Below are positions 1 through 64,000 of a DNA stretch of 64,000 bases, piece after piece (position 1 is the first letter of the stretch; every line of letters starts with the position of its first letter). A program made the position numbers and the translations under genes. The notes under the pieces were generated by a model that was not told the origin of the DNA, did not search any database, and was given only the letters and a program-made list of their open reading frames with translations. The DNA lies in assembly GCF_013249065.1 (NCBI RefSeq), contig NZ_JABRWQ010000003.1:372001-436000 (forward strand), in the 5' to 3' direction. Origin of the DNA: Winogradskyella litoriviva. Its GTDB lineage: Bacteria; Bacteroidota; Bacteroidia; Flavobacteriales; Flavobacteriaceae.

Positions 1-686
1 AAAAGATTTCTCTTATATTTTTTACCAAATACAAATCCAATATGACACCCGAAGACACGTACTTCCCTATTAACATTTAAATATGGAGAAACACTTAATA
101 CCGTATTTGAATCAATCGAATAAAACAAACTTGCTTTAATATTAAACCCAATAATTAAAAGTTTATCTTCTTTAGCTTTGGCAATAAAACTACCTGGAGA
201 ACTACCACTAAATGAACCAAAAGGAGGAGAATATCTATAACTATATATGTTTCGATAAAATATATTTACTGACGGTCCTATTTGAAGATCCGTGATAATT
301 CGTTTATTAATTCTATATCCGTTTGATATATGAAATGTAATTATCGATAAATTATCTTTAGTACCTCCATCTATATACAAAAAACCATCAAACTGCTGAT
401 CCGTTTCTGGATTATAATTTTCAATCTGATTTAATGGAGGTTTTTTTTTATAGTTTAAAGCATCATATGTAATAGTATTTAAAAATACTCCAAATCCTAA
501 AAGTGTTTCATTCTTAAATTCTAAACCTAAGCTTATGCCAAAATTATCTTTAGGTTCAACTGAAATACCTACAGACAAGTTTGTTCCAAACACGAGACTT
601 TTTCCTTTTTTAATTAATTGTTGATGCTCTTGCGCATTAAAATAAACACCAAATAATAAAGTAATAGCTGTTATTATTTTTTTCAT
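1..686 (-). CDS. Secreted, probably outer-membrane beta-barrel protein (3' end beyond window)
   Basis: An open frame starts at the ATG at 686 on the minus strand and stays open to base 1, giving 228 residues without a stop. The N-terminus is a clear signal peptide, MKKIITAITLLFGVYFNAQ, with likely cleavage before the Gln. The rest is rich in alternating hydrophobic/aromatic stretches and glycines (for example FGISLGLEF and IIGFNIKASLFY). The last visible residues, HIGFVFGKKYK, look like a terminal barrel strand, so probably little is missing. This pattern is usual for small Bacteroidota outer-membrane proteins, but no family is recognised. It is divergent from the regulator at 880. The family call is inference; that it is a real gene is well supported by the signal peptide and the unbroken frame. 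Confidence 0.75.
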   Translation of the reverse strand, partial: MKKIITAITLLFGVYFNAQEHQQLIKKGKSLVFGTNLSVGISVEPKDNFGISLGLEFKNETLLGFGVFLNTITYDALNYKKKPPLNQIENYNPETDQQFDGFLYIDGGTKDNLSIITFHISNGYRINKRIITDLQIGPSVNIFYRNIYSYRYSPPFGSFSGSSPGSFIAKAKEDKLLIIGFNIKASLFYSIDSNTVLSVSPYLNVNREVRVFGCHIGFVFGKKYKRNL

Positions 687-879
687 AATTAAATACTTTT
701 TACTTGTTTTTAAGATCTATTGTCTAACCTAATAAGTTTTGTTTAAAAACCATTATCAATTCAATTACTCTAATCTACTTGTAATAATTGATATTAATTC
801 AATAAAAAAATCGAAAATTCTTTTAATTGTTTGTGTTTTTCACAAAATATTCAAATATATTTACTATAATTTTCGATTT

Positions 880-1878
880 ATGCAATATCAATTTATTAAG
901 TACTTAAAAGAAATAAACACAAGCACAACTTCTTTTGTAGATGAAATTGCAACCATTTTAGATATTGGCTACGATGCTGCCTACAGAAGAATCAATCTAA
1001 AAACCAATCTAACTTTAGAAGAAAGTGTTAAGCTTGCTAAGTACTATAAAATTTCACTTAATAAACTATTTGAAGTAGGAAGTAAAAATACTATACTCGT
1101 AGAAACTTCTCCAATTATTACTAATGAAGAGCATTTAGAATCTTACTTTTCTAAATCGATAGAAAATTTAATTCCGCTTACCAAGCTAAAAAGCGCTTCT
1201 ATTTTATATTCAGCAAAGGATATTCCACTCTTTTACACACTCAAAGATTCTTATATTACTAGATATAAAATATATGTGTGGTTAAAGCTTACCAATAAAG
1301 AAATGACTAAAAACAAAGTGTCTTTTGATGACTTTATAGATACAATACCCCATTCTTTATTAGAAAAAGCCTATGAATTGGGTCGGACTTATAATTTCAT
1401 AAATATTACCGAATTTTGGAATGACAATACCATAAATGGAACGCTTCAGCAAATTATATATTTTTTTGAGTCTCAATTACTATCTAAAGACTTGGCTTTG
1501 AAAATTTGTGATGATTTAGAAGACATCGTTAATCATGTAGAAAAGCAAACCATTAGACAAAGTATTATTAATTCTGAAAACAACGCATCTTACAACTTGT
1601 ACAAAAGTGATTTGCTTACGATGAGTAATATTATAATGGTTAAAACAAGTTACAAAAAAGCCTTTTTTGTTCCCTATACAGTTTTAGAGTATTTAAAAAT
1701 AGAACACCAAGAAACTTGTAATACTATGGACGATTTCTTTTCGCGTCAGATGTCTAACTCAAAACTATTAGTGCACTCAGGAGAAAAAGACCGAGTATTA
1801 TTTTTTAACAAAATGATGCAGAAAATTAATAAGCTCAAAGAGTTAATTAATGTTGGTACCTCTCGTGGGTTTGAATAG
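880..1878 (+). CDS. HTH-like putative transcriptional regulator, 332 aa
   Basis: The frame is open from 739, but the first 47 residues are low-complexity and Phe/Tyr/Ile-rich. The ATG at 880 (MQYQFIKYLKE) is preceded by TATAATTTTC, close to the Bacteroidota -7 element, so I choose it. Residues about 1-65 look like a helix-turn-helix: a Tyr-Asp-Ala-Ala-Tyr-Arg-Arg stretch as the recognition helix, then LTLEESVKLAKYYKISLNKLF, a helix typical of XRE/BetR-like regulators. The remaining 260 residues are helical, with no motif I recognise. Similar two-part proteins are common in Flavobacteriia and are annotated only as HTH-domain proteins. Its target is unknown. The divergent membrane-protein gene at 686 is the obvious candidate, by position only. 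Confidence 0.65.
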   Translation: MQYQFIKYLKEINTSTTSFVDEIATILDIGYDAAYRRINLKTNLTLEESVKLAKYYKISLNKLFEVGSKNTILVETSPIITNEEHLESYFSKSIENLIPLTKLKSASILYSAKDIPLFYTLKDSYITRYKIYVWLKLTNKEMTKNKVSFDDFIDTIPHSLLEKAYELGRTYNFINITEFWNDNTINGTLQQIIYFFESQLLSKDLALKICDDLEDIVNHVEKQTIRQSIINSENNASYNLYKSDLLTMSNIIMVKTSYKKAFFVPYTVLEYLKIEHQETCNTMDDFFSRQMSNSKLLVHSGEKDRVLFFNKMMQKINKLKELINVGTSRGFE

Positions 1879-1972
1879 ACCTATTAATGTTAAATAAATC
1901 TCAAAAACAATCTAAATTGTAATAGTAAACGTACATCTATTTTAGTTAATCAATCTAACCAAATAGAGATAT

Positions 1973-3409
1973 ATGTCTTCAAAAAACAACTCCTCAAAAA
2001 CAATATTAGCCTCAACAAAAACTAAAACTAAAAAACTATCTAAAGACTTTAGTTTATTTCTGAATAGCAAATCAAAAATAGAGAGTCCGTATAATAAAAT
2101 TGTTTTATTCAGTTCCTTCTTACTTCTTGTAATCGGTATTTATTTCTTGTCCGTTTTTCATAATGATTTTGAAAAATTTAGTGCAGACAAAGCTAGTACA
2201 ACCTTAGGCTATTCATTAATTACCATCGCTACAGGTTTATTCATTTTTAAAGCAGCATTTTTTGTATTTAAAGCTTATAATTATTTTAAATACAAGCCTA
2301 TTGAATCTGTGACAGACGAGGAGTTACCAACAATTACAGTGATTGTTCCAGCTTATAATGAAGGCAAACAAGTATGGGATACATTAATGAGTTTAACAAA
2401 CAGTAATTACCCAAAACATAAAATTCAGATTATATCTATTGATGACGGAAGTAAAGATGATACATGGAATTGGATGCAAGATGCCAAAAAGAAATTAGGA
2501 GACCGACTAGAAATCTACCAACAACCAGAAAACCAAGGAAAACGACATGCACTTTATCGTGGATTTAACTTAGGAACAGGAGATATCTATGTTACTGTAG
2601 ATAGCGATTCTATTGTTACAGACAAGACACTAAGAAATCTAGTTAGCCCTTTTACAACAAATGAGCAATGTGGTGCTGTAGCTGGGAATATAAGAGTTTT
2701 AAATAACAAAAAGGAAATACTACCTAAAATGCTAGATGTTAGTTTTGTAATGAGTTTTGAGTTTGTGCGCTCAGCAGAAAGTAACCTTAATTCAGTTTTA
2801 TGTACTCCTGGCGCATTGGCAGCTTATAGAAGTTCAGCTGTACATAAATGTTTACCACAATGGATTAATCAAACATTTATGGGTAAAGCTTCAGATATTG
2901 GAGAAGACAGAGCAATGACTAATATGATTTTAAAACAAGGCAAACATGTTTTATTTCAGAAGAATGCTGTGGCATACACTAATGTACCCGAGCAATATTT
3001 AGGATTATACAAAATGTTTATTCGTTGGGGAAGAAGTAATGTTAGAGAAAATCTTGAAATGGCTAAATATGTATTTACCAATTTTAGAGAACACGATAAA
3101 TCTGGTATACGAATATTGTTTATTAGTCAATTTTTAAAAATATTAATGAGTTATCCGTTATTAATTTCAATGTTGTTCTTTGTAATGGTCCATCCATTAT
3201 TATTTTTAGGCTCAACTTTGGTTAGCATATTAATTGCATCCACATTTTCTGTTTTATTTTTTGCGAGTCAATATAAATCAACACAAGGAATTTGGGCTTA
3301 TTCTTACAGCATAATGTACACCTTTGCTTTATTCTGGATTACACCTTATGCTATTGCTACAGCGAGTAGAAAAGGTTGGTTAACACGCGAATTAACCTTA
3401 ACAAAATAG
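1973..3409 (+). CDS. Membrane-bound family 2 glycosyltransferase (cellulose/hyaluronan synthase-like)
   Basis: This 478-residue protein has two N-terminal membrane helices (about 42-62 and 78-102), a cytoplasmic GT-A domain and two or three C-terminal helices (about 385-455). GT2 motifs are present in order: DDGS at 157-160, DSD at 210-212 (nucleotide/metal binding), GED at 310-312 (general base) and MFIRW at 348-352, a version of the QxxRW motif of processive synthases with the Gln replaced. The family adds single sugars to a growing chain at the inner membrane, as cellulose, chitin, hyaluronan and poly-GlcNAc synthases do. There is no adjacent PgaB, BcsB or PilZ partner, so the product cannot be named. 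It is separate from the large polysaccharide locus and lies just upstream of rpoD. Confidence 0.8.
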   Translation: MSSKNNSSKTILASTKTKTKKLSKDFSLFLNSKSKIESPYNKIVLFSSFLLLVIGIYFLSVFHNDFEKFSADKASTTLGYSLITIATGLFIFKAAFFVFKAYNYFKYKPIESVTDEELPTITVIVPAYNEGKQVWDTLMSLTNSNYPKHKIQIISIDDGSKDDTWNWMQDAKKKLGDRLEIYQQPENQGKRHALYRGFNLGTGDIYVTVDSDSIVTDKTLRNLVSPFTTNEQCGAVAGNIRVLNNKKEILPKMLDVSFVMSFEFVRSAESNLNSVLCTPGALAAYRSSAVHKCLPQWINQTFMGKASDIGEDRAMTNMILKQGKHVLFQKNAVAYTNVPEQYLGLYKMFIRWGRSNVRENLEMAKYVFTNFREHDKSGIRILFISQFLKILMSYPLLISMLFFVMVHPLLFLGSTLVSILIASTFSVLFFASQYKSTQGIWAYSYSIMYTFALFWITPYAIATASRKGWLTRELTLTK

Positions 3410-3532
3410 TTTAAAATTAAGGGCTAACTAAAACAGATACAAATATCATTATTAAAATTTTATTTTTTTTCTCAAGTTTTGTAACATTTTTATGCATTTT
3501 TACGTATAATAAAGAGTAACATAGCGTTGCAA

Positions 3533-3540
3533 TATTTTTG
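3533..3540 (+). promoter_or_regulatory. Candidate -7 element of the rpoD promoter
   Basis: TATTTTTG fits the Bacteroidota -7 consensus TAnnTTTG and lies 18 bases before the rpoD ATG at 3559, the usual spacing for a short leader. No TTTG or TTG is found 17-23 bases upstream, so only half the promoter is supported. Confidence 0.4.
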
Positions 3541-3558
3541 CACAAATCTTAAAATTGA

Positions 3559-4422
3559 ATGAGACAGCTTAAAATTACCAAGCAGGTAACCAACAGGGAA
3601 ACTGCATCATTAGATAAATATTTACAAGAAATTGGTAAGGTCGATCTTATAACAGCAGACGAAGAGGTAGAATTAGCTCAACGTATAAAAGCTGGAGACC
3701 AAATTGCTTTAGAAAAATTAACTAAAGCAAACCTGCGTTTTGTTGTATCGGTAGCAAAACAATATCAGAATCAAGGATTAACATTACCAGATTTAATTAA
3801 TGAAGGCAATTTAGGATTGATTAAAGCTGCTCAACGTTTTGATGAAACACGTGGTTTTAAATTTATTTCTTATGCAGTATGGTGGATTAGACAATCTATT
3901 TTACAAGCATTGGCAGAACAATCTCGTATTGTACGTTTGCCTTTGAATAAGATTGGGTCTATTAATAAAATAAATAAAACATTTGCTTTTTTAGAGCAAA
4001 GCCATGAGCGACCACCTTCTGCCGAAGAAATCGCAAAAGAATTAGATATGACTATTAACGATGTTAAAGAGTCAATGAAAAATTCTGGTCGTCACGTAAG
4101 TATGGATGCACCCTTAGTAGAAGGCGAAGATTCTAACTTATATGATGTATTGCGAAGTGGAGAATCACCAAATCCAGATAAAGATTTATTACATGAATCT
4201 TTACGTACTGAGATAGAACGTGCCTTAGAAACTTTAACACCTCGTGAAGCAGATGTTATTCGTTTATATTTTGGCTTGGCTAGTCAACACCCAATGACAC
4301 TTGAGGAAATTGGAGAAACATTTGATTTAACAAGAGAGCGTGTTAGACAAATAAAAGAAAAAGCTATCAGACGTTTAAAACACACCTCTAGAAGTAAAAT
4401 ATTAAAGACATATTTAGGTTAG
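3559..4422 (+). CDS. rpoD: Primary sigma factor RpoD/SigA of Bacteroidota type
   Basis: This is the housekeeping sigma-70 factor that directs RNA polymerase to most promoters. At 287 residues it is the short form typical of Bacteroidota, lacking region 1.1. It opens with the characteristic MRQLKITKQ and region 1.2 ([12 protein letters not shown]). Region 2 follows ([19 protein letters not shown], then [13 protein letters not shown], the core-binding and -10 melting segment). Region 3 lies in the middle, and region 4.2 is at the end ([20 protein letters not shown], the HTH). The phylum's divergent region 4 recognises TTTG rather than TTGACA, which matches the promoters seen elsewhere in this window. 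It is monocistronic, with a -7-like element upstream and two hairpins downstream. Confidence 0.97.
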
Positions 4423-4460
4423 TTTTTAAATTATTAACGACTAAACTAATAACGACAACA

Positions 4461-4489
4461 ACAGTTACAAACATAACTGTTCGTTTTTT
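4461..4489 (+). terminator. First hairpin after rpoD, terminator-like
   Basis: ACAGTTA (4461-4467) pairs perfectly with TAACTGT (4474-4480) around a 6-base loop and is followed by TCGTTTTTTG. The stem is short and A/T-rich, so it is probably a weak terminator backed up by the stronger one just downstream. Confidence 0.5.
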
Positions 4490-4497
4490 GATTGATG

Positions 4498-4537
4498 AAA
4501 GAACCCACGGCTGATTACCGTGGGTTCACTTTTTTAT
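4498..4537 (+). terminator. Strong rho-independent terminator of rpoD
   Basis: GAACCCACGG (4501-4510) and CCGTGGGTTC (4518-4527) form a perfect 10-bp G/C-containing stem with a 7-base loop, followed by ACTTTTTTAT. It ends the rpoD transcript before rpe. Confidence 0.9.
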
Positions 4538-4646
4538 ACATATACCAAACACAAATTTCTGTTGTCTACAACAAATCCTTTTACTAACCAGTTATTAATC
4601 TTTACAATTTAATTACCTTTACCCTAAATTAAAAGAACATTTAATA

Positions 4647-5309
4647 ATGGCTTCAAATTTAATTGCTCCTTCTATGTTAGCTGCCGATTTTGGTAACCTT
4701 CAACACGATACAGAAATGGTTAATAACAGTGATGCTGATTGGTTTCATATTGATGTTATGGATGGTCACTTTGTACCAAACATATCTTATGGAATGCCTG
4801 TAATTGCAGCTATTAAAAAACACGCTACCAAACCATTAGACGTACATTTAATGATAGAAAAACCAGAGCGTTATATTGAAGAATTTGCTAAGGTTGGTGC
4901 AGATATCATTACGGTACATTATGAATCTACGATTCATCTACATCGCACTTTAAGGCAAATAAAAGATGCTGGTTGTAAAGCTGGTGTAGTTCTTAATATA
5001 TCTACACCTATTAATGTATTAGAAGATATTTTACCTGAATGCTATATGATTTTATTGATGTCCATTAATCCAGGTTTTGGTGGACAAAAATTTGAAAACA
5101 TTACATATAAACGCATTAAGAATCTTCGAAAAATGATTAACGACCAAGGTCTAGATACTAGAATAGAAGTTGATGGTGGTGTTACTAATAAAAACATTAA
5201 ACAACTTGTTGAAGCTGGCGCTGATACCTTTGTTGCAGGTAGCCATGTTTTTAAAAGTGATAACCCAACGGCAACTATAAAAAACCTAAAAGATTTAGCT
5301 AATTCATAG
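4647..5309 (+). CDS. rpe: Ribulose-phosphate 3-epimerase
   Basis: It interconverts D-ribulose 5-phosphate and D-xylulose 5-phosphate in the pentose phosphate pathway, in the cytoplasm. The protein is a 220-residue TIM barrel of normal length. Visible family motifs are IAPSMLAADF at the N-terminus (catalytic Ser), FHIDVMDGHFVPN (metal-binding His34 and Asp36), DVHLMIE (metal His), SINPGFGGQKF (phosphate-loop Gly cluster) and EVDGGVTN (second catalytic/metal Asp). It is transcribed alone, convergent with the CBS gene, whose stop lies only 21 bases away. Confidence 0.96.
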   Translation: MASNLIAPSMLAADFGNLQHDTEMVNNSDADWFHIDVMDGHFVPNISYGMPVIAAIKKHATKPLDVHLMIEKPERYIEEFAKVGADIITVHYESTIHLHRTLRQIKDAGCKAGVVLNISTPINVLEDILPECYMILLMSINPGFGGQKFENITYKRIKNLRKMINDQGLDTRIEVDGGVTNKNIKQLVEAGADTFVAGSHVFKSDNPTATIKNLKDLANS

Positions 5310-5330
5310 CCTCATTTTTTGGAGAAAATT

Positions 5331-5750
5331 TTAGAGTTGCTTTATTAAATAGTTTATTAAATCTGTAGTTGTTACTATACCAACTAATAATCCCTTATCT
5401 ACAACTGGTAACGCATGAAATTCTTTTTTAGCTAAAACTTCAGCCACTTCCTTTATAGTATTATCAGGAGCCACGGTTACAAGATTCTTGGCCATTACCT
5501 GATCTATAGTAAACATATTATACACTAAAGTATCTACTTCTGTTTCCGTTTCATCTACAGCATCCGCAAAGCTAATTCTTAACAAATCCGTATAACTCAA
5601 CATACCTATTACAACCTCTTCCTTTACAACAGGAATATGTCTAATTTTATGTCTTTTAAATAAAATTTCTGCTTTTTCTAAATCATCATCCCTATTGAGC
5701 GCAATGATATCTTTGGTCATTATTGCAGAAATTGGTTCGTTATTTTTCAT
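5331..5750 (-). CDS. Two-CBS-domain protein, 139 aa
   Basis: The protein consists almost entirely of one CBS pair (Bateman module). The first is about residues 7-60 (ISAIMTKDIIALNRDDDLEKA, then IRHIPVVKEEVVIGMLSYTDLL). The second is about 78-135 (VMAKNLVTVAPDNTIKEVA, then HALPVVDKGLLVGIVTTTDLI). Such stand-alone modules bind adenine nucleotides and act as energy or ligand sensors, often on a partner protein; no partner is evident. The gene lies downstream of wzc, with an 84-base gap that contains a 12-bp palindrome, so it may be a separate unit. Exact role unknown. Confidence 0.88.
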   Translation of the reverse strand: MKNNEPISAIMTKDIIALNRDDDLEKAEILFKRHKIRHIPVVKEEVVIGMLSYTDLLRISFADAVDETETEVDTLVYNMFTIDQVMAKNLVTVAPDNTIKEVAEVLAKKEFHALPVVDKGLLVGIVTTTDLINYLIKQL

Positions 5751-5806
5751 AATCTTAGGTTTTATAATTCACTCTTAAAAGTAAATTTTACAACCCGTAA
5801 AAATTA

Positions 5807-5818
5807 TGATAATTATCA
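5807..5818. promoter_or_regulatory. 12-bp perfect palindrome between wzc and the CBS gene
   Basis: TGATAATTATCA is a perfect palindrome inside the 84-base gap. On the minus strand it is flanked by AATTA and TAATT and followed by TTTT. It could therefore be a weak A/T-rich terminator of the polysaccharide operon or an operator for the CBS gene. It resembles half of a Fur-type site, but that is weak evidence. Confidence 0.3.
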
Positions 5819-5834
5819 CGTAATTAAATTTTAA

Positions 5835-8171
5835 TTACTCTTTACTTCCATAACCATAATTATATCCATAATTATACCCATAACCATAAGATTTATTGGT
5901 ATCTACACTATTTAGTACGTAAGCAATATTTTTTAACTTGCCTGATTCATTTAAATCCTTAGAATAATTTAACAGATTTTTCTCTGTATAGTTAGCTCTT
6001 ACAAGATAAATAGTAGCATCTGCTAATTTGGAGATTAACATTGTATCTGTTACTAAAATTGTTGGTGCAGTATCTACAACTATATAATCGTATTCTTCTC
6101 TTGCTTCTTCTAATAATTTCTCAAAACGACCATTGGTCAATAAATGAGCTGGATTTGGAGGAATACTACCTGATAAAATAATATCATGGTTAGGGTGTTT
6201 TTCAAAGCCCTTAATTAAAGCATCTCTCCAATCATAGTTTACATCATGCAAATAATTAGACAATCCTGGTTTATGTTTTTCTTCCGAAATGTGTGTATGA
6301 ATTTGTGGGTTTCTTAAATCTGCACCAATTAATAACACCTTTCTATTAATACTTGAAAGGGACAACGATAAATTGATACTTACATAAGTTTTACCTTCTC
6401 CTTTTATAGTAGATGTACAAAAAATAATACGCCCGTTATCCTTTTGTTTTATTGGCAATATATAATCTACATTAGAACTTAAAATTCTAAAGGCTTCTGC
6501 CTGTACAGAATTATCTTCTGGATTTTTAAAAATTAATTGATCACTTTTTACTTTAGGTATTTCACCGACTATAGGAATTTTAGGATTCCGTTCCAATAGA
6601 TCTTCTCTTCCCTTTACTTTAGTATTTAATAATTGGATTACATATAAAACTCCAAATGGAATTAATAAACCAGATAAAAGAGCCATTAAATATATACTTC
6701 GAGAATTTGGAAAAATTGGAGAACCTCCAGAAATCGCATACTCAACAACCTTAATTGAAGGTTCGGTTATTGCTAAGTTAATGGCTGCTTCTTCTCTCTT
6801 TTGCAAAAGAAATAAATATAAACTTTGTTTAATTTCACGTTGTCTAGTAATATCAACAATAGCTTTTTCTTTAGCAGGCAAACTATAAACCTGAGAAGAA
6901 AATTTTCTATTTTTTTTAATTAATTGCGCCTTTGAAGTCTTTAATTGTTTCGCATAAGAATCAATAGAAGCAAAAACATTAGACTTCACATCTCTTATTT
7001 TGGACTCTAATTGTAGTACATTTGGGTTATTTTCTCCCGCACTTCTTTTTAAGTTATCACGTTCAAAAACTAGCGAATTATAATTATCAATTAACCCATT
7101 AATGCTAGAATTATCTAAACCAATATTAGCTGGCAATAAATCAGATATAGAATTAGGTTTTTCAACCGACTCTCGTAATCCTTCTGTTATCATCAATTGA
7201 CTATCTAATGCAAATAATTCTTCTTCTGACAATGTTCTTTGAGACATCCCTAGTTCTGCGTCAGACTCAATATTAATAAAATTATTATTTTGCTTATAAT
7301 CTTTTATTCCTACTTCAATAGAGTCTAATTCTTTAGCTAACTTAGTAAAGCGTTCATCAATAAAATCAATTGTACGCCTAGAAACATCTTGTCGATCATT
7401 AATACCATCCTGATTAAAAACATCTATTAAAGTGTTTAATACTCGTTCATTTTTAGATTTACTTTGACTCTTAAAGTTCAATTGCAATAAGTCACTATTT
7501 GCTCCCAGAACTCCCACTTCAATGAGGCCTTTTAATCCATTTGTCACTGCAGCTATAGAAGATAAACTAACTATATAAGTTTTACCTACAAAATTATTAA
7601 TAGGATTAACACTGTTAAGACTTAACTCAAAAGGCAGGTTATGACTAGTTTTTGTAGTGTCAAAACCAGGAAAGTTTAAAGATTTACCTGTTCTTGAAGA
7701 TATAACTTCAAAGGCATTAGGGTTAACAACAATTTTATAAGATGAACTTATATAAATACTATCATTACCTATAGTTTTCACAATATTAAAAGGCAGTTTA
7801 TAAATTTCAGTAGTTAAAACATTACCTTCTTCATAATATCGCATAGTTAAGTCTAAACGATCCACCACGTTTTCAATTATACGATACGATTTTAATATTT
7901 CAATCTCATTTTCTAAATTAATATTAGAACGATTAAATACAAATGCCGAGGATGGCAATTCTAAACCTTTAGTTTTATTTAAAATCTTAATTTTTGCACT
8001 AGCCTTATAAACTTTAGGAGTATATCTTAAATAAATAAATGCGCCGATAAATGTTAAAACAACACTGATAAGGAACCAATACCAAAAATGTAAATATTTG
8101 CGGACTTCTCTTTTAATAGTCTCACCTTGATCATGATTATTCTGATAACTACTCTCTTGAAGTTGACTCAT
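5835..8171 (-). CDS. wzc: Wzc-type polysaccharide co-polymerase with BY-kinase domain
   Basis: This 778-residue inner-membrane protein controls chain length and export of the polymer. The N-terminal Wzz domain has membrane helix 1 at about 29-49, a large periplasmic coiled region (about 50-485), and helix 2 at about 490-515 (YLMALLSGLLIPFGVLYVI). The cytoplasmic kinase starts near 560. Its Walker A is STIKGEGKT at 587-595, Walker A' is LLIGADLRNP near 613-622, and Walker B is IVVDTAP around Asp700. The tail at 762-774 has seven tyrosines at every second residue (YGYGYNYGYNYGY), the autophosphorylation cluster of bacterial tyrosine kinases. In Walker A' the usual first Asp of DxDxR is Gly616. 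wza lies one base upstream. The likely phosphatase partner is the LMW-PTP domain fused at 23554-25317. Confidence 0.93.
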   Translation of the reverse strand: MSQLQESSYQNNHDQGETIKREVRKYLHFWYWFLISVVLTFIGAFIYLRYTPKVYKASAKIKILNKTKGLELPSSAFVFNRSNINLENEIEILKSYRIIENVVDRLDLTMRYYEEGNVLTTEIYKLPFNIVKTIGNDSIYISSSYKIVVNPNAFEVISSRTGKSLNFPGFDTTKTSHNLPFELSLNSVNPINNFVGKTYIVSLSSIAAVTNGLKGLIEVGVLGANSDLLQLNFKSQSKSKNERVLNTLIDVFNQDGINDRQDVSRRTIDFIDERFTKLAKELDSIEVGIKDYKQNNNFINIESDAELGMSQRTLSEEELFALDSQLMITEGLRESVEKPNSISDLLPANIGLDNSSINGLIDNYNSLVFERDNLKRSAGENNPNVLQLESKIRDVKSNVFASIDSYAKQLKTSKAQLIKKNRKFSSQVYSLPAKEKAIVDITRQREIKQSLYLFLLQKREEAAINLAITEPSIKVVEYAISGGSPIFPNSRSIYLMALLSGLLIPFGVLYVIQLLNTKVKGREDLLERNPKIPIVGEIPKVKSDQLIFKNPEDNSVQAEAFRILSSNVDYILPIKQKDNGRIIFCTSTIKGEGKTYVSINLSLSLSSINRKVLLIGADLRNPQIHTHISEEKHKPGLSNYLHDVNYDWRDALIKGFEKHPNHDIILSGSIPPNPAHLLTNGRFEKLLEEAREEYDYIVVDTAPTILVTDTMLISKLADATIYLVRANYTEKNLLNYSKDLNESGKLKNIAYVLNSVDTNKSYGYGYNYGYNYGYGSKE

Positions 8172-8172
8172 T

Positions 8173-8928
8173 TTATTTTGTAATTAAAACTATTGTACTG
8201 AAAAGAATCGACACTACAGATATTAAAGTCCCTACATTACCAACAAAGCCAGCACTTTTAACTTTAGGATTATTAGGATCAACAATAATAGTGTCATTAG
8301 GTTTAACAAAATTAAAAGGTCCATTTAACCAATCAGCCGAGGTTAAATCTATATGTGCTATTTGTTGAACACCGTTTTCATATCTTATAATTGTAATATC
8401 TTCACGTTTCCCATTAATAGTTAAATCACCAGCATAACCCAAAGCTTGCAATAACGTCACGTTTTGTTCCGTAAAACTGAATGTACCCGGCTGATTAACT
8501 TCTCCAAGAACTGTAACTTTAGCATTTACTAGTCTAACATCGACCGTTGGATTTTTTAAGTGACCACTTTCTATTAGTAAAGACTTTAAATAAATAGCAA
8601 ATTCTTGAGTTGTCATATTAGCTGTCGATAATACACCTAAAATTGGAAAATTAATGGTTAAATCTTCAGAAACTAAATAACCATCTAATTGCATTAATTC
8701 AACACTGTTCCCAACGCCACTTGTCACTTTATTATAGGGTATAGCTGAATCTGGTATTAATGCACTTACATTAATACGTAAAACATCGTTAGTTTGAATT
8801 TTTGAATTAGCGTATACAATTTCTTGGTTAGAATATTGATTGGCATCTTGTAAATAAAGAATTTCTTTTTTACTTGTACATGATGATAAAAGCAAAACGC
8901 AACATAAAACATAAAAGTTCTTTGACAT
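8173..8928 (-). CDS. wza: Wza-type polysaccharide export lipoprotein
   Basis: It forms the outer-membrane exit channel for the polymer together with Wzc. The 251-residue protein starts with a lipoprotein signal, MSKNFYVLCCVLLLSSC, with lipobox Cys17. A polysaccharide-export domain follows (IQTNDVLRINVSALIPD, about 44-130), then an SLBB domain (VTVLGEVNQPGTFSF, about 138-215). A hydrophobic C-terminal helix closes it (GFVGNVGTLISVVSILFSTIVLI). It is shorter than enterobacterial Wza but normal for Bacteroidota. It is the first gene behind the promoter at 8950-8980 and is followed directly by wzc. Confidence 0.92.
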   Translation of the reverse strand: MSKNFYVLCCVLLLSSCTSKKEILYLQDANQYSNQEIVYANSKIQTNDVLRINVSALIPDSAIPYNKVTSGVGNSVELMQLDGYLVSEDLTINFPILGVLSTANMTTQEFAIYLKSLLIESGHLKNPTVDVRLVNAKVTVLGEVNQPGTFSFTEQNVTLLQALGYAGDLTINGKREDITIIRYENGVQQIAHIDLTSADWLNGPFNFVKPNDTIIVDPNNPKVKSAGFVGNVGTLISVVSILFSTIVLITK

Positions 8929-8949
8929 TTGTTATGTGTTTTAAAGCGA

Positions 8950-8980
8950 CAAATATAAGTGCATTTATAGTTATTACAAA
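8950..8980 (-). promoter_or_regulatory. Near-perfect Bacteroidota promoter before wza
   Basis: On the minus strand TTTG (8980-8977) is followed after exactly 19 bases by TATATTTG (8957-8950), the consensus TTTG-N19-TAnnTTTG. Transcription should start about 15 bases before the wza ATG at 8928. This gives wza-wzc its own promoter, independent of readthrough from the upstream polysaccharide genes. Confidence 0.8.
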
Positions 8981-9019
8981 GCATTAAATAACGTAGCCTT
9001 TTGTGTAAAACAATATTAG

Positions 9020-10108
9020 TTAATTCTTCAACCAATCATAAACAAAATACAAAGAATACAAGATTGTTCCTGATATAAGAAGTATTACTAATTGCCAATT
9101 AATTTCTATTGTTCTAAAAAAAGACGAAATAAATATTAAAATAATATTTATAGCTACTATTACTATAGTGGTTTTGATATGTGAAAATCCAAAACTTAAA
9201 AATCTATGATGCAAGTGATTATTATCTGCAGAAAATGGACTTTTTTTATGGATTACTATTCTTATAAAAAATATTCTTAAAGTGTCTAATAGCGGAAAAA
9301 ACAATATTGCCAGTACCAATATTGGCGATGAATTGCGAAACAAACTAGTCGTGGAACTTTCTGACGCATCTATAAATCTAACCGTAAAAACAGCAATAAT
9401 GAATCCTAAAACCATTGAACCTGAATCTCCCATAAACATCTTTCTCCTTCTAGAAAGGTTAAAATAAAGAAAAGCAATCAGTGCTCCTGTAACTGAAGCT
9501 GCTAAAACAACCATACTAATATCTTTACTCAAATAAAACAAAACTCCGAAAGCTACTGATGCCATTAATGCCAATGATCCGGCTAAGCCATCAACACCAT
9601 CAATTAAATTAAAAGCATTAATAATTAAAAGGTAAACAAAAAGCGTGAACCCAACGGATATCCAATAGGGCATGATAGTAATCCCTAGAATTCCTGAAAA
9701 TCCATAGATACGTGTATCCGTAAAAATAATTAAAAGAAAGGCAGCTAATAACTGACCTATAAATTTTTTGCGTGGAGATAATATTAAAATATCATCTTTT
9801 AATCCCAAAAAAAACAATACTGTGATACCTCCTAATATTAAAAATAAACTCTTAGTTTCTAAAGGTGCACCAGTAATAGTGATAGCAACTACAATGCTTA
9901 AGTAAATACCAATACCACCTAAATTTGGAACCGTACCTGAGTGACTACTTCTATGGCCAGACTTATCTAACAGATTTTTTTTTAATGCCACCAAAATAAT
10001 TGCAGGATAACTTGCAAATGATACAGTCAAGGCTATAAAAACAGCAATAAGAACTAACCAACCAACGTAATCTAATGGATTAAAATTTTCAAGTAATTCT
10101 TTTACCAT
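9020..10108 (-). CDS. WecA/MraY-family undecaprenyl-phosphate sugar-1-phosphate transferase
   Basis: This enzyme starts each repeat unit by moving a sugar-1-phosphate (usually GlcNAc-1-P in the WecA branch) onto undecaprenyl phosphate in the inner membrane. The 362-residue protein has about 10-11 membrane helices. Signature motifs are GLKDDILILSPRKKFIGQ (first Asp-rich loop), NAFNLIDGVDGLAGSLAL (catalytic Asp region), FMGDSGSMVLGF, and the His-rich cytoplasmic loop DNNHLHHRFLSFG. It is the only initiating transferase in the locus. A -7-like TATATTTA lies at 10153-10160 upstream but deviates from consensus. The exact sugar (GlcNAc, GalNAc, QuiNAc or other) cannot be read from the sequence. Confidence 0.9.
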   Translation of the reverse strand: MVKELLENFNPLDYVGWLVLIAVFIALTVSFASYPAIILVALKKNLLDKSGHRSSHSGTVPNLGGIGIYLSIVVAITITGAPLETKSLFLILGGITVLFFLGLKDDILILSPRKKFIGQLLAAFLLIIFTDTRIYGFSGILGITIMPYWISVGFTLFVYLLIINAFNLIDGVDGLAGSLALMASVAFGVLFYLSKDISMVVLAASVTGALIAFLYFNLSRRRKMFMGDSGSMVLGFIIAVFTVRFIDASESSTTSLFRNSSPILVLAILFFPLLDTLRIFFIRIVIHKKSPFSADNNHLHHRFLSFGFSHIKTTIVIVAINIILIFISSFFRTIEINWQLVILLISGTILYSLYFVYDWLKN

Positions 10109-10204
10109 AATTTAAACTATAATTTTTAAAGATTTGGGACACAACGATGTGATAAATATACGATTTGAATCTATTTATTAAAAACTTAAAATATGAGTTT
10201 AAAA

Positions 10205-10954
10205 CTATGACACAAACTGCCTAAATTTTGACACATTTTTTATAAAAATAGTCACCCAACTTCCAACATTATTTGTTTTAATTGCTCTATAATCCTCTTT
10301 TGTTTTTTGCACAATATTTTTCAAACTTCTATTACTCGCTCCACCAACACGCATTTTAACAACTGTCTTAGGGAGAAAATAAAACTTTAAATGTTCTTGC
10401 TTAAATATACGCAAAATAAAATCATAATCAGCAGCTATTTTATATGATAAATTGAAATCTCCATGTTTATCATAAAGTTCTTTTTTTAAATAAAGTGTTG
10501 GATGAGCTGGCATCCAGCCTTGACTTAATAGCTTTATTTGAAATGGTTTACTCTCCCAATTTCTAATCACTCTATCTGTATTCTCTAATGCAACATAATG
10601 CAAGTTGCCATACACACCATCTACATTTTTACTTTTAAATACCTCCACAATCTCCTCAATAATAGTATTATCTGCTAAAAAATCATCGGAATGTACAAAA
10701 CCAATTATATCACCAGAAGCTTTTTTAATACCTTTATTTAAAGCATCATAAATTCCTTTATCAGGCTCAGAACTATAGACAATTTCCGAATGTTTTTTAG
10801 CTTTTTCCTTTATGTAATCTAAGGTATTATCCTTTGAACCACCATCTACAATAATGTACTCAATATTATTATAAGTCTGACCAAGTACCGATTCTATACA
10901 TGTTTTGATTGTTGAAGCACTATTGTATGTGGCAGTAATTATAGAAATTTTCAT
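10205..10954 (-). CDS. Family 2 glycosyltransferase
   Basis: This is a 249-residue soluble GT-A enzyme. Family motifs are ISIITATYNSASTIKTCIESV at the start, IIVDGGSKDNT (nucleotide binding), an EPDKGIYDALNKGIKKASGD stretch, and FVHSDD (DxD-equivalent metal site, about 92-97). The EPDKGIYDALNKG segment is typical of WcaA/WcaE-like transferases of exopolysaccharide loci. It probably adds one sugar to the lipid-linked repeat unit on the cytoplasmic face. Its ATG abuts the stop of the WcaF-type gene, so the two are translationally coupled. Donor and acceptor are unknown. Confidence 0.88.
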   Translation of the reverse strand: MKISIITATYNSASTIKTCIESVLGQTYNNIEYIIVDGGSKDNTLDYIKEKAKKHSEIVYSSEPDKGIYDALNKGIKKASGDIIGFVHSDDFLADNTIIEEIVEVFKSKNVDGVYGNLHYVALENTDRVIRNWESKPFQIKLLSQGWMPAHPTLYLKKELYDKHGDFNLSYKIAADYDFILRIFKQEHLKFYFLPKTVVKMRVGGASNRSLKNIVQKTKEDYRAIKTNNVGSWVTIFIKNVSKFRQFVS

Positions 10955-11506
10955 TTACTTAATATCAATTTTTCGGATTTTTACTTTTATAGCAGGATTA
11001 CCACTATAAATCCCATAAGCTTCTAAATTACTTGTTGCTACTGAACCTAAACTAAGAATTGCATGGTTTTCAATTGTAACACCAGGTGCTACAATACTCT
11101 TTGCTCCTACCCAACTTCCTTCTTTTAAATAAATTGGTGCCACAAACAAATCAAAACTAGATATTTTATAATTATGATTACCACAAATTAAAAGTGCACC
11201 TTGAGAAATGCAAACATTATCTTCTAGTTTTACTTGGTCTAGATTATCTATCCAAACGGATTCTCCAATCCAACAGTGATTACCAATACTAAGTTTCCAA
11301 GGGTATTTAATAGTAACTTTGGGTTTAATAACAACACCATTACCTATTTTAGCTCCAAATCGTTTTAACAAAAACACTTTTAAACCTGAAGAAATATTCC
11401 AACCGCCTTCAAAAAAAAACCAACTTACAAAATACCATAGAAGTCGTTTTATTTTTGAACCTGGATTATACCAACTATTCTCATATTTAGACAAGTCTGT
11501 TTTCAA
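10955..11506 (-). CDS. WcaF-like O-acetyltransferase (left-handed beta-helix)
   Basis: The 183-residue protein begins with the region typical of WcaF-type acetyltransferases (YENSWYNPGSKIKRLLWYF, then GLKVFLLKRFGAKIGNGVVI). Hexapeptide repeats follow from about residue 50 (IKPKVTIKYPWKLSIGNHCWIGESVWID and onward), with the catalytic His in ICGNHNYK and the acetyl-CoA loop VGAKSIVAPGVTI. Such enzymes O-acetylate a sugar of the repeat unit using acetyl-CoA in the cytoplasm. It lies between the UDP-xylose synthase and a GT2 gene. Confidence 0.88.
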   Translation of the reverse strand: MKTDLSKYENSWYNPGSKIKRLLWYFVSWFFFEGGWNISSGLKVFLLKRFGAKIGNGVVIKPKVTIKYPWKLSIGNHCWIGESVWIDNLDQVKLEDNVCISQGALLICGNHNYKISSFDLFVAPIYLKEGSWVGAKSIVAPGVTIENHAILSLGSVATSNLEAYGIYSGNPAIKVKIRKIDIK

Positions 11507-11521
11507 AGTACTTGGACTGCT

Positions 11522-12472
11522 TTAGGCTTTATTAGATTTAATTAACCCATCAAAATAATTAATCGTTTTCCCTAAACCTTCTCTAAGATGAATTTTTGGT
11601 TCCCAACCATTTAACTCTTTTTTAGCCAAATCTATCACTGGCTGACGTTGCATAGGATCATCTTGAGGCAAAGGCATATGAATAATTTTAGATTTTGAAT
11701 TAGTTAATTCAATAACCAATTGTGCTAATTCTATCATTGTAAATTCAACTGGATTTCCAATATTAACAGGCCCTAAAAAACCATCTCTACTATTCATCAT
11801 GCGAATTGTACCTTCGACAAGATCATCTACAAACTGAAAACTACGTGTTTGAGTACCTTCTCCAAATATGGTAATATCATCACCTTTTAACGCTTGCATG
11901 ATAAAATTAGAAACAACGCGTCCATCTTTAGGATGCATTCTTGGACCATAGGTATTAAATATCCTAATAATCTTAATCGCTACTTGATTTTGGGTATGAT
12001 AATCCATAAACAAAGTTTCAGCACAACGCTTACCTTCATCATAACAAGAACGTAGACCAATAGGGTTCACATTCCCCCAATAACTCTCAGGTTGTGGGTG
12101 CACAGATGGATCTCCATAAACTTCACTAGTTGAAGCTTGCAAAATTTTTGCACCTACACGTTTAGCCAGACCTAACATATTTATAGCTCCCATTACAGAA
12201 GTCTTTATCGTTTTAATAGGATTATATTGATAATGAACTGGTGATGCAGGACAAGCCATATTATAAATTTCATCAACCTCAATCATATAAGGGTTAATAA
12301 TATCATGACGTACCAATTCAAAATAATGGTAATCCATTAAATGCTCTATATTATTCTTAGAACCTGTAAAGTAGTTATCTAAACAAATCACTTCGTTTCC
12401 TTCATGAAGTAAACGTTCGCATAAATGTGAGCCTACAAAACCTGCACCTCCTGTAACTAAAATTCTTTTCAT
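11522..12472 (-). CDS. uxs: UDP-glucuronate decarboxylase (UDP-xylose synthase)
   Basis: It converts UDP-glucuronate to UDP-xylose with NAD+, supplying xylose for the polymer. The 316-residue SDR enzyme has the Rossmann motif GGAGFVG at 8-14 and [17 protein letters not shown], which is characteristic of UXS rather than of epimerases. It also has STSEVYGDP and the catalytic SCYDEGKR (Tyr-x3-Lys). The 316-residue length fits the soluble UXS form. No UDP-glucose dehydrogenase (Ugd) to make its substrate is in the window, so that gene must lie elsewhere. Confidence 0.93.
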
Positions 12473-12477
12473 TTATA

Positions 12478-13629
12478 TTAATTATTTAATGTGTTCAAAA
12501 ATAAGGCTTTATTTTGTTCTATCAGCTCTGGGTTTTCAGTAAATTTCTTCGAAAAGTTAACGGATGCATTAGACCATATATGATATTCATCTTTGTTCAT
12601 AGCACAAAATAATTCTATTGCTGCTATAAACTCATTCTTCTTCGTTAACGGAATATCAAAACCAAGTTTATCTTTTTCTAGCCCTTGCCATGGTGTTTGG
12701 TCTGAAATAATAACTGGACAACTATTTTGCCATGATTCCATAATAACATGACCAAAATTCTCATGTTGTGTTGGCAATAATAATATGTGCTGATTAATTA
12801 ATTTTTTTGAAATGTCTTGATGCGGAATAGCGCCTAAATATTTTACCGAAATATTTTTGGGGAGTTGTTTTATTTTAACCTCACAATCTTGCCAATATTC
12901 CATTTCATCTTTTGGTCCAATAATACTAAAGTTAACGTGATATGAGCTCCTTATTTCAGCCAAATAATTAATAGCTTCTCCTAAATTCTTCTTAACCGCA
13001 ATACGAGATAAAAAAAACACATTAAGTTCGTTTACTTTCTTCTCTTTTGGCTCAATTTTTTGTTTCGTTTTAGCTGATAAATTTGGAGCTAACAATACAT
13101 TACATCCTTTCCCAAAATGTTTATATACCTCAAAGGCTTCACTTTCTGCAGTAACATGCCAAACTACTTTTTTTTGCAACCCTAAAACCTTAAAAAGGGT
13201 TAGGAATATTTTTTTCTTTAATGGCTTAATTTCTAAAGCTCCCTTACCCAACATTCCTCTAGGTGCCAAAACCTTACGAATGTTTAAATTCTTAAAAAGC
13301 ATTAACGGTAATAAAGTAAACTTTTGAGAAAATAGTGAATTAAAATACACCACATCAAAAGCTTCTTTAATAAATAATTGTTTATAATACTTTAAGTTTT
13401 GATGGGCTGGATCTAAGTAAACAACTTTAAACCCGTCTTTCTCACTCCATACATTTAATGCCTCTTCAGGTAAACTTAATGGACTGTCCAAATCTGAGTT
13501 AGAGGTCGCAATATAATAATCAAATTCAGTCTTGGTGTGATTTACGAGATTAGCTATGGATTGAATAGGACCTCCAGCTTTATAAGCAGGTAAAAACCAA
13601 TCAATGCATATTAATACTTTTCTTTTCAT
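12478..13629 (-). CDS. Family 4 glycosyltransferase
   Basis: This is a 383-residue GT-B enzyme. The N-terminal half holds the acceptor-side motif DWFLPAYKAGGPIQSIANLV, typical of GT4 (GG loop). The C-terminal half carries the donor-site motif ENFGHVIMES (E-x7-E), with the preceding HILLLPTQ. It probably transfers one sugar with retention of configuration to the lipid-linked oligosaccharide. It sits 5 bases upstream of the UDP-xylose synthase, so xylose is a possible donor, but that is inference from position alone. Confidence 0.87.
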   Translation of the reverse strand: MKRKVLICIDWFLPAYKAGGPIQSIANLVNHTKTEFDYYIATSNSDLDSPLSLPEEALNVWSEKDGFKVVYLDPAHQNLKYYKQLFIKEAFDVVYFNSLFSQKFTLLPLMLFKNLNIRKVLAPRGMLGKGALEIKPLKKKIFLTLFKVLGLQKKVVWHVTAESEAFEVYKHFGKGCNVLLAPNLSAKTKQKIEPKEKKVNELNVFFLSRIAVKKNLGEAINYLAEIRSSYHVNFSIIGPKDEMEYWQDCEVKIKQLPKNISVKYLGAIPHQDISKKLINQHILLLPTQHENFGHVIMESWQNSCPVIISDQTPWQGLEKDKLGFDIPLTKKNEFIAAIELFCAMNKDEYHIWSNASVNFSKKFTENPELIEQNKALFLNTLNN

Positions 13630-13642
13630 AATCCGTATTCAA

Positions 13643-14650
13643 TTACTTTTTTGATTTTTTATTATAGCCAATTAATGATGCCTTAAATTGAGCTGGTTTT
13701 TCAACAAACAAATACATTAAATAAGCAACCATAATACTAAACATAACTCCTAAAACAATTACTATAACTTTTTGGAAAGGCTCTTTAAAATGATGTGAAA
13801 GAACATTAATTAATGCTGTACCTGTTAGGCCATGTAATAAATAGAGTGAATAAGATATTTTACCTAGAAAATTAAACTGTTTTTGTTTAAATTTAGGAAA
13901 ATAATTTACGATAAATAATGTAAAAAACACAACAAATAAAGTTTCAATTCCTAGCAGATAATAAACTACAAAACATGTAATAATTGACATTAAAATAAAT
14001 TCTATTTGATTTATTTTCTTCGCTTTTCTCAAAACAAACAAAATACCTATTAAAAAGAGACTAGAGTAATGAGTAAAAAAATCTTCTTTGATTATAATAA
14101 ATCCAGGTAATAATAAAATAATATAAAATAATATTCGATAAACATAATTTTTATTTATCATTAAAGGAAAAAGAAAAACCAACAATATATAATACTGAAA
14201 CTCAATTGCCAATGTCCAAAAAGCAGCATTTAACCAATTAGCATTTTCAAAAAAAGGCACTAAATATCCAATATGAAGTAAGATATTTTGACTACTAGGA
14301 ATTATATCGACATCACCTGTGTTTGACATAAAAGAGCGCAAATACATATAAACTACAGCTAATACAACCGCGACTAAATATGGTGGCTCTATTCTAATAA
14401 TTCTTTTCAATAAAAAATTTTTCCACGATGACGTTTTATAATTTCCATTTATCATTGCTAATGGTAATACAATTCCTGAAATCACAAAAAACATAGGAAC
14501 TCCTAATGTACCATATTGAAAAATTTTTAGAATTAAATCATTATTTACATAATCTGTCGTACCACAAACAAAATGAAATAAACATACGATTAAAGCCGCT
14601 AGGCCTCTAAGAAGGGTAATTACCGGGATAAAGGCCAGTTTATTTTCCAT
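13643..14650 (-). CDS. Acyltransferase family 3 membrane protein
   Basis: This 335-residue integral membrane protein has about 10 helices. AT3 features are the early His in LIVCLFHFVCG, FFVISGIVLPLAM, and the basic segment LKRIIRIEPPYLVAV after the second helix. SYSLYLLHGLTG lies near the end. The family moves acetyl or other acyl groups across the membrane onto periplasmic sugars. With two other AT3 proteins in the locus it points to a strongly O-acylated polymer. There is no C-terminal SGNH domain here, unlike the protein at 26853. Confidence 0.88.
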   Translation of the reverse strand: MENKLAFIPVITLLRGLAALIVCLFHFVCGTTDYVNNDLILKIFQYGTLGVPMFFVISGIVLPLAMINGNYKTSSWKNFLLKRIIRIEPPYLVAVVLAVVYMYLRSFMSNTGDVDIIPSSQNILLHIGYLVPFFENANWLNAAFWTLAIEFQYYILLVFLFPLMINKNYVYRILFYIILLLPGFIIIKEDFFTHYSSLFLIGILFVLRKAKKINQIEFILMSIITCFVVYYLLGIETLFVVFFTLFIVNYFPKFKQKQFNFLGKISYSLYLLHGLTGTALINVLSHHFKEPFQKVIVIVLGVMFSIMVAYLMYLFVEKPAQFKASLIGYNKKSKK

Positions 14651-14665
14651 CAGATAACTAATATA

Positions 14666-15700
14666 TTAAGTATTAATAATTGAATTCATACTTGCTGACC
14701 ATTCGGTTAAATTAATTTTTGTCGCAATTAACTTACTGTTTTTTGACATTTCAAGATATTTTGAATTATCTATTAATTCTAAAGATTTAATAATACCCAT
14801 TAATTTATTACCGTCATTAGCCTCATAAACAAATCCATTGAAGTTATTTATTACTAAATCAGAAGCAGCACCAGTTTCATGTGTAGTAATTACAGGTAAG
14901 CCAGCTAGAACAGCCTCATGAATTACGACACCCCAAGCTTCATATAAACTTGGCAAAATAAAATACCCTGCATTTTCTAAAAGAATTGGTAATTTATCTG
15001 GACTTACAAAAGGCCTATGTTTAACGTTTTTATGCTGTGGAATTTCATTTGCTAGTGGCCCATTTCCAATAAACTGAACATCAATATTTAATTGATTTGA
15101 CTTTATCAATTCATTTAAAACTTTAAATAAAATTCTTAAACCTTTATGTTCGACCAATCTTCCAACAAAGATTATTTGCTTTTTTAGTTGAGTTTGCTTT
15201 ATATTTTCAAAAACAGTTTCATCAGCAGAATATAAACCTGTTAAAATTCTATGTGTCTTGAAGCCTAATTTACGTGCATAATAATATTGTGGCTTTCCCG
15301 CTACCCAAATATGCGTAAAATACTTATGAATTAAGAATTTACTAAAAACAGATGCAATTTGCTGCCTAAATGTGCCTAACCACTGATTATCCATTCCTGC
15401 AACGATAGGAATTTCTTGAGACTTATAGGATTTTGCTATTTTCAAATAATTCTTATTTGACCAGCCTGCAATATAAATTAAACTAGGCTTAAATTCTTCA
15501 ATCTTTGCTTCCATTGCACTAAAGTCTTCTGAAGAATAATTACAAATACTTATGCCATTTTCACTTTCTATCTTAAAAGGAGCGTCTTTACTTGGTGCTG
15601 TGCGAAAAACCAAATAATTATTTTTATTTAGCTCAAAATCTTTACGCATACATGCTAACCAATAACCTGTTAAACGCGTGTAGAGTACTAAAATATTCAT
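14666..15700 (-). CDS. Family 4 glycosyltransferase
   Basis: This 344-residue GT-B enzyme has the C-terminal donor-binding half well conserved: IIFVGRLVEHKGLRILFKVL, VQFIGNGPLANEI, and the motif YEAWGVVIHEAVLAGLPVI (E-x7-E). The N-terminal half is divergent, as usual for the acceptor side. The gene overlaps the stop of the polymerase gene by 4 bases, so the two are translationally coupled. Donor sugar and linkage are unknown. Confidence 0.87.
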   Translation of the reverse strand: MNILVLYTRLTGYWLACMRKDFELNKNNYLVFRTAPSKDAPFKIESENGISICNYSSEDFSAMEAKIEEFKPSLIYIAGWSNKNYLKIAKSYKSQEIPIVAGMDNQWLGTFRQQIASVFSKFLIHKYFTHIWVAGKPQYYYARKLGFKTHRILTGLYSADETVFENIKQTQLKKQIIFVGRLVEHKGLRILFKVLNELIKSNQLNIDVQFIGNGPLANEIPQHKNVKHRPFVSPDKLPILLENAGYFILPSLYEAWGVVIHEAVLAGLPVITTHETGAASDLVINNFNGFVYEANDGNKLMGIIKSLELIDNSKYLEMSKNSKLIATKINLTEWSASMNSIINT

Positions 15701-17004
15701 AAAAATTTCGATTTAGTTTTATACTGGAAAATCTGTAACCCCCAACACAAAAAAACTAATGGCATAAAAGCATTCATTGAAGCTGCCATCCAAGATTCTG
15801 AGATTGCCGAAAACAAACACATCATTAAAAAGGCAAATCTAACAATTTTCATTTGACTCAAGGCATACATTTTATACCAAAAAAAAGAAAAAGCTGCAAG
15901 GCCAATAATCCCAACATTTAGCAAGAGACTTAAATAAGAGTTCCATATTCCATACCAATGTCTTGCCCTTACCTCTCCTAAAAACCGATCGCCATACAAA
16001 TTAATAAAATAATTGTCATAGAGCATGCCCTTCCCTAACCACATCTGGTTTTTTATTTCAGCAATGGCCACGACCCACACCTCTGTTCTTCCACTAGCAT
16101 CGTCTAAAGTATCCGTTCTTAAAAAATCGGATAACCCCAAAGAAGAAATAATAGCGCTAGGACTTACTGTGGCACTAATACTATATACATAAACCATAAA
16201 TAAAAGCACAACAGCTAGAAGAAACTTGTACTTTAAAAGTCTTATACTAATTTCGAACGCTAAAATCCCAAATATAGAAGTACGAGAACCAGATAATACT
16301 ACCAAGACAATCAATAATATCTTAAAAATTGTAAAAAACCGAGAGTTAAATTCGCTTTGGTTTTTTCGTCTAATGACATCAATAATCGCATAAGAAAACA
16401 TAGCTACCATTCCTAGACCATTGGGGTTTGCCATTAAACCAGCATAACGTCCTTTTATATTAGTGACCTCAATAAATGGCACAAAAACTAAAAATAAATT
16501 TAATATAAAATATAAAGCCAAAAACGTTATGATGAGACTGTGAAAGCGCTGCGCATCAAATTCCAATAACAATTGTACACATTTAAAAATAACTAAGGCA
16601 ACTAAAAAGTAACTTACACCTCTGGCTGTAGCCTCTAACCCTAAAGGTGATAAACTATAGGTTATAAAAGTAGCAATAATACTAAAGGGTAAAATATAAA
16701 AAGCTAAATTATACTTAAACATTTGCAATTGTAGCAATACAAATAAGCCAATTCCCAAAATAACGAATCTTAAATTTTGCGCAAAACTAAAGACTCCAGA
16801 AAAATTATCTCCTAAAAAATAGATTACAATAAAAAAAATGAATAAAGACTCTATTTTAATATTTGTATTAGGTATAAAAAGCAAAGGAAGACAAATAATA
16901 CTAGCTATTACAAATCCTCCAAACATACCACCAAAAAACATTGCTAACAGCCATAATAAGGTAGTTTTATAATTCCTAATTACATTAAAATACTTCGACA
17001 CCAT
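15697..17004 (-). CDS. Wzy-type O-antigen/exopolysaccharide polymerase
   Basis: This 435-residue, highly hydrophobic protein has about 11-12 predicted membrane helices and one larger periplasmic loop (about 270-330, around SDFLRTDTLDDASGRTEVWVVAI). The SGRTEVW segment resembles the Wzy_C/O-antigen ligase signature. Another conserved-looking segment is RYAGLMANPNGLGMVAMF. Sequence similarity within the family is always low, so the call rests on topology, the signature and the locus. It would polymerise lipid-linked repeat units in the periplasm. Confidence 0.82.
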   Translation of the reverse strand: MVSKYFNVIRNYKTTLLWLLAMFFGGMFGGFVIASIICLPLLFIPNTNIKIESLFIFFIVIYFLGDNFSGVFSFAQNLRFVILGIGLFVLLQLQMFKYNLAFYILPFSIIATFITYSLSPLGLEATARGVSYFLVALVIFKCVQLLLEFDAQRFHSLIITFLALYFILNLFLVFVPFIEVTNIKGRYAGLMANPNGLGMVAMFSYAIIDVIRRKNQSEFNSRFFTIFKILLIVLVVLSGSRTSIFGILAFEISIRLLKYKFLLAVVLLFMVYVYSISATVSPSAIISSLGLSDFLRTDTLDDASGRTEVWVVAIAEIKNQMWLGKGMLYDNYFINLYGDRFLGEVRARHWYGIWNSYLSLLLNVGIIGLAAFSFFWYKMYALSQMKIVRFAFLMMCLFSAISESWMAASMNAFMPLVFLCWGLQIFQYKTKSKFL

Positions 17005-17044
17005 TATATAATTTGACTACTGTAAGTTAAGTTATTCGCTTTCA

Positions 17045-17974
17045 TTATTTTAACAGACTATACGCTTTAAGTAAAATACGATTAACATATAGCCCTGAAA
17101 AAAAGCTTAAAACTTTAATTATTGGACTACCTAGATTCTTAGAATTTACTAATGAAATTAGTTGTTTTCTCTCTTTTTTACCATTCAGAGCACCATATTG
17201 TATTACACAAAACGTAAGCCGATTTTGATACCTTTTAATTAAATAAGAATCTATTAAATTATTCTCATCACTTAAAGTATACGTATTTATTAAGATAGAG
17301 CTTAAGCTGTTCACTTTTTCTATAGACCAATTATTTCCAACTCTATCTCCATTATGATCTCTATAAAGCGACGAGACATCATTTAAAAACTTTACATTAG
17401 CCTTAATCTTATACCGTAATGCAAGCTCCCAATCATCTGAAAGACTTAAATCTTCTTTCCAAACACCAAACTTTTGAAGTGCAACCTTTTTATATAACGC
17501 ACACATAGTTTGCCAAGGGAATTCAAAATAATCAGAAGAATTACCTTCAGGGATTCTTCCCCAATATTTATCCAATAAATTAGTAGGGACTTCATTAAAA
17601 AATTGAGCTCGTGAATACACAACGTCGATTTCCTCTGAAAACACCTTTATTTGCGATGCTATTTTGTTTGACAACAATAAATCATCGGAATCTAACCATT
17701 GTATATACTTTCCTTTAGATTGTTCATAACCATAATTCCTCGCTCTAGGGGCTCCACTATTCTCTTGAATTAATAATTTTATTTCAAAAACACCAGGTAT
17801 ATTGTTTTTAACTATAAATTCATTAATCAAACTGATGCTATTGTCCGTAGATCCATCATCCACAACAATAACTTCTATAGGTCTATAAGTTTGTTGTAGC
17901 ACAGATTCTAAGCACTCAATGATATAACTTTGTCTATTATATACAGGAATAATTACAGTAACTAAATTTCTCAA
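17045..17974 (-). CDS. Family 2 glycosyltransferase
   Basis: This 309-residue GT-A enzyme has VTVIIPVYNRQSYIIECLESVLQQTY at the N-terminus, VIVVDDGSTDNS for UDP binding, and YIQWLDSDDLLLS with the DxD-type metal site near residue 95-98. A Trp-rich acceptor segment, SDDWELALRYK, follows. Residues beyond about 220 are helical and variable. It is likely cytoplasmic or membrane-associated and adds one residue to the repeat unit; specificity is unknown. Confidence 0.87.
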   Translation of the reverse strand: MRNLVTVIIPVYNRQSYIIECLESVLQQTYRPIEVIVVDDGSTDNSISLINEFIVKNNIPGVFEIKLLIQENSGAPRARNYGYEQSKGKYIQWLDSDDLLLSNKIASQIKVFSEEIDVVYSRAQFFNEVPTNLLDKYWGRIPEGNSSDYFEFPWQTMCALYKKVALQKFGVWKEDLSLSDDWELALRYKIKANVKFLNDVSSLYRDHNGDRVGNNWSIEKVNSLSSILINTYTLSDENNLIDSYLIKRYQNRLTFCVIQYGALNGKKERKQLISLVNSKNLGSPIIKVLSFFSGLYVNRILLKAYSLLK

Positions 17975-18000
17975 ATTATATTAATCGCTTTTATATATTA

Positions 18001-19131
18001 TTATAAAATATCTTGAAGTTTATCACTAAAAACTTTAACTGGATCTGATGTAGATTTCGCCATTACCTTAGTGAAAGCATTTTCGCCCATACTTTGCCAT
18101 TTATCACGTCCGTTCCAAGCTTTCTCTAAAGTATTTGCATACAATTTATAACTGGCTGCATCCGCCAAATACCCATTTATATCATCTTCTATAAACTCGG
18201 CATGTCCTGCAACATCTGTAGTTATAACTATTCTTTTTGAGAACATGGCTTCTATTATAGATAATGGCATACCCTCGTACCTTGATGATAAAACCAATGC
18301 ATGATTATCTTTCCAAATATCTTCTATAGAATTAACGTGTCCTTTAAAATTAATATTATGAACTCCAAAATACTTAGCAGTCTCCTTGGCTAACTCAATA
18401 TCACCACCGCCATAAATATTAAGTTCAAAATTTCTATCTTTCCATTGTTCTTCTGCAAAAGCCTTAAATAAAATATCAGTTCCCTTATGATTGAATGCCA
18501 AACGGGCTACATATGCAAAACGTATTTTATCCATATTTGGCCAAGACAAATCAGGAACTTTATCAAAATTGAAAGGATTAGAAATTACTTCTGCATTCAC
18601 TAAGCTATATGCAATCTGCGTTTGAAATAAATCTAGGTTACCTTGAGAAACAAAAAACGTTTTCTCTGCATTAACAAATGCCTTTCTTATATTTAAATAG
18701 GTAGAATCATTTGGCCAATTAAATTCTAAATTTAGCTGAGATACTGAACAATATTTATAACCATTTTCATAGCAAAATAGCATATCCTTATATGCTGAGA
18801 AGCAACTACTTTGAGAAAAAACAACTAAATCTGGTTTTATTTTATTTAAAATAGACTCTGTATTTGTTTTTAGATTATCTGACACAATTTTTTTATTGAA
18901 TTTTTGAGCAACTTTTCTAATGTTATCTCTTAATTTATTTTTTCTAAAATAAACTTGCACACCTTTATCAATAACATTTATAGTTTTAAAATGATAAGGC
19001 TTACCAAAGTAATTAGTTACAGCACTTACGTTATATCCTTTTTTCACTAATTCAATAGCGCTTTTACTCCATAACTCTTCACTTCCACCCCAAGGTGAAC
19101 CTATATCTGTAATAAATAAAATATTTTTCAT
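18001..19131 (-). CDS. Family 4 glycosyltransferase
   Basis: This 376-residue GT-B enzyme opens with ILFITDIGSPWGGSEELWSKSAIELV (the GG acceptor loop). In the C-terminal half it carries IRFAYVARLAFNHKGTDILF and the donor motif YEGMPLSIIEAMFSKRIVITT (E-x7-E). Its start overlaps the stop of the upstream GT2 gene by 4 bases. The donor sugar is unknown. Confidence 0.88.
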   Translation of the reverse strand: MKNILFITDIGSPWGGSEELWSKSAIELVKKGYNVSAVTNYFGKPYHFKTINVIDKGVQVYFRKNKLRDNIRKVAQKFNKKIVSDNLKTNTESILNKIKPDLVVFSQSSCFSAYKDMLFCYENGYKYCSVSQLNLEFNWPNDSTYLNIRKAFVNAEKTFFVSQGNLDLFQTQIAYSLVNAEVISNPFNFDKVPDLSWPNMDKIRFAYVARLAFNHKGTDILFKAFAEEQWKDRNFELNIYGGGDIELAKETAKYFGVHNINFKGHVNSIEDIWKDNHALVLSSRYEGMPLSIIEAMFSKRIVITTDVAGHAEFIEDDINGYLADAASYKLYANTLEKAWNGRDKWQSMGENAFTKVMAKSTSDPVKVFSDKLQDIL

Positions 19132-19976
19132 TTTAGAAATTTTAATATTAAAACTTTAACTCTGCTTTTATTTAGATTAAATGGATTGATCTTATTTTTA
19201 AAATATGCTTTCACAAATAACCATTTGTTTTGATCAAGAATTTTAAACCCAATAAATTGCAACCAGAAATTATCAAATTCTCTTGCTCGTAACAATTCTT
19301 TTCTGTTTAAAAGCCACTCTTGCGAAAATTTCCATGTCTCACCTTTAGTGATTGGATTATTGTTTTCCCAATGCACTATAGCTCCAACGTGAGGAGATGT
19401 TCCCAACTCATATTTTTTATTTTCTGCACGTAATAAAAAATCAAAATCTTGATGTCTCTTTATGGTTTCGTCAAATAAAACATCCTGAGCTAATAAACTC
19501 TTACAAAATAAAGATGGCGTATACATTGCCATTCCTTTTACAAATAAAAAGGTAGCAACACGCTCGTCGTTATTTTTTTGTTTACTCGGTGAAAAGAAAA
19601 CTCCTTTTTGATTAATAATTTTTACTTTACTCGAAGCCAAATCTAGGTTGTTCACTTTAACAAATTCTAATGATTCTCTTAAGTGATTTGGTAACCACTC
19701 ATCATCTGCATCTAAAAAAGCAATATAATCTCCTTTTGCCACTTTTATACCTGTATTTCGCGCTGAAGACCCGTTTTTATTGATTTGGTGAGATATTGTT
19801 GTTAAACGCGAATCCTTAAAGTTATTTATTATAGTTAAGGCTTCATGCCAATCTGGAGAAGCATCATTAACAAGTATTATTTCAAATTCTTGAAGAGTTT
19901 GCGCAAAAACACTCTGCAAAGCTCGCTTTATATCTTTAGAGTTTTTATAAAAGGGTATTATTATGGAAATAAGCAT
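19128..19976 (-). CDS. Family 2 glycosyltransferase
   Basis: This is a 282-residue GT-A enzyme with LISIIIPFYKNSKDIKRALQSVFAQ, ILVNDASPDWHEAL in the nucleotide-binding position (NDAS variant of DDGS), and YIAFLDADDEWLP (DxD, about residue 91-94). The C-terminal third contains a basic segment around WLNRKELLRAR and ends in Lys-rich sequence. It is coupled to the following GT4 gene by a 4-base overlap. It probably acts on the same repeat unit; specificity is unknown. Confidence 0.87.
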   Translation of the reverse strand: MLISIIIPFYKNSKDIKRALQSVFAQTLQEFEIILVNDASPDWHEALTIINNFKDSRLTTISHQINKNGSSARNTGIKVAKGDYIAFLDADDEWLPNHLRESLEFVKVNNLDLASSKVKIINQKGVFFSPSKQKNNDERVATFLFVKGMAMYTPSLFCKSLLAQDVLFDETIKRHQDFDFLLRAENKKYELGTSPHVGAIVHWENNNPITKGETWKFSQEWLLNRKELLRAREFDNFWLQFIGFKILDQNKWLFVKAYFKNKINPFNLNKSRVKVLILKFLK

Positions 19977-20050
19977 CTGAGAACTAAAATTGAATCTTTA
20001 TTATTAAACTTGTTTTATTGTAATTATCCTTTTTAACTAAAAAAATTAAA

Positions 20051-21088
20051 TTAATTATGAGGCAATTTATTCTCCCCAAGAAACAGCTTTGAAAGCCAAT
20101 TTACTCGTGCCATAATAAGGTGAATCAATGTTGGTATTAAAACCCCAATAATTAACAACAAATATATATTATTAATGTTAAGTGCATATAACTCAATAAG
20201 AATTAAAGCATGCAAATACATTATGGTCATAGATGATTTGCCTACATATTGCAGAACTTTAAAGGTTCTCTTATTCTGCGATATATAATTACCAACAAAT
20301 AGCACGATATAAAAACCACCAAGAGCGGCAAAAGCAGAAATAACAGGCATCCCATATTGTGCACTACGCATATGATAAGTTAAAGGAAAATTGCCAACAA
20401 AGAATATAACAGAGGTTAATAGACATAAAACAACTAAAATCCATACTTGATATGATTTGAGTGAATATTTTTTAATAAAAAAACCAATAAAAAACAATGG
20501 CAAAGCACCACAGACAATATTTAAAGCTAATGGTAAATGAAACTCTGGAAATACATACTGATTAACAAAAGCTAGAATATAAGCCAATACGACAACTAAA
20601 ATAATAAGATTTTTATTCACCTTAACCATAATAAAATTTGCCAATTGTTGTGTAAAAAACAAACACATAGGAAACCATAAAATCATTTCAAAACCATGAA
20701 CTTCCATTCCTCCGTATAGTTGCGTCAGAAAATGATTTTTATAAAAAAGTGCTTTTTCTCCTGCTAAATTGCCTTGGATTAAATTTGCAAAAAAACCAGC
20801 AATAGCTTTACTATTAAATATAATTAACCAAGTAAAATAAGGTATTAAAAGATGCTTAATTTTTTTAACAAAATACTTAACGGTTGGCTGTGCTCCTTTA
20901 AAAAGCCAACCACTAAGTAAAAAGTAAAACGGCATATGAACTAAATAAATAGATTGATATAAGCCGTTAAGGATTTTATGCTCGCCATCACTCATTAATA
21001 TTGCTTCTAAAATATGCCCAAGTACAACACTAATAATTACAAGAGCTTTAGCTGAAGTAATAGATTCTCTATTGAATATATTTAACAT
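20051..21088 (-). CDS. Acyltransferase family 3, fucose O-acetylase-like
   Basis: This 345-residue protein has about 10 membrane helices. AT3 motifs are KALVIISVVLGHILEAIL (with the catalytic-type His) and LVHMPFYFLLSGWLFKGA. The basic VKKIKHLLIPYFTWL follows. This N-terminal arrangement matches the NolL/fucose-4-O-acetylase branch of the superfamily better than the OafA branch. That would fit the GDP-fucose genes of the same locus, but substrate assignment is inference. No soluble SGNH domain is attached. Confidence 0.85.
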   Translation of the reverse strand: MLNIFNRESITSAKALVIISVVLGHILEAILMSDGEHKILNGLYQSIYLVHMPFYFLLSGWLFKGAQPTVKYFVKKIKHLLIPYFTWLIIFNSKAIAGFFANLIQGNLAGEKALFYKNHFLTQLYGGMEVHGFEMILWFPMCLFFTQQLANFIMVKVNKNLIILVVVLAYILAFVNQYVFPEFHLPLALNIVCGALPLFFIGFFIKKYSLKSYQVWILVVLCLLTSVIFFVGNFPLTYHMRSAQYGMPVISAFAALGGFYIVLFVGNYISQNKRTFKVLQYVGKSSMTIMYLHALILIELYALNINNIYLLLIIGVLIPTLIHLIMARVNWLSKLFLGENKLPHN

Positions 21089-21110
21089 TTATAATATAAT
21101 TTGTAATAAT

Positions 21111-22358
21111 TTAAACAGAAAACACCTCAACTAAACTCTCCGAATTATCCTTTATTAATAAACCTTGATAAGCCCATACAATTTGCATCCGTGCTGCATA
21201 ATCTTCTGCCTTCATTGCTACTTTATAATGATACATGGCATCTAAAACTTTTTGACTTTGTTTAGTGATATCGAAAGCATAATCAATTCTTTTTAGCGCT
21301 CCCCAAACTGGATACTTTAGAACAGAGACATCACCTTTATATTTTTTTAATGCGTTATTAATGAGTTGAAAAGCTATTTGATGTTCAATATGTTTATCCG
21401 CATCCGAAGGTGCGAAAATTAAAACCGGATTTAACTTATTAACCAATTGAAGGAGTCTTTTCTCATTTTCCTCACTAGCATCCAATTCTTCCTCGCTATT
21501 AGATGGCCAATAGTATTGATTAAAAGAAAATTGTTCTGCTACTAATTTAGCTTCATGCCATCTTACAGTATGTCTTATTTTTTCTAGTTCATTTTTAAGA
21601 GCACTACATGTCGCTCCTTGAGACATCTGTACAACATGTATAGTTGCACCTAATTTGGATAATTCTAAAAGGGTACCTCCACAGCCTACTAATTCATCAT
21701 CTGGGTGAGGGGCAAGAACAAGTACATTCCCATTATTATTTAACAATAAATCGTTAAGAGAAATATGTTTAATCTCATTATTTATTAGAACATCATTTTT
21801 TATAATTCTATCACTATATTTTGTTTCCATTTGATTCATTAAATAATCTTTGCTATTTAACTTTTGTCTCAACATAGCTTCAGCTTGCAACTTTTTTTGA
21901 AAAAGGATTCCCTTACCTCTTAAAAATTGTAACTCAGCGGGAAATGAAGAGTAACAAAGTCCATAGTCCTCCGTTAATTGTATTAGTTTTTTAGACATAA
22001 AAATCTGCCTAATAAAAGCAATACGAATTAAACAAGCTATATTCCAAAATAACCATCGTAATAATGAAGAAATAAAGAGTTTAATATTTTTACTAAGTTT
22101 AGGGAACCTATAACCTTTTATAAAGAAATAACCCTCTTCATTCAATTGATGAGAAAAGCATTGAATATACCATCTTTGCCAGTTCATAAAATCACAATCT
22201 AGCCTTACAAAAACTGCTTGATATTCACTTTCTTTTTCTGGAAAATCATCCAATGAGCCAAAATGTAAATTTGAATTACTAATATTCGCCTTTAACTTAC
22301 CCTGTAAACTCGGTATTAAATTTAACCAATTCGTTTTTGATTTTCCTTCTTTACTCAT
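21111..22358 (-). CDS. PIG-L family deacetylase with extra N-terminal domain
   Basis: The C-terminal half (about 205-415) is a PIG-L/LmbE zinc deacetylase. It has the metal motif LAPHPDDELVGCGG near residues 215-228 and the second-site HxxH in DKHIEHQIA. These enzymes remove N-acetyl groups from GlcNAc-type sugars. The first 180 residues are not part of the usual family, whose members are about 220-280 residues. They contain YQAVFVRLDCDFMNWQRWY and LNEEGYFFIKGYRF, which look like the last strands of a class I methyltransferase fold lacking its SAM-binding start. Its presence suggests that the polymer carries some free amino sugars. Confidence 0.85.
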   Translation of the reverse strand: MSKEGKSKTNWLNLIPSLQGKLKANISNSNLHFGSLDDFPEKESEYQAVFVRLDCDFMNWQRWYIQCFSHQLNEEGYFFIKGYRFPKLSKNIKLFISSLLRWLFWNIACLIRIAFIRQIFMSKKLIQLTEDYGLCYSSFPAELQFLRGKGILFQKKLQAEAMLRQKLNSKDYLMNQMETKYSDRIIKNDVLINNEIKHISLNDLLLNNNGNVLVLAPHPDDELVGCGGTLLELSKLGATIHVVQMSQGATCSALKNELEKIRHTVRWHEAKLVAEQFSFNQYYWPSNSEEELDASEENEKRLLQLVNKLNPVLIFAPSDADKHIEHQIAFQLINNALKKYKGDVSVLKYPVWGALKRIDYAFDITKQSQKVLDAMYHYKVAMKAEDYAARMQIVWAYQGLLIKDNSESLVEVFSV

Positions 22359-22369
22359 TGATTAAATTC

Positions 22370-23557
22370 TTAAATTTCAATTGCTTCTTTATACAGGCTA
22401 AGATAAGCATCAATTCGTTTATCCATTCCATATTCTTCAAGCACTAAGCTTCTATTTTCCTCTAAAATTTCTTTATATTTCGTTCTTTCACTAATCGCTT
22501 CTTTAATATTAGCAATCCAACTTTCTTTATCCGCTAATTCAGGAATGAAGCCATTTTCTTTATGTCTTATAATATCCGGTGCAACACCTACAGGACTAGC
22601 TACGACTAATAGTTTAAATAGCATTGCTTCTAAAATCACATTTCCAAATCCTTCGGACATTGAGGTATGAACCAAAATATTAGATAATTCAAAAATATCC
22701 GATAGCTCTGCTCTTTTTAGTCTACCCATAAAAATCACACTCTTTTCAATACCAATTAACTCGCATTGTTTTTCTAAAGAACTACGCAACGGTCCATCTC
22801 CACATATAATTAATTTTAAGTTCTCTTTGACTTCAATTGGTAAGCTTGTAAAAACATTTAAGAGTAATTCATGATTTTTTACATCTACCAGATTACCAAT
22901 ACTCAACAACACTGTATCTTTCTCATTAATACCAAGTGATTTTCTAGAATGTACACCTGCCACATCAAAAGTAGTTGCTGAAAGGCCTTGGCTTACGCAT
23001 CTAATATCGGCTTCCGCTCCTAATATTTGCCTTGCTCTACTTACAGTAAAACGACTTCCTCCATTAACTATTCCACTTTTAGCATAACTATTAATAATAT
23101 TATTACGAAAAAAATAATTCCATAAAGCCCCATATTTACCAGTGGTCAGAATATCATATCCTCGTAAGGTTAATATTTGCGGTACAGTATTGACTAAGGT
23201 TCCTCCAATACCTCCAGGGTACGCGAAATGTGTATGTATTATATCACTAGGTTGTTCTTTTTCTAACTCTAACAAAACTTTATAAACTCCTGCTATGGGT
23301 TTTGTATGGTAACTGTAGCGTGGTAATCTCCATTTATATGTACTCCACAACGAACCAAATACTCTACTAAAAGCACTATCCAAAATAAGAGAGCGCTGTG
23401 AACAATATGAAAAAGACACCGACGGAAGTCGTTCCTTAACTTTCTCAGGGATAGGCTTTCCTGACAACACTCGTAACGTCACATTTCTGGTTGCTAATTC
23501 TTCAAGTTCATCAACTAAAAACCCATAAGTATCAGGAATAATCCACGTTATTATCAT
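22370..23557 (-). CDS. Family 4 glycosyltransferase
   Basis: This 395-residue GT-B enzyme has the acceptor-side IIHTHFAYPGGIGGTLVN, the donor-side LLSIGNLVDVKNHELLLNVF, KLIICGDGPLRSSLE, and the E-x7-E motif SEGFGNVILEAMLFKLLVVA. The overall arrangement is that of WcaL/AmsK-like exopolysaccharide transferases. Its ATG overlaps the stop of the ATP-grasp/phosphatase gene by 4 bases. Donor sugar unknown. Confidence 0.88.
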   Translation of the reverse strand: MIITWIIPDTYGFLVDELEELATRNVTLRVLSGKPIPEKVKERLPSVSFSYCSQRSLILDSAFSRVFGSLWSTYKWRLPRYSYHTKPIAGVYKVLLELEKEQPSDIIHTHFAYPGGIGGTLVNTVPQILTLRGYDILTTGKYGALWNYFFRNNIINSYAKSGIVNGGSRFTVSRARQILGAEADIRCVSQGLSATTFDVAGVHSRKSLGINEKDTVLLSIGNLVDVKNHELLLNVFTSLPIEVKENLKLIICGDGPLRSSLEKQCELIGIEKSVIFMGRLKRAELSDIFELSNILVHTSMSEGFGNVILEAMLFKLLVVASPVGVAPDIIRHKENGFIPELADKESWIANIKEAISERTKYKEILEENRSLVLEEYGMDKRIDAYLSLYKEAIEI

Positions 23558-25317
23558 TTTGTTAGTATTAATTCTTCTAATTTATTCAATTCTTTATCTA
23601 ATCGACGGTAAATTGCACCTCCTGTACCAATTTTCTGCCCATAAGGATCTTGAATTTCAGCATTCTCATAATTATCACCTATAGCTCCTAAAAGTATGGT
23701 TTTTATTATAGCTTCAGGAAACTCCTTTTTAACATCTTCTAAATTTCGTTGATCCATAACAATTAATAAATCCGCTTCATTAACTAAATCTGAAGTAATT
23801 CGTTTAGATCGATGTCCTGATAATTCAACGCCTAAGTTTCTAGCAACAGACTGAAAGCGCAACGGTGTGGAGCGACCTACATTATTATGAAACCCAACAG
23901 ATTTAGATTTTGGCAACTCTAAATTTGACTCACGCTTCGCTTCCCATCTAAACTCCGTATAAGAACTCCTGCAAATATTACCATAGCACACAAAAAGGAT
24001 ATTTTTTATTTGTGGAAATTTATTTCTCAATAATTCAGTTCTTTTAATACCTTCCAAAACAATATCAGGTGTTTCGTGTTTCTTTTTTTTGGAGCTAGAA
24101 AGGTTTCTTTTTATTTGTCCTAGTTCATTTTTTAAAAGTCTTAAATATCTTTTTATCGTTAACCAAGGTTCACTAGGTTTCATCCAATCACTTCCTATAG
24201 TAGGATTTACGAAATTTAAAGCCACTTGCATAGCCCCTTTAAACTTAGGCGCTTCTTCATCCTTAAATTTAGATGTCTCAGTCCATAATGACCTTAAGTA
24301 TAACATATCAAATCTTGGTTCATGCCATTTCACAATCCTTTCTAAATCAGGCTGTTTTACCTTTGTATAACCATTCAGAAAACTTTCCACCATAGCCTTT
24401 GGAAAATCTGCTTCTGCCCTTAAAGCTAAACCTAAAGAACCCCATAGCCTTCCATTAATTTCTAGAAATTTAGGCGACTTCCCGTCTTCTTTCCTAAACT
24501 CTACCATGGCTAAACCATCATAATCAATAGCCTCTAATAGTTTTTCGCCTGCATCCAATACTTCTTGATTATTTGAACTTTCACAATATGCAGATACACC
24601 TCCTGTCCACGGTACTTCATGTAATCTGCGATGTGCAAAGCGCAATACTATTTTTCCATTTTTTCTTAAAAAAAAAGCTCCAACACCATATCCTGGAACC
24701 ATTTGTTGTAAAATAATACTGCAACTAATTGGTTTCAATTCAGCTACAGAATCTACTAATTCCATATAATTATCAACAACTCTTAGACTTCCTTTTTCAT
24801 AAATACCGGAAGGATTTAATACGTTATCCCATTTTAATATTAGTGGATAATTAAGAGATTCATTGGGTATATTTGTGACTTCTGAAAAGGCCTCTCTAAT
24901 AAAAAATGTTTTAGGAATTTTAAGTCCGGCATCTTGAGCTGCTTGAGTAGCATTGAATTTACTTAGGGTATATTTAAGTGAGTTATGAGATGGCATAATA
25001 AAGCGCCCCTCAATATCGGCGTGTTCTATTCTTATAGATTCACAGGCAAATACTATTCCTTCATTAATTGGAAAAACAAAAAGCCCCTCATTTTTGTTTA
25101 CAAACTCAGTAATCCAATTTTTAAAATCGTAAAATTTTTCGATTGGACATGGATGTAAAATAACATTTTCTTTTTTATCCAATGATTGTAAACCTTTTAC
25201 CGTAGTTGCCTTAATTACCCTAATATTTGCAGTTTCCAAAGATTGTAATGCTCCCAATGCAGAGCGTTCATGAATATTAGTGAGAAGTATTGAAGGTTTT
25301 TTCATATTTAAAATCAT
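23554..25317 (-). CDS. ATP-grasp ligase fused to low-molecular-weight protein tyrosine phosphatase
   Basis: This is a 587-residue two-domain protein. Residues about 1-345 form an ATP-grasp carboxylate-amine-ligase-like enzyme: YPLILKWDNVLNPSGIYEK (ATP lysine), IILQQMVPGYGVGAFFL, and MVEFRKEDGKSPKFLEINGRLWGS (metal-binding Glu/Asn). After a basic linker (about 385-435), residues 438-587 are a complete LMW-PTP. The phosphate loop is CYGNICRS with Cys444 and Arg450, and the general acid is Asp557 in DPYG. LMW-PTPs (Wzb) dephosphorylate Wzc Tyr tails in capsule loci, and no separate wzb exists here, so this domain is the natural partner of wzc. The ATP-grasp substrate is unknown; an amino-acid or carboxylate decoration of a sugar is possible. 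The start may be Met5 (25305). Confidence 0.88.
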   Translation of the reverse strand: MILNMKKPSILLTNIHERSALGALQSLETANIRVIKATTVKGLQSLDKKENVILHPCPIEKFYDFKNWITEFVNKNEGLFVFPINEGIVFACESIRIEHADIEGRFIMPSHNSLKYTLSKFNATQAAQDAGLKIPKTFFIREAFSEVTNIPNESLNYPLILKWDNVLNPSGIYEKGSLRVVDNYMELVDSVAELKPISCSIILQQMVPGYGVGAFFLRKNGKIVLRFAHRRLHEVPWTGGVSAYCESSNNQEVLDAGEKLLEAIDYDGLAMVEFRKEDGKSPKFLEINGRLWGSLGLALRAEADFPKAMVESFLNGYTKVKQPDLERIVKWHEPRFDMLYLRSLWTETSKFKDEEAPKFKGAMQVALNFVNPTIGSDWMKPSEPWLTIKRYLRLLKNELGQIKRNLSSSKKKKHETPDIVLEGIKRTELLRNKFPQIKNILFVCYGNICRSSYTEFRWEAKRESNLELPKSKSVGFHNNVGRSTPLRFQSVARNLGVELSGHRSKRITSDLVNEADLLIVMDQRNLEDVKKEFPEAIIKTILLGAIGDNYENAEIQDPYGQKIGTGGAIYRRLDKELNKLEELILTK

Positions 25318-25325
25318 CGCTGTCT

Positions 25326-26819
25326 TTATTCTTTTTTTCTCGAAACTGCCTGCTTAAGGCGATTTAATAATTCTATAAGTTGGGTTTTACCTCCTGGCAA
25401 TATAAAAATACAGACGATATAAAAAACTGTAAACTCAAGAGTTATTATAACTAAATTAATAAAACTACTTTGAAAAAAAGTTGAAAAATCTATATATACT
25501 ATCATAACTGCAGCTGAAATTGAACCAACTGCACTGCGCCAAACACCAGTCATAAAATCTAACAGTGTTATTCCTGTACCATTAGATGCATATAAAAAGA
25601 TTGGCACAAAAAGTATATACCCTGTTATAGCATAAGAAATTGCCAACACCTCCACACCGTAGTTTACACTAACTAAAAAAGTGATTGATATAGCTATTGC
25701 AGATATAAACCCACAGTACAAATGGCGTTTAGCATGACCTAAAGCTAGCAAGACCACACCAAATAAACCTGAAACAGGCTGGAGAAAAGCTGCTATTGCC
25801 AAATATTTCATAATGGGAACTACCGGGAGCCATTTATCACCCAGTACGACATTAACTATAGGATTGGCCGCTGCAAAAGTAAGTGTTGCTATTGGCATGG
25901 TTACTAATGACAAAATACTTAGAAGTTGCGTGTAATAAGACTTAAAACGCTCCTGTTCATTTTGCAAACTACTTAAGCCTGGCAGCGCAACAGCCGCCAA
26001 CGGAGTTCTAATTGTCGATATAGGAAACATGATTAATCGATACGCTCTACTATAATAACCCAAAATATCAGACCCAAGCACTTTACCAATTAAAACATTG
26101 TCTAAATTACGTGAAAAATAATTTACAAACTCAAAACCAGTTAAGTTTAATCCATACCTTATCATTTCACGACTTCCTGTATTTCTACTTGGCAATCCAG
26201 GTTTCCATCCTGAAAAAAGCCAAACTAAAAGCGTATTAAAAAAAGAAGCCGATACCGCACCCAAAACTAGTGCCCAATGTTCTAATCCATATAAAGCACC
26301 AATTAAGGATACAATAAAACTAATAATTGCACTAACAATGCGAGCAACACTCAATTGTTTAAACTGCATATTCCTATTTAATAATGCAGAATGTTGTGCT
26401 CCCAAACTCGCTATTAGTATATTAAATCCCAAAACTACTGTCATCCATTTTAACTCAGGCCTCTCGTAAAACCATACCACTAAAGGAGATAATAAGGCCA
26501 AAGCGAGAGTTAATCCAAGACCAATCGTTACATTTACCCAAAACATCACAGTTACTTGAGCTGTATTGAGCTCCTTTCTTTGAATAGTAGCAGTACTTAA
26601 ACCTAAATCCTTAAATAGACCTGCAAAAGCAATAACAGCCATAACCATGCCAATTAAACCATAGGCATCCGGTGAAAGCATACGTGCAAGCACAATAGTT
26701 GATGCTAATTGTAAAACTACAGAAATTACTTGCGAACCCATATTAATCATACCCGACTGTGTGGATTTTCGACTTAAATCTTTTGTCTCTAAAGATGCTA
26801 TTTTAGAATTCTTAGCCAT
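25326..26819 (-). CDS. Wzx/WzxC-type polysaccharide flippase (MOP superfamily)
   Basis: This 497-residue protein has about 12-14 membrane helices. Residues 18-75 (SGMINMGSQVISVVLQLASTI, then ARMLSPDAYGLIGMVMAVIAFAGLFKDLGLSTATIQRKEL) match the WzxC/TuaB branch of polysaccharide transporters closely. DNVLIGKVLGSDILGYYSRAYRL is another family hallmark. It flips the lipid-linked repeat unit to the periplasmic face for the polymerase at 15697. The protein ends with a short basic tail. Confidence 0.92.
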   Translation of the reverse strand: MAKNSKIASLETKDLSRKSTQSGMINMGSQVISVVLQLASTIVLARMLSPDAYGLIGMVMAVIAFAGLFKDLGLSTATIQRKELNTAQVTVMFWVNVTIGLGLTLALALLSPLVVWFYERPELKWMTVVLGFNILIASLGAQHSALLNRNMQFKQLSVARIVSAIISFIVSLIGALYGLEHWALVLGAVSASFFNTLLVWLFSGWKPGLPSRNTGSREMIRYGLNLTGFEFVNYFSRNLDNVLIGKVLGSDILGYYSRAYRLIMFPISTIRTPLAAVALPGLSSLQNEQERFKSYYTQLLSILSLVTMPIATLTFAAANPIVNVVLGDKWLPVVPIMKYLAIAAFLQPVSGLFGVVLLALGHAKRHLYCGFISAIAISITFLVSVNYGVEVLAISYAITGYILFVPIFLYASNGTGITLLDFMTGVWRSAVGSISAAVMIVYIDFSTFFQSSFINLVIITLEFTVFYIVCIFILPGGKTQLIELLNRLKQAVSRKKE

Positions 26820-26852
26820 TATTGGATTTTTCTACAATTATAAGATTGATTA

Positions 26853-28832
26853 TTAATTAAATAAAAGGTCAAATATTTCTGAAATTTTTCTTGCACCTGC
26901 CTGTGATAAATGATTATCATCGTAATATAATGCCTTCCCATCTAATTCCATTCTATAATATTCCTCTTTTTTATTAAATAATAGCTCTGTAGCATCTAAT
27001 ACAATTGCCCCATTCAACTCTAATTTTGATTGAAGCGCATCAAAATACTTATTTTGCTCTAGAAGATTGTTTTTATCGCATTTATAATGATCTATATCTG
27101 TACCAAATAATTCTTCTTTTATTAGCGCTTTAGGCACTGAAATATGATGACCAGGAATCTCTCTTAAAACCCATACTTTAACCCCTAAATTATCTAAAGT
27201 TTTAACAGTTTTTAAAAGATTGGCATTAAAGTTCTCAATAGCATTGGGATTTTCATTCGATTGATTATATAGAGCTTTATAGTAGCCGCTCCATCTTGCC
27301 ACCAATAGGACATTTGGAATCTGCTGTCGATTAACCTGTGTAATAATTGCTTCAGCCCATTCAGGACTTTCGTTTCCTAAAGAAAATTCGGAATACTTAT
27401 TTGGAGGTATATTATTTAAAACAGGTGCTGTACTACTATACCATGCAGCAGCAACAATATTCTTTTCACCAGCAGCTTTTATGACACTTGGAAGAATCGA
27501 CCTTGCGTGTGAATCTCCCCAAACTATAACATCAATCTGTTTGGAACCCGAACTACCGAATCTAGAAAAACTGCCAGATTTAGCATTTTCAATAGTAAGA
27601 GGTAAAGTAATTCTATTTTTATGTAAAGCTTCTGATTTAGTATTATCGTAACCAATTATTGTTTCATTAAATCGATTTACAAAACCTTTATTTATGAACA
27701 ACACAAATCCACATATTAAAAATATCATTGAAAATATTATCGCATAAGCGTATAATGATTTACTATTTTTGGCTAGTGTTTTTTTTCGGAATGGTGTTTC
27801 TACAAAGCGCCAAGATGCAATACCTAATATAAAACTCAATATAACAATACTCCATTTATACAATATAGAAAACTCTTCAAGCGCCCAATAATTAGAGAAT
27901 GCAATTAGTGGCCAATGCCATAAGTATAATGAATATGAAATAAGACCTATGAAAATAATTGGGCGCCAAGTAAATACTTTAGCAGCTATTGGTAATGGAC
28001 TATTATACTTAGGTGAAGCTCCCAATATAAAAAATGCGGTACCTAAACATGGTGGTATCGCTAATAAACCAGGAAACAAAGTCTCCTTAGTATATAAGAA
28101 ACATGGCAAAAGTATCCCTAATAATCCTATACCTACAATTAACTCTCTTACAACTTGTCGTTTTAACAAACTAATTATAGGAAGAAGTGCGACTAATGAC
28201 CCAATTAATAATTCCCATGCTCGAGTAGGAAGCATGTAGAACGTAAACGCCTGCATTTTAGGTAACAAAAAAATACTTAGAGCCAAACTCATAAAAAAAG
28301 CTGTAGCCAATACTGTTATTAATTTTATTCTAGAACTTATTTTTGCCCATTTAATCAATGCCCATAATAATAAAGGCACTACCATATAGAATTGTTCCTC
28401 CACAGATAAAGACCATGTATGAAGTAAAGGTTGTAATTCTGCCGACTCAGCAAAATAATTAGTATTTCTCCAAAAATAAATATTAGAACTAAAAAAAGTC
28501 TGGCTTATCACCGACTTCCCTAATGCCTTAAAATCAGATGGCAAAAGTAAAAACCATCCCATAACCATTGTTAAAATCACCATAGTAGCAGATGCAGGGA
28601 AAATTCGGCGAATTCGTCTTTCGTAAAAATTAAGAAATGAAAATCTATTTTCTTGAAGTTCTTTTACAATTAATGAGGTAATAAGGTAACCAGATATCAC
28701 AAAGAATATATCTACACCAATAAATCCACCAGGAAAACCAAGACCAACATGATAAAAAACAACGACCAAAACTGCAAGAGCTCTTAGTCCATCAATTTCA
28801 GGCCTATACTTAAAACCAGTTATTAGATTCAT
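26853..28832 (-). CDS. OafA-type acyltransferase with C-terminal SGNH domain
   Basis: This is a 659-residue fusion. Residues about 1-370 form the AT3 membrane domain of ten helices: YRPEIDGLRALAVLVVVFYH with the conserved His, FFVISGYLITSLI, FYERRIRRIFPA, and HTWSLSVEEQFY. An eleventh helix follows (about 375-395). The periplasmic SGNH domain (about 440-655) has block I GDSH near residue 453 and the block V pair in DDNHLSQAG. The AT3 part carries acetyl groups across the membrane and the SGNH part places them on the sugar. It is the third AT3 protein in the locus. Confidence 0.92.
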   Translation of the reverse strand: MNLITGFKYRPEIDGLRALAVLVVVFYHVGLGFPGGFIGVDIFFVISGYLITSLIVKELQENRFSFLNFYERRIRRIFPASATMVILTMVMGWFLLLPSDFKALGKSVISQTFFSSNIYFWRNTNYFAESAELQPLLHTWSLSVEEQFYMVVPLLLWALIKWAKISSRIKLITVLATAFFMSLALSIFLLPKMQAFTFYMLPTRAWELLIGSLVALLPIISLLKRQVVRELIVGIGLLGILLPCFLYTKETLFPGLLAIPPCLGTAFFILGASPKYNSPLPIAAKVFTWRPIIFIGLISYSLYLWHWPLIAFSNYWALEEFSILYKWSIVILSFILGIASWRFVETPFRKKTLAKNSKSLYAYAIIFSMIFLICGFVLFINKGFVNRFNETIIGYDNTKSEALHKNRITLPLTIENAKSGSFSRFGSSGSKQIDVIVWGDSHARSILPSVIKAAGEKNIVAAAWYSSTAPVLNNIPPNKYSEFSLGNESPEWAEAIITQVNRQQIPNVLLVARWSGYYKALYNQSNENPNAIENFNANLLKTVKTLDNLGVKVWVLREIPGHHISVPKALIKEELFGTDIDHYKCDKNNLLEQNKYFDALQSKLELNGAIVLDATELLFNKKEEYYRMELDGKALYYDDNHLSQAGARKISEIFDLLFN

Positions 28833-28891
28833 TTATTGATAATTAAGTAAAAATAGGGTTAATCAATTTAGCTGTGACGCTGAGGGCAAAA

Positions 28892-29851
28892 TTATTTAAG
28901 CTTCACTTCCTTAATAGTATCGATGTGTTTCAAAAACCAGTCGTAAGTCCTTTCAATTCCCATCTCTAACATTACTTTTGCCTTCCAACCTTCATTTTGA
29001 AGCTTAGAACTATCCATCAATTTTCGAGGTGTACCATCTGGTTTAGTACTGTCCCATACAATGTCTCCTTTATGCCCAACAATATCTTGAATTGTTTCTG
29101 CCAATTCTTTAATTGTAACATCAGTGCCTGTACCAACATTATACAAATGCTCTGGTAATTTGTGTTCAACAGCATAAACTACAGCCTGTGCTAAATCATC
29201 GACGTGTAAAAACTCTCGCATTGGAGCGCCACTTCCCCATAATTCAACAGGAGCACTAGTTGCTTTAGCCTCATGAAATTTACGCATCATAGCTGGTAAC
29301 ACGTGTGAGCTTTTTAAATCGAAATTATCGTTAGGACCATATAAATTAGTTGGCATTAAGCTTACAAAATCTTTACCAAATTGTTTTCTAATAGCCTCAC
29401 AAGCCTTTACACCTGCAATTTTTGCAATGGCATACCACTCATTAGTTGGCTCTAAACTATCCGTCAATAAATACTCTTCTTTTAACGGCTGAGGTGCGAA
29501 TTTTGGATAAATGCAAGAGCTTCCTAAGAAAATAAATTTTGCCGTATTTTCTTTATAAGCTGCATCAATCAAATTATTTTGAATCTGCAAATTCTCCATT
29601 AAAAATGGATATGGATTTTCATTATTCGCTAAAATACCTCCAACTTTGGCAGCAGCATCAATAATAATATCTGGTTTTTCTGCAGACACAAAATCAATGA
29701 CGGCTTGTTGATTTCGTAAATCAAGTTCTTTACTTGTTTTACCAATTAGATTTTTATAACCTTTTAACTCTAGAGCTCGCCAAACAGCAGAACCTACCAT
29801 GCCTCGATGACCAGCAATGTATATTTTTGAATCTTTAGATATATTACTCAA
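28892..29851 (-). CDS. fcl: GDP-L-fucose synthase
   Basis: It epimerises and reduces GDP-4-keto-6-deoxy-D-mannose to GDP-L-fucose using NADPH. The 319-residue SDR enzyme has [15 protein letters not shown] (Rossmann Gly motif 14-20), [22 protein letters not shown] with the catalytic Ser/Cys, and [11 protein letters not shown] (Tyr-x3-Lys). [11 protein letters not shown] and [15 protein letters not shown], characteristic of WcaG/Fcl, follow. It overlaps gmd by 8 bases and completes the two-step pathway. Known alternative name wcaG. Confidence 0.96.
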
Positions 29852-30959
29852 AATAATTCATGGTTTTATAGCCACCTTCTTCAAGGTATTGCTGCTCTTT
29901 CATTACTTTAATATCACTTTTCATCATATCTTTAACCAAAGCAGCTAAATCATATTTACATTCCCAGCCTAATTTATTTTTTGCTTTAGATGCGTCACCT
30001 ATTAGTAATTCTACTTCTGTTGGTCTAAAATAACGTGGGTCAACAGCTAAAACTTCTTTCCCGATTTCTAATTGATATTTTGGATCATTACATTTTGTTA
30101 TATAAGCTTTCTCCTCTTCTCCTTCACCTTTAAACTCAAGCTCAATGCCAACTTCTGCAAAACTCATATGCACAAAATCTCTAATTCTTGTAGTTTTTCC
30201 TGTAGCAATTACCCAATCTTCTGGCTCGTCTGCTTGCAGTATCATCCACATCATTCTAACATAATCCTTAGCGTGTCCCCAATCTCTTTGAGCATCTAGG
30301 TTTCCTAAATGAAATTTATCTTGTAATCCTAATGCAATTCGAGATACCGCTCTAGTAATTTTACGTGTTACAAATGTCTCACCTCTAATTGGTGACTCAT
30401 GATTAAACAAAATCCCATTACAAGCATACATATTATAAGCTTCTCTATAATTCACAGTAATCCAATACGCATACATTTTTGCAACTGCATATGGAGATCT
30501 TGGATAAAAAGGTGTTGTTTCAGATTGAGGCACTTCCTGCACCTTTCCGTATAATTCTGAAGTAGAAGCTTGATAAATTCTAGTCTTTTTTTCTAATCCT
30601 AATAGACGTACCGCATCCAAAATTCGTAAGGTTCCTAAACCATCCGCATTACCAGTATATTCAGGAATTTCAAATGAAACAGCAACGTGACTCATTGCTG
30701 CTAAATTGTAAATCTCGTCTGGCTGAATTTCTTTGATTAAACGAATAAGATTTGTACTATCCGTCATATCACCATAATGTAAATAGAAATTTTGGTGATC
30801 TACATGTGGGTCTTGATATAAATGATCAATTCTATCCGTATTAAATAAAGAAGAACGGCGTTTTAGGCCATGGACTTGATATCCTTTCTTTAATAAAAAC
30901 TCACTTAAATAGGCGCCATCTTGCCCAGTTACTCCTGTAATAAATGCAACTTTACTCAT
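29844..30959 (-). CDS. gmd: GDP-mannose 4,6-dehydratase
   Basis: It converts GDP-D-mannose to GDP-4-keto-6-deoxy-D-mannose, the first step to GDP-fucose. The 371-residue SDR protein has [18 protein letters not shown] (Gly motif 9-15), [36 protein letters not shown] and [15 protein letters not shown] (Tyr-x3-Lys). It also has [18 protein letters not shown] and the C-terminal [17 protein letters not shown], all strongly conserved in Gmd. It is the first gene of the polysaccharide locus, 47 bases downstream of a TAAATTTG element. Confidence 0.97.
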
Positions 30960-31010
30960 TTATAAAATACTCGGTTTAGGTGCTTAAAAATGCACTTTTT
31001 AATTAGGTTA

Positions 31011-31018
31011 CAAATTTA
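31011..31018 (-). promoter_or_regulatory. Candidate -7 element in front of gmd
   Basis: On the minus strand TAAATTTG (31018-31011) matches TAnnTTTG and lies in the 137-base gap between cysQ and gmd. No TTG occurs 17-23 bases further upstream, so the -33 half is not supported. It is the only plausible start point for the polysaccharide operon. Confidence 0.45.
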
Positions 31019-31096
31019 ACCAAAATAGTAGGACTTTATAATTCTATATTGATTTTTTAATGGAAATCTATTCAATTAATGAACTCTCAGGAAAAA

Positions 31097-31885
31097 TTAT
31101 TTTACTAAAAACCAACTATTTAACAGCTCTTCTCTATTATAGAGTATAGGTTCTTTAGTATTCCAATCAATTACTTCAAAACCGGCATGCTCACAAATAG
31201 CCTGACCCGCAGCCGTATCCCATTCCATAGTAGGCGCAAATCTTGGATAGCAGTCCGCTTGCCCTTCTGCTACCATACATAATTTTAGAGAACTTCCTTT
31301 TGATATTAAATTTATGTTACCATTTTCTATACGCTTTTCATTGACGTATGTTTCAGTTTCTGGTGACATATGTGATCGACTTGCCACAATGGTGAATGTT
31401 TTATCTTCTCGCTCTAATGGTAATTTTTTACCAGACCTTATCAAATTATCGGTTTTATAATCTTCAAGATTTACTTTAACTTTAAAAGCACCTATTTCAA
31501 TAGTTGAAAAATAAAGGTCATTTAATACTGGCACATATATAACACCGGCTACAGTTTTCTGATTTTCAATAAGTGCTATATTAACTGTGAACTCTCCGTT
31601 TCGTTTAATAAATTCCTTTGTACCATCAATGGGATCAACAATCCATAATTTATTCCAATTTTTGCGCTCATTATAAGCAATAGATTTCCCTTCTTCAGAG
31701 AGCACAGGGATATTTGTAGATTTTAGATGAGTCATAATTACATTATGAGAAGCTACATCTGCTTTTGTCAATGGCGACTTATCAGCTTTAAGTTCTACTT
31801 CAAAATCTTCAGAATGATATATTTTTAGAATTTCTTTACCCGCTTCAATTGCAGCTGTAATAGCAATTTTTAAGTTGTTGTCCAT
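31097..31885 (-). CDS. cysQ: 3'(2'),5'-bisphosphate nucleotidase CysQ
   Basis: It hydrolyses PAP (3'-phosphoadenosine 5'-phosphate, the by-product of PAPS use) to AMP. The 262-residue inositol-monophosphatase-fold protein has the metal ligands in VLSEEGKSI (Glu64/Glu65) and VDPIDGTKEFIKRNGEFTVNIAL (motif at 84-90). WDTAAGQAICEHAG near the C-terminus holds the third metal Asp. It is the last gene of the sulfate activation operon, 18 bases after cysN. Confidence 0.95.
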   Translation of the reverse strand: MDNNLKIAITAAIEAGKEILKIYHSEDFEVELKADKSPLTKADVASHNVIMTHLKSTNIPVLSEEGKSIAYNERKNWNKLWIVDPIDGTKEFIKRNGEFTVNIALIENQKTVAGVIYVPVLNDLYFSTIEIGAFKVKVNLEDYKTDNLIRSGKKLPLEREDKTFTIVASRSHMSPETETYVNEKRIENGNINLISKGSSLKLCMVAEGQADCYPRFAPTMEWDTAAGQAICEHAGFEVIDWNTKEPILYNREELLNSWFLVK

Positions 31886-31903
31886 AATATCAAAAGCAAA
31901 GTT

Positions 31904-33160
31904 TTAAATAATCATTCCAGCTCCAATAGTCTCATTAGTTTGCTCATCTATAATTATAATACTTCCGGTTTGTCTATTTCTCTTATAAGCATCATAGAAC
32001 ATTGGCTTAGCCGTTCTTATAGACATACGCGCTATTTCATTCATTTCAACTTTATCAATTTTTTCAATTCGGTGTAAAGTATTAATATCAATTTTATATT
32101 TTAATTCCTTAATCATTCCTATTGATTCATTGGTGGTGTGTTTTACTACAACTTTAGTACGCGCTTGTATTGGCCTGGAACTCATCCATGTTACTAAAAC
32201 TTCTAAATCCTGACCGATTTCTGGCACGTTGTTTTCTCTAACAATCATATCACCTCGACTGTTATCAATTTCATCCTCCAAAGTCATTGTTACTGACATT
32301 GGTGCAAATGCTTCGGAGATTTGTTCTCCATTGAGTTCTATAGTTTTTATGGTTGAGACGAAACCTGAAGGTAAAGACTTTACTTTATCTCCTGGTTTAA
32401 ATACTCCTCCATCAATTCTACCAGCAAATCCTCTGTAATCTTGATTTTCTAATGTGTGAGGACGAATCACTGATTGAATAGGAAATCGACAGTCTACCAA
32501 ATTATGATCACTAGATATATGAACCGTTTCAAGGTGATACATTAAAGTACTTCCTTGATACCAATTCATATTTTCAGAACGATTAACAACATTATCTCCA
32601 TTTAAAGCAGAAATAGGAATAAATTGTATATCCTTAATCCCCAATTTAGAGGAGAAGGACTTAAAATTTGAAACTATATTATTATAAACTTCTTCATTGT
32701 AATCAACTAAGTCCATTTTATTAACACAAACTATGGCGTGAGGAATCCTCAATAAAGAAGCAATAAATGCATGACGATGTGTTTGCTCTAACATTCCTTT
32801 TCTAGCATCAATAAGAATAATAGCTAAATTTGCAGTTGACGCACCCGTTACCATATTACGAGTGTACTGAATATGACCAGGTGTATCTGCGATTATGAAT
32901 TTTCGTTTTGGTGTTGCAAAATAACGATAGGCCACATCTATGGTAATACCCTGTTCACGCTCTGACTTTAAACCATCAGTTAATAATGATAAATCTACAT
33001 AGTCAAAACCCTTAGATTTACTTGATTCTTCTACTGCATCTAATTGATCTTGAAAAATTGATTTACTATCATACAACAAACGACCTATTAAGGTACTTTT
33101 TCCATCATCTACACTTCCTGCTGTTGTAAAACGTAATAACTCTATATCCTTGTAATCCAT
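31904..33160 (-). CDS. cysN: Sulfate adenylyltransferase subunit 1 (GTPase) CysN
   Basis: It forms the ATP sulfurylase with CysD, coupling GTP hydrolysis to APS synthesis. The 418-residue EF-Tu-like protein has the P-loop GSVDDGKST (15-23), DTPGH at 92-96 and NKMD at 147-150 (guanine specificity). The switch region is LKSEREQGITIDVAYRYF, and two beta-barrel domains follow. There is no CysC domain fused to it; APS kinase is a separate gene here. The gap to cysD is 85 bases, the largest inside the operon. Confidence 0.96.
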   Translation of the reverse strand: MDYKDIELLRFTTAGSVDDGKSTLIGRLLYDSKSIFQDQLDAVEESSKSKGFDYVDLSLLTDGLKSEREQGITIDVAYRYFATPKRKFIIADTPGHIQYTRNMVTGASTANLAIILIDARKGMLEQTHRHAFIASLLRIPHAIVCVNKMDLVDYNEEVYNNIVSNFKSFSSKLGIKDIQFIPISALNGDNVVNRSENMNWYQGSTLMYHLETVHISSDHNLVDCRFPIQSVIRPHTLENQDYRGFAGRIDGGVFKPGDKVKSLPSGFVSTIKTIELNGEQISEAFAPMSVTMTLEDEIDNSRGDMIVRENNVPEIGQDLEVLVTWMSSRPIQARTKVVVKHTTNESIGMIKELKYKIDINTLHRIEKIDKVEMNEIARMSIRTAKPMFYDAYKRNRQTGSIIIIDEQTNETIGAGMII

Positions 33161-33245
33161 TTATCTAATCATTGTTTGTTGTAAAATTTTAATCTTCAGA
33201 TAGTAATAATACTCCCTAAAAACATCTTCTAATTTTTCATTAAGT

Positions 33246-34151
33246 TTAAAAATAGCCTTGCTTTTTACGATCTTCCATTGCGGTTTCAGCACGTTTATCA
33301 TCAGCTCTTCCACCACGTTCTGTGGTACGTGTTGTAGCAATCTCTTCAATAATTTTTTCTAAATCATTGGCTTCAGATTCAACAGCTCCTGTAATTGGCA
33401 TATCACCACAAGTTCTGTACCTAATAGTCATATTAACGACTTCCTCGCCTTCCTTCAACTTTATAAATTCTGAATTTGCCAAAATAACACCATCTCTAAC
33501 TACACAATCGCGTTGATGAGAAAAGTAAAGTGATGGCAAATCAATATTTTCTAATTTAATATATTCCCAAACATCCATTTCTGTCCAGTTAGAAATAGGA
33601 AACACTCTAAAATGCTCGCCATAATTTTTACGTCCATTAAATAAATTCCATAATTCTGGTCTTTGGTTTTTTGGATCCCATTGCCCAAACTCATCTCTAT
33701 GTGAAAAAAAACGCTCTTTTGCTCTGGCTTTTTCTTCATCGCGTCTTGCTCCACCCATGGCAGCGTCTACTTTAAATTTTTCTAAGGCATCTAAAAGAGA
33801 AACTATTTGAAGTGAATTACGTGACGCATCTGCTCCTGTTTCTTCTTTTGCTCTACCGTTATCAATAGCTTCTTGCACAGAACCCACAATAAGTTTTACA
33901 CCTAATTTTTCTACCAAATCATCCCTAAAAGCAATAGTTTCAGGAAAATTATGACCAGTATCTATATGAATTAATGGAAATGGAATCTTTGCTGGGTAAA
34001 ATGCTTTTTTCGCCAAATGGGTTAATAATATAGAATCTTTACCTCCTGAAAATAATAAAACAGGATTTTCAAACTGGGCTGCAATTTCTCGAATTACAAA
34101 AATGGCCTCTGATTCCAATTCTTTTAAGTGATTAATTATATAATTACTCAT
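33246..34151 (-). CDS. cysD: Sulfate adenylyltransferase subunit 2 CysD
   Basis: It is the catalytic subunit of ATP sulfurylase, making APS from ATP and sulfate. At 301 residues it has normal length. The PP-loop SGGKDS is at 35-40, followed by HIDTGHNFPETIAFRD, GGARRDEEKARAKERFFSHRDEFGQWDPKNQRPELW in two conserved blocks, and RYRTCGDMPITGAVES. The C-terminus KKQGYF is the usual family end. It overlaps cysC by 4 bases (ATGA). Confidence 0.97.
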   Translation of the reverse strand: MSNYIINHLKELESEAIFVIREIAAQFENPVLLFSGGKDSILLTHLAKKAFYPAKIPFPLIHIDTGHNFPETIAFRDDLVEKLGVKLIVGSVQEAIDNGRAKEETGADASRNSLQIVSLLDALEKFKVDAAMGGARRDEEKARAKERFFSHRDEFGQWDPKNQRPELWNLFNGRKNYGEHFRVFPISNWTEMDVWEYIKLENIDLPSLYFSHQRDCVVRDGVILANSEFIKLKEGEEVVNMTIRYRTCGDMPITGAVESEANDLEKIIEEIATTRTTERGGRADDKRAETAMEDRKKQGYF

Positions 34152-34747
34152 GTGATTTGTTTTAATTTTTGAAAAATATAATCTAATATCTTTTTTACTG
34201 ACGATTCTATCGATTGATTATCGGTAATAATTTCTAAATCAGGATTAATAGGAGCCTCATATGGCGCAGAAACACCTGTCATATTTTCAATTTCTCCTGC
34301 TCTAGCCTTTTTGTACAATCCTTTCACATCTCTACGCTCACATTCTTCTAGTGATGTATTGACATAGATTTCAACAAAATTGTCATTACCTATAATTGAT
34401 TTTATATTTTCTCTGTCCTTAATATATGGCGACACAAATGCTGCCAATGTAACAACTCCAGCTTCAACCATTAAATTTCCAATTTCTGCAATACGCCTAA
34501 TATTTTCTTTTCTGTCATCAGGCTCGAAACTTAGATCCTTATTAATACCTTGCCTTATATTATCTCCATCTAAACAAAAAGTGGAAACACCTTTTTTATG
34601 AAGCTCTATTTCTAATAAATTTGCTAGAGTTGATTTACCCGATCCTGACAAACCTGTAAACCATATCAAAAATGACTTATGACCAGCTCGGCGCTCTCGA
34701 TCCGCCTTACTTATTTTATATTCATGCCTAACTGTATTTAGACTCAT
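34148..34747 (-). CDS. cysC: Adenylylsulfate kinase CysC
   Basis: It phosphorylates APS to PAPS, the universal sulfuryl donor. The 199-residue P-loop kinase shows GLSGSGKST at 32-40, FCLDGDNIRQGINKDLSF (APS binding), RRIAEIGNLMVEAGVV, AFVSPY, and GVSAPYEAPINPDL near the end. It overlaps the DUF2061 gene by 4 bases upstream and cysD by 4 bases downstream, so translation of the operon is tightly coupled. PAPS can serve assimilation or sulfation of polymers; the window does not show which. Confidence 0.96.
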   Translation of the reverse strand: MSLNTVRHEYKISKADRERRAGHKSFLIWFTGLSGSGKSTLANLLEIELHKKGVSTFCLDGDNIRQGINKDLSFEPDDRKENIRRIAEIGNLMVEAGVVTLAAFVSPYIKDRENIKSIIGNDNFVEIYVNTSLEECERRDVKGLYKKARAGEIENMTGVSAPYEAPINPDLEIITDNQSIESSVKKILDYIFQKLKQIT

Positions 34748-35184
34748 ACTTCTCTAGTTTTTTTTATTGCGTTTAACCGATTTCTTCTTTTACGCTGATC
34801 CAAACCATAATTTATACGATACCATAGTTTTTCATGCCCAAAATACAATAACATTTTAGTAATTACTTCTGCTCCTCCAATTTTAAGTCCAGTTAACGGG
34901 TTCCCTGTAATAATCCAACCTAGTATTATAGTATCCAATGTCCCAACACCTCTCCACGAAAATGTTTTTAACACATGACGTTTATTTGACGACTTTATTT
35001 TTGATTTAAACCATACTCTTTCATGTATATAATACAATATCATTTTAGTCACCAGCTCAAACGCACCCATTGAGATTCCAACACTTAAGTCACTAGAAAT
35101 AAGCCACGACAAAAGTAGTGTATCTAAAGTCCCTACTAAACGCCAAGTAATCGTCTTAGCAATATGTCGCTTACTAAATTTCAA
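34744..35184 (-). CDS. DUF2061 membrane protein with duplicated domain
   Basis: This 146-residue membrane protein is a tandem duplication of the DUF2061 unit. Residues 4-62 (KRHIAKTITWRLVGTLDTLLL, then SWLISSDLSVGISMGAFELVTKMILYYIHERVW) align closely with residues 68-128 (KRHVLKTFSWRGVGTLDTIIL, then GWIITGNPLTGLKIGGAEVITKMLLYFGHEKLW). Each unit has two membrane helices. The family commonly accompanies cysC/cysD/cysN in Bacteroidota and is suspected, not shown, to help sulfate handling. It is the first gene of the operon. Confidence 0.9.
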   Translation of the reverse strand: MKFSKRHIAKTITWRLVGTLDTLLLSWLISSDLSVGISMGAFELVTKMILYYIHERVWFKSKIKSSNKRHVLKTFSWRGVGTLDTIILGWIITGNPLTGLKIGGAEVITKMLLYFGHEKLWYRINYGLDQRKRRNRLNAIKKTREV

Positions 35185-35306
35185 CAGTTAATTACATTAT
35201 TACTACAGGTAAAACAAATCCAAATTAAAACTAATAACTTAATCTATTTTTTCCTAAAAAGCTACCAATAGATAACTAAGATTTTTATATCTAACAACAA
35301 AAGCGA

Positions 35307-35314
35307 CAAATATA
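35307..35314 (-). promoter_or_regulatory. Candidate -7 element of the sulfate activation operon
   Basis: On the minus strand TATATTTG (35314-35307) is followed by TCGCTTT, the same context as in the wza promoter (ACTTATATTTGTCGCTTT is shared by both). A TTTG lies 25 bases upstream (35343-35340), further than the usual 19. The predicted leader before the gene at 35184 is about 115 bases. Confidence 0.45.
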
Positions 35315-35588
35315 AGTAATATGATAGTATTCAGGTAAACAAAAACACAATTACAAGGGTAAATGCTTAATTTTAAATTTTTAATTACTTTGATTGAAAT
35401 ATTCTCAGTAATATTGCATGATTTTATTTATATAAAAATTAAATACCAAAAAAAGACATTAAACATCATATTTGTAGGTATAAACTTGCAATTATTAGCA
35501 TTTTATCGGATAAATTAAACATTTTATTTTTATAATAACTAAATTTAATATATTCGCGAATGCCAAATTACCAAAAAAAATAAATTGA

Positions 35589-35603
35589 GTATCAGTATGA
35601 TAC
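35589..35603. promoter_or_regulatory. 15-base inverted repeat upstream of the T9SS gene at 35636
   Basis: GTATCA and TGATAC flank GTA, 32 bases before the ATG. The perfect 6-bp arms and position suit a small operator, but the arms are short in an A/T-rich region and chance cannot be excluded. Confidence 0.25.
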
Positions 35604-35635
35604 ATTATCTATTAAAGTATTAATTAAATTAAATT

Positions 35636-38600
35636 ATGAAAAAAACTTACATTTTTTATGTTTTGGTTACCCTATTTTCTTTTGGGTTTAGTCAAACTAT
35701 TGCAACTTTTGATCGGGACAATATTGTAGGGCCTACAGCTACTTCTACCGTATCTAATATGTCTGCTATTGGTTTAACTCGAGGTTCAGGTGTAGCACTA
35801 AGCACAACGAACACTAACTTTACATCGAGAAATTGGCCTATTGGAGGGGATCAAGCAACAGCCGCAGCTGGCAATGATTTCATTCAGTGGTCTATCTCCG
35901 CAAACACCGCTTTTGAAATAGACTTAAATGAATTAGACATAAGACTAAGAAGAAATGCAAATGGACCATCAACATGGCAAATATTTTATAGTTTAGATAA
36001 TTTTTCAACTGCAGGTATCGCATTAGATGCACCTCAAACATTAGCATCTTTAGCAACAACATCTTTCAATACATCTGGCTTAACAATTGCATCGGGAGTT
36101 TCTGGAACAATAACCTTTAGATTATATGCATGGGGAGCAACAACCAATGCAGGTTGGCTAAGAGTCATAGGGCAAACATCATGGGCTTCTCCTTTAGCTG
36201 TTGCAAATCCAGGCGTACGTGTTTCTGGTAGTATTACTACATCATCTACGAATAGTATTGATTCAGATATTATAGCTTCTACGTTTGTTTTATTCCCAGT
36301 GCAACAAAATATAGATTACAATTCCACTTACATTACTCCATCTGGACTAAATTTTAGCAACTCAGTTCCATTAGGAGCTTTTACTATTAGAGATGGCGGA
36401 ATAGGAAGTGATATAGATACAGATGGCACTACTTTAACTTCAATTGATTTTGAGGTTACAAATTATGAAAATTTAGCAGCACTAGCTATTATAGATTTAG
36501 GTACGTTTTTATCTGTAGCTGAAGTAACAACAGTGACTTCTACAACCACAATTGATGGATTTAGCATGACAGCGGCAGATGGAGGGACACGACAATTTGT
36601 TGTTTTAGCATCGTTTAAATCTACAGTCACGGATAATGAACAAATACAATTAACAATAACTAACGCTGTTGCACCTGCATCAGGCAGTTCTCTTTTTACG
36701 GATTACAACGCTGGAGGTGCCCAAACATCAATTGTAGGTGACGATAATCGAATAGAAGTTATCGCAAGTAAATTCGAATTTGTACAACAACCTACAGATG
36801 GAAATCTAAACGAAGTAATGGTTCCTTACCCAACTATTAATGCTGTCGATGTTAATTCTAATTTAGATTTAGACGCGAACATTACAGGGATTAGTGTTAA
36901 TGCATCTCCTACAACTGATATTGTTGTAGAAACTTATGACATGATAAATGGTGAAGCAACATTAAATAATGTTGTATTCACAGAGACTGTAACTGGAGTA
37001 AGTCTCGTTGCTAGCTCTACTGATATATCTGGCACAAGTGACACCTTTGACATTAATGGTCCACTAATTAGCTTAGCTGGTCAAAACTTTGATTCAGCGA
37101 CAGACTGGACTTACACAAGTAACAGAGCATATTTTGGTGCAGTTTCAGATTGGGGAGATACAGTTGGATATTTTGGAGAAATTGCATTAGCAAATGCGGC
37201 TCCGCTAAACAATCCTCTTTTTGATGATGAAATTTTTGGAGAAAATGATTTAAATGACACTAACAATCCTTTCGCTACTTTAACATTTGCTGATATTGAC
37301 GTAACGGCATACTCAGATGTACGTATTGAATTTGATTGGCAAGTGCATGGCTATGTAAATAACGCTAACGACATTCAATATCAACTTTTCCTTAACGGAA
37401 GCGGAAGTGGTACATGGGTAAGTGTGTTTGATGGAAATGGAGATATCAATGATGCCACAGGAAGAGTTAAAATTTCTGTACCAGATGGAAACACTACTGT
37501 TGGTTTACAAGTTAGATTGAGAAACAGTTTAGCCAATGGTTATTCAGGCTTTGACAATTTTAGATTAGTTAGCGAATTTAGTGGATTAATCTACACCGAT
37601 AGTAATGGTTGGAAAGATAACATAGAGCCTGATGCCACAACAGGTGCATTAGACGCTATTGTTATAGACGGAACATACGATGTGTCTGGAGATGTACAAT
37701 TAGACAATCTTATAATTAATGAAGGTGCATCAACAGTGCTTAATTTCGGTGAATCCATTACTACTAACTCAAACATAGTTAATATTGGAGATTTAGAACT
37801 TAATTCTATTAGCAGTAGTTATTCTAGTTTAATCGTTAATGGTACTATCGAAAATGAAGTAACATACAATCGCCATGTTAACCAGTTTGCAGATACAGGT
37901 GCTACTACAGGAAAAAATGATTTAGTATCTGCCCCTGTAACAAATAGCAATCAAACATACTTGGCTTTAAGAACTACAAATACACAAATTCCATCTGGAT
38001 TAATTGGTGGTGTAGAATCTTACTTATTTGGTCCTTTTGACAATAACACAAATGCATATATAAACCATACGGCTGCAGATAATGCTACAATTGTTGAGTC
38101 TGGTATTGGATATAGAACAGCATCTACGGCTGCAGCAGGTTCTACATTTGAATTTGTAGGAAATGTAGAAACAGGTACTAAGAGCGTTCCTATTACTTAT
38201 GGTGCTGCTAGTATTCAAAACTTAATTGGAAATCCTTATCCATCATATATTTTATTATCAGAATTTCTATCTGAAAATAGCGCAACCTTTAATACTTTTA
38301 ATTATGGTGTATATGGATACAAAGGTGATGTAATTGATGGTTTTATAGTTTGGAACCAGGCTTATTCTGACGCAAACCCAACTGCTAAAATAGCACCTGG
38401 TCAAGGTTTCTTTGTAGCAGCTCAATCTGGAGGTGGAACAATTAATTTCACTCCTGCAATGAGAACTGTAGGTGCTTCTGACGATTTCATCGTTGGACGT
38501 TCTGAAAACCAAAACTTAGCTAACCTAAGATTACAAGTTGAAAAAGAAGATGCTATCTATACTACTGATTTATACTTTAATGATAACGCTTCATTAGGTA

Positions 38601-39199
38601 TGGATCCTGGTTATGATTCTGCAATGTTTGAAGTAATTTCACCTGAATTTTCTATCTACTCGCATTTAGTACAAGATAATGAAGGTAAAGATTTAGCTGC
38701 ACAATCTGTTAGCTACACTGATTTAGCTAATGTAACTATTCCTTTAGGAATTAATATTTCTCAAGGAGAGCAAGGTACAGTAAGCATAAATGAAAGTTAT
38801 ATCCCAGAGGGTATAGAAGTAATTTTAGAAGATAATGTAGAAAATACATTTACTAACTTGCTAGAAAGTGACTATGTATTTACACCAGCATCTACTTTAA
38901 CAAGTACTGGTCGTTTTTACTTACATGTAGGTACGCAAGGTATACTTGGAGACGAGGACAATGTATTAAATGGTTTACAAATATATACGGTATCTAAAAC
39001 TATATTTATTAAAGGTCAGTTAGAAAACAATACCATATTTAATTTATTTGATGTTCAAGGTAGAATTGTAAATACTCAAGAATTAAATAACAGAAACACA
39101 GAAAACACAATTGATGTGTCTAACCTTTCTTCTGGTATTTACGTAGTACAGTTACAAAGCACTACTGGTACAAGAACTCAAAAAGTTATTATCAAATAA
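35636..39199 (+). CDS. Large T9SS-secreted surface protein, 1187 aa
   Basis: The signal peptide is MKKTYIFYVLVTLFSFGFSQ. The C-terminal ~75 residues are a type A T9SS sorting domain (IFNLFDVQGRIVNTQELNN, then IDVSNLSSGIYVVQLQS, ending TQKVIIK), so the protein is exported and attached or released at the surface. Between lie beta-rich, Thr/Ser/Asn-rich modules. A beta-sandwich covers about 20-205, further repeats about 215-480, a jelly-roll-like domain about 480-650, and a conserved C-terminal block about 745-1100 (LIGNPYPSYILLSEFL, PGQGFFVAA, INFTPAMR). That block and part of the middle recur in the protein at 39625, so they are paralogues. No catalytic motif is recognised; adhesin or matrix protein is a guess. 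Confidence 0.9.
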   Translation: MKKTYIFYVLVTLFSFGFSQTIATFDRDNIVGPTATSTVSNMSAIGLTRGSGVALSTTNTNFTSRNWPIGGDQATAAAGNDFIQWSISANTAFEIDLNELDIRLRRNANGPSTWQIFYSLDNFSTAGIALDAPQTLASLATTSFNTSGLTIASGVSGTITFRLYAWGATTNAGWLRVIGQTSWASPLAVANPGVRVSGSITTSSTNSIDSDIIASTFVLFPVQQNIDYNSTYITPSGLNFSNSVPLGAFTIRDGGIGSDIDTDGTTLTSIDFEVTNYENLAALAIIDLGTFLSVAEVTTVTSTTTIDGFSMTAADGGTRQFVVLASFKSTVTDNEQIQLTITNAVAPASGSSLFTDYNAGGAQTSIVGDDNRIEVIASKFEFVQQPTDGNLNEVMVPYPTINAVDVNSNLDLDANITGISVNASPTTDIVVETYDMINGEATLNNVVFTETVTGVSLVASSTDISGTSDTFDINGPLISLAGQNFDSATDWTYTSNRAYFGAVSDWGDTVGYFGEIALANAAPLNNPLFDDEIFGENDLNDTNNPFATLTFADIDVTAYSDVRIEFDWQVHGYVNNANDIQYQLFLNGSGSGTWVSVFDGNGDINDATGRVKISVPDGNTTVGLQVRLRNSLANGYSGFDNFRLVSEFSGLIYTDSNGWKDNIEPDATTGALDAIVIDGTYDVSGDVQLDNLIINEGASTVLNFGESITTNSNIVNIGDLELNSISSSYSSLIVNGTIENEVTYNRHVNQFADTGATTGKNDLVSAPVTNSNQTYLALRTTNTQIPSGLIGGVESYLFGPFDNNTNAYINHTAADNATIVESGIGYRTASTAAAGSTFEFVGNVETGTKSVPITYGAASIQNLIGNPYPSYILLSEFLSENSATFNTFNYGVYGYKGDVIDGFIVWNQAYSDANPTAKIAPGQGFFVAAQSGGGTINFTPAMRTVGASDDFIVGRSENQNLANLRLQVEKEDAIYTTDLYFNDNASLGMDPGYDSAMFEVISPEFSIYSHLVQDNEGKDLAAQSVSYTDLANVTIPLGINISQGEQGTVSINESYIPEGIEVILEDNVENTFTNLLESDYVFTPASTLTSTGRFYLHVGTQGILGDEDNVLNGLQIYTVSKTIFIKGQLENNTIFNLFDVQGRIVNTQELNNRNTENTIDVSNLSSGIYVVQLQSTTGTRTQKVIIK

Positions 39200-39214
39200 T
39201 TTTATTTACAATTT

Positions 39215-39253
39215 AAAAAAGAGCGCATCTAATAAGATGCGCTCTTTTTTTTT
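39215..39253 (+). terminator. Rho-independent terminator after the first T9SS gene
   Basis: AAAAAAGAGCGCATCT (39215-39230) pairs perfectly with AGATGCGCTCTTTTTT (39235-39250) around the loop AATA and runs into a T-tract. The symmetrical A/T flanks would allow termination in both directions. Confidence 0.93.
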
Positions 39254-39459
39254 AACAATTTTTAAAATACAGCTTCAATTCGCCATAATTGGGTAATTAA
39301 TAATTTTAAATAGTTTAATTTTCGCAATTCTAAATTTAACACTTACCTACCTACAAATTCTGTAACATTAAGTATAGGACTTACACAAAATAATTGGGTC
39401 ATAAATATACTATTAACCTTTTGTTAATATCTTAATAAAACTCAATTCCTTGATTTTAT

Positions 39460-39467
39460 TATATTTG
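39460..39467 (+). promoter_or_regulatory. Candidate -7 element for the T9SS gene at 39625
   Basis: TATATTTG followed by TCACC matches the -7 consensus. No TTG sits at the expected -33 distance. The predicted leader would be about 150 bases, longer than for other promoters in this window. Confidence 0.4.
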
Positions 39468-39624
39468 TCACCCCTCATTATCCCTGACTTAGCCTTAATT
39501 TTTATTAACAAACGATTAAAAATCGTTTTGCAACGTTTTTAAGTTAAATACTGTAAGATATTTCGTTTTAAGAATTTTTATAGTTTTTAAAAAACTGACG
39601 TTTCAACAATAATTAAGGAATACA

Positions 39625-42600
39625 ATGAGAAATTTTTACGCGTTTTTATTACTAATTTTAATTGGAAATTTTGGGTTTGGACAGACAACAGTCATCTATG
39701 ACTTTTCTGCATCAGGGGCAGTTTCTGGTTTCAACGAACCAGCACCAGGAATTGACTTAGATAGCAATATAGGTTTTGGTAGTTTTAGAAATTCTGGAAC
39801 TTCCAACCCAGGAATATTTAGCAATCAACTTCGTCTTTATCAAAATGCTACAAAAGGAGGATCAATAGTAATTTACGCAAGAAATGGTGTTACCATTACT
39901 AAAGTTGTAGTTAATGCTTCATCTCGTACGGGAGATGCTGGATACACCGTAGATAGTGGCACTCAAACCAATTTAACAGGAAGTTCTACTTATACAATTG
40001 ATGGCATATCTGGCATCACTGAAGTTGAATTTTTTCAAAAAGATAGTGGTAGTTCTAATAGAATTTATGTTGACAGTTTTGAAGTTACTTATACCTCTAC
40101 ATCTTCTGGTCCAGAAGACCCGTCAACATTTACAGCAGCCACATTTTCATCCACACAAATAGATTTAGCATACGCAGAAAACGCAGCATCAGATAATGTG
40201 GTTATTGTTTTTGATACAGATAATTCATTTACTACCCCTTCTGGTATACCTGCAACAGTAGGCAATGCGTTCGCTGGCGGTACCGTTTTATTAGACAGTA
40301 ATGGTACTGGCATATATAATCACACAGGCTTAGCTGCTGGTACTACATACTACTATATGGCATATTCATATGATTCAGTTGCAGATGAATATTCTGCTGG
40401 TCTGAGTGCAGATGCTACAACACCTATCGCTTGTCCTGCAATATCAAATTTAACTATTGATAGTTTCACTGATAGTGAAGTCACTGTAAGTTGGACAGGT
40501 GGTAATACTGAAGTAGATTGGGAAATCGTTGTTCAAGATAATGGATTAGCTGCTCCTACTTCAGGAACTGCAACTTCTACCAATCCACATACGTGGTCAG
40601 GTCTATCAGAACTTACCGCATACGATGTATATGTAAGAGCAGATTGTGATACGGATGGTTTTAGTACTTGGGTTGGTCCAGTTACATTCACAACTGAACC
40701 ATCTTGTCCTACAATTTCAAATATAACTATTGATAGTTTCACTGACAGTGAAGTTACCGTAAGTTGGACAAATGGTGACTCTGAAGCAGACTGGGAAATC
40801 GTTGTTCAAGATAGTGGATTAGCTGCTCCTACTTCAGGAACTGCAACTTCTACCAATCCACATACGTGGTCAGGTCTATCAGAACTTACCGCATACGATG
40901 TATATGTAAGAGCAGATTGTGATACGGATGGTTTTAGTACTTGGGTTGGTCCAGTTACATTCACAACTGAACCATCTTGTCCTGCAATTTCAAATATAAC
41001 TATTGATAGTTTCACTGATAGTGAAGTCACTGTAAGTTGGACAAATGGTGACTCTGAAGCAGACTGGGAAATCGTTGTTCAAGATAATGGATTAGCTGCT
41101 CCAACTTCAGGCACTGCAACTTCTACCAATCCACACACGTGGTCAGGTTTATCAGCTATAACTGCTTATGACGTCTATGTAAGAGCAGATTGTGATACGG
41201 ATGGATTCAGTACTTGGGTTGGCCCAGTAACATTTACAACAGCTTGTGCTATTTATACACCAAACTATACACAAGACTTCTCTTCTATTATTCCAGAATG
41301 TTGGGATGAAGCAGACAGTGGAAATCAAGCTTCAGGGCCTTCTAGCTTAGGGAGTAGCTTATGGACAGAAGACGGTTATTTAAATAGTGGCGCTACGGGT
41401 GCTTATAGAATAAATCTATTTACAACTGGCAAAAGCGACTGGCTTTTATCACCTCAATTTGATTTAACAGGTGGTCCTTTTCAAGTTGGGTTTGATATTG
41501 GTATTTTAGAATGGAATTCAACTGACACAGCAGGTACTTTAGGATCTGATGATATCGTACAATTATTAATTTCAAATGATAATGGTTCTACATGGACAGC
41601 ACTAGTTACTTTTGATAGTAGTTCTGTTGTACCTGCAACAGGTACTACCGTAGCCTACAATTTATCAGCCTATACTGGCCAAACGGTTCAATTTGGAATT
41701 TACGCTTCAGAAGGTTCTACTGATAACGATGAAGACAACGATATATTTATTGACAACTTTAACGTTGTTGAAGCAAAAGATGCAGACACAGGAGTAAATG
41801 CTGCAACTCCTCAAATTTTAGGAAGTACTATTACTGCAGCTGATGCAACAACTGTTGGCACTGCATTTGAAGTTATAGGCTTTGAAGTACAAGATCAAGG
41901 GACTAGTGATGGACTACCTACTAATATTACAACAATGCGTTTTGTACCTGGCGCAAACAATACGGCAGACTGGACAGACTTTATACAAGGTGTGACATTA
42001 AAAGATGGAAATTTAGTAACGCATACACCAACAGTTTCAATAACAGATACTGAAATTGAGTTGACATTTGGTACGTCTATTTCAGTCACAGATAATTCTG
42101 CTTTAGAATTTTCATTAGGGATTTACCTTAATACAACAAACATCGTTGATGGGAGTGTGATTCAACTTCAAATAGATGAATCAGGCAGTTTAGATGCTAA
42201 TGCTTCAGGTTCTGATTTCATTGACCCTTATACCTTTGGTGATGTAATTGGAAATGATTTTATAATAGATGTTGATGCAACAGAATTAGCTTACATAGTG
42301 CAACCTAGTACTACTTTTATAAACACGGCTATGTCGCCAAACGTAGAAATTGCATATACCGATGCCAATGGTAATATAGACGTTGATTATTCTGGTTCAG
42401 GATACGACATTTCTGTAACCACAGATGGTAATTTTAGTGGTATAGCGACACTAACTGCTGAGGCAACTGATGGTATTGCTGTTTTTGACAACTTAGTTTT
42501 TGACACTTTAGCTACAGGAATTAAATTAACTGCTACGGATGATTCACCCCTTATTACGGGTGCTTATGATTCAGATTTGTTTGATATAGAGAGTATTCCT

Positions 42601-44715
42601 GTAGGCCCTGTAATTATTGTAATTCAAGATTTTGATAGCACCACACCAGAATGGACTTATACATTAACACCATCTGAAAACAGTGCTGCTTGTGTTTCAA
42701 ACAATGATGTATGGAATGTTGTAAGTAGTCTAGGGAACGTCACTGTCCCTAACAGTACAGGTGATTTTTTCGGAGGTCGAGATTTAAATGGAGCTACAGG
42801 TTGTGGAACAACAGGAACTGGAACTATAGATTTTGACTCCGTAGATGTTTCTGCATATACTAATATTACTCTTACTTTTGACTATGAAATAGATGGTTTT
42901 AATTCTTTTTCTGACAAGTTAAGTTATATAGCTACATTTGACTCTGTTAACGAATCACGTGTATATTTATGTCAAGGCTGTAATGACCAAGATGTTGAAG
43001 GTACTGTAAGTATCGATGTTCCTGATGGAACCAATACAGTTAGCCTGCAAATATTAGCTAGTTTCGATGGTGCTAGTGATTATTTTGGAGTGGATAATTT
43101 CAAAATTGAAGGAACAATACCTCCTACAACATACACCTACAACGGCACTTGGTCACCAAGTGATCCAGATGGTGTTTCGTTAGCTAGTGAAGCTATTGTT
43201 ATTGAATCTGGTAGCACCTCACTTACTACAGATACAGACATTAATACAGTAACTATAAATCCTGGTGCTGGTTTAACTATAGATGCTGGTGTTACTTTAA
43301 CAGTTACAACAGATTTAACGTTAGAGTCTAACTCTACAAGTTATGCAAGTTTAATTTCTGACGGTACCATTTCTGGTACAGTTATTTATAAGAGACACGT
43401 TAACACATTTAACAATACTTCAGGTAGTACTAATGGCCAAAATGATTTAATATCTGCACCAGTTACCAATGCTAGTCAAGATTTTGGTACTTTTAGAGGA
43501 GTTAACAACAACATACCTTCAGGTACTGTAGCAGGTGATGTAACAACATACTATTTGTTTGGGCCATATGATAACAACGAGGCTACTAGTCCTTATACCT
43601 TATTTTCAGATGCAGATGACGCTACAGTAATCACTGCAGGAACTGGCTATAGAACAGCATCTACAGATACATCAACATTTACGTTTACTGGTGATGTATT
43701 ATCTGGCATAGTACCCGTAACTATAACAACAGGAAGTGACAATGCATGGAACTTAATTGGTAACCCTTACCCATCTTACATAAATAGTTCGGATTTCTTA
43801 AATGAAAACTTCGATAGTTTTGATTCAGAATTTATAGGTATATATGGTTATGATGGTGATGCTTCAAATGGTTGGACAGTTATTAATTTGGCTAACGCTA
43901 CAGACATAACACCTGGACAAGGATTTATGGTACTTACTGACCAAGCAAGCGCCACTGTAAACTTTACTCCTGCTATGAGAAGAGATTCAGGTAGTGATGA
44001 TTTTATTGTAGGAAGATCTGCAGATATTAATGCGCATTTTAGTTTAAAGATAGAAAATAATAATACTGCTTACACAACAGATTTTTATTTTAACAGTAAT
44101 ACTACAAGAGGTTTAGACCCAGGTTATGATACTGCAATATTTACAGCACAATTACCAGATTTATATGTTTACTCGCACTTAGTTGAAAATAACACTGGAC
44201 GTGCAATGGCAATTCAATCACTTGGCAGTACAGATCTAACAGACGTAACTATACCATTAGGCGTAAATGCTAATGACTCAGAGCAAATAACATTTAGTAT
44301 CGATGAATCTACATTACCAAATATTGTAGAAGTCTATTTAGAAGATAATGTAGAAAACACATTTACGTTATTAACTGCAGGAGACTATACCGTAACTCCT
44401 AATACTAATTTAACTGGAACGGGTCGTTTTTACTTAAGATATACAACTACAGCACTTTCTACATCAGAAACTTCTTTAGATAACTTAAGTATTTTTAATA
44501 ACACAAGTGAAAAGACTATTGTAGTTTCTGGTCAACTACTTGAGGACACCAAAGCCAACTTATACGACATTCAAGGTCGTTTAGTTACTAAATCGTTGTT
44601 AAACAGTAGTAATAGACTGCAAAATATTGATGTAAGCAATTTAAGTACAGGTGTTTATGTCATTGAATTAATAAACGAAACTCAAACTAAAACACAAAAA
44701 GTAATTATACGATAA
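39625..44715 (+). CDS. Giant T9SS-secreted protein with fibronectin-III-like repeats, 1696 aa
   Basis: The signal peptide is MRNFYAFLLLILIGNFGFGQ. A beta-sandwich (about 21-155) and an FN3-like unit (about 160-268) come first. Three almost identical 91-residue FN3-like repeats follow (about 270-540, each with DSFTDSEVTVSW and AYDVYVRADCDTDGFSTWVG). A MAM/choice-of-anchor-type jelly roll spans about 541-715 (WLLSPQFDLTGGPFQVGFDI). Modules shared with the protein at 35636 come next, then the same C-terminal block (LIGNPYPSYINSSDFL, PGQGFMVL, VNFTPAMR) and a type A T9SS sorting domain ending TQKVIIR. It is probably a cell-surface or secreted adhesive protein; no enzyme motif is seen. A terminator follows at 44731. 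Confidence 0.92.
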   Translation: MRNFYAFLLLILIGNFGFGQTTVIYDFSASGAVSGFNEPAPGIDLDSNIGFGSFRNSGTSNPGIFSNQLRLYQNATKGGSIVIYARNGVTITKVVVNASSRTGDAGYTVDSGTQTNLTGSSTYTIDGISGITEVEFFQKDSGSSNRIYVDSFEVTYTSTSSGPEDPSTFTAATFSSTQIDLAYAENAASDNVVIVFDTDNSFTTPSGIPATVGNAFAGGTVLLDSNGTGIYNHTGLAAGTTYYYMAYSYDSVADEYSAGLSADATTPIACPAISNLTIDSFTDSEVTVSWTGGNTEVDWEIVVQDNGLAAPTSGTATSTNPHTWSGLSELTAYDVYVRADCDTDGFSTWVGPVTFTTEPSCPTISNITIDSFTDSEVTVSWTNGDSEADWEIVVQDSGLAAPTSGTATSTNPHTWSGLSELTAYDVYVRADCDTDGFSTWVGPVTFTTEPSCPAISNITIDSFTDSEVTVSWTNGDSEADWEIVVQDNGLAAPTSGTATSTNPHTWSGLSAITAYDVYVRADCDTDGFSTWVGPVTFTTACAIYTPNYTQDFSSIIPECWDEADSGNQASGPSSLGSSLWTEDGYLNSGATGAYRINLFTTGKSDWLLSPQFDLTGGPFQVGFDIGILEWNSTDTAGTLGSDDIVQLLISNDNGSTWTALVTFDSSSVVPATGTTVAYNLSAYTGQTVQFGIYASEGSTDNDEDNDIFIDNFNVVEAKDADTGVNAATPQILGSTITAADATTVGTAFEVIGFEVQDQGTSDGLPTNITTMRFVPGANNTADWTDFIQGVTLKDGNLVTHTPTVSITDTEIELTFGTSISVTDNSALEFSLGIYLNTTNIVDGSVIQLQIDESGSLDANASGSDFIDPYTFGDVIGNDFIIDVDATELAYIVQPSTTFINTAMSPNVEIAYTDANGNIDVDYSGSGYDISVTTDGNFSGIATLTAEATDGIAVFDNLVFDTLATGIKLTATDDSPLITGAYDSDLFDIESIPVGPVIIVIQDFDSTTPEWTYTLTPSENSAACVSNNDVWNVVSSLGNVTVPNSTGDFFGGRDLNGATGCGTTGTGTIDFDSVDVSAYTNITLTFDYEIDGFNSFSDKLSYIATFDSVNESRVYLCQGCNDQDVEGTVSIDVPDGTNTVSLQILASFDGASDYFGVDNFKIEGTIPPTTYTYNGTWSPSDPDGVSLASEAIVIESGSTSLTTDTDINTVTINPGAGLTIDAGVTLTVTTDLTLESNSTSYASLISDGTISGTVIYKRHVNTFNNTSGSTNGQNDLISAPVTNASQDFGTFRGVNNNIPSGTVAGDVTTYYLFGPYDNNEATSPYTLFSDADDATVITAGTGYRTASTDTSTFTFTGDVLSGIVPVTITTGSDNAWNLIGNPYPSYINSSDFLNENFDSFDSEFIGIYGYDGDASNGWTVINLANATDITPGQGFMVLTDQASATVNFTPAMRRDSGSDDFIVGRSADINAHFSLKIENNNTAYTTDFYFNSNTTRGLDPGYDTAIFTAQLPDLYVYSHLVENNTGRAMAIQSLGSTDLTDVTIPLGVNANDSEQITFSIDESTLPNIVEVYLEDNVENTFTLLTAGDYTVTPNTNLTGTGRFYLRYTTTALSTSETSLDNLSIFNNTSEKTIVVSGQLLEDTKANLYDIQGRLVTKSLLNSSNRLQNIDVSNLSTGVYVIELINETQTKTQKVIIR
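40432..41244 (+). repeat. Three tandem 273-bp FN3-encoding repeats
   Basis: Unit starts are at 40432, 40705 and 40978, each opening with TGTCCT and each 273 bp (the third is 267 bp). Long stretches are identical at the DNA level: about 160 bases around 40546-40710 recur at 40819-40983. This indicates recent in-frame duplication or gene conversion within the coding sequence. Confidence 0.92.
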
Positions 44716-44730
44716 ATTAGTACTTATATC

Positions 44731-44774
44731 TCACTCTGTCTTATTAAATAAGACAGGGTGAAGATATTTTTTTA
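44731..44774 (+). terminator. Rho-independent terminator after the giant T9SS gene
   Basis: TCACTCTGTCTTAT (44731-44744) pairs with ATAAGACAGGGTGA (44748-44761) with one G-T pair and a 3-base loop, followed by AGATATTTTTTTAG. It separates the T9SS gene from the small-peptide locus. Confidence 0.88.
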
Positions 44775-44967
44775 GTTAAAATGTACTTAAAATATTGAAC
44801 CAAATACCTAAAAACTACTTAAATAGGTTGTAAAGTGTATTTTTTTTAATTTTTTGAAATTAGGGCTAGAAGGCGATTTTTATAGGTTTGTAAGATTATT
44901 ACCTACCAAAAAAATAATTTTTATGTAAACCTTTTCGTATTTTACTATAATAAATAAAATAATTTAC

Positions 44968-44975
44968 TATTTTTG
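44968..44975 (+). promoter_or_regulatory. Candidate -7 element for the small-peptide operon
   Basis: TATTTTTG matches TAnnTTTG and lies 23 bases before the ATG at 44999, giving a leader of about 15 bases. No TTG at -33. An alternative TAGGTTTG at 44883-44890 has a TTTG 26 bases upstream. Either could serve. Confidence 0.4.
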
Positions 44976-44998
44976 AACTCAAATTTAGGGCTAAAGCC

Positions 44999-45166
44999 AT
45001 GAAGAAAGATAATAACAAAGACAAGATTACACGTAAAGAAGCCATTTCTAAAATGGGAAAATATGCTGCATTAACTGCGGTAGGAACATTTGTAATATTA
45101 AATCCTCTAAAAGCTCAAGTAGCATCTCAACCTGCTGACCCAGGAGGAAATCCTTTCAGTAATTAA
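44999..45166 (+). CDS. 55-residue peptide with export-signal-like leader; candidate modified-peptide precursor
   Basis: An ATG at 44999 opens a 55-codon frame ending in TAA at 45164-45166. The N-terminus is Lys/Asp/Asn-rich, followed by ITRKEAISKMGKYAALTA, which resembles a Tat-type signal with RK in place of RR. Then comes a hydrophobic stretch (VGTFVILNP) and KAQ, a possible cleavage site. What remains is a short tail, VASQPADPGGNPFSN, with two serines (one penultimate) and a Pro/Gly centre. The 15-base gap to the kinase-like gene and the shared direction indicate one operon. Known lasso-peptide kinases modify a C-terminal Ser, so the SN end is suggestive. That it is a precursor is inference; that it is a real gene is supported by codon sense, the -7 element and operon position. 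Confidence 0.7.
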   Translation: MKKDNNKDKITRKEAISKMGKYAALTAVGTFVILNPLKAQVASQPADPGGNPFSN

Positions 45167-45181
45167 TATTCAAGATTTATT

Positions 45182-46312
45182 TTGAACAATAGCTTATCAC
45201 CAACTTATCAAAAAAAGATAGGTGATATGTGGTTATTGTGGTTTGCAGTATCTAATAGTTATAGTATTGTAGATAACGAATTTAAAGTTATTTTAGATTC
45301 TTATTTAACAGCAGAAACAAAGAAAAGCTTCGACCTCTTTATTACAAAGAAATACCCATTTCAAAATGCCTCTGTAATAACGGATTCAATTGAAGATTAT
45401 TTAACCCGAAGTAATATTTCTATTTCTAAGGATGAAACTGAAAAAGTCCAACTTGATACTTGCTATAAAAATATAACAAAGCTTTACGCGATTAACAAAA
45501 AAATAATTAAAGTTAATTACGATTCTGAGCTTGTATTAAAAACAATTCATCCATCTATCGCTTATACTTCGATAATAACAAATGATTCTGTTGATACTAC
45601 CTTTGATATCTATTTAAAAAATGATATTTTATATTTATTCCAAGAAAATTTATTAATTACAAGTGCTCCTAAATTAGAATACCACAAAATTCAGGGTAAA
45701 TTTATAATGCAACTGCTTTGCACTATTCACAATAAAATTGAAAGTGATTGGATTGGTTCATTTCATGGATCAACCATAACCGACGGTAACTCTTCTATTT
45801 TAATGGTTGGTGAATCTGGAAAAGGAAAAAGCACACTATGTGCACTATTAACCGCAAATGGATTTAACTTGTTAGCAGATGATGTATCACCAATGTTATC
45901 AAAAGACAAAGCTATTTATTATAATCCTGCTGCTATTTCAATAAAAGAAGGTGCTTTTTCAATACTTGAAAACGTAATAGATGACTTTAAAGATTTACCA
46001 CCAATACTATTTAATAAACAAAAAGGTACTTTAAAATATTTACCTTGTATAAAGCCAGAGCAATCGCATTACCCTTGTAATGCTGTAATTTTAGTAAACT
46101 ATAAGGAGAATTCTAATACAATATTAACAGAAGTATCGGTTAAAAGGATGTTAGAAACTATAATTCCAGATTCTTGGTTATCACCAAAGCCGTATCACGC
46201 AAAGCAATTTTTAGAATGGCTTTCTCATATTAAAGTCTACGAACTTACCTATAGTGATATTAAAGATGTAACTAAGAAAGTTTCATATTTATTTGAATCA
46301 CTGAGTAAATAG
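45182..46312 (+). CDS. HPr kinase-like protein with N-terminal PqqD/RRE-like region
   Basis: The 376-residue frame is counted from TTG at 45182; the first ATG is codon 17 (45230). Residues about 12-85 (WLLWFAVSNSYSIVDNEFKVILDSYL, read as two blocks, then FDLFITKKYPF) resemble a PqqD-type RiPP recognition element: a beta hairpin then helices. The C-terminal half has HPr kinase motifs: SFHGST with His195 (catalytic HG), the P-loop GESGKGKST at 210-218, and LLADDVSPM with Asp233/Asp234. HPr itself and PTS genes are absent, and this type occurs in RiPP clusters (paeninodin-type lasso peptide kinases). Its likely substrate is the peptide encoded just upstream, in the same reading frame five codons after its stop. 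The kinase call is strong; the RRE call is moderate. Confidence 0.82.
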   Translation: MNNSLSPTYQKKIGDMWLLWFAVSNSYSIVDNEFKVILDSYLTAETKKSFDLFITKKYPFQNASVITDSIEDYLTRSNISISKDETEKVQLDTCYKNITKLYAINKKIIKVNYDSELVLKTIHPSIAYTSIITNDSVDTTFDIYLKNDILYLFQENLLITSAPKLEYHKIQGKFIMQLLCTIHNKIESDWIGSFHGSTITDGNSSILMVGESGKGKSTLCALLTANGFNLLADDVSPMLSKDKAIYYNPAAISIKEGAFSILENVIDDFKDLPPILFNKQKGTLKYLPCIKPEQSHYPCNAVILVNYKENSNTILTEVSVKRMLETIIPDSWLSPKPYHAKQFLEWLSHIKVYELTYSDIKDVTKKVSYLFESLSK

Positions 46313-46350
46313 TTATTATAATATTTATATTACAAGTAGATTAGTAACTT

Positions 46351-47382
46351 ATGAGTGACTACGAAAAAACTTACAAAGACATTGCCGACATTTTAAGTTT
46401 TAAAACTTTAAATAGCGAGTTAGAACACAGACTAAATGACTCTTCATATAATTGGGATGGAATAGTTGTTGAAGCTAGTAAAAGTCTCGTACTTCCTGCA
46501 GTGTATTGCAGATTAAAAGCGCGTAAACTTCTACATTTATTACCTAAAGAATTAACTGTTTATCTCGAAGAAATTTCTACCGTTAATAGAAATAGAAATA
46601 AGTCAATTTTAAAGCAAGTATTATTTATTTCTAAAGTTTTAAATGACAACAATATAGCGCACGTATTTTTAAAAGGAACTGCACTATTAGCCGCAGGAAA
46701 GTACAATGATATAGCTGAACGAATGGTTGGAGATATTGATATTCTTGTAGAAAAATCTCAAATTCATGAAGCCTTTGATATTTTAAAATCAAGTGGATAC
46801 AATAAGACATTTGGATATGCATACGAGACTAAACATTTTAGACATTTGGATAGGCTAATTTCTGAAGATGAACTTGCAGCCATCGAAATTCACTCTGACT
46901 TACTTATTAAAAAATTCCGTCATTTAATTAACCTTTCTACACTACTAAAGACTAGAGTGATTATTAATAATGTAGCGATACCAAACTCGTATTATTTAAG
47001 TTTGCATCAAATATGGAGTTGGCAGCTTAATGATAGAGGGCATTATTACAATTTTCCAAGTATAAAAGTTTTATATGATGTTATTGTTGTTAATTCCCAT
47101 AAGGACAATGATTTTATTTCCAATGTTTTAAAACTCAATTATGGTCAATCGTTTTTAGAATTAGGAAAGTACTATTTCAAGGAATTTTCGTTTATTACAT
47201 CTAATACTTACATGAAGTATATTCGATATTCTCATAAAATAAACATGACGTACAAACCTATAAGAATAACTTTATTAATTATTAAATCATCTTTATATAA
47301 CATTGGGAAGCGAATACACCTTCTAATTACAAATAGAAGTTATACAAAACACCTTCTAAACAAGTTATTTTCAACAAAATAA
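46351..47382 (+). CDS. NTP_transf_5-family nucleotidyltransferase
   Basis: This 343-residue protein of the uncharacterised nucleotidyltransferase family (PF14907 type) has the Pol-beta-like motif: VFLKGTALLAAG with Gly109-Thr110, then VGDIDILV with the metal-binding Asp128 and Asp130. ETKHFRHLDRLI and AIEIHSDLLIKKFRH follow, where the third carboxylate is expected at Glu in AIEIH. It is 38 bases downstream of the kinase-like gene. In lasso-peptide clusters this family sits beside the HPrK-like kinase, and the pair is thought to build on a phosphorylated Ser. Here it probably completes a three-gene operon. The substrate is unknown. Confidence 0.82.
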   Translation: MSDYEKTYKDIADILSFKTLNSELEHRLNDSSYNWDGIVVEASKSLVLPAVYCRLKARKLLHLLPKELTVYLEEISTVNRNRNKSILKQVLFISKVLNDNNIAHVFLKGTALLAAGKYNDIAERMVGDIDILVEKSQIHEAFDILKSSGYNKTFGYAYETKHFRHLDRLISEDELAAIEIHSDLLIKKFRHLINLSTLLKTRVIINNVAIPNSYYLSLHQIWSWQLNDRGHYYNFPSIKVLYDVIVVNSHKDNDFISNVLKLNYGQSFLELGKYYFKEFSFITSNTYMKYIRYSHKINMTYKPIRITLLIIKSSLYNIGKRIHLLITNRSYTKHLLNKLFSTK

Positions 47383-47582
47383 AAAATGTTTATTGAGTTT
47401 TTAAAAACATAAGACAATCATTTGCGAAGCTTGTTTTATATTAATTCCCTTACACTTTTAAGTAAAATAACCAAAATTAATGTTGACTCTTAAGTTTTTA
47501 GCTAAAATTAAGCCTGATTTAATAACTATTTCCACCAATTTTTAAATTTTTTATGAAAATTATGTAAAACTTTCCTTCATTA

Positions 47583-47613
47583 TTTGTTTTATAATCCATA
47601 AAGTTTACCTTTG
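47583..47613 (+). promoter_or_regulatory. Consensus Bacteroidota promoter
   Basis: TTTG at 47583-47586, exactly 19 bases, then TACCTTTG at 47606-47613; this is TTTG-N19-TAnnTTTG. The start point should be near 47620, ten bases before the ATG at 47630. Confidence 0.85.
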
Positions 47614-47629
47614 GACAAATTATTTTAGC

Positions 47630-48205
47630 ATGAAAAAAATATTTTTAATTGTATTATTAGCTTCATTTAGTTTATCATCTTTTGCTCAAAGGAATAATGA
47701 TGAATGGCATTTGAGCATCGGTTTTAATGCAATCAATAGTTTAGGATCTCAAAATCCAGTTTACAAGCCGGGAGATTGGACTTTTGAATTTCCAATTTCA
47801 GCAGCGGTTGAATTTAATTGGTCTGAAAAGTTCGCAATAGAACAAGCTATTACTTTTAATGGTTTTGCAGAAGGGGCAGAATTAGACGAGGCGCCATTTC
47901 AAGAAGTAGAAAAAGATTACAACTATATTTCTTTTGATACACATGTCAAATACTACTTTGGCCGTGATATATTTCCGGACGATGACTGGTTTGATTTTTA
48001 TGCAAATGCTGGTATTGGCTTTTTTCATATAGATGAAACTAATATATCTCTCAATTTAGGTGGTGGTGTTTTAGTTTGGTTAAATAGAAACAGAAGTTTT
48101 GGATTAAGAGCTCAAACTATTGGTAAATTTGCATTTGATCATAAAGATAGTGGATATGATAATAACCACTACCAATATCATTTACAAGCTATATTTAAAT
48201 TATAA
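47630..48205 (+). CDS. Small outer-membrane beta-barrel protein, 191 aa
   Basis: The signal peptide is MKKIFLIVLLASFSLSSFAQ. The mature 171 residues show alternating amphipathic strands (WHLSIGFNAINSLG, FPISAAVEFNWSEKFAIEQ, ISFDTHVKYYFGRD, FYANAGIGFFHIDET) ending in QYHLQAIFKL with a terminal hydrophobic residue, the pattern of an OmpA-like 8-strand barrel of Bacteroidota. It lacks an OmpA peptidoglycan-binding domain. It is monocistronic, with a perfect promoter and a strong terminator. Function unknown. Confidence 0.85.
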   Translation: MKKIFLIVLLASFSLSSFAQRNNDEWHLSIGFNAINSLGSQNPVYKPGDWTFEFPISAAVEFNWSEKFAIEQAITFNGFAEGAELDEAPFQEVEKDYNYISFDTHVKYYFGRDIFPDDDWFDFYANAGIGFFHIDETNISLNLGGGVLVWLNRNRSFGLRAQTIGKFAFDHKDSGYDNNHYQYHLQAIFKL

Positions 48206-48230
48206 TACTTAATAAACTAAGTATAAGATA

Positions 48231-48271
48231 AAAAAAAGAGAAACAATTATATAATTGTTTCTCTTTTTTTT
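48231..48271. terminator. Bidirectional terminator between the barrel gene and rlmN
   Basis: A near-perfect palindrome: AAAAAAAGAGAAACAATTAT (48231-48250) against ATAATTGTTTCTCTTTTTTT (48251-48270). Both strands give a G/C-poor stem followed by a T-tract, so it can stop the plus-strand gene and the minus-strand rlmN transcript. Confidence 0.9.
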
Positions 48272-48288
48272 ATACACGCTTTTTTTAT

Positions 48289-49329
48289 CTAACCCTTATT
48301 AGCTAATTGACCACAAGCAGCATCAATATCCTTACCTCTACTGCGTCTTACTGTTACCGTTATGTTATTAGCTTCGAGAATATTTACATACATATCTATT
48401 GCCTGCGAATGGGCCTGTTGAAATTCACCATCATCAATAGGATTATACTCTATAAGATTCACTTTACTTGGTGCAAATTTGCAAAACTCTACCAATGCTT
48501 CAACATCTTTACGCGTATCATTAATGCCATCCCAAACAACATACTCATAAGTAATTCGGTTTTTCGTTGCTGCGTACCAATACTCTAAAGCTTCTCTTAA
48601 GTCACGTAAAGGAAACGTTGCATTAAATGGCATTATCGAGGTACGTATTTCATCAATTGCGGAATGTAATGAAACAGCTAATTTAAACTTTACATTATCA
48701 TCGGCCATTTTCTTTATCATTTTAGGCACTCCAGATGTAGAAACTACAATGCGCTTAGGTGACATACCTAATCCCTCAGAAGATGTTATTTTATCAATAG
48801 CCTTTAGAACATTATTATAATTCATAAGAGGCTCTCCCATACCCATAAACACAATATTACTTAAGGGTCTGTTATGATACAATCTACTTTCATTATCTAT
48901 TGCGACAACTTGATCATAAATTTCATCTGGATTTAGATTACGCATACGCTTTAACTTCGCAGTAGCACAAAATCTACAATCCAGACTGCAACCAACTTGA
49001 GAAGAAACACAGGCTGTTGTTCTAGAAGCTGTAGGAATCAAAACTGATTCTACAATTAAATCATCGTGTAAACGTACAGCATTTTTTATTGTTCCATCAG
49101 AACTACGTTGCATTTGATCTACCTTGATATGATTAATAACAAAGTTCTCATCAAGCATTTGTCTTGTTTCTATAGAGACATTAGTCATGTCTTCAAAGCT
49201 ATATGCTGACTTTTTCCATAGCCACTCATACACCTGATTTCCTCTAAAAGCCTTATCTCCTTGCTTTACAAAGAATTCTCTAAGTTGCTCTTTTGTTAGG
49301 GCTCGTATATCTTTCTTTTTTAGCTCCAT
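48289..49329 (-). CDS. rlmN: 23S rRNA (adenine-2503-C2)/tRNA methyltransferase RlmN
   Basis: This radical-SAM enzyme methylates A2503 of 23S rRNA and A37 of some tRNAs. I take the start at MELKKKDIRA (49329). The in-frame ATG nine bases upstream (49338) overlaps a -7 element and would make the promoter coding. Counting from 49338, the cluster cysteines are Cys117, Cys121 and Cys124 (GCSLDCRFC). GMGEPLMNYNNVLKAI is the SAM-binding GEP motif. Cys342 in AACGQLA is the mechanistic methyl-carrying Cys. Length about 346 residues, normal. Confidence 0.96.
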   Translation of the reverse strand: MELKKKDIRALTKEQLREFFVKQGDKAFRGNQVYEWLWKKSAYSFEDMTNVSIETRQMLDENFVINHIKVDQMQRSSDGTIKNAVRLHDDLIVESVLIPTASRTTACVSSQVGCSLDCRFCATAKLKRMRNLNPDEIYDQVVAIDNESRLYHNRPLSNIVFMGMGEPLMNYNNVLKAIDKITSSEGLGMSPKRIVVSTSGVPKMIKKMADDNVKFKLAVSLHSAIDEIRTSIMPFNATFPLRDLREALEYWYAATKNRITYEYVVWDGINDTRKDVEALVEFCKFAPSKVNLIEYNPIDDGEFQQAHSQAIDMYVNILEANNITVTVRRSRGKDIDAACGQLANKG

Positions 49330-49335
49330 TAGATA

Positions 49336-49343
49336 CAAAAGTA
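49336..49343 (-). promoter_or_regulatory. Candidate -7 element of rlmN
   Basis: On the minus strand TACTTTTG (49343-49336) lies 7 bases before the ATG at 49329, so the transcript would be almost leaderless. No TTG at -33 was found. Confidence 0.4.
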
Positions 49344-49370
49344 ATTAATTCAATTTAGGTTTTTATCTAG

Positions 49371-49399
49371 TAAAAAAAAAGCCTCTATTAAGAGGCTTT
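49371..49399 (-). terminator. Rho-independent terminator of queA
   Basis: On the minus strand AAAGCCTCT (49399-49391) pairs with AGAGGCTTT (49386-49378) around a 4-base loop and is followed by a run of Ts. It lies 23 bases after the queA stop. Confidence 0.92.
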
Positions 49400-49421
49400 A
49401 AATAATATTTAATATTCTTAT

Positions 49422-50471
49422 TTAGATGATTAACATTGCATCTCCATAAGAGTAAAACTTATACTTCTCTTTCACTGCTTCTTCATAAGCCTTTTTCATG
49501 AAATCATGGCCAGCAAATGCTGAAGTCATCATTAACAAAGTTGACTTAGGTGTATGAAAGTTAGTAATCATACAATTTGCAATACTAAAATCATATGGAG
49601 GAAAGATAAATTTATTAGTCCAGCCCTCAAATTCATTCAATCTTCCATTTGAAGAAACCGAACTCTCTATAGTACGCATAGATGTTGTACCTACGGCACA
49701 CACACGTTTTTTATTTTCAATTGCTCGATTTACAATATCTGCAGCTTGTTTTGAAATAAAAATTTCTTCACTATCCATTTTGTGCTTAGATAAATCTTCC
49801 ACCTCAACAGGGTTAAACGTACCTAAACCAACATGTAATGTTACTTCTGCGGTTTCTACACCTTTTATTTCTAACCTTTTTAATAAATGTTTAGAAAAGT
49901 GTAAACCAGCTGTTGGTGCTGCTACAGCGCCTTCTTTTTTTGCATATATAGTTTGGTAACGCTCAGCATCTTCTGGCTCAACCTCTCTATTTATGTATTT
50001 TGGTAATGGTGTTTCTCCTAGTTCAGTTAATTTGGTTCTGAAATCATGATAAGAACCATCATATAAAAATCGTAAAGTTCTTCCTCTAGAAGTTGTATTA
50101 TCTATTACTTCAGCAACCAAAGTTTCGTCATCGCCAAAATATAATTTATTACCAATTCTTATTTTACGTGCTGGATCTACTAATACATCCCAAAGGCGTT
50201 GTTCTTGATTTAATTCACGTAATAAAAACACTTCAATACGTGCTCCTGTTTTTTCCTTATTCCCATATAATCTGGCAGGAAAAACTTTAGTATCATTCAT
50301 TATCATTACATCACCTTCGTCAAAATAATCAATAATATCCTTAAAAAGTTTGTGTTCTATAGTTTGCTTTTCTCTATTAAGTACCATTAATCTCGATTCA
50401 TCTCTGTGTTCAGCAGGATGCTCGGCAAGTAATTCATCTGGAAGGTCAAAACTAAAGTGTGATAATTTCAT
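49422..50471 (-). CDS. queA: S-adenosylmethionine:tRNA ribosyltransferase-isomerase QueA
   Basis: It transfers and rearranges the ribosyl group of SAM onto 7-aminomethyl-deazaguanine in tRNA, giving epoxyqueuosine (queuosine pathway). The 349-residue protein shows the family blocks [73 protein letters not shown], and [17 protein letters not shown]. It has its own promoter at 50495-50526 and a terminator. No other queuosine gene is adjacent. Confidence 0.97.
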
Positions 50472-50494
50472 GTATTTTATTTTTTTTCGAATTG

Positions 50495-50526
50495 CAAATA
50501 TACAATCTCAACATAGGCCTTGTCAA
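50495..50526 (-). promoter_or_regulatory. Promoter of queA
   Basis: On the minus strand TTG (50526-50524, within TTGACA) and TATATTTG (50502-50495) are separated by 21 bases. The leader to the ATG at 50471 is about 17 bases. Confidence 0.55.
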
Positions 50527-50538
50527 GTAAATGACAGT

Positions 50539-51768
50539 TTATTTTAAATTGAACCCAATAGTTCTAAAATCTTCCCAAAATTGAGGATACGATTTACTTA
50601 CTACATCAGCATTTTCTATCATTATTGATGTCTTAAGACCTAAAGGAGCAAAAGCCATTGCCATTCTATGATCATTATATGTAGCGATTGTTATGTCTGC
50701 TTTGATAATGCTTGAAGGTTTAACATGTAAAGTAGCATCGGTAATAGAGATGTTAGCGCCCAACTTTTCTAATTCCGTTTTTAACGCCACTAAACGATCT
50801 GTCTCTTTAATCTTTAAAGTATGTAAACCAATCATATAACACTCTATACCTAAACCAAATGCTGTTACAGCAATAGTTTGTGCTATATCTGGTGCGTTTT
50901 TTAAATCTAATTCAATCAATGTTTTTGAATCTATTGCATCTGTTTTTTGAAGGGTAATACTTTGGTTAGAATAATTAGTACTAACTCCAAAACTTTTATA
51001 AATAGTTGCTAAAACAGAATCACCTTGTAAACTAGCCTCTTTATAAGATGCTATTGTAATTTTAGTACCCACATCACTCATAGCTATTAAACTATAAAAA
51101 TAAGATGCAGAAGACCAGTCAGACTCCACAACAAGGGTTTGTGGTTCAATAGGTTTTATTCCAGGTTTTACTGTGATTATATTACCAATAAAACTTGTTT
51201 CAATACCAATAGAATCTAACAAACTTAGAGTCATTTTTATATATGGAACCGATGTTATATTACCTTCTAAAGTTAATTCTAAACCGTTTTCTAGTTTTGA
51301 AGCAATTAATAGTAATGCAGAAATATATTGACTACTCACATTGGCTTCTAATTTTACTTTACTTTTTATAAGTTTTTTACCCACTATTTTTAAAGGAGGA
51401 AAACCGTCGTTGTCTAAATAAGTAATATCTGCTCCTAAAGTTTTTAGTGCTTCTACTAAAATTTTTATTGGTCGTTCTTTCATACGAGAAGAACCTGTTA
51501 TAGTTACTTCTCTATTCTCTTGAATTGAAAAATAAGCCGTAAGGAATCGCATTGCAGTACCAGCGTGGTGAATATCAATTAATGCGTCTTTTGATGCTAA
51601 AGCTTTCTGCATCAATTTAGAATCATCTGAATTAGATACATTTTCTATTTTAATTTGTGGATATAGTGCCTGAAGTAACAACAAGCGATTAGATTCGCTC
51701 TTTGAACCCGTTATCTTTATCGAAGAATTTTGATGTTGAATTTTAGATTTAGCAATATAGATATTCAT
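50539..51768 (-). CDS. aroA: 3-phosphoshikimate 1-carboxyvinyltransferase (EPSP synthase)
   Basis: It joins PEP and shikimate 3-phosphate in chorismate synthesis. The 409-residue protein has an N-terminal KITGSKSESNRLLLLQAL (PEP/shikimate site; the Gly of the usual S-K-S-x-S/T region is changed). Further blocks are DIHHAGTAMRFLTAYF, GSSRMKERPIKILVEALKTLGADI, SSQYISALLL, LKIKETDRLVALKTELEKLGA and YNDHRMAMAFAPLGL. All key blocks of the enzyme are present. It is slightly shorter than E. coli AroA (427), as usual for this group. It is 36 bases downstream of the MazG-like gene. Confidence 0.95.
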   Translation of the reverse strand: MNIYIAKSKIQHQNSSIKITGSKSESNRLLLLQALYPQIKIENVSNSDDSKLMQKALASKDALIDIHHAGTAMRFLTAYFSIQENREVTITGSSRMKERPIKILVEALKTLGADITYLDNDGFPPLKIVGKKLIKSKVKLEANVSSQYISALLLIASKLENGLELTLEGNITSVPYIKMTLSLLDSIGIETSFIGNIITVKPGIKPIEPQTLVVESDWSSASYFYSLIAMSDVGTKITIASYKEASLQGDSVLATIYKSFGVSTNYSNQSITLQKTDAIDSKTLIELDLKNAPDIAQTIAVTAFGLGIECYMIGLHTLKIKETDRLVALKTELEKLGANISITDATLHVKPSSIIKADITIATYNDHRMAMAFAPLGLKTSIMIENADVVSKSYPQFWEDFRTIGFNLK

Positions 51769-51804
51769 TAGTTCTGCAAAAATTGGTAATTATTGATTGC
51801 AAAT

Positions 51805-52131
51805 CTACTTTAATTTATCATTACTATGATGACGATTGTGATCTCGTTTTGCTTTTTTATCCATCTTTTTATCAAAAGCTTCTTGTAAATCTATACCAGT
51901 TTGATTTGCTAAACACAACACCACAAACATAACATCAGAAAGTTCTTCGCCTAAATCTTTGTCTTTATCACTCTCCTTTTCACTTTGCTCACCATAACGT
52001 CTTGCAATAATGCGTGCAACTTCCCCTACTTCTTCTGTTAACTGCGCCATGTTAGTAAGCTCATTAAAATAACGGACACCATGTTCTTTTATCCAATTAT
52101 CAACTTCCTTTTGCGCGTTTTTTATATCCAT
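51805..52131 (-). CDS. MazG-like nucleotide pyrophosphohydrolase
   Basis: This is a 108-residue all-alpha NTP-PPase. The metal-binding motif is LTEEVGEVARIIARRYGE (EExxE) followed by LGEELSDVMFVVLCLAN (ExxxD). The C-terminus is short and His/Lys-rich (AKRDHNRHHSND), unusual for the family but common in Bacteroidota versions. Such enzymes hydrolyse non-canonical or excess NTPs. The start is 2 bases from the stop of the DUF3857 gene upstream, so they are probably co-transcribed with aroA. The physiological substrate is unknown. Confidence 0.9.
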   Translation of the reverse strand: MDIKNAQKEVDNWIKEHGVRYFNELTNMAQLTEEVGEVARIIARRYGEQSEKESDKDKDLGEELSDVMFVVLCLANQTGIDLQEAFDKKMDKKAKRDHNRHHSNDKLK

Positions 52132-52133
52132 AA

Positions 52134-54086
52134 TTAGGCTTTTGTTAATACAACTTGTTCGGCTTGTTTTTCGACAATTTTACTGTAAAAGTCTTTAAAA
52201 TCCTTGTAATCTTTTGGCAAAATTAATGGATTAACTATATCTAATTCCACTTTTAATTGTAAAAAACCACCATTTTGTTTAATGAGGTATGTAAATTTTA
52301 CGTTGGCATCATTAAATTCTAATGCCATTGAAGTAGGTAAAGATTCTACAGAATAACCTTCTGGTAATTTAATATTCACCAAGTACTTATCTGTATAAGG
52401 TATTATAAAATCTATAGGATATTGACGTTCTTCTAATTTAAATGGGTTTTCTTTTATTGCAAAAAACAACAATGGAGCAAAATAGATTTTATCTCCTACT
52501 TCATCTATACCATCTGATAATTCATATTGGTAACGAAGCGATATAGGTTTAAATGCATCTTTTATATTTTTTATATCAAGTTCATTAATTTCTATAGCAC
52601 CTTTGTCTTTTTCTATTGATTTTATCTGGTCTTCACTAGTCATTGTAGCATACTTGTCTCTAAAAAAATACGCTACATAATTTGTGTGATTGCTTGCAAC
52701 TTTTCCTGTAACCGTAAAATCATCTTCTATTGTAACATTGTGCATTGTAGACTCCACAGACTTTTTATTTGGTTTCATATTTATCCAACGAGAGACATTC
52801 TCATTTTCTATTAATCTACCTTGCCAATTTAGCACACGTTGAGGCAAAATGTTATTTGTACTATATTGTTCAGTTGCATCAATTAGTAGCATTTTTCCAT
52901 CGCTTTCAACACTACAAATTACATAATTTAATCCTTCACGAGAAGGGAATAGAGGTATACCATTATCTCTAGTGCTTAATATTACTGGATTTGCCTTAAC
53001 TCCTTGAGAACGTAACATAGAAATTACCATTAAATTAATATCGGCATCGTTACCTTCTCCATTCTTATATGCAGAACGTACTCCGTTCTGAGCGTATTTT
53101 CCATACCTTCCATTCCATTTAACTTTAGATTTTACAAAACGTTCAACTAAAATTGCCTTTTCAAAATCATTCTCAACACCTGCTAAAACAGCTTCTAAAT
53201 CATCCTTATAAATACTATACTTTCCTAACTGCCCTCCAAAATTTTCACTTTTATAAATGGTTTTAGAAACCTCTTCCCAAGAAGATGAAAATGTTTTTTC
53301 TATAACTTTATTGGCATTTAAATATGCTGTAAGCTCCATAGCCATTTTACTTCTATAATTGTTATAATTACCAGAGTAAGCTTCTTCTCTTAATGCGGGA
53401 ATATCAACTTCATCTATAGTTGAAATATTAATCTTATAATCAAACGGAACTGTAGTGTTTTGAGTAGATTCAACTAATTTTGGCAAATAACTAGCTTGAA
53501 AATTATATTGTTTATTATAGATGAAATATTCTGGTGTAGCAATCCTAATATCTAATTTATTTATAGGAATACTATACTGAAAAATTATATCATCTAAATC
53601 ATATCTACTTGAAGTTATTGTGTATTGATATTCGATAACTGTACCTTCTTTAACATTTGGTAATGTAAAAGAATTTACATCAGTATACTCACTATACTCT
53701 TCCACAAATTTTCCATCGCTTTTTAATTTGTCTTTTTCAACTTTACCATTAACAAGATTATATGAAAAACCTTTTAATCCATATAAAGATTCTTTTTGAC
53801 CTGTTCCTTTGTACAAATACACTTTGTGAGTTGCCCAATCAAAACCTTCTTTGTTATAAATTTTTATGCGCTGATGTACTTTTCTCTCTTGCTGAAAACC
53901 TTGATTGGCTACAAACCTAAAATTGACAGTTTCATTTCTATATAAAATAGCAGCGGATGTTGCTGAATCTTTTGAGTGAAATTTTTCTTGTAATTCAGCT
54001 TTTGAGACTTTGCCAAAGTTAAAGTTTTGAGCATTACCAAAACTTAAAGCGAATACGATTGTAAAAAAAATAAATAGTGATTTCAT
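52134..54086 (-). CDS. DUF3857 protein with degenerate transglutaminase domain (paralogue 1)
   Basis: The signal peptide is MKSLFIFFTIVFALSFGNAQ. DUF3857 covers about 45-225 (KIYNKEGFDWATHKVYLYKG, VKEGTVIEYQYTIT), a transglutaminase-like core about 290-410, and a C-terminal beta domain about 440-650. In the core, the position of the catalytic Cys is Asp347 (GNDADINLMVISMLRS) and that of the His is Tyr388 (LNYVICSV). Only the third position, Asp403 (LLIDATE), is kept. It is therefore predicted to be catalytically inactive as a transglutaminase/protease. It is similar along its whole length to the next gene (54256). It is secreted to the periplasm or surface; role unknown. Confidence 0.88.
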   Translation of the reverse strand: MKSLFIFFTIVFALSFGNAQNFNFGKVSKAELQEKFHSKDSATSAAILYRNETVNFRFVANQGFQQERKVHQRIKIYNKEGFDWATHKVYLYKGTGQKESLYGLKGFSYNLVNGKVEKDKLKSDGKFVEEYSEYTDVNSFTLPNVKEGTVIEYQYTITSSRYDLDDIIFQYSIPINKLDIRIATPEYFIYNKQYNFQASYLPKLVESTQNTTVPFDYKINISTIDEVDIPALREEAYSGNYNNYRSKMAMELTAYLNANKVIEKTFSSSWEEVSKTIYKSENFGGQLGKYSIYKDDLEAVLAGVENDFEKAILVERFVKSKVKWNGRYGKYAQNGVRSAYKNGEGNDADINLMVISMLRSQGVKANPVILSTRDNGIPLFPSREGLNYVICSVESDGKMLLIDATEQYSTNNILPQRVLNWQGRLIENENVSRWINMKPNKKSVESTMHNVTIEDDFTVTGKVASNHTNYVAYFFRDKYATMTSEDQIKSIEKDKGAIEINELDIKNIKDAFKPISLRYQYELSDGIDEVGDKIYFAPLLFFAIKENPFKLEERQYPIDFIIPYTDKYLVNIKLPEGYSVESLPTSMALEFNDANVKFTYLIKQNGGFLQLKVELDIVNPLILPKDYKDFKDFYSKIVEKQAEQVVLTKA

Positions 54087-54255
54087 AAAGTACTGATATT
54101 GTATTTAAGACATACTTGTTTTATAATTACACAACAAAAAAAGTTAATATCACATTTATACTATTTTTAGTTTGTTGTGCTATTTGATTTCTATAAGCTC
54201 TCAAGGTCTCATTATTCCATTGATTGTTTAATTTTAATAGAATATAGCTTTAGAG

Positions 54256-56295
54256 TTAAGATTTAATTAAAATAATTTGTTCTGCCTGCTTCTCGATAAT
54301 TTTACTAAAAAAATCTTTGAACTCTTTATAATCATTTGGCTGAATAAGCGGATTATTAATATCTAATTGGGCTTTTAATTGGAGGTATTTTCCATTTTGT
54401 TTAATTAGATATGTGAATGTTACATTTGAATCTTTAAATTCTAGACCTTCTGATTTTGGTAAGGATTCAACGGTATAACCTTCAGGTAGCATTATATTTA
54501 CCATGCTTTTTTCTGACTGAGGAATTACAAAATCTATAGGATAAAAACGATCTTCTAACTTAAAAGGGTTTTCTTTAGTCGCTAAAAATAAAAGAGGTGT
54601 AATGTAAAGTTTATCACCAACTTCATCTATTCCATCTGACAATTCATACTTATAATTAACTTTAATTGGTTCTGAAATATTTTTAACATTTTCAATATTT
54701 AATTCACTGATTTCAATATCACCTTTATCTTTTTCTAAAGATTTAATATGATCTTCATTAGACATATTACTATATTGGTCTCTATAAAAATAAGCCAAAT
54801 AATCAGTAAGACTTTTTGCAACTTTACCTGCAAGTGTTAAATCTTCATTGATAGTGACATTTAACATTGAAGACTCTGAAGATAACTTACTAGGCTGCAA
54901 ATTAATCCATCTAGATTCTTTGTTATCATATATTAATCTACCTTGCCAATTGAGTACACGTTGGGGTAATATATTATTAGAACTATTTTGTTCCGTAGCA
55001 TCAATCAATAACATTTGGTTATCTTTTTCAACGCTACAAATCACATAGTTAAATCCTTCTCTTGTAGGAAAAAGCGGAATCCCATTATTTCTGGTACTTA
55101 CCAAAACAGGGTTTGCATTTACACCATGAGAACGTAACATTGATACTACCATTAAATTAATATCAGCAACATTTCCTTTACCCTCTTTATAGGCCGATCT
55201 AATTCCATTTTGAGCATATTTTCCATAACTACCATTCCATTTTACTTTAGATTTTACAAAATTTTCAACTAAAAAGGCTTTTAAAAAATCATTTGTTACA
55301 TCGGCTAAAACGGCATCTAAATCGTCTTTATAAATGCTAAAACCAACTAATTGACCACCAAAATTAGGGCTATCATAAATAGTCTTTGAAACTTTTTCCC
55401 AACTTGTTGCATAAGATTTTTCTACGATTCCTTCTTTTGACAATCTTGCTTCTAATTCTAAACTTAACTTAGCTTTATAGTTATTAATACTACCCGAATA
55501 AGACTCGGCTGTTAATGATGGTATATTTGCTTCGGACATTAAAATAACGTTATCAAAGTAAGATATTTTCTTCTGAGATATTGTTGAGCCGTTTCCTAAT
55601 TGATTTATTCCAGATGTTGGTGTATTATTTGAAACTCTTTGAGAAATATTTGCTGTTTTATATTCCTTCTTTTCAGTATAGTTAGGTATAAAAAATGCCT
55701 TAGAATTTAAAATCTTTTTAAAACTATAAAATTGCGGTGTTGAAATTTTCACATCAAGTTTTTTTACTGGAATACTAAACTGAAGTTCCACATCATCTAT
55801 TTCTATAAATGGTGATCTTTTTATATACCTATATTCTATAATAGAGCCTGCTTTTACATTTGGCAAAGCAAAAGAGCATATAGAGTATAAATCTGTTGCT
55901 TTCTCAGTAAAAATACCTTCATTTTTTAATTTAACTTTTTCAATTTTCCCATTTTCTAAATTATAAGAAAAGCCTTTAATACCTTTTACCGTCTGGTCGC
56001 TTCCTGAATTTCCTTTATATAAATATATTTTTTCTTTAGCCCAATCTAGCCCTTCCTTATTATATATTTTTATTCTCATAATAACTTCCTTTACCTGAGT
56101 AAAACCGTTATTTTGACTGTACTCAAAACTAACATTCTCATTTCTATATAAGATTGCAGCATTAGCAGATGAATCCATTGGATATATTTTTTCTTGCAAC
56201 TCTAATTTTGAGACTTCCCCAAACTTATAATTTTGGCTATTTATTGAGTTTAAACATATAACTGCTAAAATAATAGTATTTAAAAAATGTTTCAT
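54256..56295 (-). CDS. DUF3857 protein with degenerate transglutaminase domain (paralogue 2)
   Basis: The signal peptide is MKHFLNTIILAVICLNSINSQ. The architecture is the same as in the 52134 protein, with a roughly 30-residue insertion at about 210-245 (NISQRVSNNTPTSG region). The catalytic Cys position is Val376 (GNVADINLMVVSMLRS) and the His position is Tyr418, while Asp432 remains. It is a tandem duplicate, separated by 169 bases without obvious promoter or terminator. The two proteins have kept most surface sequence while both lack the active site, which argues for a structural or binding role. Function unknown. Confidence 0.88.
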   Translation of the reverse strand: MKHFLNTIILAVICLNSINSQNYKFGEVSKLELQEKIYPMDSSANAAILYRNENVSFEYSQNNGFTQVKEVIMRIKIYNKEGLDWAKEKIYLYKGNSGSDQTVKGIKGFSYNLENGKIEKVKLKNEGIFTEKATDLYSICSFALPNVKAGSIIEYRYIKRSPFIEIDDVELQFSIPVKKLDVKISTPQFYSFKKILNSKAFFIPNYTEKKEYKTANISQRVSNNTPTSGINQLGNGSTISQKKISYFDNVILMSEANIPSLTAESYSGSINNYKAKLSLELEARLSKEGIVEKSYATSWEKVSKTIYDSPNFGGQLVGFSIYKDDLDAVLADVTNDFLKAFLVENFVKSKVKWNGSYGKYAQNGIRSAYKEGKGNVADINLMVVSMLRSHGVNANPVLVSTRNNGIPLFPTREGFNYVICSVEKDNQMLLIDATEQNSSNNILPQRVLNWQGRLIYDNKESRWINLQPSKLSSESSMLNVTINEDLTLAGKVAKSLTDYLAYFYRDQYSNMSNEDHIKSLEKDKGDIEISELNIENVKNISEPIKVNYKYELSDGIDEVGDKLYITPLLFLATKENPFKLEDRFYPIDFVIPQSEKSMVNIMLPEGYTVESLPKSEGLEFKDSNVTFTYLIKQNGKYLQLKAQLDINNPLIQPNDYKEFKDFFSKIIEKQAEQIILIKS

Positions 56296-56340
56296 TAATT
56301 TGATTTTTACCTAATTGTATTTATTTAAATGCTTAAAAAG

Positions 56341-58248
56341 TTATAAAATATTCACTAAAACAATTTTTGCTTTATCGTTCTTAACTATTTGTTTTCTAAA
56401 AGCCCTAAAGGCTTTATAATCTTCTTTCTCATAGTTGCCTTTTAATAGAATATAAGTCCTCGTATATTTTATTTTATTATCCTCTAAAGCTTCAAGTTTA
56501 AATTTGTAGCTGCCAAACTTGGTTTTAATTTCCTTTGAATCCGTCATAGCTTCAACTTTTAAACCTTCTGGAAGTTGAATTATAAACTCGTCAATATCTT
56601 TAAACGCACGGTCAATTTTAAACTCTAATTTACGTTCTGTGTATCGAGGTGGAATGGTGGTCACTTTATTAAAAATATTGGGCTGAAATATAAGGCGTGT
56701 TCCACTTTTTGAAGCATAATTTACAGAAGACAACTTAACGTTCTCGTTATAAACAATATCATCCTTATTGTTTATAATATTAATATCATCAATTGTTAAA
56801 TTATTGATATTATCCCAATACTCCTTGTAATGCAATTGCTGATCTCTTTTGGTTTTGTTCTCTATTCCTTGATGAATATCATATTGAAATCCTGTAGTCT
56901 CAATACTTACTTCAGCAGAAAAACTACCGGTTGCATCCATTTGTATATTGGCTGTTGTTCTTTGAACACTATCATCTACACCATAAATCTTTGTATGAAC
57001 AATTTCACCGCCATCTGGTTTTACCAACAATACCTTTCTGTCATCTGTAAAACCTGCGGTAAATCCAAAAGGATTTGTTTGACTGGTACACTCTAAAAAA
57101 ATATTTTCATTATCATTTGGAACGCATAAAATAGCATGATTTCCTTGAGCTGTAGAGAACTCACTATCTATATCTCTTAATCCTCTACCTCCATAAACTA
57201 AAGTATAATATGACGGCACATCTACCGCTTCTAATAATGCTTTGGTATAATTAGTTAATCCTTTACAATCTGAGTAACCTAATTTATCGACATCATTAGC
57301 GAACATAGGTTTCCAGCCACCAATACCAACTTGGATACTTATATAGCGTGTTTTATCTTGCATATACTTGTATACTATTTTGGCACGTTCTATCTTATCA
57401 TCTACTCCTGCTGTAAGCTGTTTGACATGATTTTTTGTTTCTTCTGGAATATTATCTGTACCTGTCAATAATTTGTCATACATCCATTTTCCGTAGTCAC
57501 TCCAATCATTATTATCTCCCTCAACACCAACCATTGCAAATTTTTTGAGTGCAACTTTATAATGTGGAATCATATTTTGAAAATCTGGTGTATAAGCTTC
57601 ATATTTTATTCCTTTGATATTATCTGCGACAAAATGATTTTCAGACACTTCTTGAATATTGTAATTACCAAAATTTTCTTTTTTTGTTTTAAATTCAACT
57701 CCTGCTGTATTAATTATCTCATACTCCGAATGCTGAATACCCAAATAATACCCGTCAATAGGATACCAATTTGGAAAAAAAGCAGTACTTGTATAAATTA
57801 TTTCAGACGTATACTCAACAGTATATGGGTATTTTAAAGGAACATAATCTAAATATTTAACACGGTCATCTTCATAAATTGAAAAATCACTCACAGCACT
57901 GACGTCCACAAAATCTCTCTTTTTTACTTTTTTAATTTCTTCTCCAAACTCATTATAAATAAGAGCCTGCATTTCTTGGATATCTCTAGTCCCATCATAA
58001 TAAGCAACAGCATTAACATGTCGTTTTCCACTTTTATTATATACCGTTGTAATTCGTTTATTGGTAACTTTTATCTTATTTATACTTAAAATATGGACTG
58101 TTTTTTTCTGAAATCTAACAACCGCATTTGCCTTTTCTTTTAACTCTACAGGAACAAGTAATGCACTATAAACATCTGTTGATTGTGAAAAGCTAAAAAT
58201 AGAAATAAGTAAAAAAAAGGAAACAAGCGTAGGTTTTATTTGTGGCAT
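56341..58248 (-). CDS. DUF3857 protein with intact transglutaminase-like core
   Basis: The frame is open from 58320, but the signal peptide begins at MPQIKPTLVSFFLLISIFSF (58248), which I take as the start (635 residues). DUF3857 is about 35-225 and the transglutaminase-like core about 265-395. Unlike the two genes downstream in transcription, this core has the catalytic Cys328 (GYSDCKGLTNYTKALLE) and His371 (GNHAILCV), with Glu386 at the Asp position (FLECTS). It may therefore be an active cysteine protease or transglutaminase in the periplasm. Substrate unknown. It lies 45 bases before the paralogue pair. Confidence 0.88.
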   Translation of the reverse strand: MPQIKPTLVSFFLLISIFSFSQSTDVYSALLVPVELKEKANAVVRFQKKTVHILSINKIKVTNKRITTVYNKSGKRHVNAVAYYDGTRDIQEMQALIYNEFGEEIKKVKKRDFVDVSAVSDFSIYEDDRVKYLDYVPLKYPYTVEYTSEIIYTSTAFFPNWYPIDGYYLGIQHSEYEIINTAGVEFKTKKENFGNYNIQEVSENHFVADNIKGIKYEAYTPDFQNMIPHYKVALKKFAMVGVEGDNNDWSDYGKWMYDKLLTGTDNIPEETKNHVKQLTAGVDDKIERAKIVYKYMQDKTRYISIQVGIGGWKPMFANDVDKLGYSDCKGLTNYTKALLEAVDVPSYYTLVYGGRGLRDIDSEFSTAQGNHAILCVPNDNENIFLECTSQTNPFGFTAGFTDDRKVLLVKPDGGEIVHTKIYGVDDSVQRTTANIQMDATGSFSAEVSIETTGFQYDIHQGIENKTKRDQQLHYKEYWDNINNLTIDDINIINNKDDIVYNENVKLSSVNYASKSGTRLIFQPNIFNKVTTIPPRYTERKLEFKIDRAFKDIDEFIIQLPEGLKVEAMTDSKEIKTKFGSYKFKLEALEDNKIKYTRTYILLKGNYEKEDYKAFRAFRKQIVKNDKAKIVLVNIL

Positions 58249-58380
58249 GTGTAGAAAATAGTTTTTTTTAGGTGCTACAATATAAAAAGTAAATTTTATT
58301 CTGCATATGATTTTTGTCATAAAATTCCTATATCTCGTCTTTTTTAGTAATTCTAACGCATTGTATAACTGTACTTTCCT

Positions 58381-58899
58381 TTAAGAATTTACTTTTTTGC
58401 TCACAAAAAGAACAGTCAATATAATAAAACATGGCACAATAATATATTGAAATTCACTGAGAATAACAGTAATTCCCCATTCTGAGAAGAACTCTTTTAC
58501 ACCAATTGGAGAAACTTTTATAGGTCTAAATGAAAAGAAATATCTAGAATTATCTAAAGGAATAAAAAAACCAACACCTTTCCCTCCAGTAGTCATAGCA
58601 TCTAAAAGTCCATGAGAAATAGTAGCTAAAAATAAGACTATTGTAAATATTAGTTTTCTAGATTTACCTAAAGAAAAAGCCAATAACAAACTCCAAAGTA
58701 TAGCGAATAAAATAGAATGGGTAAAGCCTCTATGACCAAATGGATGCGCGTAAGCTATTCCTAATTTAAAAGCGATAACATCTATGTCTGGTAAAATTGC
58801 AGAACCAATAGCCAAAAATAAAAGTAACCGATTAGATTTTGAATCTATAACTTTAGCTACGGTATATGCAACAAAACCATGACCAAAAACTGAAGCCAT
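58381..58899 (-). CDS. YdjM-like membrane-bound metal-dependent hydrolase
   Basis: This 172-residue protein with 4 membrane helices belongs to the YdjM/DUF457 family (PF04307 type). It has GHGFVAYTVAKVID at the start, GSAILPDIDVIAF (Asp pair), GHRGFTHSILFAILWSL (His pair, the family signature), and SHGLLDAMTTGGKGVGFFIP. Members are predicted metal-dependent hydrolases; E. coli YdjM is LexA-regulated. Its ATG touches the dtd stop, so it is part of the rsgA-dtd operon. No activity has been assigned to the family members I know. Confidence 0.9.
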   Translation of the reverse strand: MASVFGHGFVAYTVAKVIDSKSNRLLLFLAIGSAILPDIDVIAFKLGIAYAHPFGHRGFTHSILFAILWSLLLAFSLGKSRKLIFTIVLFLATISHGLLDAMTTGGKGVGFFIPLDNSRYFFSFRPIKVSPIGVKEFFSEWGITVILSEFQYIIVPCFIILTVLFVSKKVNS

Positions 58900-59351
58900 T
58901 AATCTCTATTTTTAGAATCTATAATGATAGTTACAGGGCCATCATTGCATAAACTCACTTTCATATCTGCACCAAACTCACCTGTTTGTATAGCTTTACC
59001 TGATGCAATTTGTAAGGTCTCTTTAAATTTTTCATATAAAGGAATTGCAACATCTGGCTTTGCCGCTTTTATATAACTTGGACGGTTTCCTTTTTTTGTA
59101 CTTGCATGAAGTGTAAATTGACTTACTAAAATTACATCGCCATCAATAGCTTTCAATGAGGTATTCATAACACCATTTTCATCAGGAAAAATACGAAGGT
59201 TAATTATTTTATTACACAACCAGTTAATATCCTCTTCTGTATCTTCATTAACAATACCTAAAAGAATTAACAGCCCTTTTTTTATAGATGCCACTTTAGC
59301 ATTATTAATTACAACTGAAGCTTCAGATACTCTTTGTATTACAGTTTTCAT
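58899..59351 (-). CDS. dtd: D-aminoacyl-tRNA deacylase
   Basis: It removes D-amino acids (and glycine from tRNA-Ala) from mischarged tRNAs. The 150-residue protein is of normal length. Family motifs are MKTVIQRVSEASVVI at the N-terminus, ILVSQFTLHASTKKGNRPSY (SQFT active-site motif, near residue 76), and LCNDGPVTIIID (NxGPVT motif, near 136). It overlaps rsgA by 4 bases. Known substrate range is from the family. Confidence 0.97.
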   Translation of the reverse strand: MKTVIQRVSEASVVINNAKVASIKKGLLILLGIVNEDTEEDINWLCNKIINLRIFPDENGVMNTSLKAIDGDVILVSQFTLHASTKKGNRPSYIKAAKPDVAIPLYEKFKETLQIASGKAIQTGEFGADMKVSLCNDGPVTIIIDSKNRD

Positions 59352-60298
59352 TCATTATCGTAATTATCAGTTCTATAATGTTCGTTTTCACCTTCTAAAA
59401 TTTGAAGATAGCTTTTGTATCTAGAATACGAAATTTCATTAGCCTCTAATGCATCCTTTACTGCACATTTTGGTTCGTTTACATGAATACAATTATTAAA
59501 CTTACAGTCTTGTTTTAGTGCAAAAAACTCAGGAAAATAATCACCAACTTCTTCCTTTTCCATATCTACAACACCAAAACCTTTAATTCCTGGTGTATCT
59601 ATTATTTTAGCATCGAAACTTAAATCGAACATCTCTGCAAAGGTTGTAGTATGTTGTCCTTGGCTATGTTGTGTAGAAATGGCTTTTGTTTTTAAGTCTA
59701 ATGAAGGCTCAATGGCATTGACTAAAGTAGATTTACCTACACCTGAGTGACCTGCAAACATACTCACCTTACCTTCCATTAAAGCTTTTACTTTATCTAT
59801 ATTTTTGCCTGTAGTTGCAGAAATCTCTATACATTCATAACCAATAGTTCTATAAATACTAGATAAATATTTTACCTCTAGCAATGTTTCTTCATCATAT
59901 GTATCTACCTTATTAAATAATAGAATGGTCTTTATAGAATAGGCTTCTGCAGTAACTAAAAAACGATCTATAAAGGTTGTAAATGTTGGTGGATTATCAA
60001 TGGTGACCAATAAAAATACCTGATCAATATTTGCTGCGATAATATGAGTTTGTTTCGATAAATTTACTGATTTACGTACAATATAATTTTTGCGTTCCTC
60101 AATGCGATTAATAACACCTGTTTCAGTATTATTCTTTGTTTCTAATGCAAAGTCTACTTTATCACCAACAGCGATAGGGTTGGTACTTTTTATGCCTTGT
60201 AACCTAAAACGGCCTTTTATTCTACATTCATAGAATTTACCATTCATGGTTTTTACAGTGTACCAACTACCTGTAGATTTATATACTGTTCCTGTCAT
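59348..60298 (-). CDS. rsgA: Ribosome small-subunit GTPase RsgA
   Basis: This circularly permuted GTPase checks 30S maturation. The 316-residue protein has an OB fold (about 1-75), then the G domain in permuted order: LLFNKVDTYD (G4), ISATTGKNID (G5), GHSGVGKSTLVNAI (G1) and DTPGIKGFG (G3). The C-terminal zinc motif follows, with Cys/His in QDCKFNNCIHVNEPKCAVKDA. It begins the rsgA-dtd-ydjM operon. Confidence 0.97.
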   Translation of the reverse strand: MTGTVYKSTGSWYTVKTMNGKFYECRIKGRFRLQGIKSTNPIAVGDKVDFALETKNNTETGVINRIEERKNYIVRKSVNLSKQTHIIAANIDQVFLLVTIDNPPTFTTFIDRFLVTAEAYSIKTILLFNKVDTYDEETLLEVKYLSSIYRTIGYECIEISATTGKNIDKVKALMEGKVSMFAGHSGVGKSTLVNAIEPSLDLKTKAISTQHSQGQHTTTFAEMFDLSFDAKIIDTPGIKGFGVVDMEKEEVGDYFPEFFALKQDCKFNNCIHVNEPKCAVKDALEANEISYSRYKSYLQILEGENEHYRTDNYDNE

Positions 60299-60335
60299 TA
60301 CTACAAAGATGGTTATTATTAGCTAGTAATACAAC

Positions 60336-60364
60336 AAAAAAAGGCTACCAATTGGCAGCCTTTT
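60336..60364 (-). terminator. Terminator of the gene at 60380
   Basis: On the minus strand AAAAGGCTGCC and GGTAGCCTTTTTTT form a stem with one mismatch around an AATT loop, followed by a T-run. It lies 16 bases after the stop at 60380 and insulates rsgA. Confidence 0.88.
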
Positions 60365-60379
60365 ATATCATAACGACAA

Positions 60380-61909
60380 TTATTCAATGTTTAATTTTTC
60401 TAAATGAATATCTAACGTTTTTTCTTTTCTATTATATTCTAATATCATTACATGACCCAGTTTTGCTGGTAGAACTCTATACTTAACTTTACCTGTTGAT
60501 CTATTTAAGTAAATTTTATCTTCAGTTAAAGCACCATCATTATAAATAATTGATTTAAAAGCTAATTTATTTTTTTCACCTTTTAATCTTTCATAATCAA
60601 TAAAAGTAGCATAGAAACGATCCCTATCTTTATCAATTTGAGTAAACTCGTAATCAAAAGCACCTAAATTTTTAAGTACATGTGCATTTAGTTGTGGGCT
60701 TCCAAAATCAGCTAAGTTTGGTGCTCTAGATTTACCTTTTTCTATTTGATGAATTTCCTTTAGATTAAAATTCTCATCAAATTCAAAAAACACGGCATCT
60801 GTTATAGTCAACTGGGTCATTCCACTACCTACTTGACCAGTCAGCAATGTTCCCTTTAAACTTACCGTTTTTCTATATTTTTCTCCAATACCAAAATAAG
60901 ACCCATCTTGTGTACGGATAATATCGTGAAAATACACATAAGTATTCTTCTTTTTCTTACCATCTGAATCTGGTGGCATCATTTTATTAATCTTACTTTC
61001 CCAATCTGCTTTTACATCAGATATCATATTACCAGACAAATCTACTACTTGGGCAAACAATCCTTCACTTTTAGTTTTAATAACATTGTCACCCTTTTTA
61101 AAGTACTCACCTAAAAGAACCAAATTATTTTCTTTTGTAAGAAATGCGTTTGTTATTAACCTTGGATTGTCTTCTCTACTAAAATCTTTATCAAAAAGTT
61201 TTTTACCCGTTTTTATATCAATTACAATAATTTTCATATCTATTGTAGACGATAATTTTGTTTTTTTTGAAGTTTCTAATGCTACAACAACTTTTTCATT
61301 AGCTTCAATAGGGTTTATAGACATAATTTCCTTTGCTTCTTCTGGAGAATTATAGTCCCAAGACTTACCATTATTAGTAGAAATATATTTTAATCCATAT
61401 CCTATTTTTTTATTATCCTTAACATAATTAAAAAGAAAACCATTGTCATCTACCGGAAATAGTAAATTAAAGTTTCCGCTTTTCATCATATAACTTAACC
61501 AACGTACGTCTTTATTTGAAACTTCAATTTTAATATCATCTCCTTTGTTACCTTGTTTGTCAAATGATACAAGTTTGTAAAATTTTTCTCTTACGTTTAC
61601 CATAGCAAACATTAGGGACTGATTGTTAAATTTACTCTGAACAAGCACTGTGCTTTTATCATCTATGTAAGACTTTGTGGCTATATCATTAAGATTATTA
61701 TCTAACATTTTAATGGCATACTCTCGTTTGCCTTTTTTTAACTTATCTACCTCATAATAAAAATAATAACCATCTACATCATTATTGTTATCTATAAATG
61801 ATCCTGAATTTCTAATCTTAAAAGATGTGATTTCATTTAAGGACTTTTGTTGTGCATATACACTTAAACTAATAACACTTACTAGTACGATAAAAAATAG
61901 TTTTTTCAT
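60380..61909 (-). CDS. Unrecognised secreted protein, 509 aa
   Basis: The frame is open from 61966, but MKKLFFIVLVSVISLSVYAQ at 61909 is a clear signal peptide, so I start there. The rest is Lys/Asp-rich, with repeated short strand-turn units (SFKIRNSGSFI, YKLVSFDKQGN, NNLVLLGEYFKKGDNV, DGSYFGIGEKYRKTVSLK) that suggest a beta-propeller. No family or catalytic motif is recognised. It follows the M48 protease gene by only 10 bases on the same strand, so the two may act together in the periplasm. Confidence 0.85.
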   Translation of the reverse strand: MKKLFFIVLVSVISLSVYAQQKSLNEITSFKIRNSGSFIDNNNDVDGYYFYYEVDKLKKGKREYAIKMLDNNLNDIATKSYIDDKSTVLVQSKFNNQSLMFAMVNVREKFYKLVSFDKQGNKGDDIKIEVSNKDVRWLSYMMKSGNFNLLFPVDDNGFLFNYVKDNKKIGYGLKYISTNNGKSWDYNSPEEAKEIMSINPIEANEKVVVALETSKKTKLSSTIDMKIIVIDIKTGKKLFDKDFSREDNPRLITNAFLTKENNLVLLGEYFKKGDNVIKTKSEGLFAQVVDLSGNMISDVKADWESKINKMMPPDSDGKKKKNTYVYFHDIIRTQDGSYFGIGEKYRKTVSLKGTLLTGQVGSGMTQLTITDAVFFEFDENFNLKEIHQIEKGKSRAPNLADFGSPQLNAHVLKNLGAFDYEFTQIDKDRDRFYATFIDYERLKGEKNKLAFKSIIYNDGALTEDKIYLNRSTGKVKYRVLPAKLGHVMILEYNRKEKTLDIHLEKLNIE

Positions 61910-61919
61910 TTTTATTATA

Positions 61920-63275
61920 TTATTGATTAATGGATTCAAAAAAATTATAAACGATGACTCCTTCATCGTTAGACAATAAAATATCTTTTTGCGTTTGGCA
62001 AAATGCCCATCCTATTTTTTTAGTTTCATTAAGTTCTAGGTTGTGCAAAAACAAACGGATTGTATTGAGTTGTTTTTCATCTGAAAACTTATTTATTTGA
62101 GGAACATATTTCCCTAAATGATGTTGTTTTTTGGCCTCATAAATTGACTTCAACACCTTTGCCATTGTGTTATAATAATAATCTGAAGTGATTTGCTGAT
62201 TTTGAAACCTTTCTATTAACTGATAAATGGCCAAGTCTAATAACTTTAAATCAATAGCACTTTTTATACTTTGAGGATTTGCAATCTTTTTAATTTTGTT
62301 GATTTCAGTTTGCGTATCGGTAACCAATTCATCTTTGATGCTAAAATCTTCTCTTAGCTTATTTATTCTAAATTCAATTTCTGGATGGGTTTTTAATGTA
62401 TCTGAAGTAAGTTTAAATTCATTTATTTTTTCTTCCGAATCAAAAATGGAGACCGTCTCTTTTAACCAATATTTTTTAAAAGGATAAGATTCAAAATTAA
62501 ATACACTATCAATGTTTACATGGTGATTTAAAAACATATCGTCATCATCCGCCTTTAATTTATCTAAAGAACTTAACGCTTTAGTTTTAGAATATTTAGT
62601 CTTAGAAAAAAACACAAATCCTAATGAATCTGCTTCTGCTTCAACCTCTTTAGAATGGTCTAAAATATCAATACTTAAATTATCTATAACAGACATTGCA
62701 GCCCTTGTTTGTCCGTATTTCTGCCTTTTTATTTCCTTAACTTTCTTTTTGGTATCTTCAGAATTAATTGTTGCAATAACATTTGAAACATTTTTTAAAG
62801 AATGTTCTAAATATTTATGCGCTATCTCGTGGCAAATAACAAATGCCAATTCGTCATCAGACTCTAATGTGGTAAACAAACCTAAGTTAATTTGAAACAT
62901 ACCATCACCATAGCAGGCAGCATTTGGTAACATGGAGTGATTAATAAAAAAACTAAAATCCGTAGTATCTATTTCAGGGTTGGCGCTATAAATATTTGAA
63001 AGTATAACACGTAAATGTTCCTTTATTTCTGGTATAAATACGTAACTACTATCCTCTATAGATTTTAAGACTTTTTCATCTCTATCTTTAAAGACTTTCT
63101 TAACTTTTGACGAAAACGGACCATCAATTTTATCTATAAAATTAGAATTTATCCTTTTAAGATAATTCTCTATTTTATCAATATCTTCTGGTATATACTC
63201 ATTAACTTTTTCTTGAGCATAATTTAATTGATAAAGCAGTATAAACAGTAAGACCTTGAAATATTTAGAATACAT
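61920..63275 (-). CDS. Secreted M48-family zinc metalloprotease
   Basis: This 451-residue protein has the signal peptide MYSKYFKVLLFILLYQLNYA, with likely cleavage at Ala20. The zinc motif HEIAH is at 149-153 (VICHEIAHKYLEH) with the upstream segment LPNAACYGDGMFQINLGLF, and the third ligand lies in KEVEAEADSLGF (about 210-216). This is the M48/BepA-like arrangement of periplasmic quality-control proteases. The C-terminal 170 residues are helical, perhaps TPR-like. It is likely co-transcribed with the unknown gene at 60380. Confidence 0.9.
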   Translation of the reverse strand: MYSKYFKVLLFILLYQLNYAQEKVNEYIPEDIDKIENYLKRINSNFIDKIDGPFSSKVKKVFKDRDEKVLKSIEDSSYVFIPEIKEHLRVILSNIYSANPEIDTTDFSFFINHSMLPNAACYGDGMFQINLGLFTTLESDDELAFVICHEIAHKYLEHSLKNVSNVIATINSEDTKKKVKEIKRQKYGQTRAAMSVIDNLSIDILDHSKEVEAEADSLGFVFFSKTKYSKTKALSSLDKLKADDDDMFLNHHVNIDSVFNFESYPFKKYWLKETVSIFDSEEKINEFKLTSDTLKTHPEIEFRINKLREDFSIKDELVTDTQTEINKIKKIANPQSIKSAIDLKLLDLAIYQLIERFQNQQITSDYYYNTMAKVLKSIYEAKKQHHLGKYVPQINKFSDEKQLNTIRLFLHNLELNETKKIGWAFCQTQKDILLSNDEGVIVYNFFESINQ

Positions 63276-63400
63276 TAATAAGTAATTTCTTATTAACTCA
63301 AAAATAACTTATTTATTCAACCTTCAAAATATATTTCACTATAAAACCTTTCTTTTAGATAAACTACGTATAAGTAGATATTGCTTCAATCTTATTTTTA

Positions 63401-64000
63401 TCAATTTCTAATAGCTTTAATTGGCTCCAAACGTTTATCATCTGCTATGATATTTACAATATAAATTCCCGTAGAATATTCTGACAAATCTATATCTATT
63501 TTGCTTCCAAATTTTTGAAATGTCGAACTTTGAATAATTCGTCCAGACATATTTGCTATCGCGATTTTTACCTCTTCATAATCTTCAACTAATTTTAATT
63601 GAAAAATACCACTAGATGAAGGGTTCGGGAAGAGTTTGTTTGCTTTAATTAGTTTATTTTTTAGTTGAAATACTTCAACACTGTATCCTCCACACGCAGC
63701 TTTATACCATATTTTAGTAGCATTTTGATATCCAATAACAACAACCTCATCAAAACTATCCTCTTCAAGCTTAATCTCAATTTGTTCTGTTTTGTATATA
63801 ACAAACTCTTGAGATTTATAACCTAAATATGAAACCGATAATGTGTCTCCTTTTGTAGCTTCAAGTTTAAATTCACCCTTACTATTAGTCGCAATTCCTT
63901 TAGTAGAATTTTTAATAAATACGTTTGCCGATTCTAGAGGAATGGAATCGTTAGTTACAATTCCTGTTACTGAAATTTGCGCCATTGCTATTAAATTATA
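63401..64000 (-). CDS. T9SS protein with SusC-like N-terminal module (5' end beyond window)
   Basis: The first visible Met (63985) is not the start: the frame stays open to base 64000 and reads YNLIAMAQISVTG, the end of a signal peptide. The mature part begins with a carboxypeptidase-regulatory-like beta-sandwich (ISVTGIVTNDSIPLESANVFIKNS and onward, to about residue 75). Then comes DSFDEVVVIGYQ, which resembles the plug-linker start of SusC/RagA receptors. After a Cys-containing linker the last 80 residues are a type A T9SS sorting domain (LFPNPSSSGIFQLKL and STGIYIVNI). There is no barrel, so it is not a TonB receptor. Confidence 0.85.
   Translation of the reverse strand, partial: YNLIAMAQISVTGIVTNDSIPLESANVFIKNSTKGIATNSKGEFKLEATKGDTLSVSYLGYKSQEFVIYKTEQIEIKLEEDSFDEVVVIGYQNATKIWYKAACGGYSVEVFQLKNKLIKANKLFPNPSSSGIFQLKLVEDYEEVKIAIANMSGRIIQSSTFQKFGSKIDIDLSEYSTGIYIVNIIADDKRLEPIKAIRN

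Follow-up and report, generated by a model that had tools for sequence, protein, structure and literature searches.

The question raised by this locus of Winogradskyella litoriviva is what a short peptide gene, a gene for an HPr-kinase-like enzyme and a gene for a nucleotidyltransferase-like enzyme do together, and for which partner. They lie within a window of 64,000 nucleotides, which is the whole stretch of DNA that was analysed. A preliminary description had read the three genes as one unidirectional set with gaps of 15 and 38 bases, and the coordinates and strand of all three open reading frames were confirmed. The three-gene set at 44999-47382 is real, conserved and more than a chance arrangement. 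The feature extends past these limits to the upstream T9SS proteins (35636-39199 and 39625-44715) and, for Winogradskyella and some other genera, also includes the downstream beta-barrel gene (47630-48205). Its parts are as follows:

35636..39199, + strand: second T9SS type A protein, 1187 aa (Por_Secre_tail, E 2.5e-11)
37784..38953, + strand: unnamed C-terminal domain of the 1187-aa protein (464.5 bits to profile A5, in which its own sequence is a row)
38999-39196, + strand: T9SS signal of the 1187-aa protein
39625..44715, + strand: T9SS type A protein, 1696 aa, with fn3 repeats (fn3 and Por_Secre_tail matches)
43300..44472, + strand: unnamed C-terminal domain of the 1696-aa protein (475.5 bits to profile A5, its own sequence again being a row)
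44494-44712, + strand: T9SS signal of the 1696-aa protein (converted from contig coordinates)
44999..45166, + strand: precursor peptide, 55 aa, ATG start (open reading frame; leader conserved in 144 distinct peptides)
45125..45127, + strand: codon of Ser43, the proposed phosphorylation site (Ser in 143 of 144 distinct peptides)
45182..46312, + strand: RRE-like and HPr-kinase-like enzyme, 376 aa, TTG start (HprK_rel_A match, invariant residues, model)
45182..45421, + strand: kinase N-terminus, which may be an RRE that binds the leader (secondary structure in the model)
46351..47382, + strand: NTP_transf_5 enzyme with a nucleotidyltransferase fold, 343 aa, ATG start (PF14907 match, invariant residues, model)
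47630..48205, + strand: small outer-membrane beta-barrel protein, 191 aa (OMP_b-brl, E 2.7e-7)

A large polysaccharide cluster also lies upstream of the module within the window.

The two enzymes are of a known peptide-tailoring kind, and the initial reading of a tailoring kinase, an enzyme with a nucleotidyltransferase (NTase) fold and an export-like precursor was supported. By sequence, the nearest named kinase family is HprK_rel_A (TIGR04352), whose members are found alongside a PqqD-like protein and an NTase; the match (E 1e-16) covers residues 194-367, the catalytic part only, and at 60.9 bits against a cut-off of 200 it does not reach the curated threshold. The Pfam model Hpr_kinase_C was matched at E 3e-4, under that model's cut-off. 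Residues His195, Lys216, Asp233 and Asp234 are invariant among 21 aligned relatives, and in the structural model of the kinase (pLDDT 90.8) residues 189-376 match HprK/P with a Z score of 11.3 and an rmsd of 2.8. The other enzyme passed the gathering cut-off of NTP_transf_5 (PF14907; E 5e-28, 98.7 bits against 31.2), and its Lys108-Gly109 and Gly127-Asp128-x-Asp130 are invariant in 21 aligned relatives. Its model has a pLDDT of 94.1 and gave weak NTase-fold matches: only four rows of the fold search pass E 0.001, all of them MenT1, and the FKRP rows at E 0.03 are only suggestive.

The kinase had also been proposed to carry an RRE. The model places three strands and three helices at the N-terminus in an order that fits the RRE winged-helix fold. 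In sequence, neither the listed Pfam families of the 21 kinases nor a profile search of PDB sequences gave a PqqD or RRE match; the best PDB rows were heat-shock-factor winged helices at E 0.04, not convincing as an RRE. No PqqD or RRE structure was among the matches listed in the fold search, which barely cover residues 1-85. Going by the model, the N-terminus is a possible leader-binding RRE.

The window peptide consists of a signal-like leader at about residues 1-40, ITRKEAISKMGKYAALTAVGTFVILNPLKAQ, followed by a short Pro/Gly-rich tail, and has no match in Pfam or NCBIfam. Its relatives amount to 144 distinct peptides (146 minus two fragmentary ones, L033/L003 and L131); a few of these are truncated reads or reads that overlap within one gene, and L126 is a piece of a broken gene. 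The leader is kept across this set, its hydrophobic part being more conserved than the tail, and several tail types coexist within one genome. Position 43, directly behind the leader, is Ser in 143 of the 144 and Thr in the remaining one, and we infer that Ser43 is the site of phosphorylation.

The target had previously been sought in the PADPGGNPFSN tail, with a conserved tail Ser expected in relatives, and here the conserved hydroxyl proved to be that of Ser43 instead. There is no Ser past the junction region in 112 of the 144 distinct peptides, and just 21 have one in their last four residues; among peptides shorter than 62 aa, the C-terminal residue is Ser in nine and most commonly Asp (69). 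Modification of a tail Ser was rejected on this comparison of 144 peptides, in which the tail serine is not conserved. The window peptide does have the Ser of PFSN, and the lasso kinases described in the accessible part of PMC9266682 modify a C-terminal Ser, but in the face of these counts we give almost no credence to the reading of a stand-alone modified peptide that is phosphorylated at this Ser.

The leader departs from the twin-arginine motif. Among 143 aligned peptides the first position is always Arg, and the second is Lys in 134, Asn in six, Gln in two, Thr in one and Arg in none. As TatC is encoded in 37/37 peptide genomes, export may still be Tat-like. One peptide match outside the family (E 7e-4) was rejected as a peptide gene; it is the N-terminus of a 302-residue hydrolase-like open reading frame with a twin-arginine motif, and shows only the likeness of the leader to a Tat signal.

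The association of the peptide with the enzymes, proposed earlier as a check in relatives, held both within the genus and across the family. The kinase is encoded in 56 of 68 Winogradskyella genomes, and 53 of its 56 loci that were read have an intact peptide with the same leader in front; of the three exceptions, one lies at a contig end (L034), one is frameshifted (L033) and one has a single ambiguous base, read as X (L074). The kinase lies less than 400 bases downstream of 55 of the 56 genus peptide reading frames. Four protein clusters occur in at least 52 of the 56 loci, namely the kinase and the NTase (both in 56/56), the beta-barrel and the T9SS protein. A homologue of the beta-barrel is found in all 56, on the same strand in 55; it was rejected as an essential part, being absent beside the peptide in many other genera. 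Across 395 genomes of the family, the peptide profile matched 39, and the kinase is encoded in 37/37 with an unbroken peptide (a count that includes kinases that are split in G104, interrupted by one in-frame stop in G345 and cut by the contig end in G380), in 0/2 with a broken peptide and in 0/33 tested genomes without the peptide. The phylum and order samples consisted mostly of large genera.

The preliminary description missed the linkage of these genes to T9SS proteins that share a C-terminal domain. The usual gene order is a large T9SS type A protein followed by the peptide, and in the upstream protein a domain of about 380 residues precedes the T9SS signal; 23 members of this domain gave no Pfam or NCBIfam match. 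It scores at least 262 bits in 92 of 93 upstream proteins (40 from outside the genus and 53 from within it). The T9SS type A signal TIGR04183 was found at E 0.01 or better in 40/40 scanned domain proteins outside the genus, and both T9SS proteins of the window match the T9SS C-terminal signal. A domain protein lies no more than 700 bases upstream of 41/47 peptide reading frames outside the genus and 52/56 within it; in 80 named loci, which overlap the genus set and were not added to its counts, it precedes 77 of 85. Of the 395 family genomes, 40 encode the domain at E 1e-45 or better, and 37 of these 40 also have the peptide (Fisher 5e-46, relatedness not corrected for).

This linkage bears on two other readings. 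The peptide could be secreted in free form, as a signal or an antimicrobial RiPP that carries a phosphorylated and decorated Ser43, and the T9SS proteins would then be its receptors or surface proteins under shared regulation, and not proteins that it physically helps to assemble; the resemblance of the enzymes to RiPP tailoring enzymes, the short Pro/Gly-rich tail behind a signal-like leader and the several tail types in one genome would all suit it. We consider it unlikely, since the peptide is tightly tied to one cargo domain even where the kinase and NTase lie elsewhere (the pair is encoded away from peptides in G339, G444, G174 and G421), and no dedicated exporter or protease is among the clusters found in at least 52 of the 56 genus loci. 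The same separation of peptides from enzymes, the conserved hydrophobic part of the leader and the polysaccharide cluster could be taken to mean that the kinase and NTase have another substrate (the T9SS protein, a glycan precursor or a small molecule, for instance), with the uncleaved peptide held in the membrane as an adaptor or chaperone for the cargo or the enzymes. A universal Ser/Thr within an otherwise variable tail speaks against this, as do the precedents of such kinases modifying a precursor peptide given in passages of PMC9266682, and it too seems improbable.

We put at about an even chance the reading that the locus encodes a ribosomal-peptide modification system serving a subset of T9SS cargo. 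On the sequence evidence, leader-bearing peptide, HPr-kinase-like enzyme, NTP_transf_5 enzyme and domain-bearing T9SS type A proteins co-occur and are mostly adjacent. The kinase would bind the conserved leader, perhaps through its RRE-like N-terminus, and phosphorylate Ser43 in the cytosol, and the NTase-fold enzyme would then extend the Ser43 phosphate with a nucleotidyl group or, if PsmN is a guide, with a hexosyl group. The signal-like leader would direct export of the modified precursor, and cleavage near AQA/xS would yield a short peptide whose modified Ser lies close to the N-terminus. This peptide may work together with the C-terminal domain of the T9SS cargo, as a factor specific to that cargo in its assembly or anchoring. 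Several peptides could share one enzyme pair, and one peptide may serve several cargo proteins. This mechanism draws support from the kept His-Lys-Asp-Asp residues with the PsmK/PsmN precedent, from the co-occurrence of peptide, domain and kinase, and from the universal Ser/Thr at position 43.

Against it stand domain genomes without kinase or peptide, peptides without an upstream domain protein, and unequal numbers of cargo and peptides. Three genus genomes (G039, G043 and G050, of which G043 is rated 99% complete) have strong domain matches and neither kinase nor peptide. Weaker domain matches are seen in G172, G349 and G363, which likewise have no peptide or kinase; a search around the domain in the three family genomes that have it alone gave no divergent peptide or kinase. 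L073 and L150 have peptides without an upstream domain protein. Strong domain proteins and peptides number five and one in G000, seven and six in G339, and six and six in G444. Strict pairing of one cargo with one peptide as a general rule was ruled out by G000, while G339 and G444 are near one to one.

A further reading, which we regard as quite doubtful, sees the peptide as a linker of ribosomal origin. Once exported, it would have its phospho-glycosylated Ser at or near a new N-terminus, and a sortase such as PorU would join the domain-bearing cargo to the amine of that N-terminus. Porphyromonas has a seryl linking sugar, of which such a linker would be the gene-encoded equivalent, tying cargo to a surface glycan.

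Our searches of open-licence papers turned up no case of a modified ribosomal peptide coupled to T9SS cargo, and the locus suggests an unrecognised way to equip large secreted surface proteins. If true, the modification system would add small, exported, modified peptides that take part in secretion or surface assembly of the producing cell itself, and it would open to experiment the question of how large surface proteins are equipped or anchored in some Flavobacteriaceae. It would also provide, with just two enzymes, a test of which group is transferred by NTP_transf_5 proteins.

Among known systems, the closest likeness is to PadeK/ThcoK of paeninodin and to PsmK with PsmN, in which an HPr-kinase-like kinase and an annotated nucleotidyltransferase are likewise found beside a precursor peptide (PMC9266682, PMC8498205, both as excerpted). 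In pseudomycoidin, according to the same excerpts, PsmK phosphorylates a Ser and PsmN adds hexoses onto it. The His-Lys-Asp-Asp motif, named for lasso-tailoring kinases in the sections of PMC9266682 consulted, is common to them and to the kinase here. Lasso systems are modified at a C-terminal Ser, whereas here the conserved hydroxyl is directly behind the leader; unlike them, the precursor has a signal-like leader and its partner is a T9SS protein. Lasso clusters have genes for a cyclase, a leader protease (B1/B2 leader-removal proteins) and an exporter, and the earlier statement that these are missing agrees with our finding of none among the four clusters in at least 52 of the 56 genus loci, part of the window genes having been Pfam-scanned.

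On the secretion side, T9SS type B cargo has a cognate PorP/SprF shuttle encoded directly downstream, and orphan cargo can share a partner (PMC12618676, in the passages available). The locus resembles that arrangement in that a cargo gene is followed by the gene of a cargo-specific partner. It differs in the signals of the cargo, which are of type A, and in having a short modified-type peptide as partner in place of a shuttle barrel. A serine- or glycine-bearing glycan is the acceptor that becomes amide-bonded to T9SS cargo C-termini (Wbp/Vim pathway, PorU sortase; PMC7468200 and PMC13086638, from partial text). In that seryl or glycyl linking sugar the amino acid is presumably added by VimA and does not come from a ribosomal peptide; an attachment role for the peptide, like that of the linking sugar, is offered only as a hypothesis.

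The three open reading frames named in the preliminary description were found as it described them in an ORF check of the window, and its assignment of the third protein to NTP_transf_5 (here called the NTase) was borne out by a Pfam match. The 55-residue peptide had no match in Pfam or NCBIfam. The kinase gave weak matches to HPr kinase models from these libraries, the best of which, HprK_rel_A, was under its cut-off. The features discussed here are as follows.

5331-35184, minus strand: long gene run with polysaccharide genes, ending shortly ahead of the module's T9SS genes
35636-39199: second upstream T9SS protein of the module
39625-44715: upstream T9SS partner protein (1696 residues), with near-identical fibronectin type III repeats at 40353-41030
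44999-45166, plus strand: 55-residue peptide
45182-46312, plus strand: kinase
46351-47382, plus strand: NTase
47630-48205, plus strand: small beta-barrel protein
60380-61966, minus strand: protein matched across almost its whole length by DUF6770, an uncharacterised family

The minus-strand run encodes Wzz/tyrosine-kinase-like, Poly_export and glycosyltransferase proteins, a GDP-mannose-dehydratase-like epimerase, a Wzy-like ligase, an acyltransferase, and PAPS reductase and inositol-phosphatase-like proteins; the last two hint at a sulfated surface glycan.

Among 68 Winogradskyella genomes, the kinase is encoded in 56 (51 of the 59 better assemblies) and the peptide in 55, every one of which also has the kinase. 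G049, the only kinase genome of the genus without a peptide match, has a kinase match of 206 residues in an assembly that is 79% complete. The proposed pairing of peptide and enzymes holds in relatives, with an intact peptide directly 5' of the kinase in 53 of the 56 genus kinase loci; the remaining three have a contig end (L034), a frameshifted peptide (L033) or one ambiguous base (L074). The kinase begins less than 400 bases downstream of 55 of 56 genus peptide ORFs, with a median gap of 16. Kinase, NTase and the small beta-barrel gene occur together in all 56 loci, and in 55 of them the beta-barrel gene shares the strand. A protein cluster made up of large secreted proteins is represented upstream in 52. 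Gene content further downstream is variable. The module exceeds three genes. In other genera the beta-barrel gene is often missing and the large upstream protein is mostly kept.

The proteins encoded next upstream were compared (n = 93; 53 from the genus and 40 from other genera). At 325 residues from the C-terminus 92 of them match 70 or more of the other proteins, at 425 residues 85 do so, and at 525 residues none. A shared domain of approximately 380 residues, located before the T9SS signal, was present at 262 bits or more in 92 of the 93; the one that fell short is an ORF of 312 residues in locus L083. This region had no match in Pfam or NCBIfam at E 0.01 for any of 23 members. All 40 domain proteins scanned outside the genus had a T9SS type A signal; the background in G000, the genome holding the window, is 58 T9SS-signal matches in 3.9 Mb. 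A domain protein lies no more than 700 bases upstream of 52 of 56 peptide ORFs of the genus and 41 of 47 from other genera. Ten ORFs lack a domain protein at this distance: L128 and L085 lie at contig ends, L126, L143 and L152 are extra or broken peptide copies, in L051, L083 and L155 the domain protein is more distant, and L073 and L150 have none upstream. The genome with the frameshifted copy, G030, has an additional intact peptide, with the C-terminal end SSSPPDPGGNPFD, downstream of another domain protein.

The domain was found at E 1e-45 or better in 40 of 395 Flavobacteriaceae genomes, 37 of which are peptide genomes (Fisher 5e-46 for co-occurrence, kinship ignored). Two genomes, G316 and G334, have the peptide only; in both it is broken, and no kinase was found in either: the G316 match (L124) contains three stops, and in G334 (L126) a domain gene in pieces adjoins the broken peptide, which is joint decay of the set. 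The domain-only genomes G172, G349 and G363, in which no kinase was found, are among the four lowest best scores of the 40; their loci (L300, L301 and L302) carry a more distant domain form of 200-280 bits, also without a peptide. Among the matches listed for 46 genomes, those of at least 190 bits came only from 13 peptide genomes and from G039, G043 and G050; the top match listed was 120 bits in 19 peptide-less family genomes and 93 bits in the other nine kinase-less genus genomes. G039, G043 and G050, all of the genus, argue against coupling, as they have a strong domain match and neither kinase nor peptide; their assemblies are fragmented (160-210 contigs), although that of G043 is rated 99% complete.

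All 37 family genomes with an unbroken peptide yielded a kinase, though that of G104 is split, that of G345 has a single in-frame stop and that of G380 is truncated at a contig end. The 33 peptide-less genomes tested and the two with a broken peptide yielded none. Linkage is not always in cis. In G339 and G444 the peptides lie behind T9SS proteins and the one kinase-NTase pair is located elsewhere, as is the single pair of G174, where one of two peptides is behind a T9SS protein; in G421 the pair is likewise separate from the peptide. G000 itself has one peptide and one kinase for five strong domain proteins.

The peptide profile matched 39 of the 395 genomes of the family. These belong to 22 of 203 genera, and a genome can carry as many as six copies. 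In evenly drawn samples the profile matched 7 of 246 genomes of the order, one with seven peptides, and 7 of 392 of the phylum, where one match, from another family, was false. Scanning of named genomes turned up 497 related stretches; represented among the best 80 are Psychroserpens, Gelidibacter, Lutibacter, Xanthomarina, Subsaxibacter and Arcticiflavibacter. A stretch of approximately 6 kb in Lutibacter agarilyticus (L143/L262) shows local duplication and decay: it contains three peptides, a single complete kinase and two kinase fragments. Gene order in L153 is peptide, NTase, kinase, in place of the usual peptide, kinase, NTase. G233 has an intact peptide and kinase besides a decayed peptide-like stretch at a second locus (L131) whose profile match contains an in-frame TAA.

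Position 43 (window numbering) is Ser in 143 of 144 distinct peptides and is the one universal hydroxyl C-terminal to the hydrophobic core. The sole Thr belongs to L086 of G048 (oriented 5810-5956), a peptide preceding a divergent second kinase copy that is 32% identical to the window kinase. Ser43 comes a little after a signal-peptidase-like A-x-A and is followed by a Pro/Gly-rich tail (SPPDPGGNPFD and SPEAPGSGF are examples), and from this conservation it is the likely modification target. The preliminary description had tentatively placed the target at a Ser in the tail PADPGGNPFSN; since the part past the junction region lacks Ser in 112 of the 144 peptides, the tail Ser is not the site in most relatives. 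In sequence the leader is similar to a Tat signal: most peptides have Arg-Lys where Tat signals have twin arginine, Arg-Arg occurs in none of 143 aligned, and TatC is present in all 37 peptide genomes; export may equally be by Sec.

The NTase model (pLDDT 94.1) gave weak matches to NTase folds, namely MenT1 (E 3e-4), ANT(2'') (3e-3) and FKRP (0.03). FKRP uses a CDP donor to transfer a sugar-alcohol phosphate. For the kinase, a model with pLDDT 90.8 matched PEP carboxykinases in a structure search (residues 86-376, Z 13.8, rmsd 5.5) as well as HprK/P (residues 189-376, Z 11.3, rmsd 2.8, 126 residues aligned); fold matches were also listed with Foldseek. Residues 1-80 of the kinase are predicted to form three strands plus three helices, a composition like that of an RRE, for which sequence searches gave no support. 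His195, Lys216, Asp233 and Asp234 are kept in 21 of 21 aligned relatives, and these residues are shared with the His-Lys-Asp-Asp motif of lasso kinases as given in PMC9266682 and PMC8498205, where PsmK makes phosphoserine and PsmN adds hexoses onto it.

Most likely, Ser43 of the precursor would be phosphorylated in the cytosol by the kinase and the phosphate then decorated by the NTase-fold transferase, after which the leader would carry the peptide over the inner membrane to work with the domain-bearing T9SS proteins. The enzyme pair belongs to a known kind. No description of the peptide family, the cargo domain or their coupling was found in the libraries and literature searched, and a physical T9SS coupling would make this a system of a new kind. 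A precedent for a cargo gene with its own partner gene is offered by type B cargo, whose genes, according to PMC12618676, are followed by their own PorP/SprF shuttle gene, orphan cargo sharing a shuttle. In the boldest form of the proposal, the peptide might be a ribosomal linker for cargo attachment, a reading modelled on P. gingivalis and T. forsythia, whose seryl and glycyl linking sugars are described in PMC7468200 and PMC13086638.
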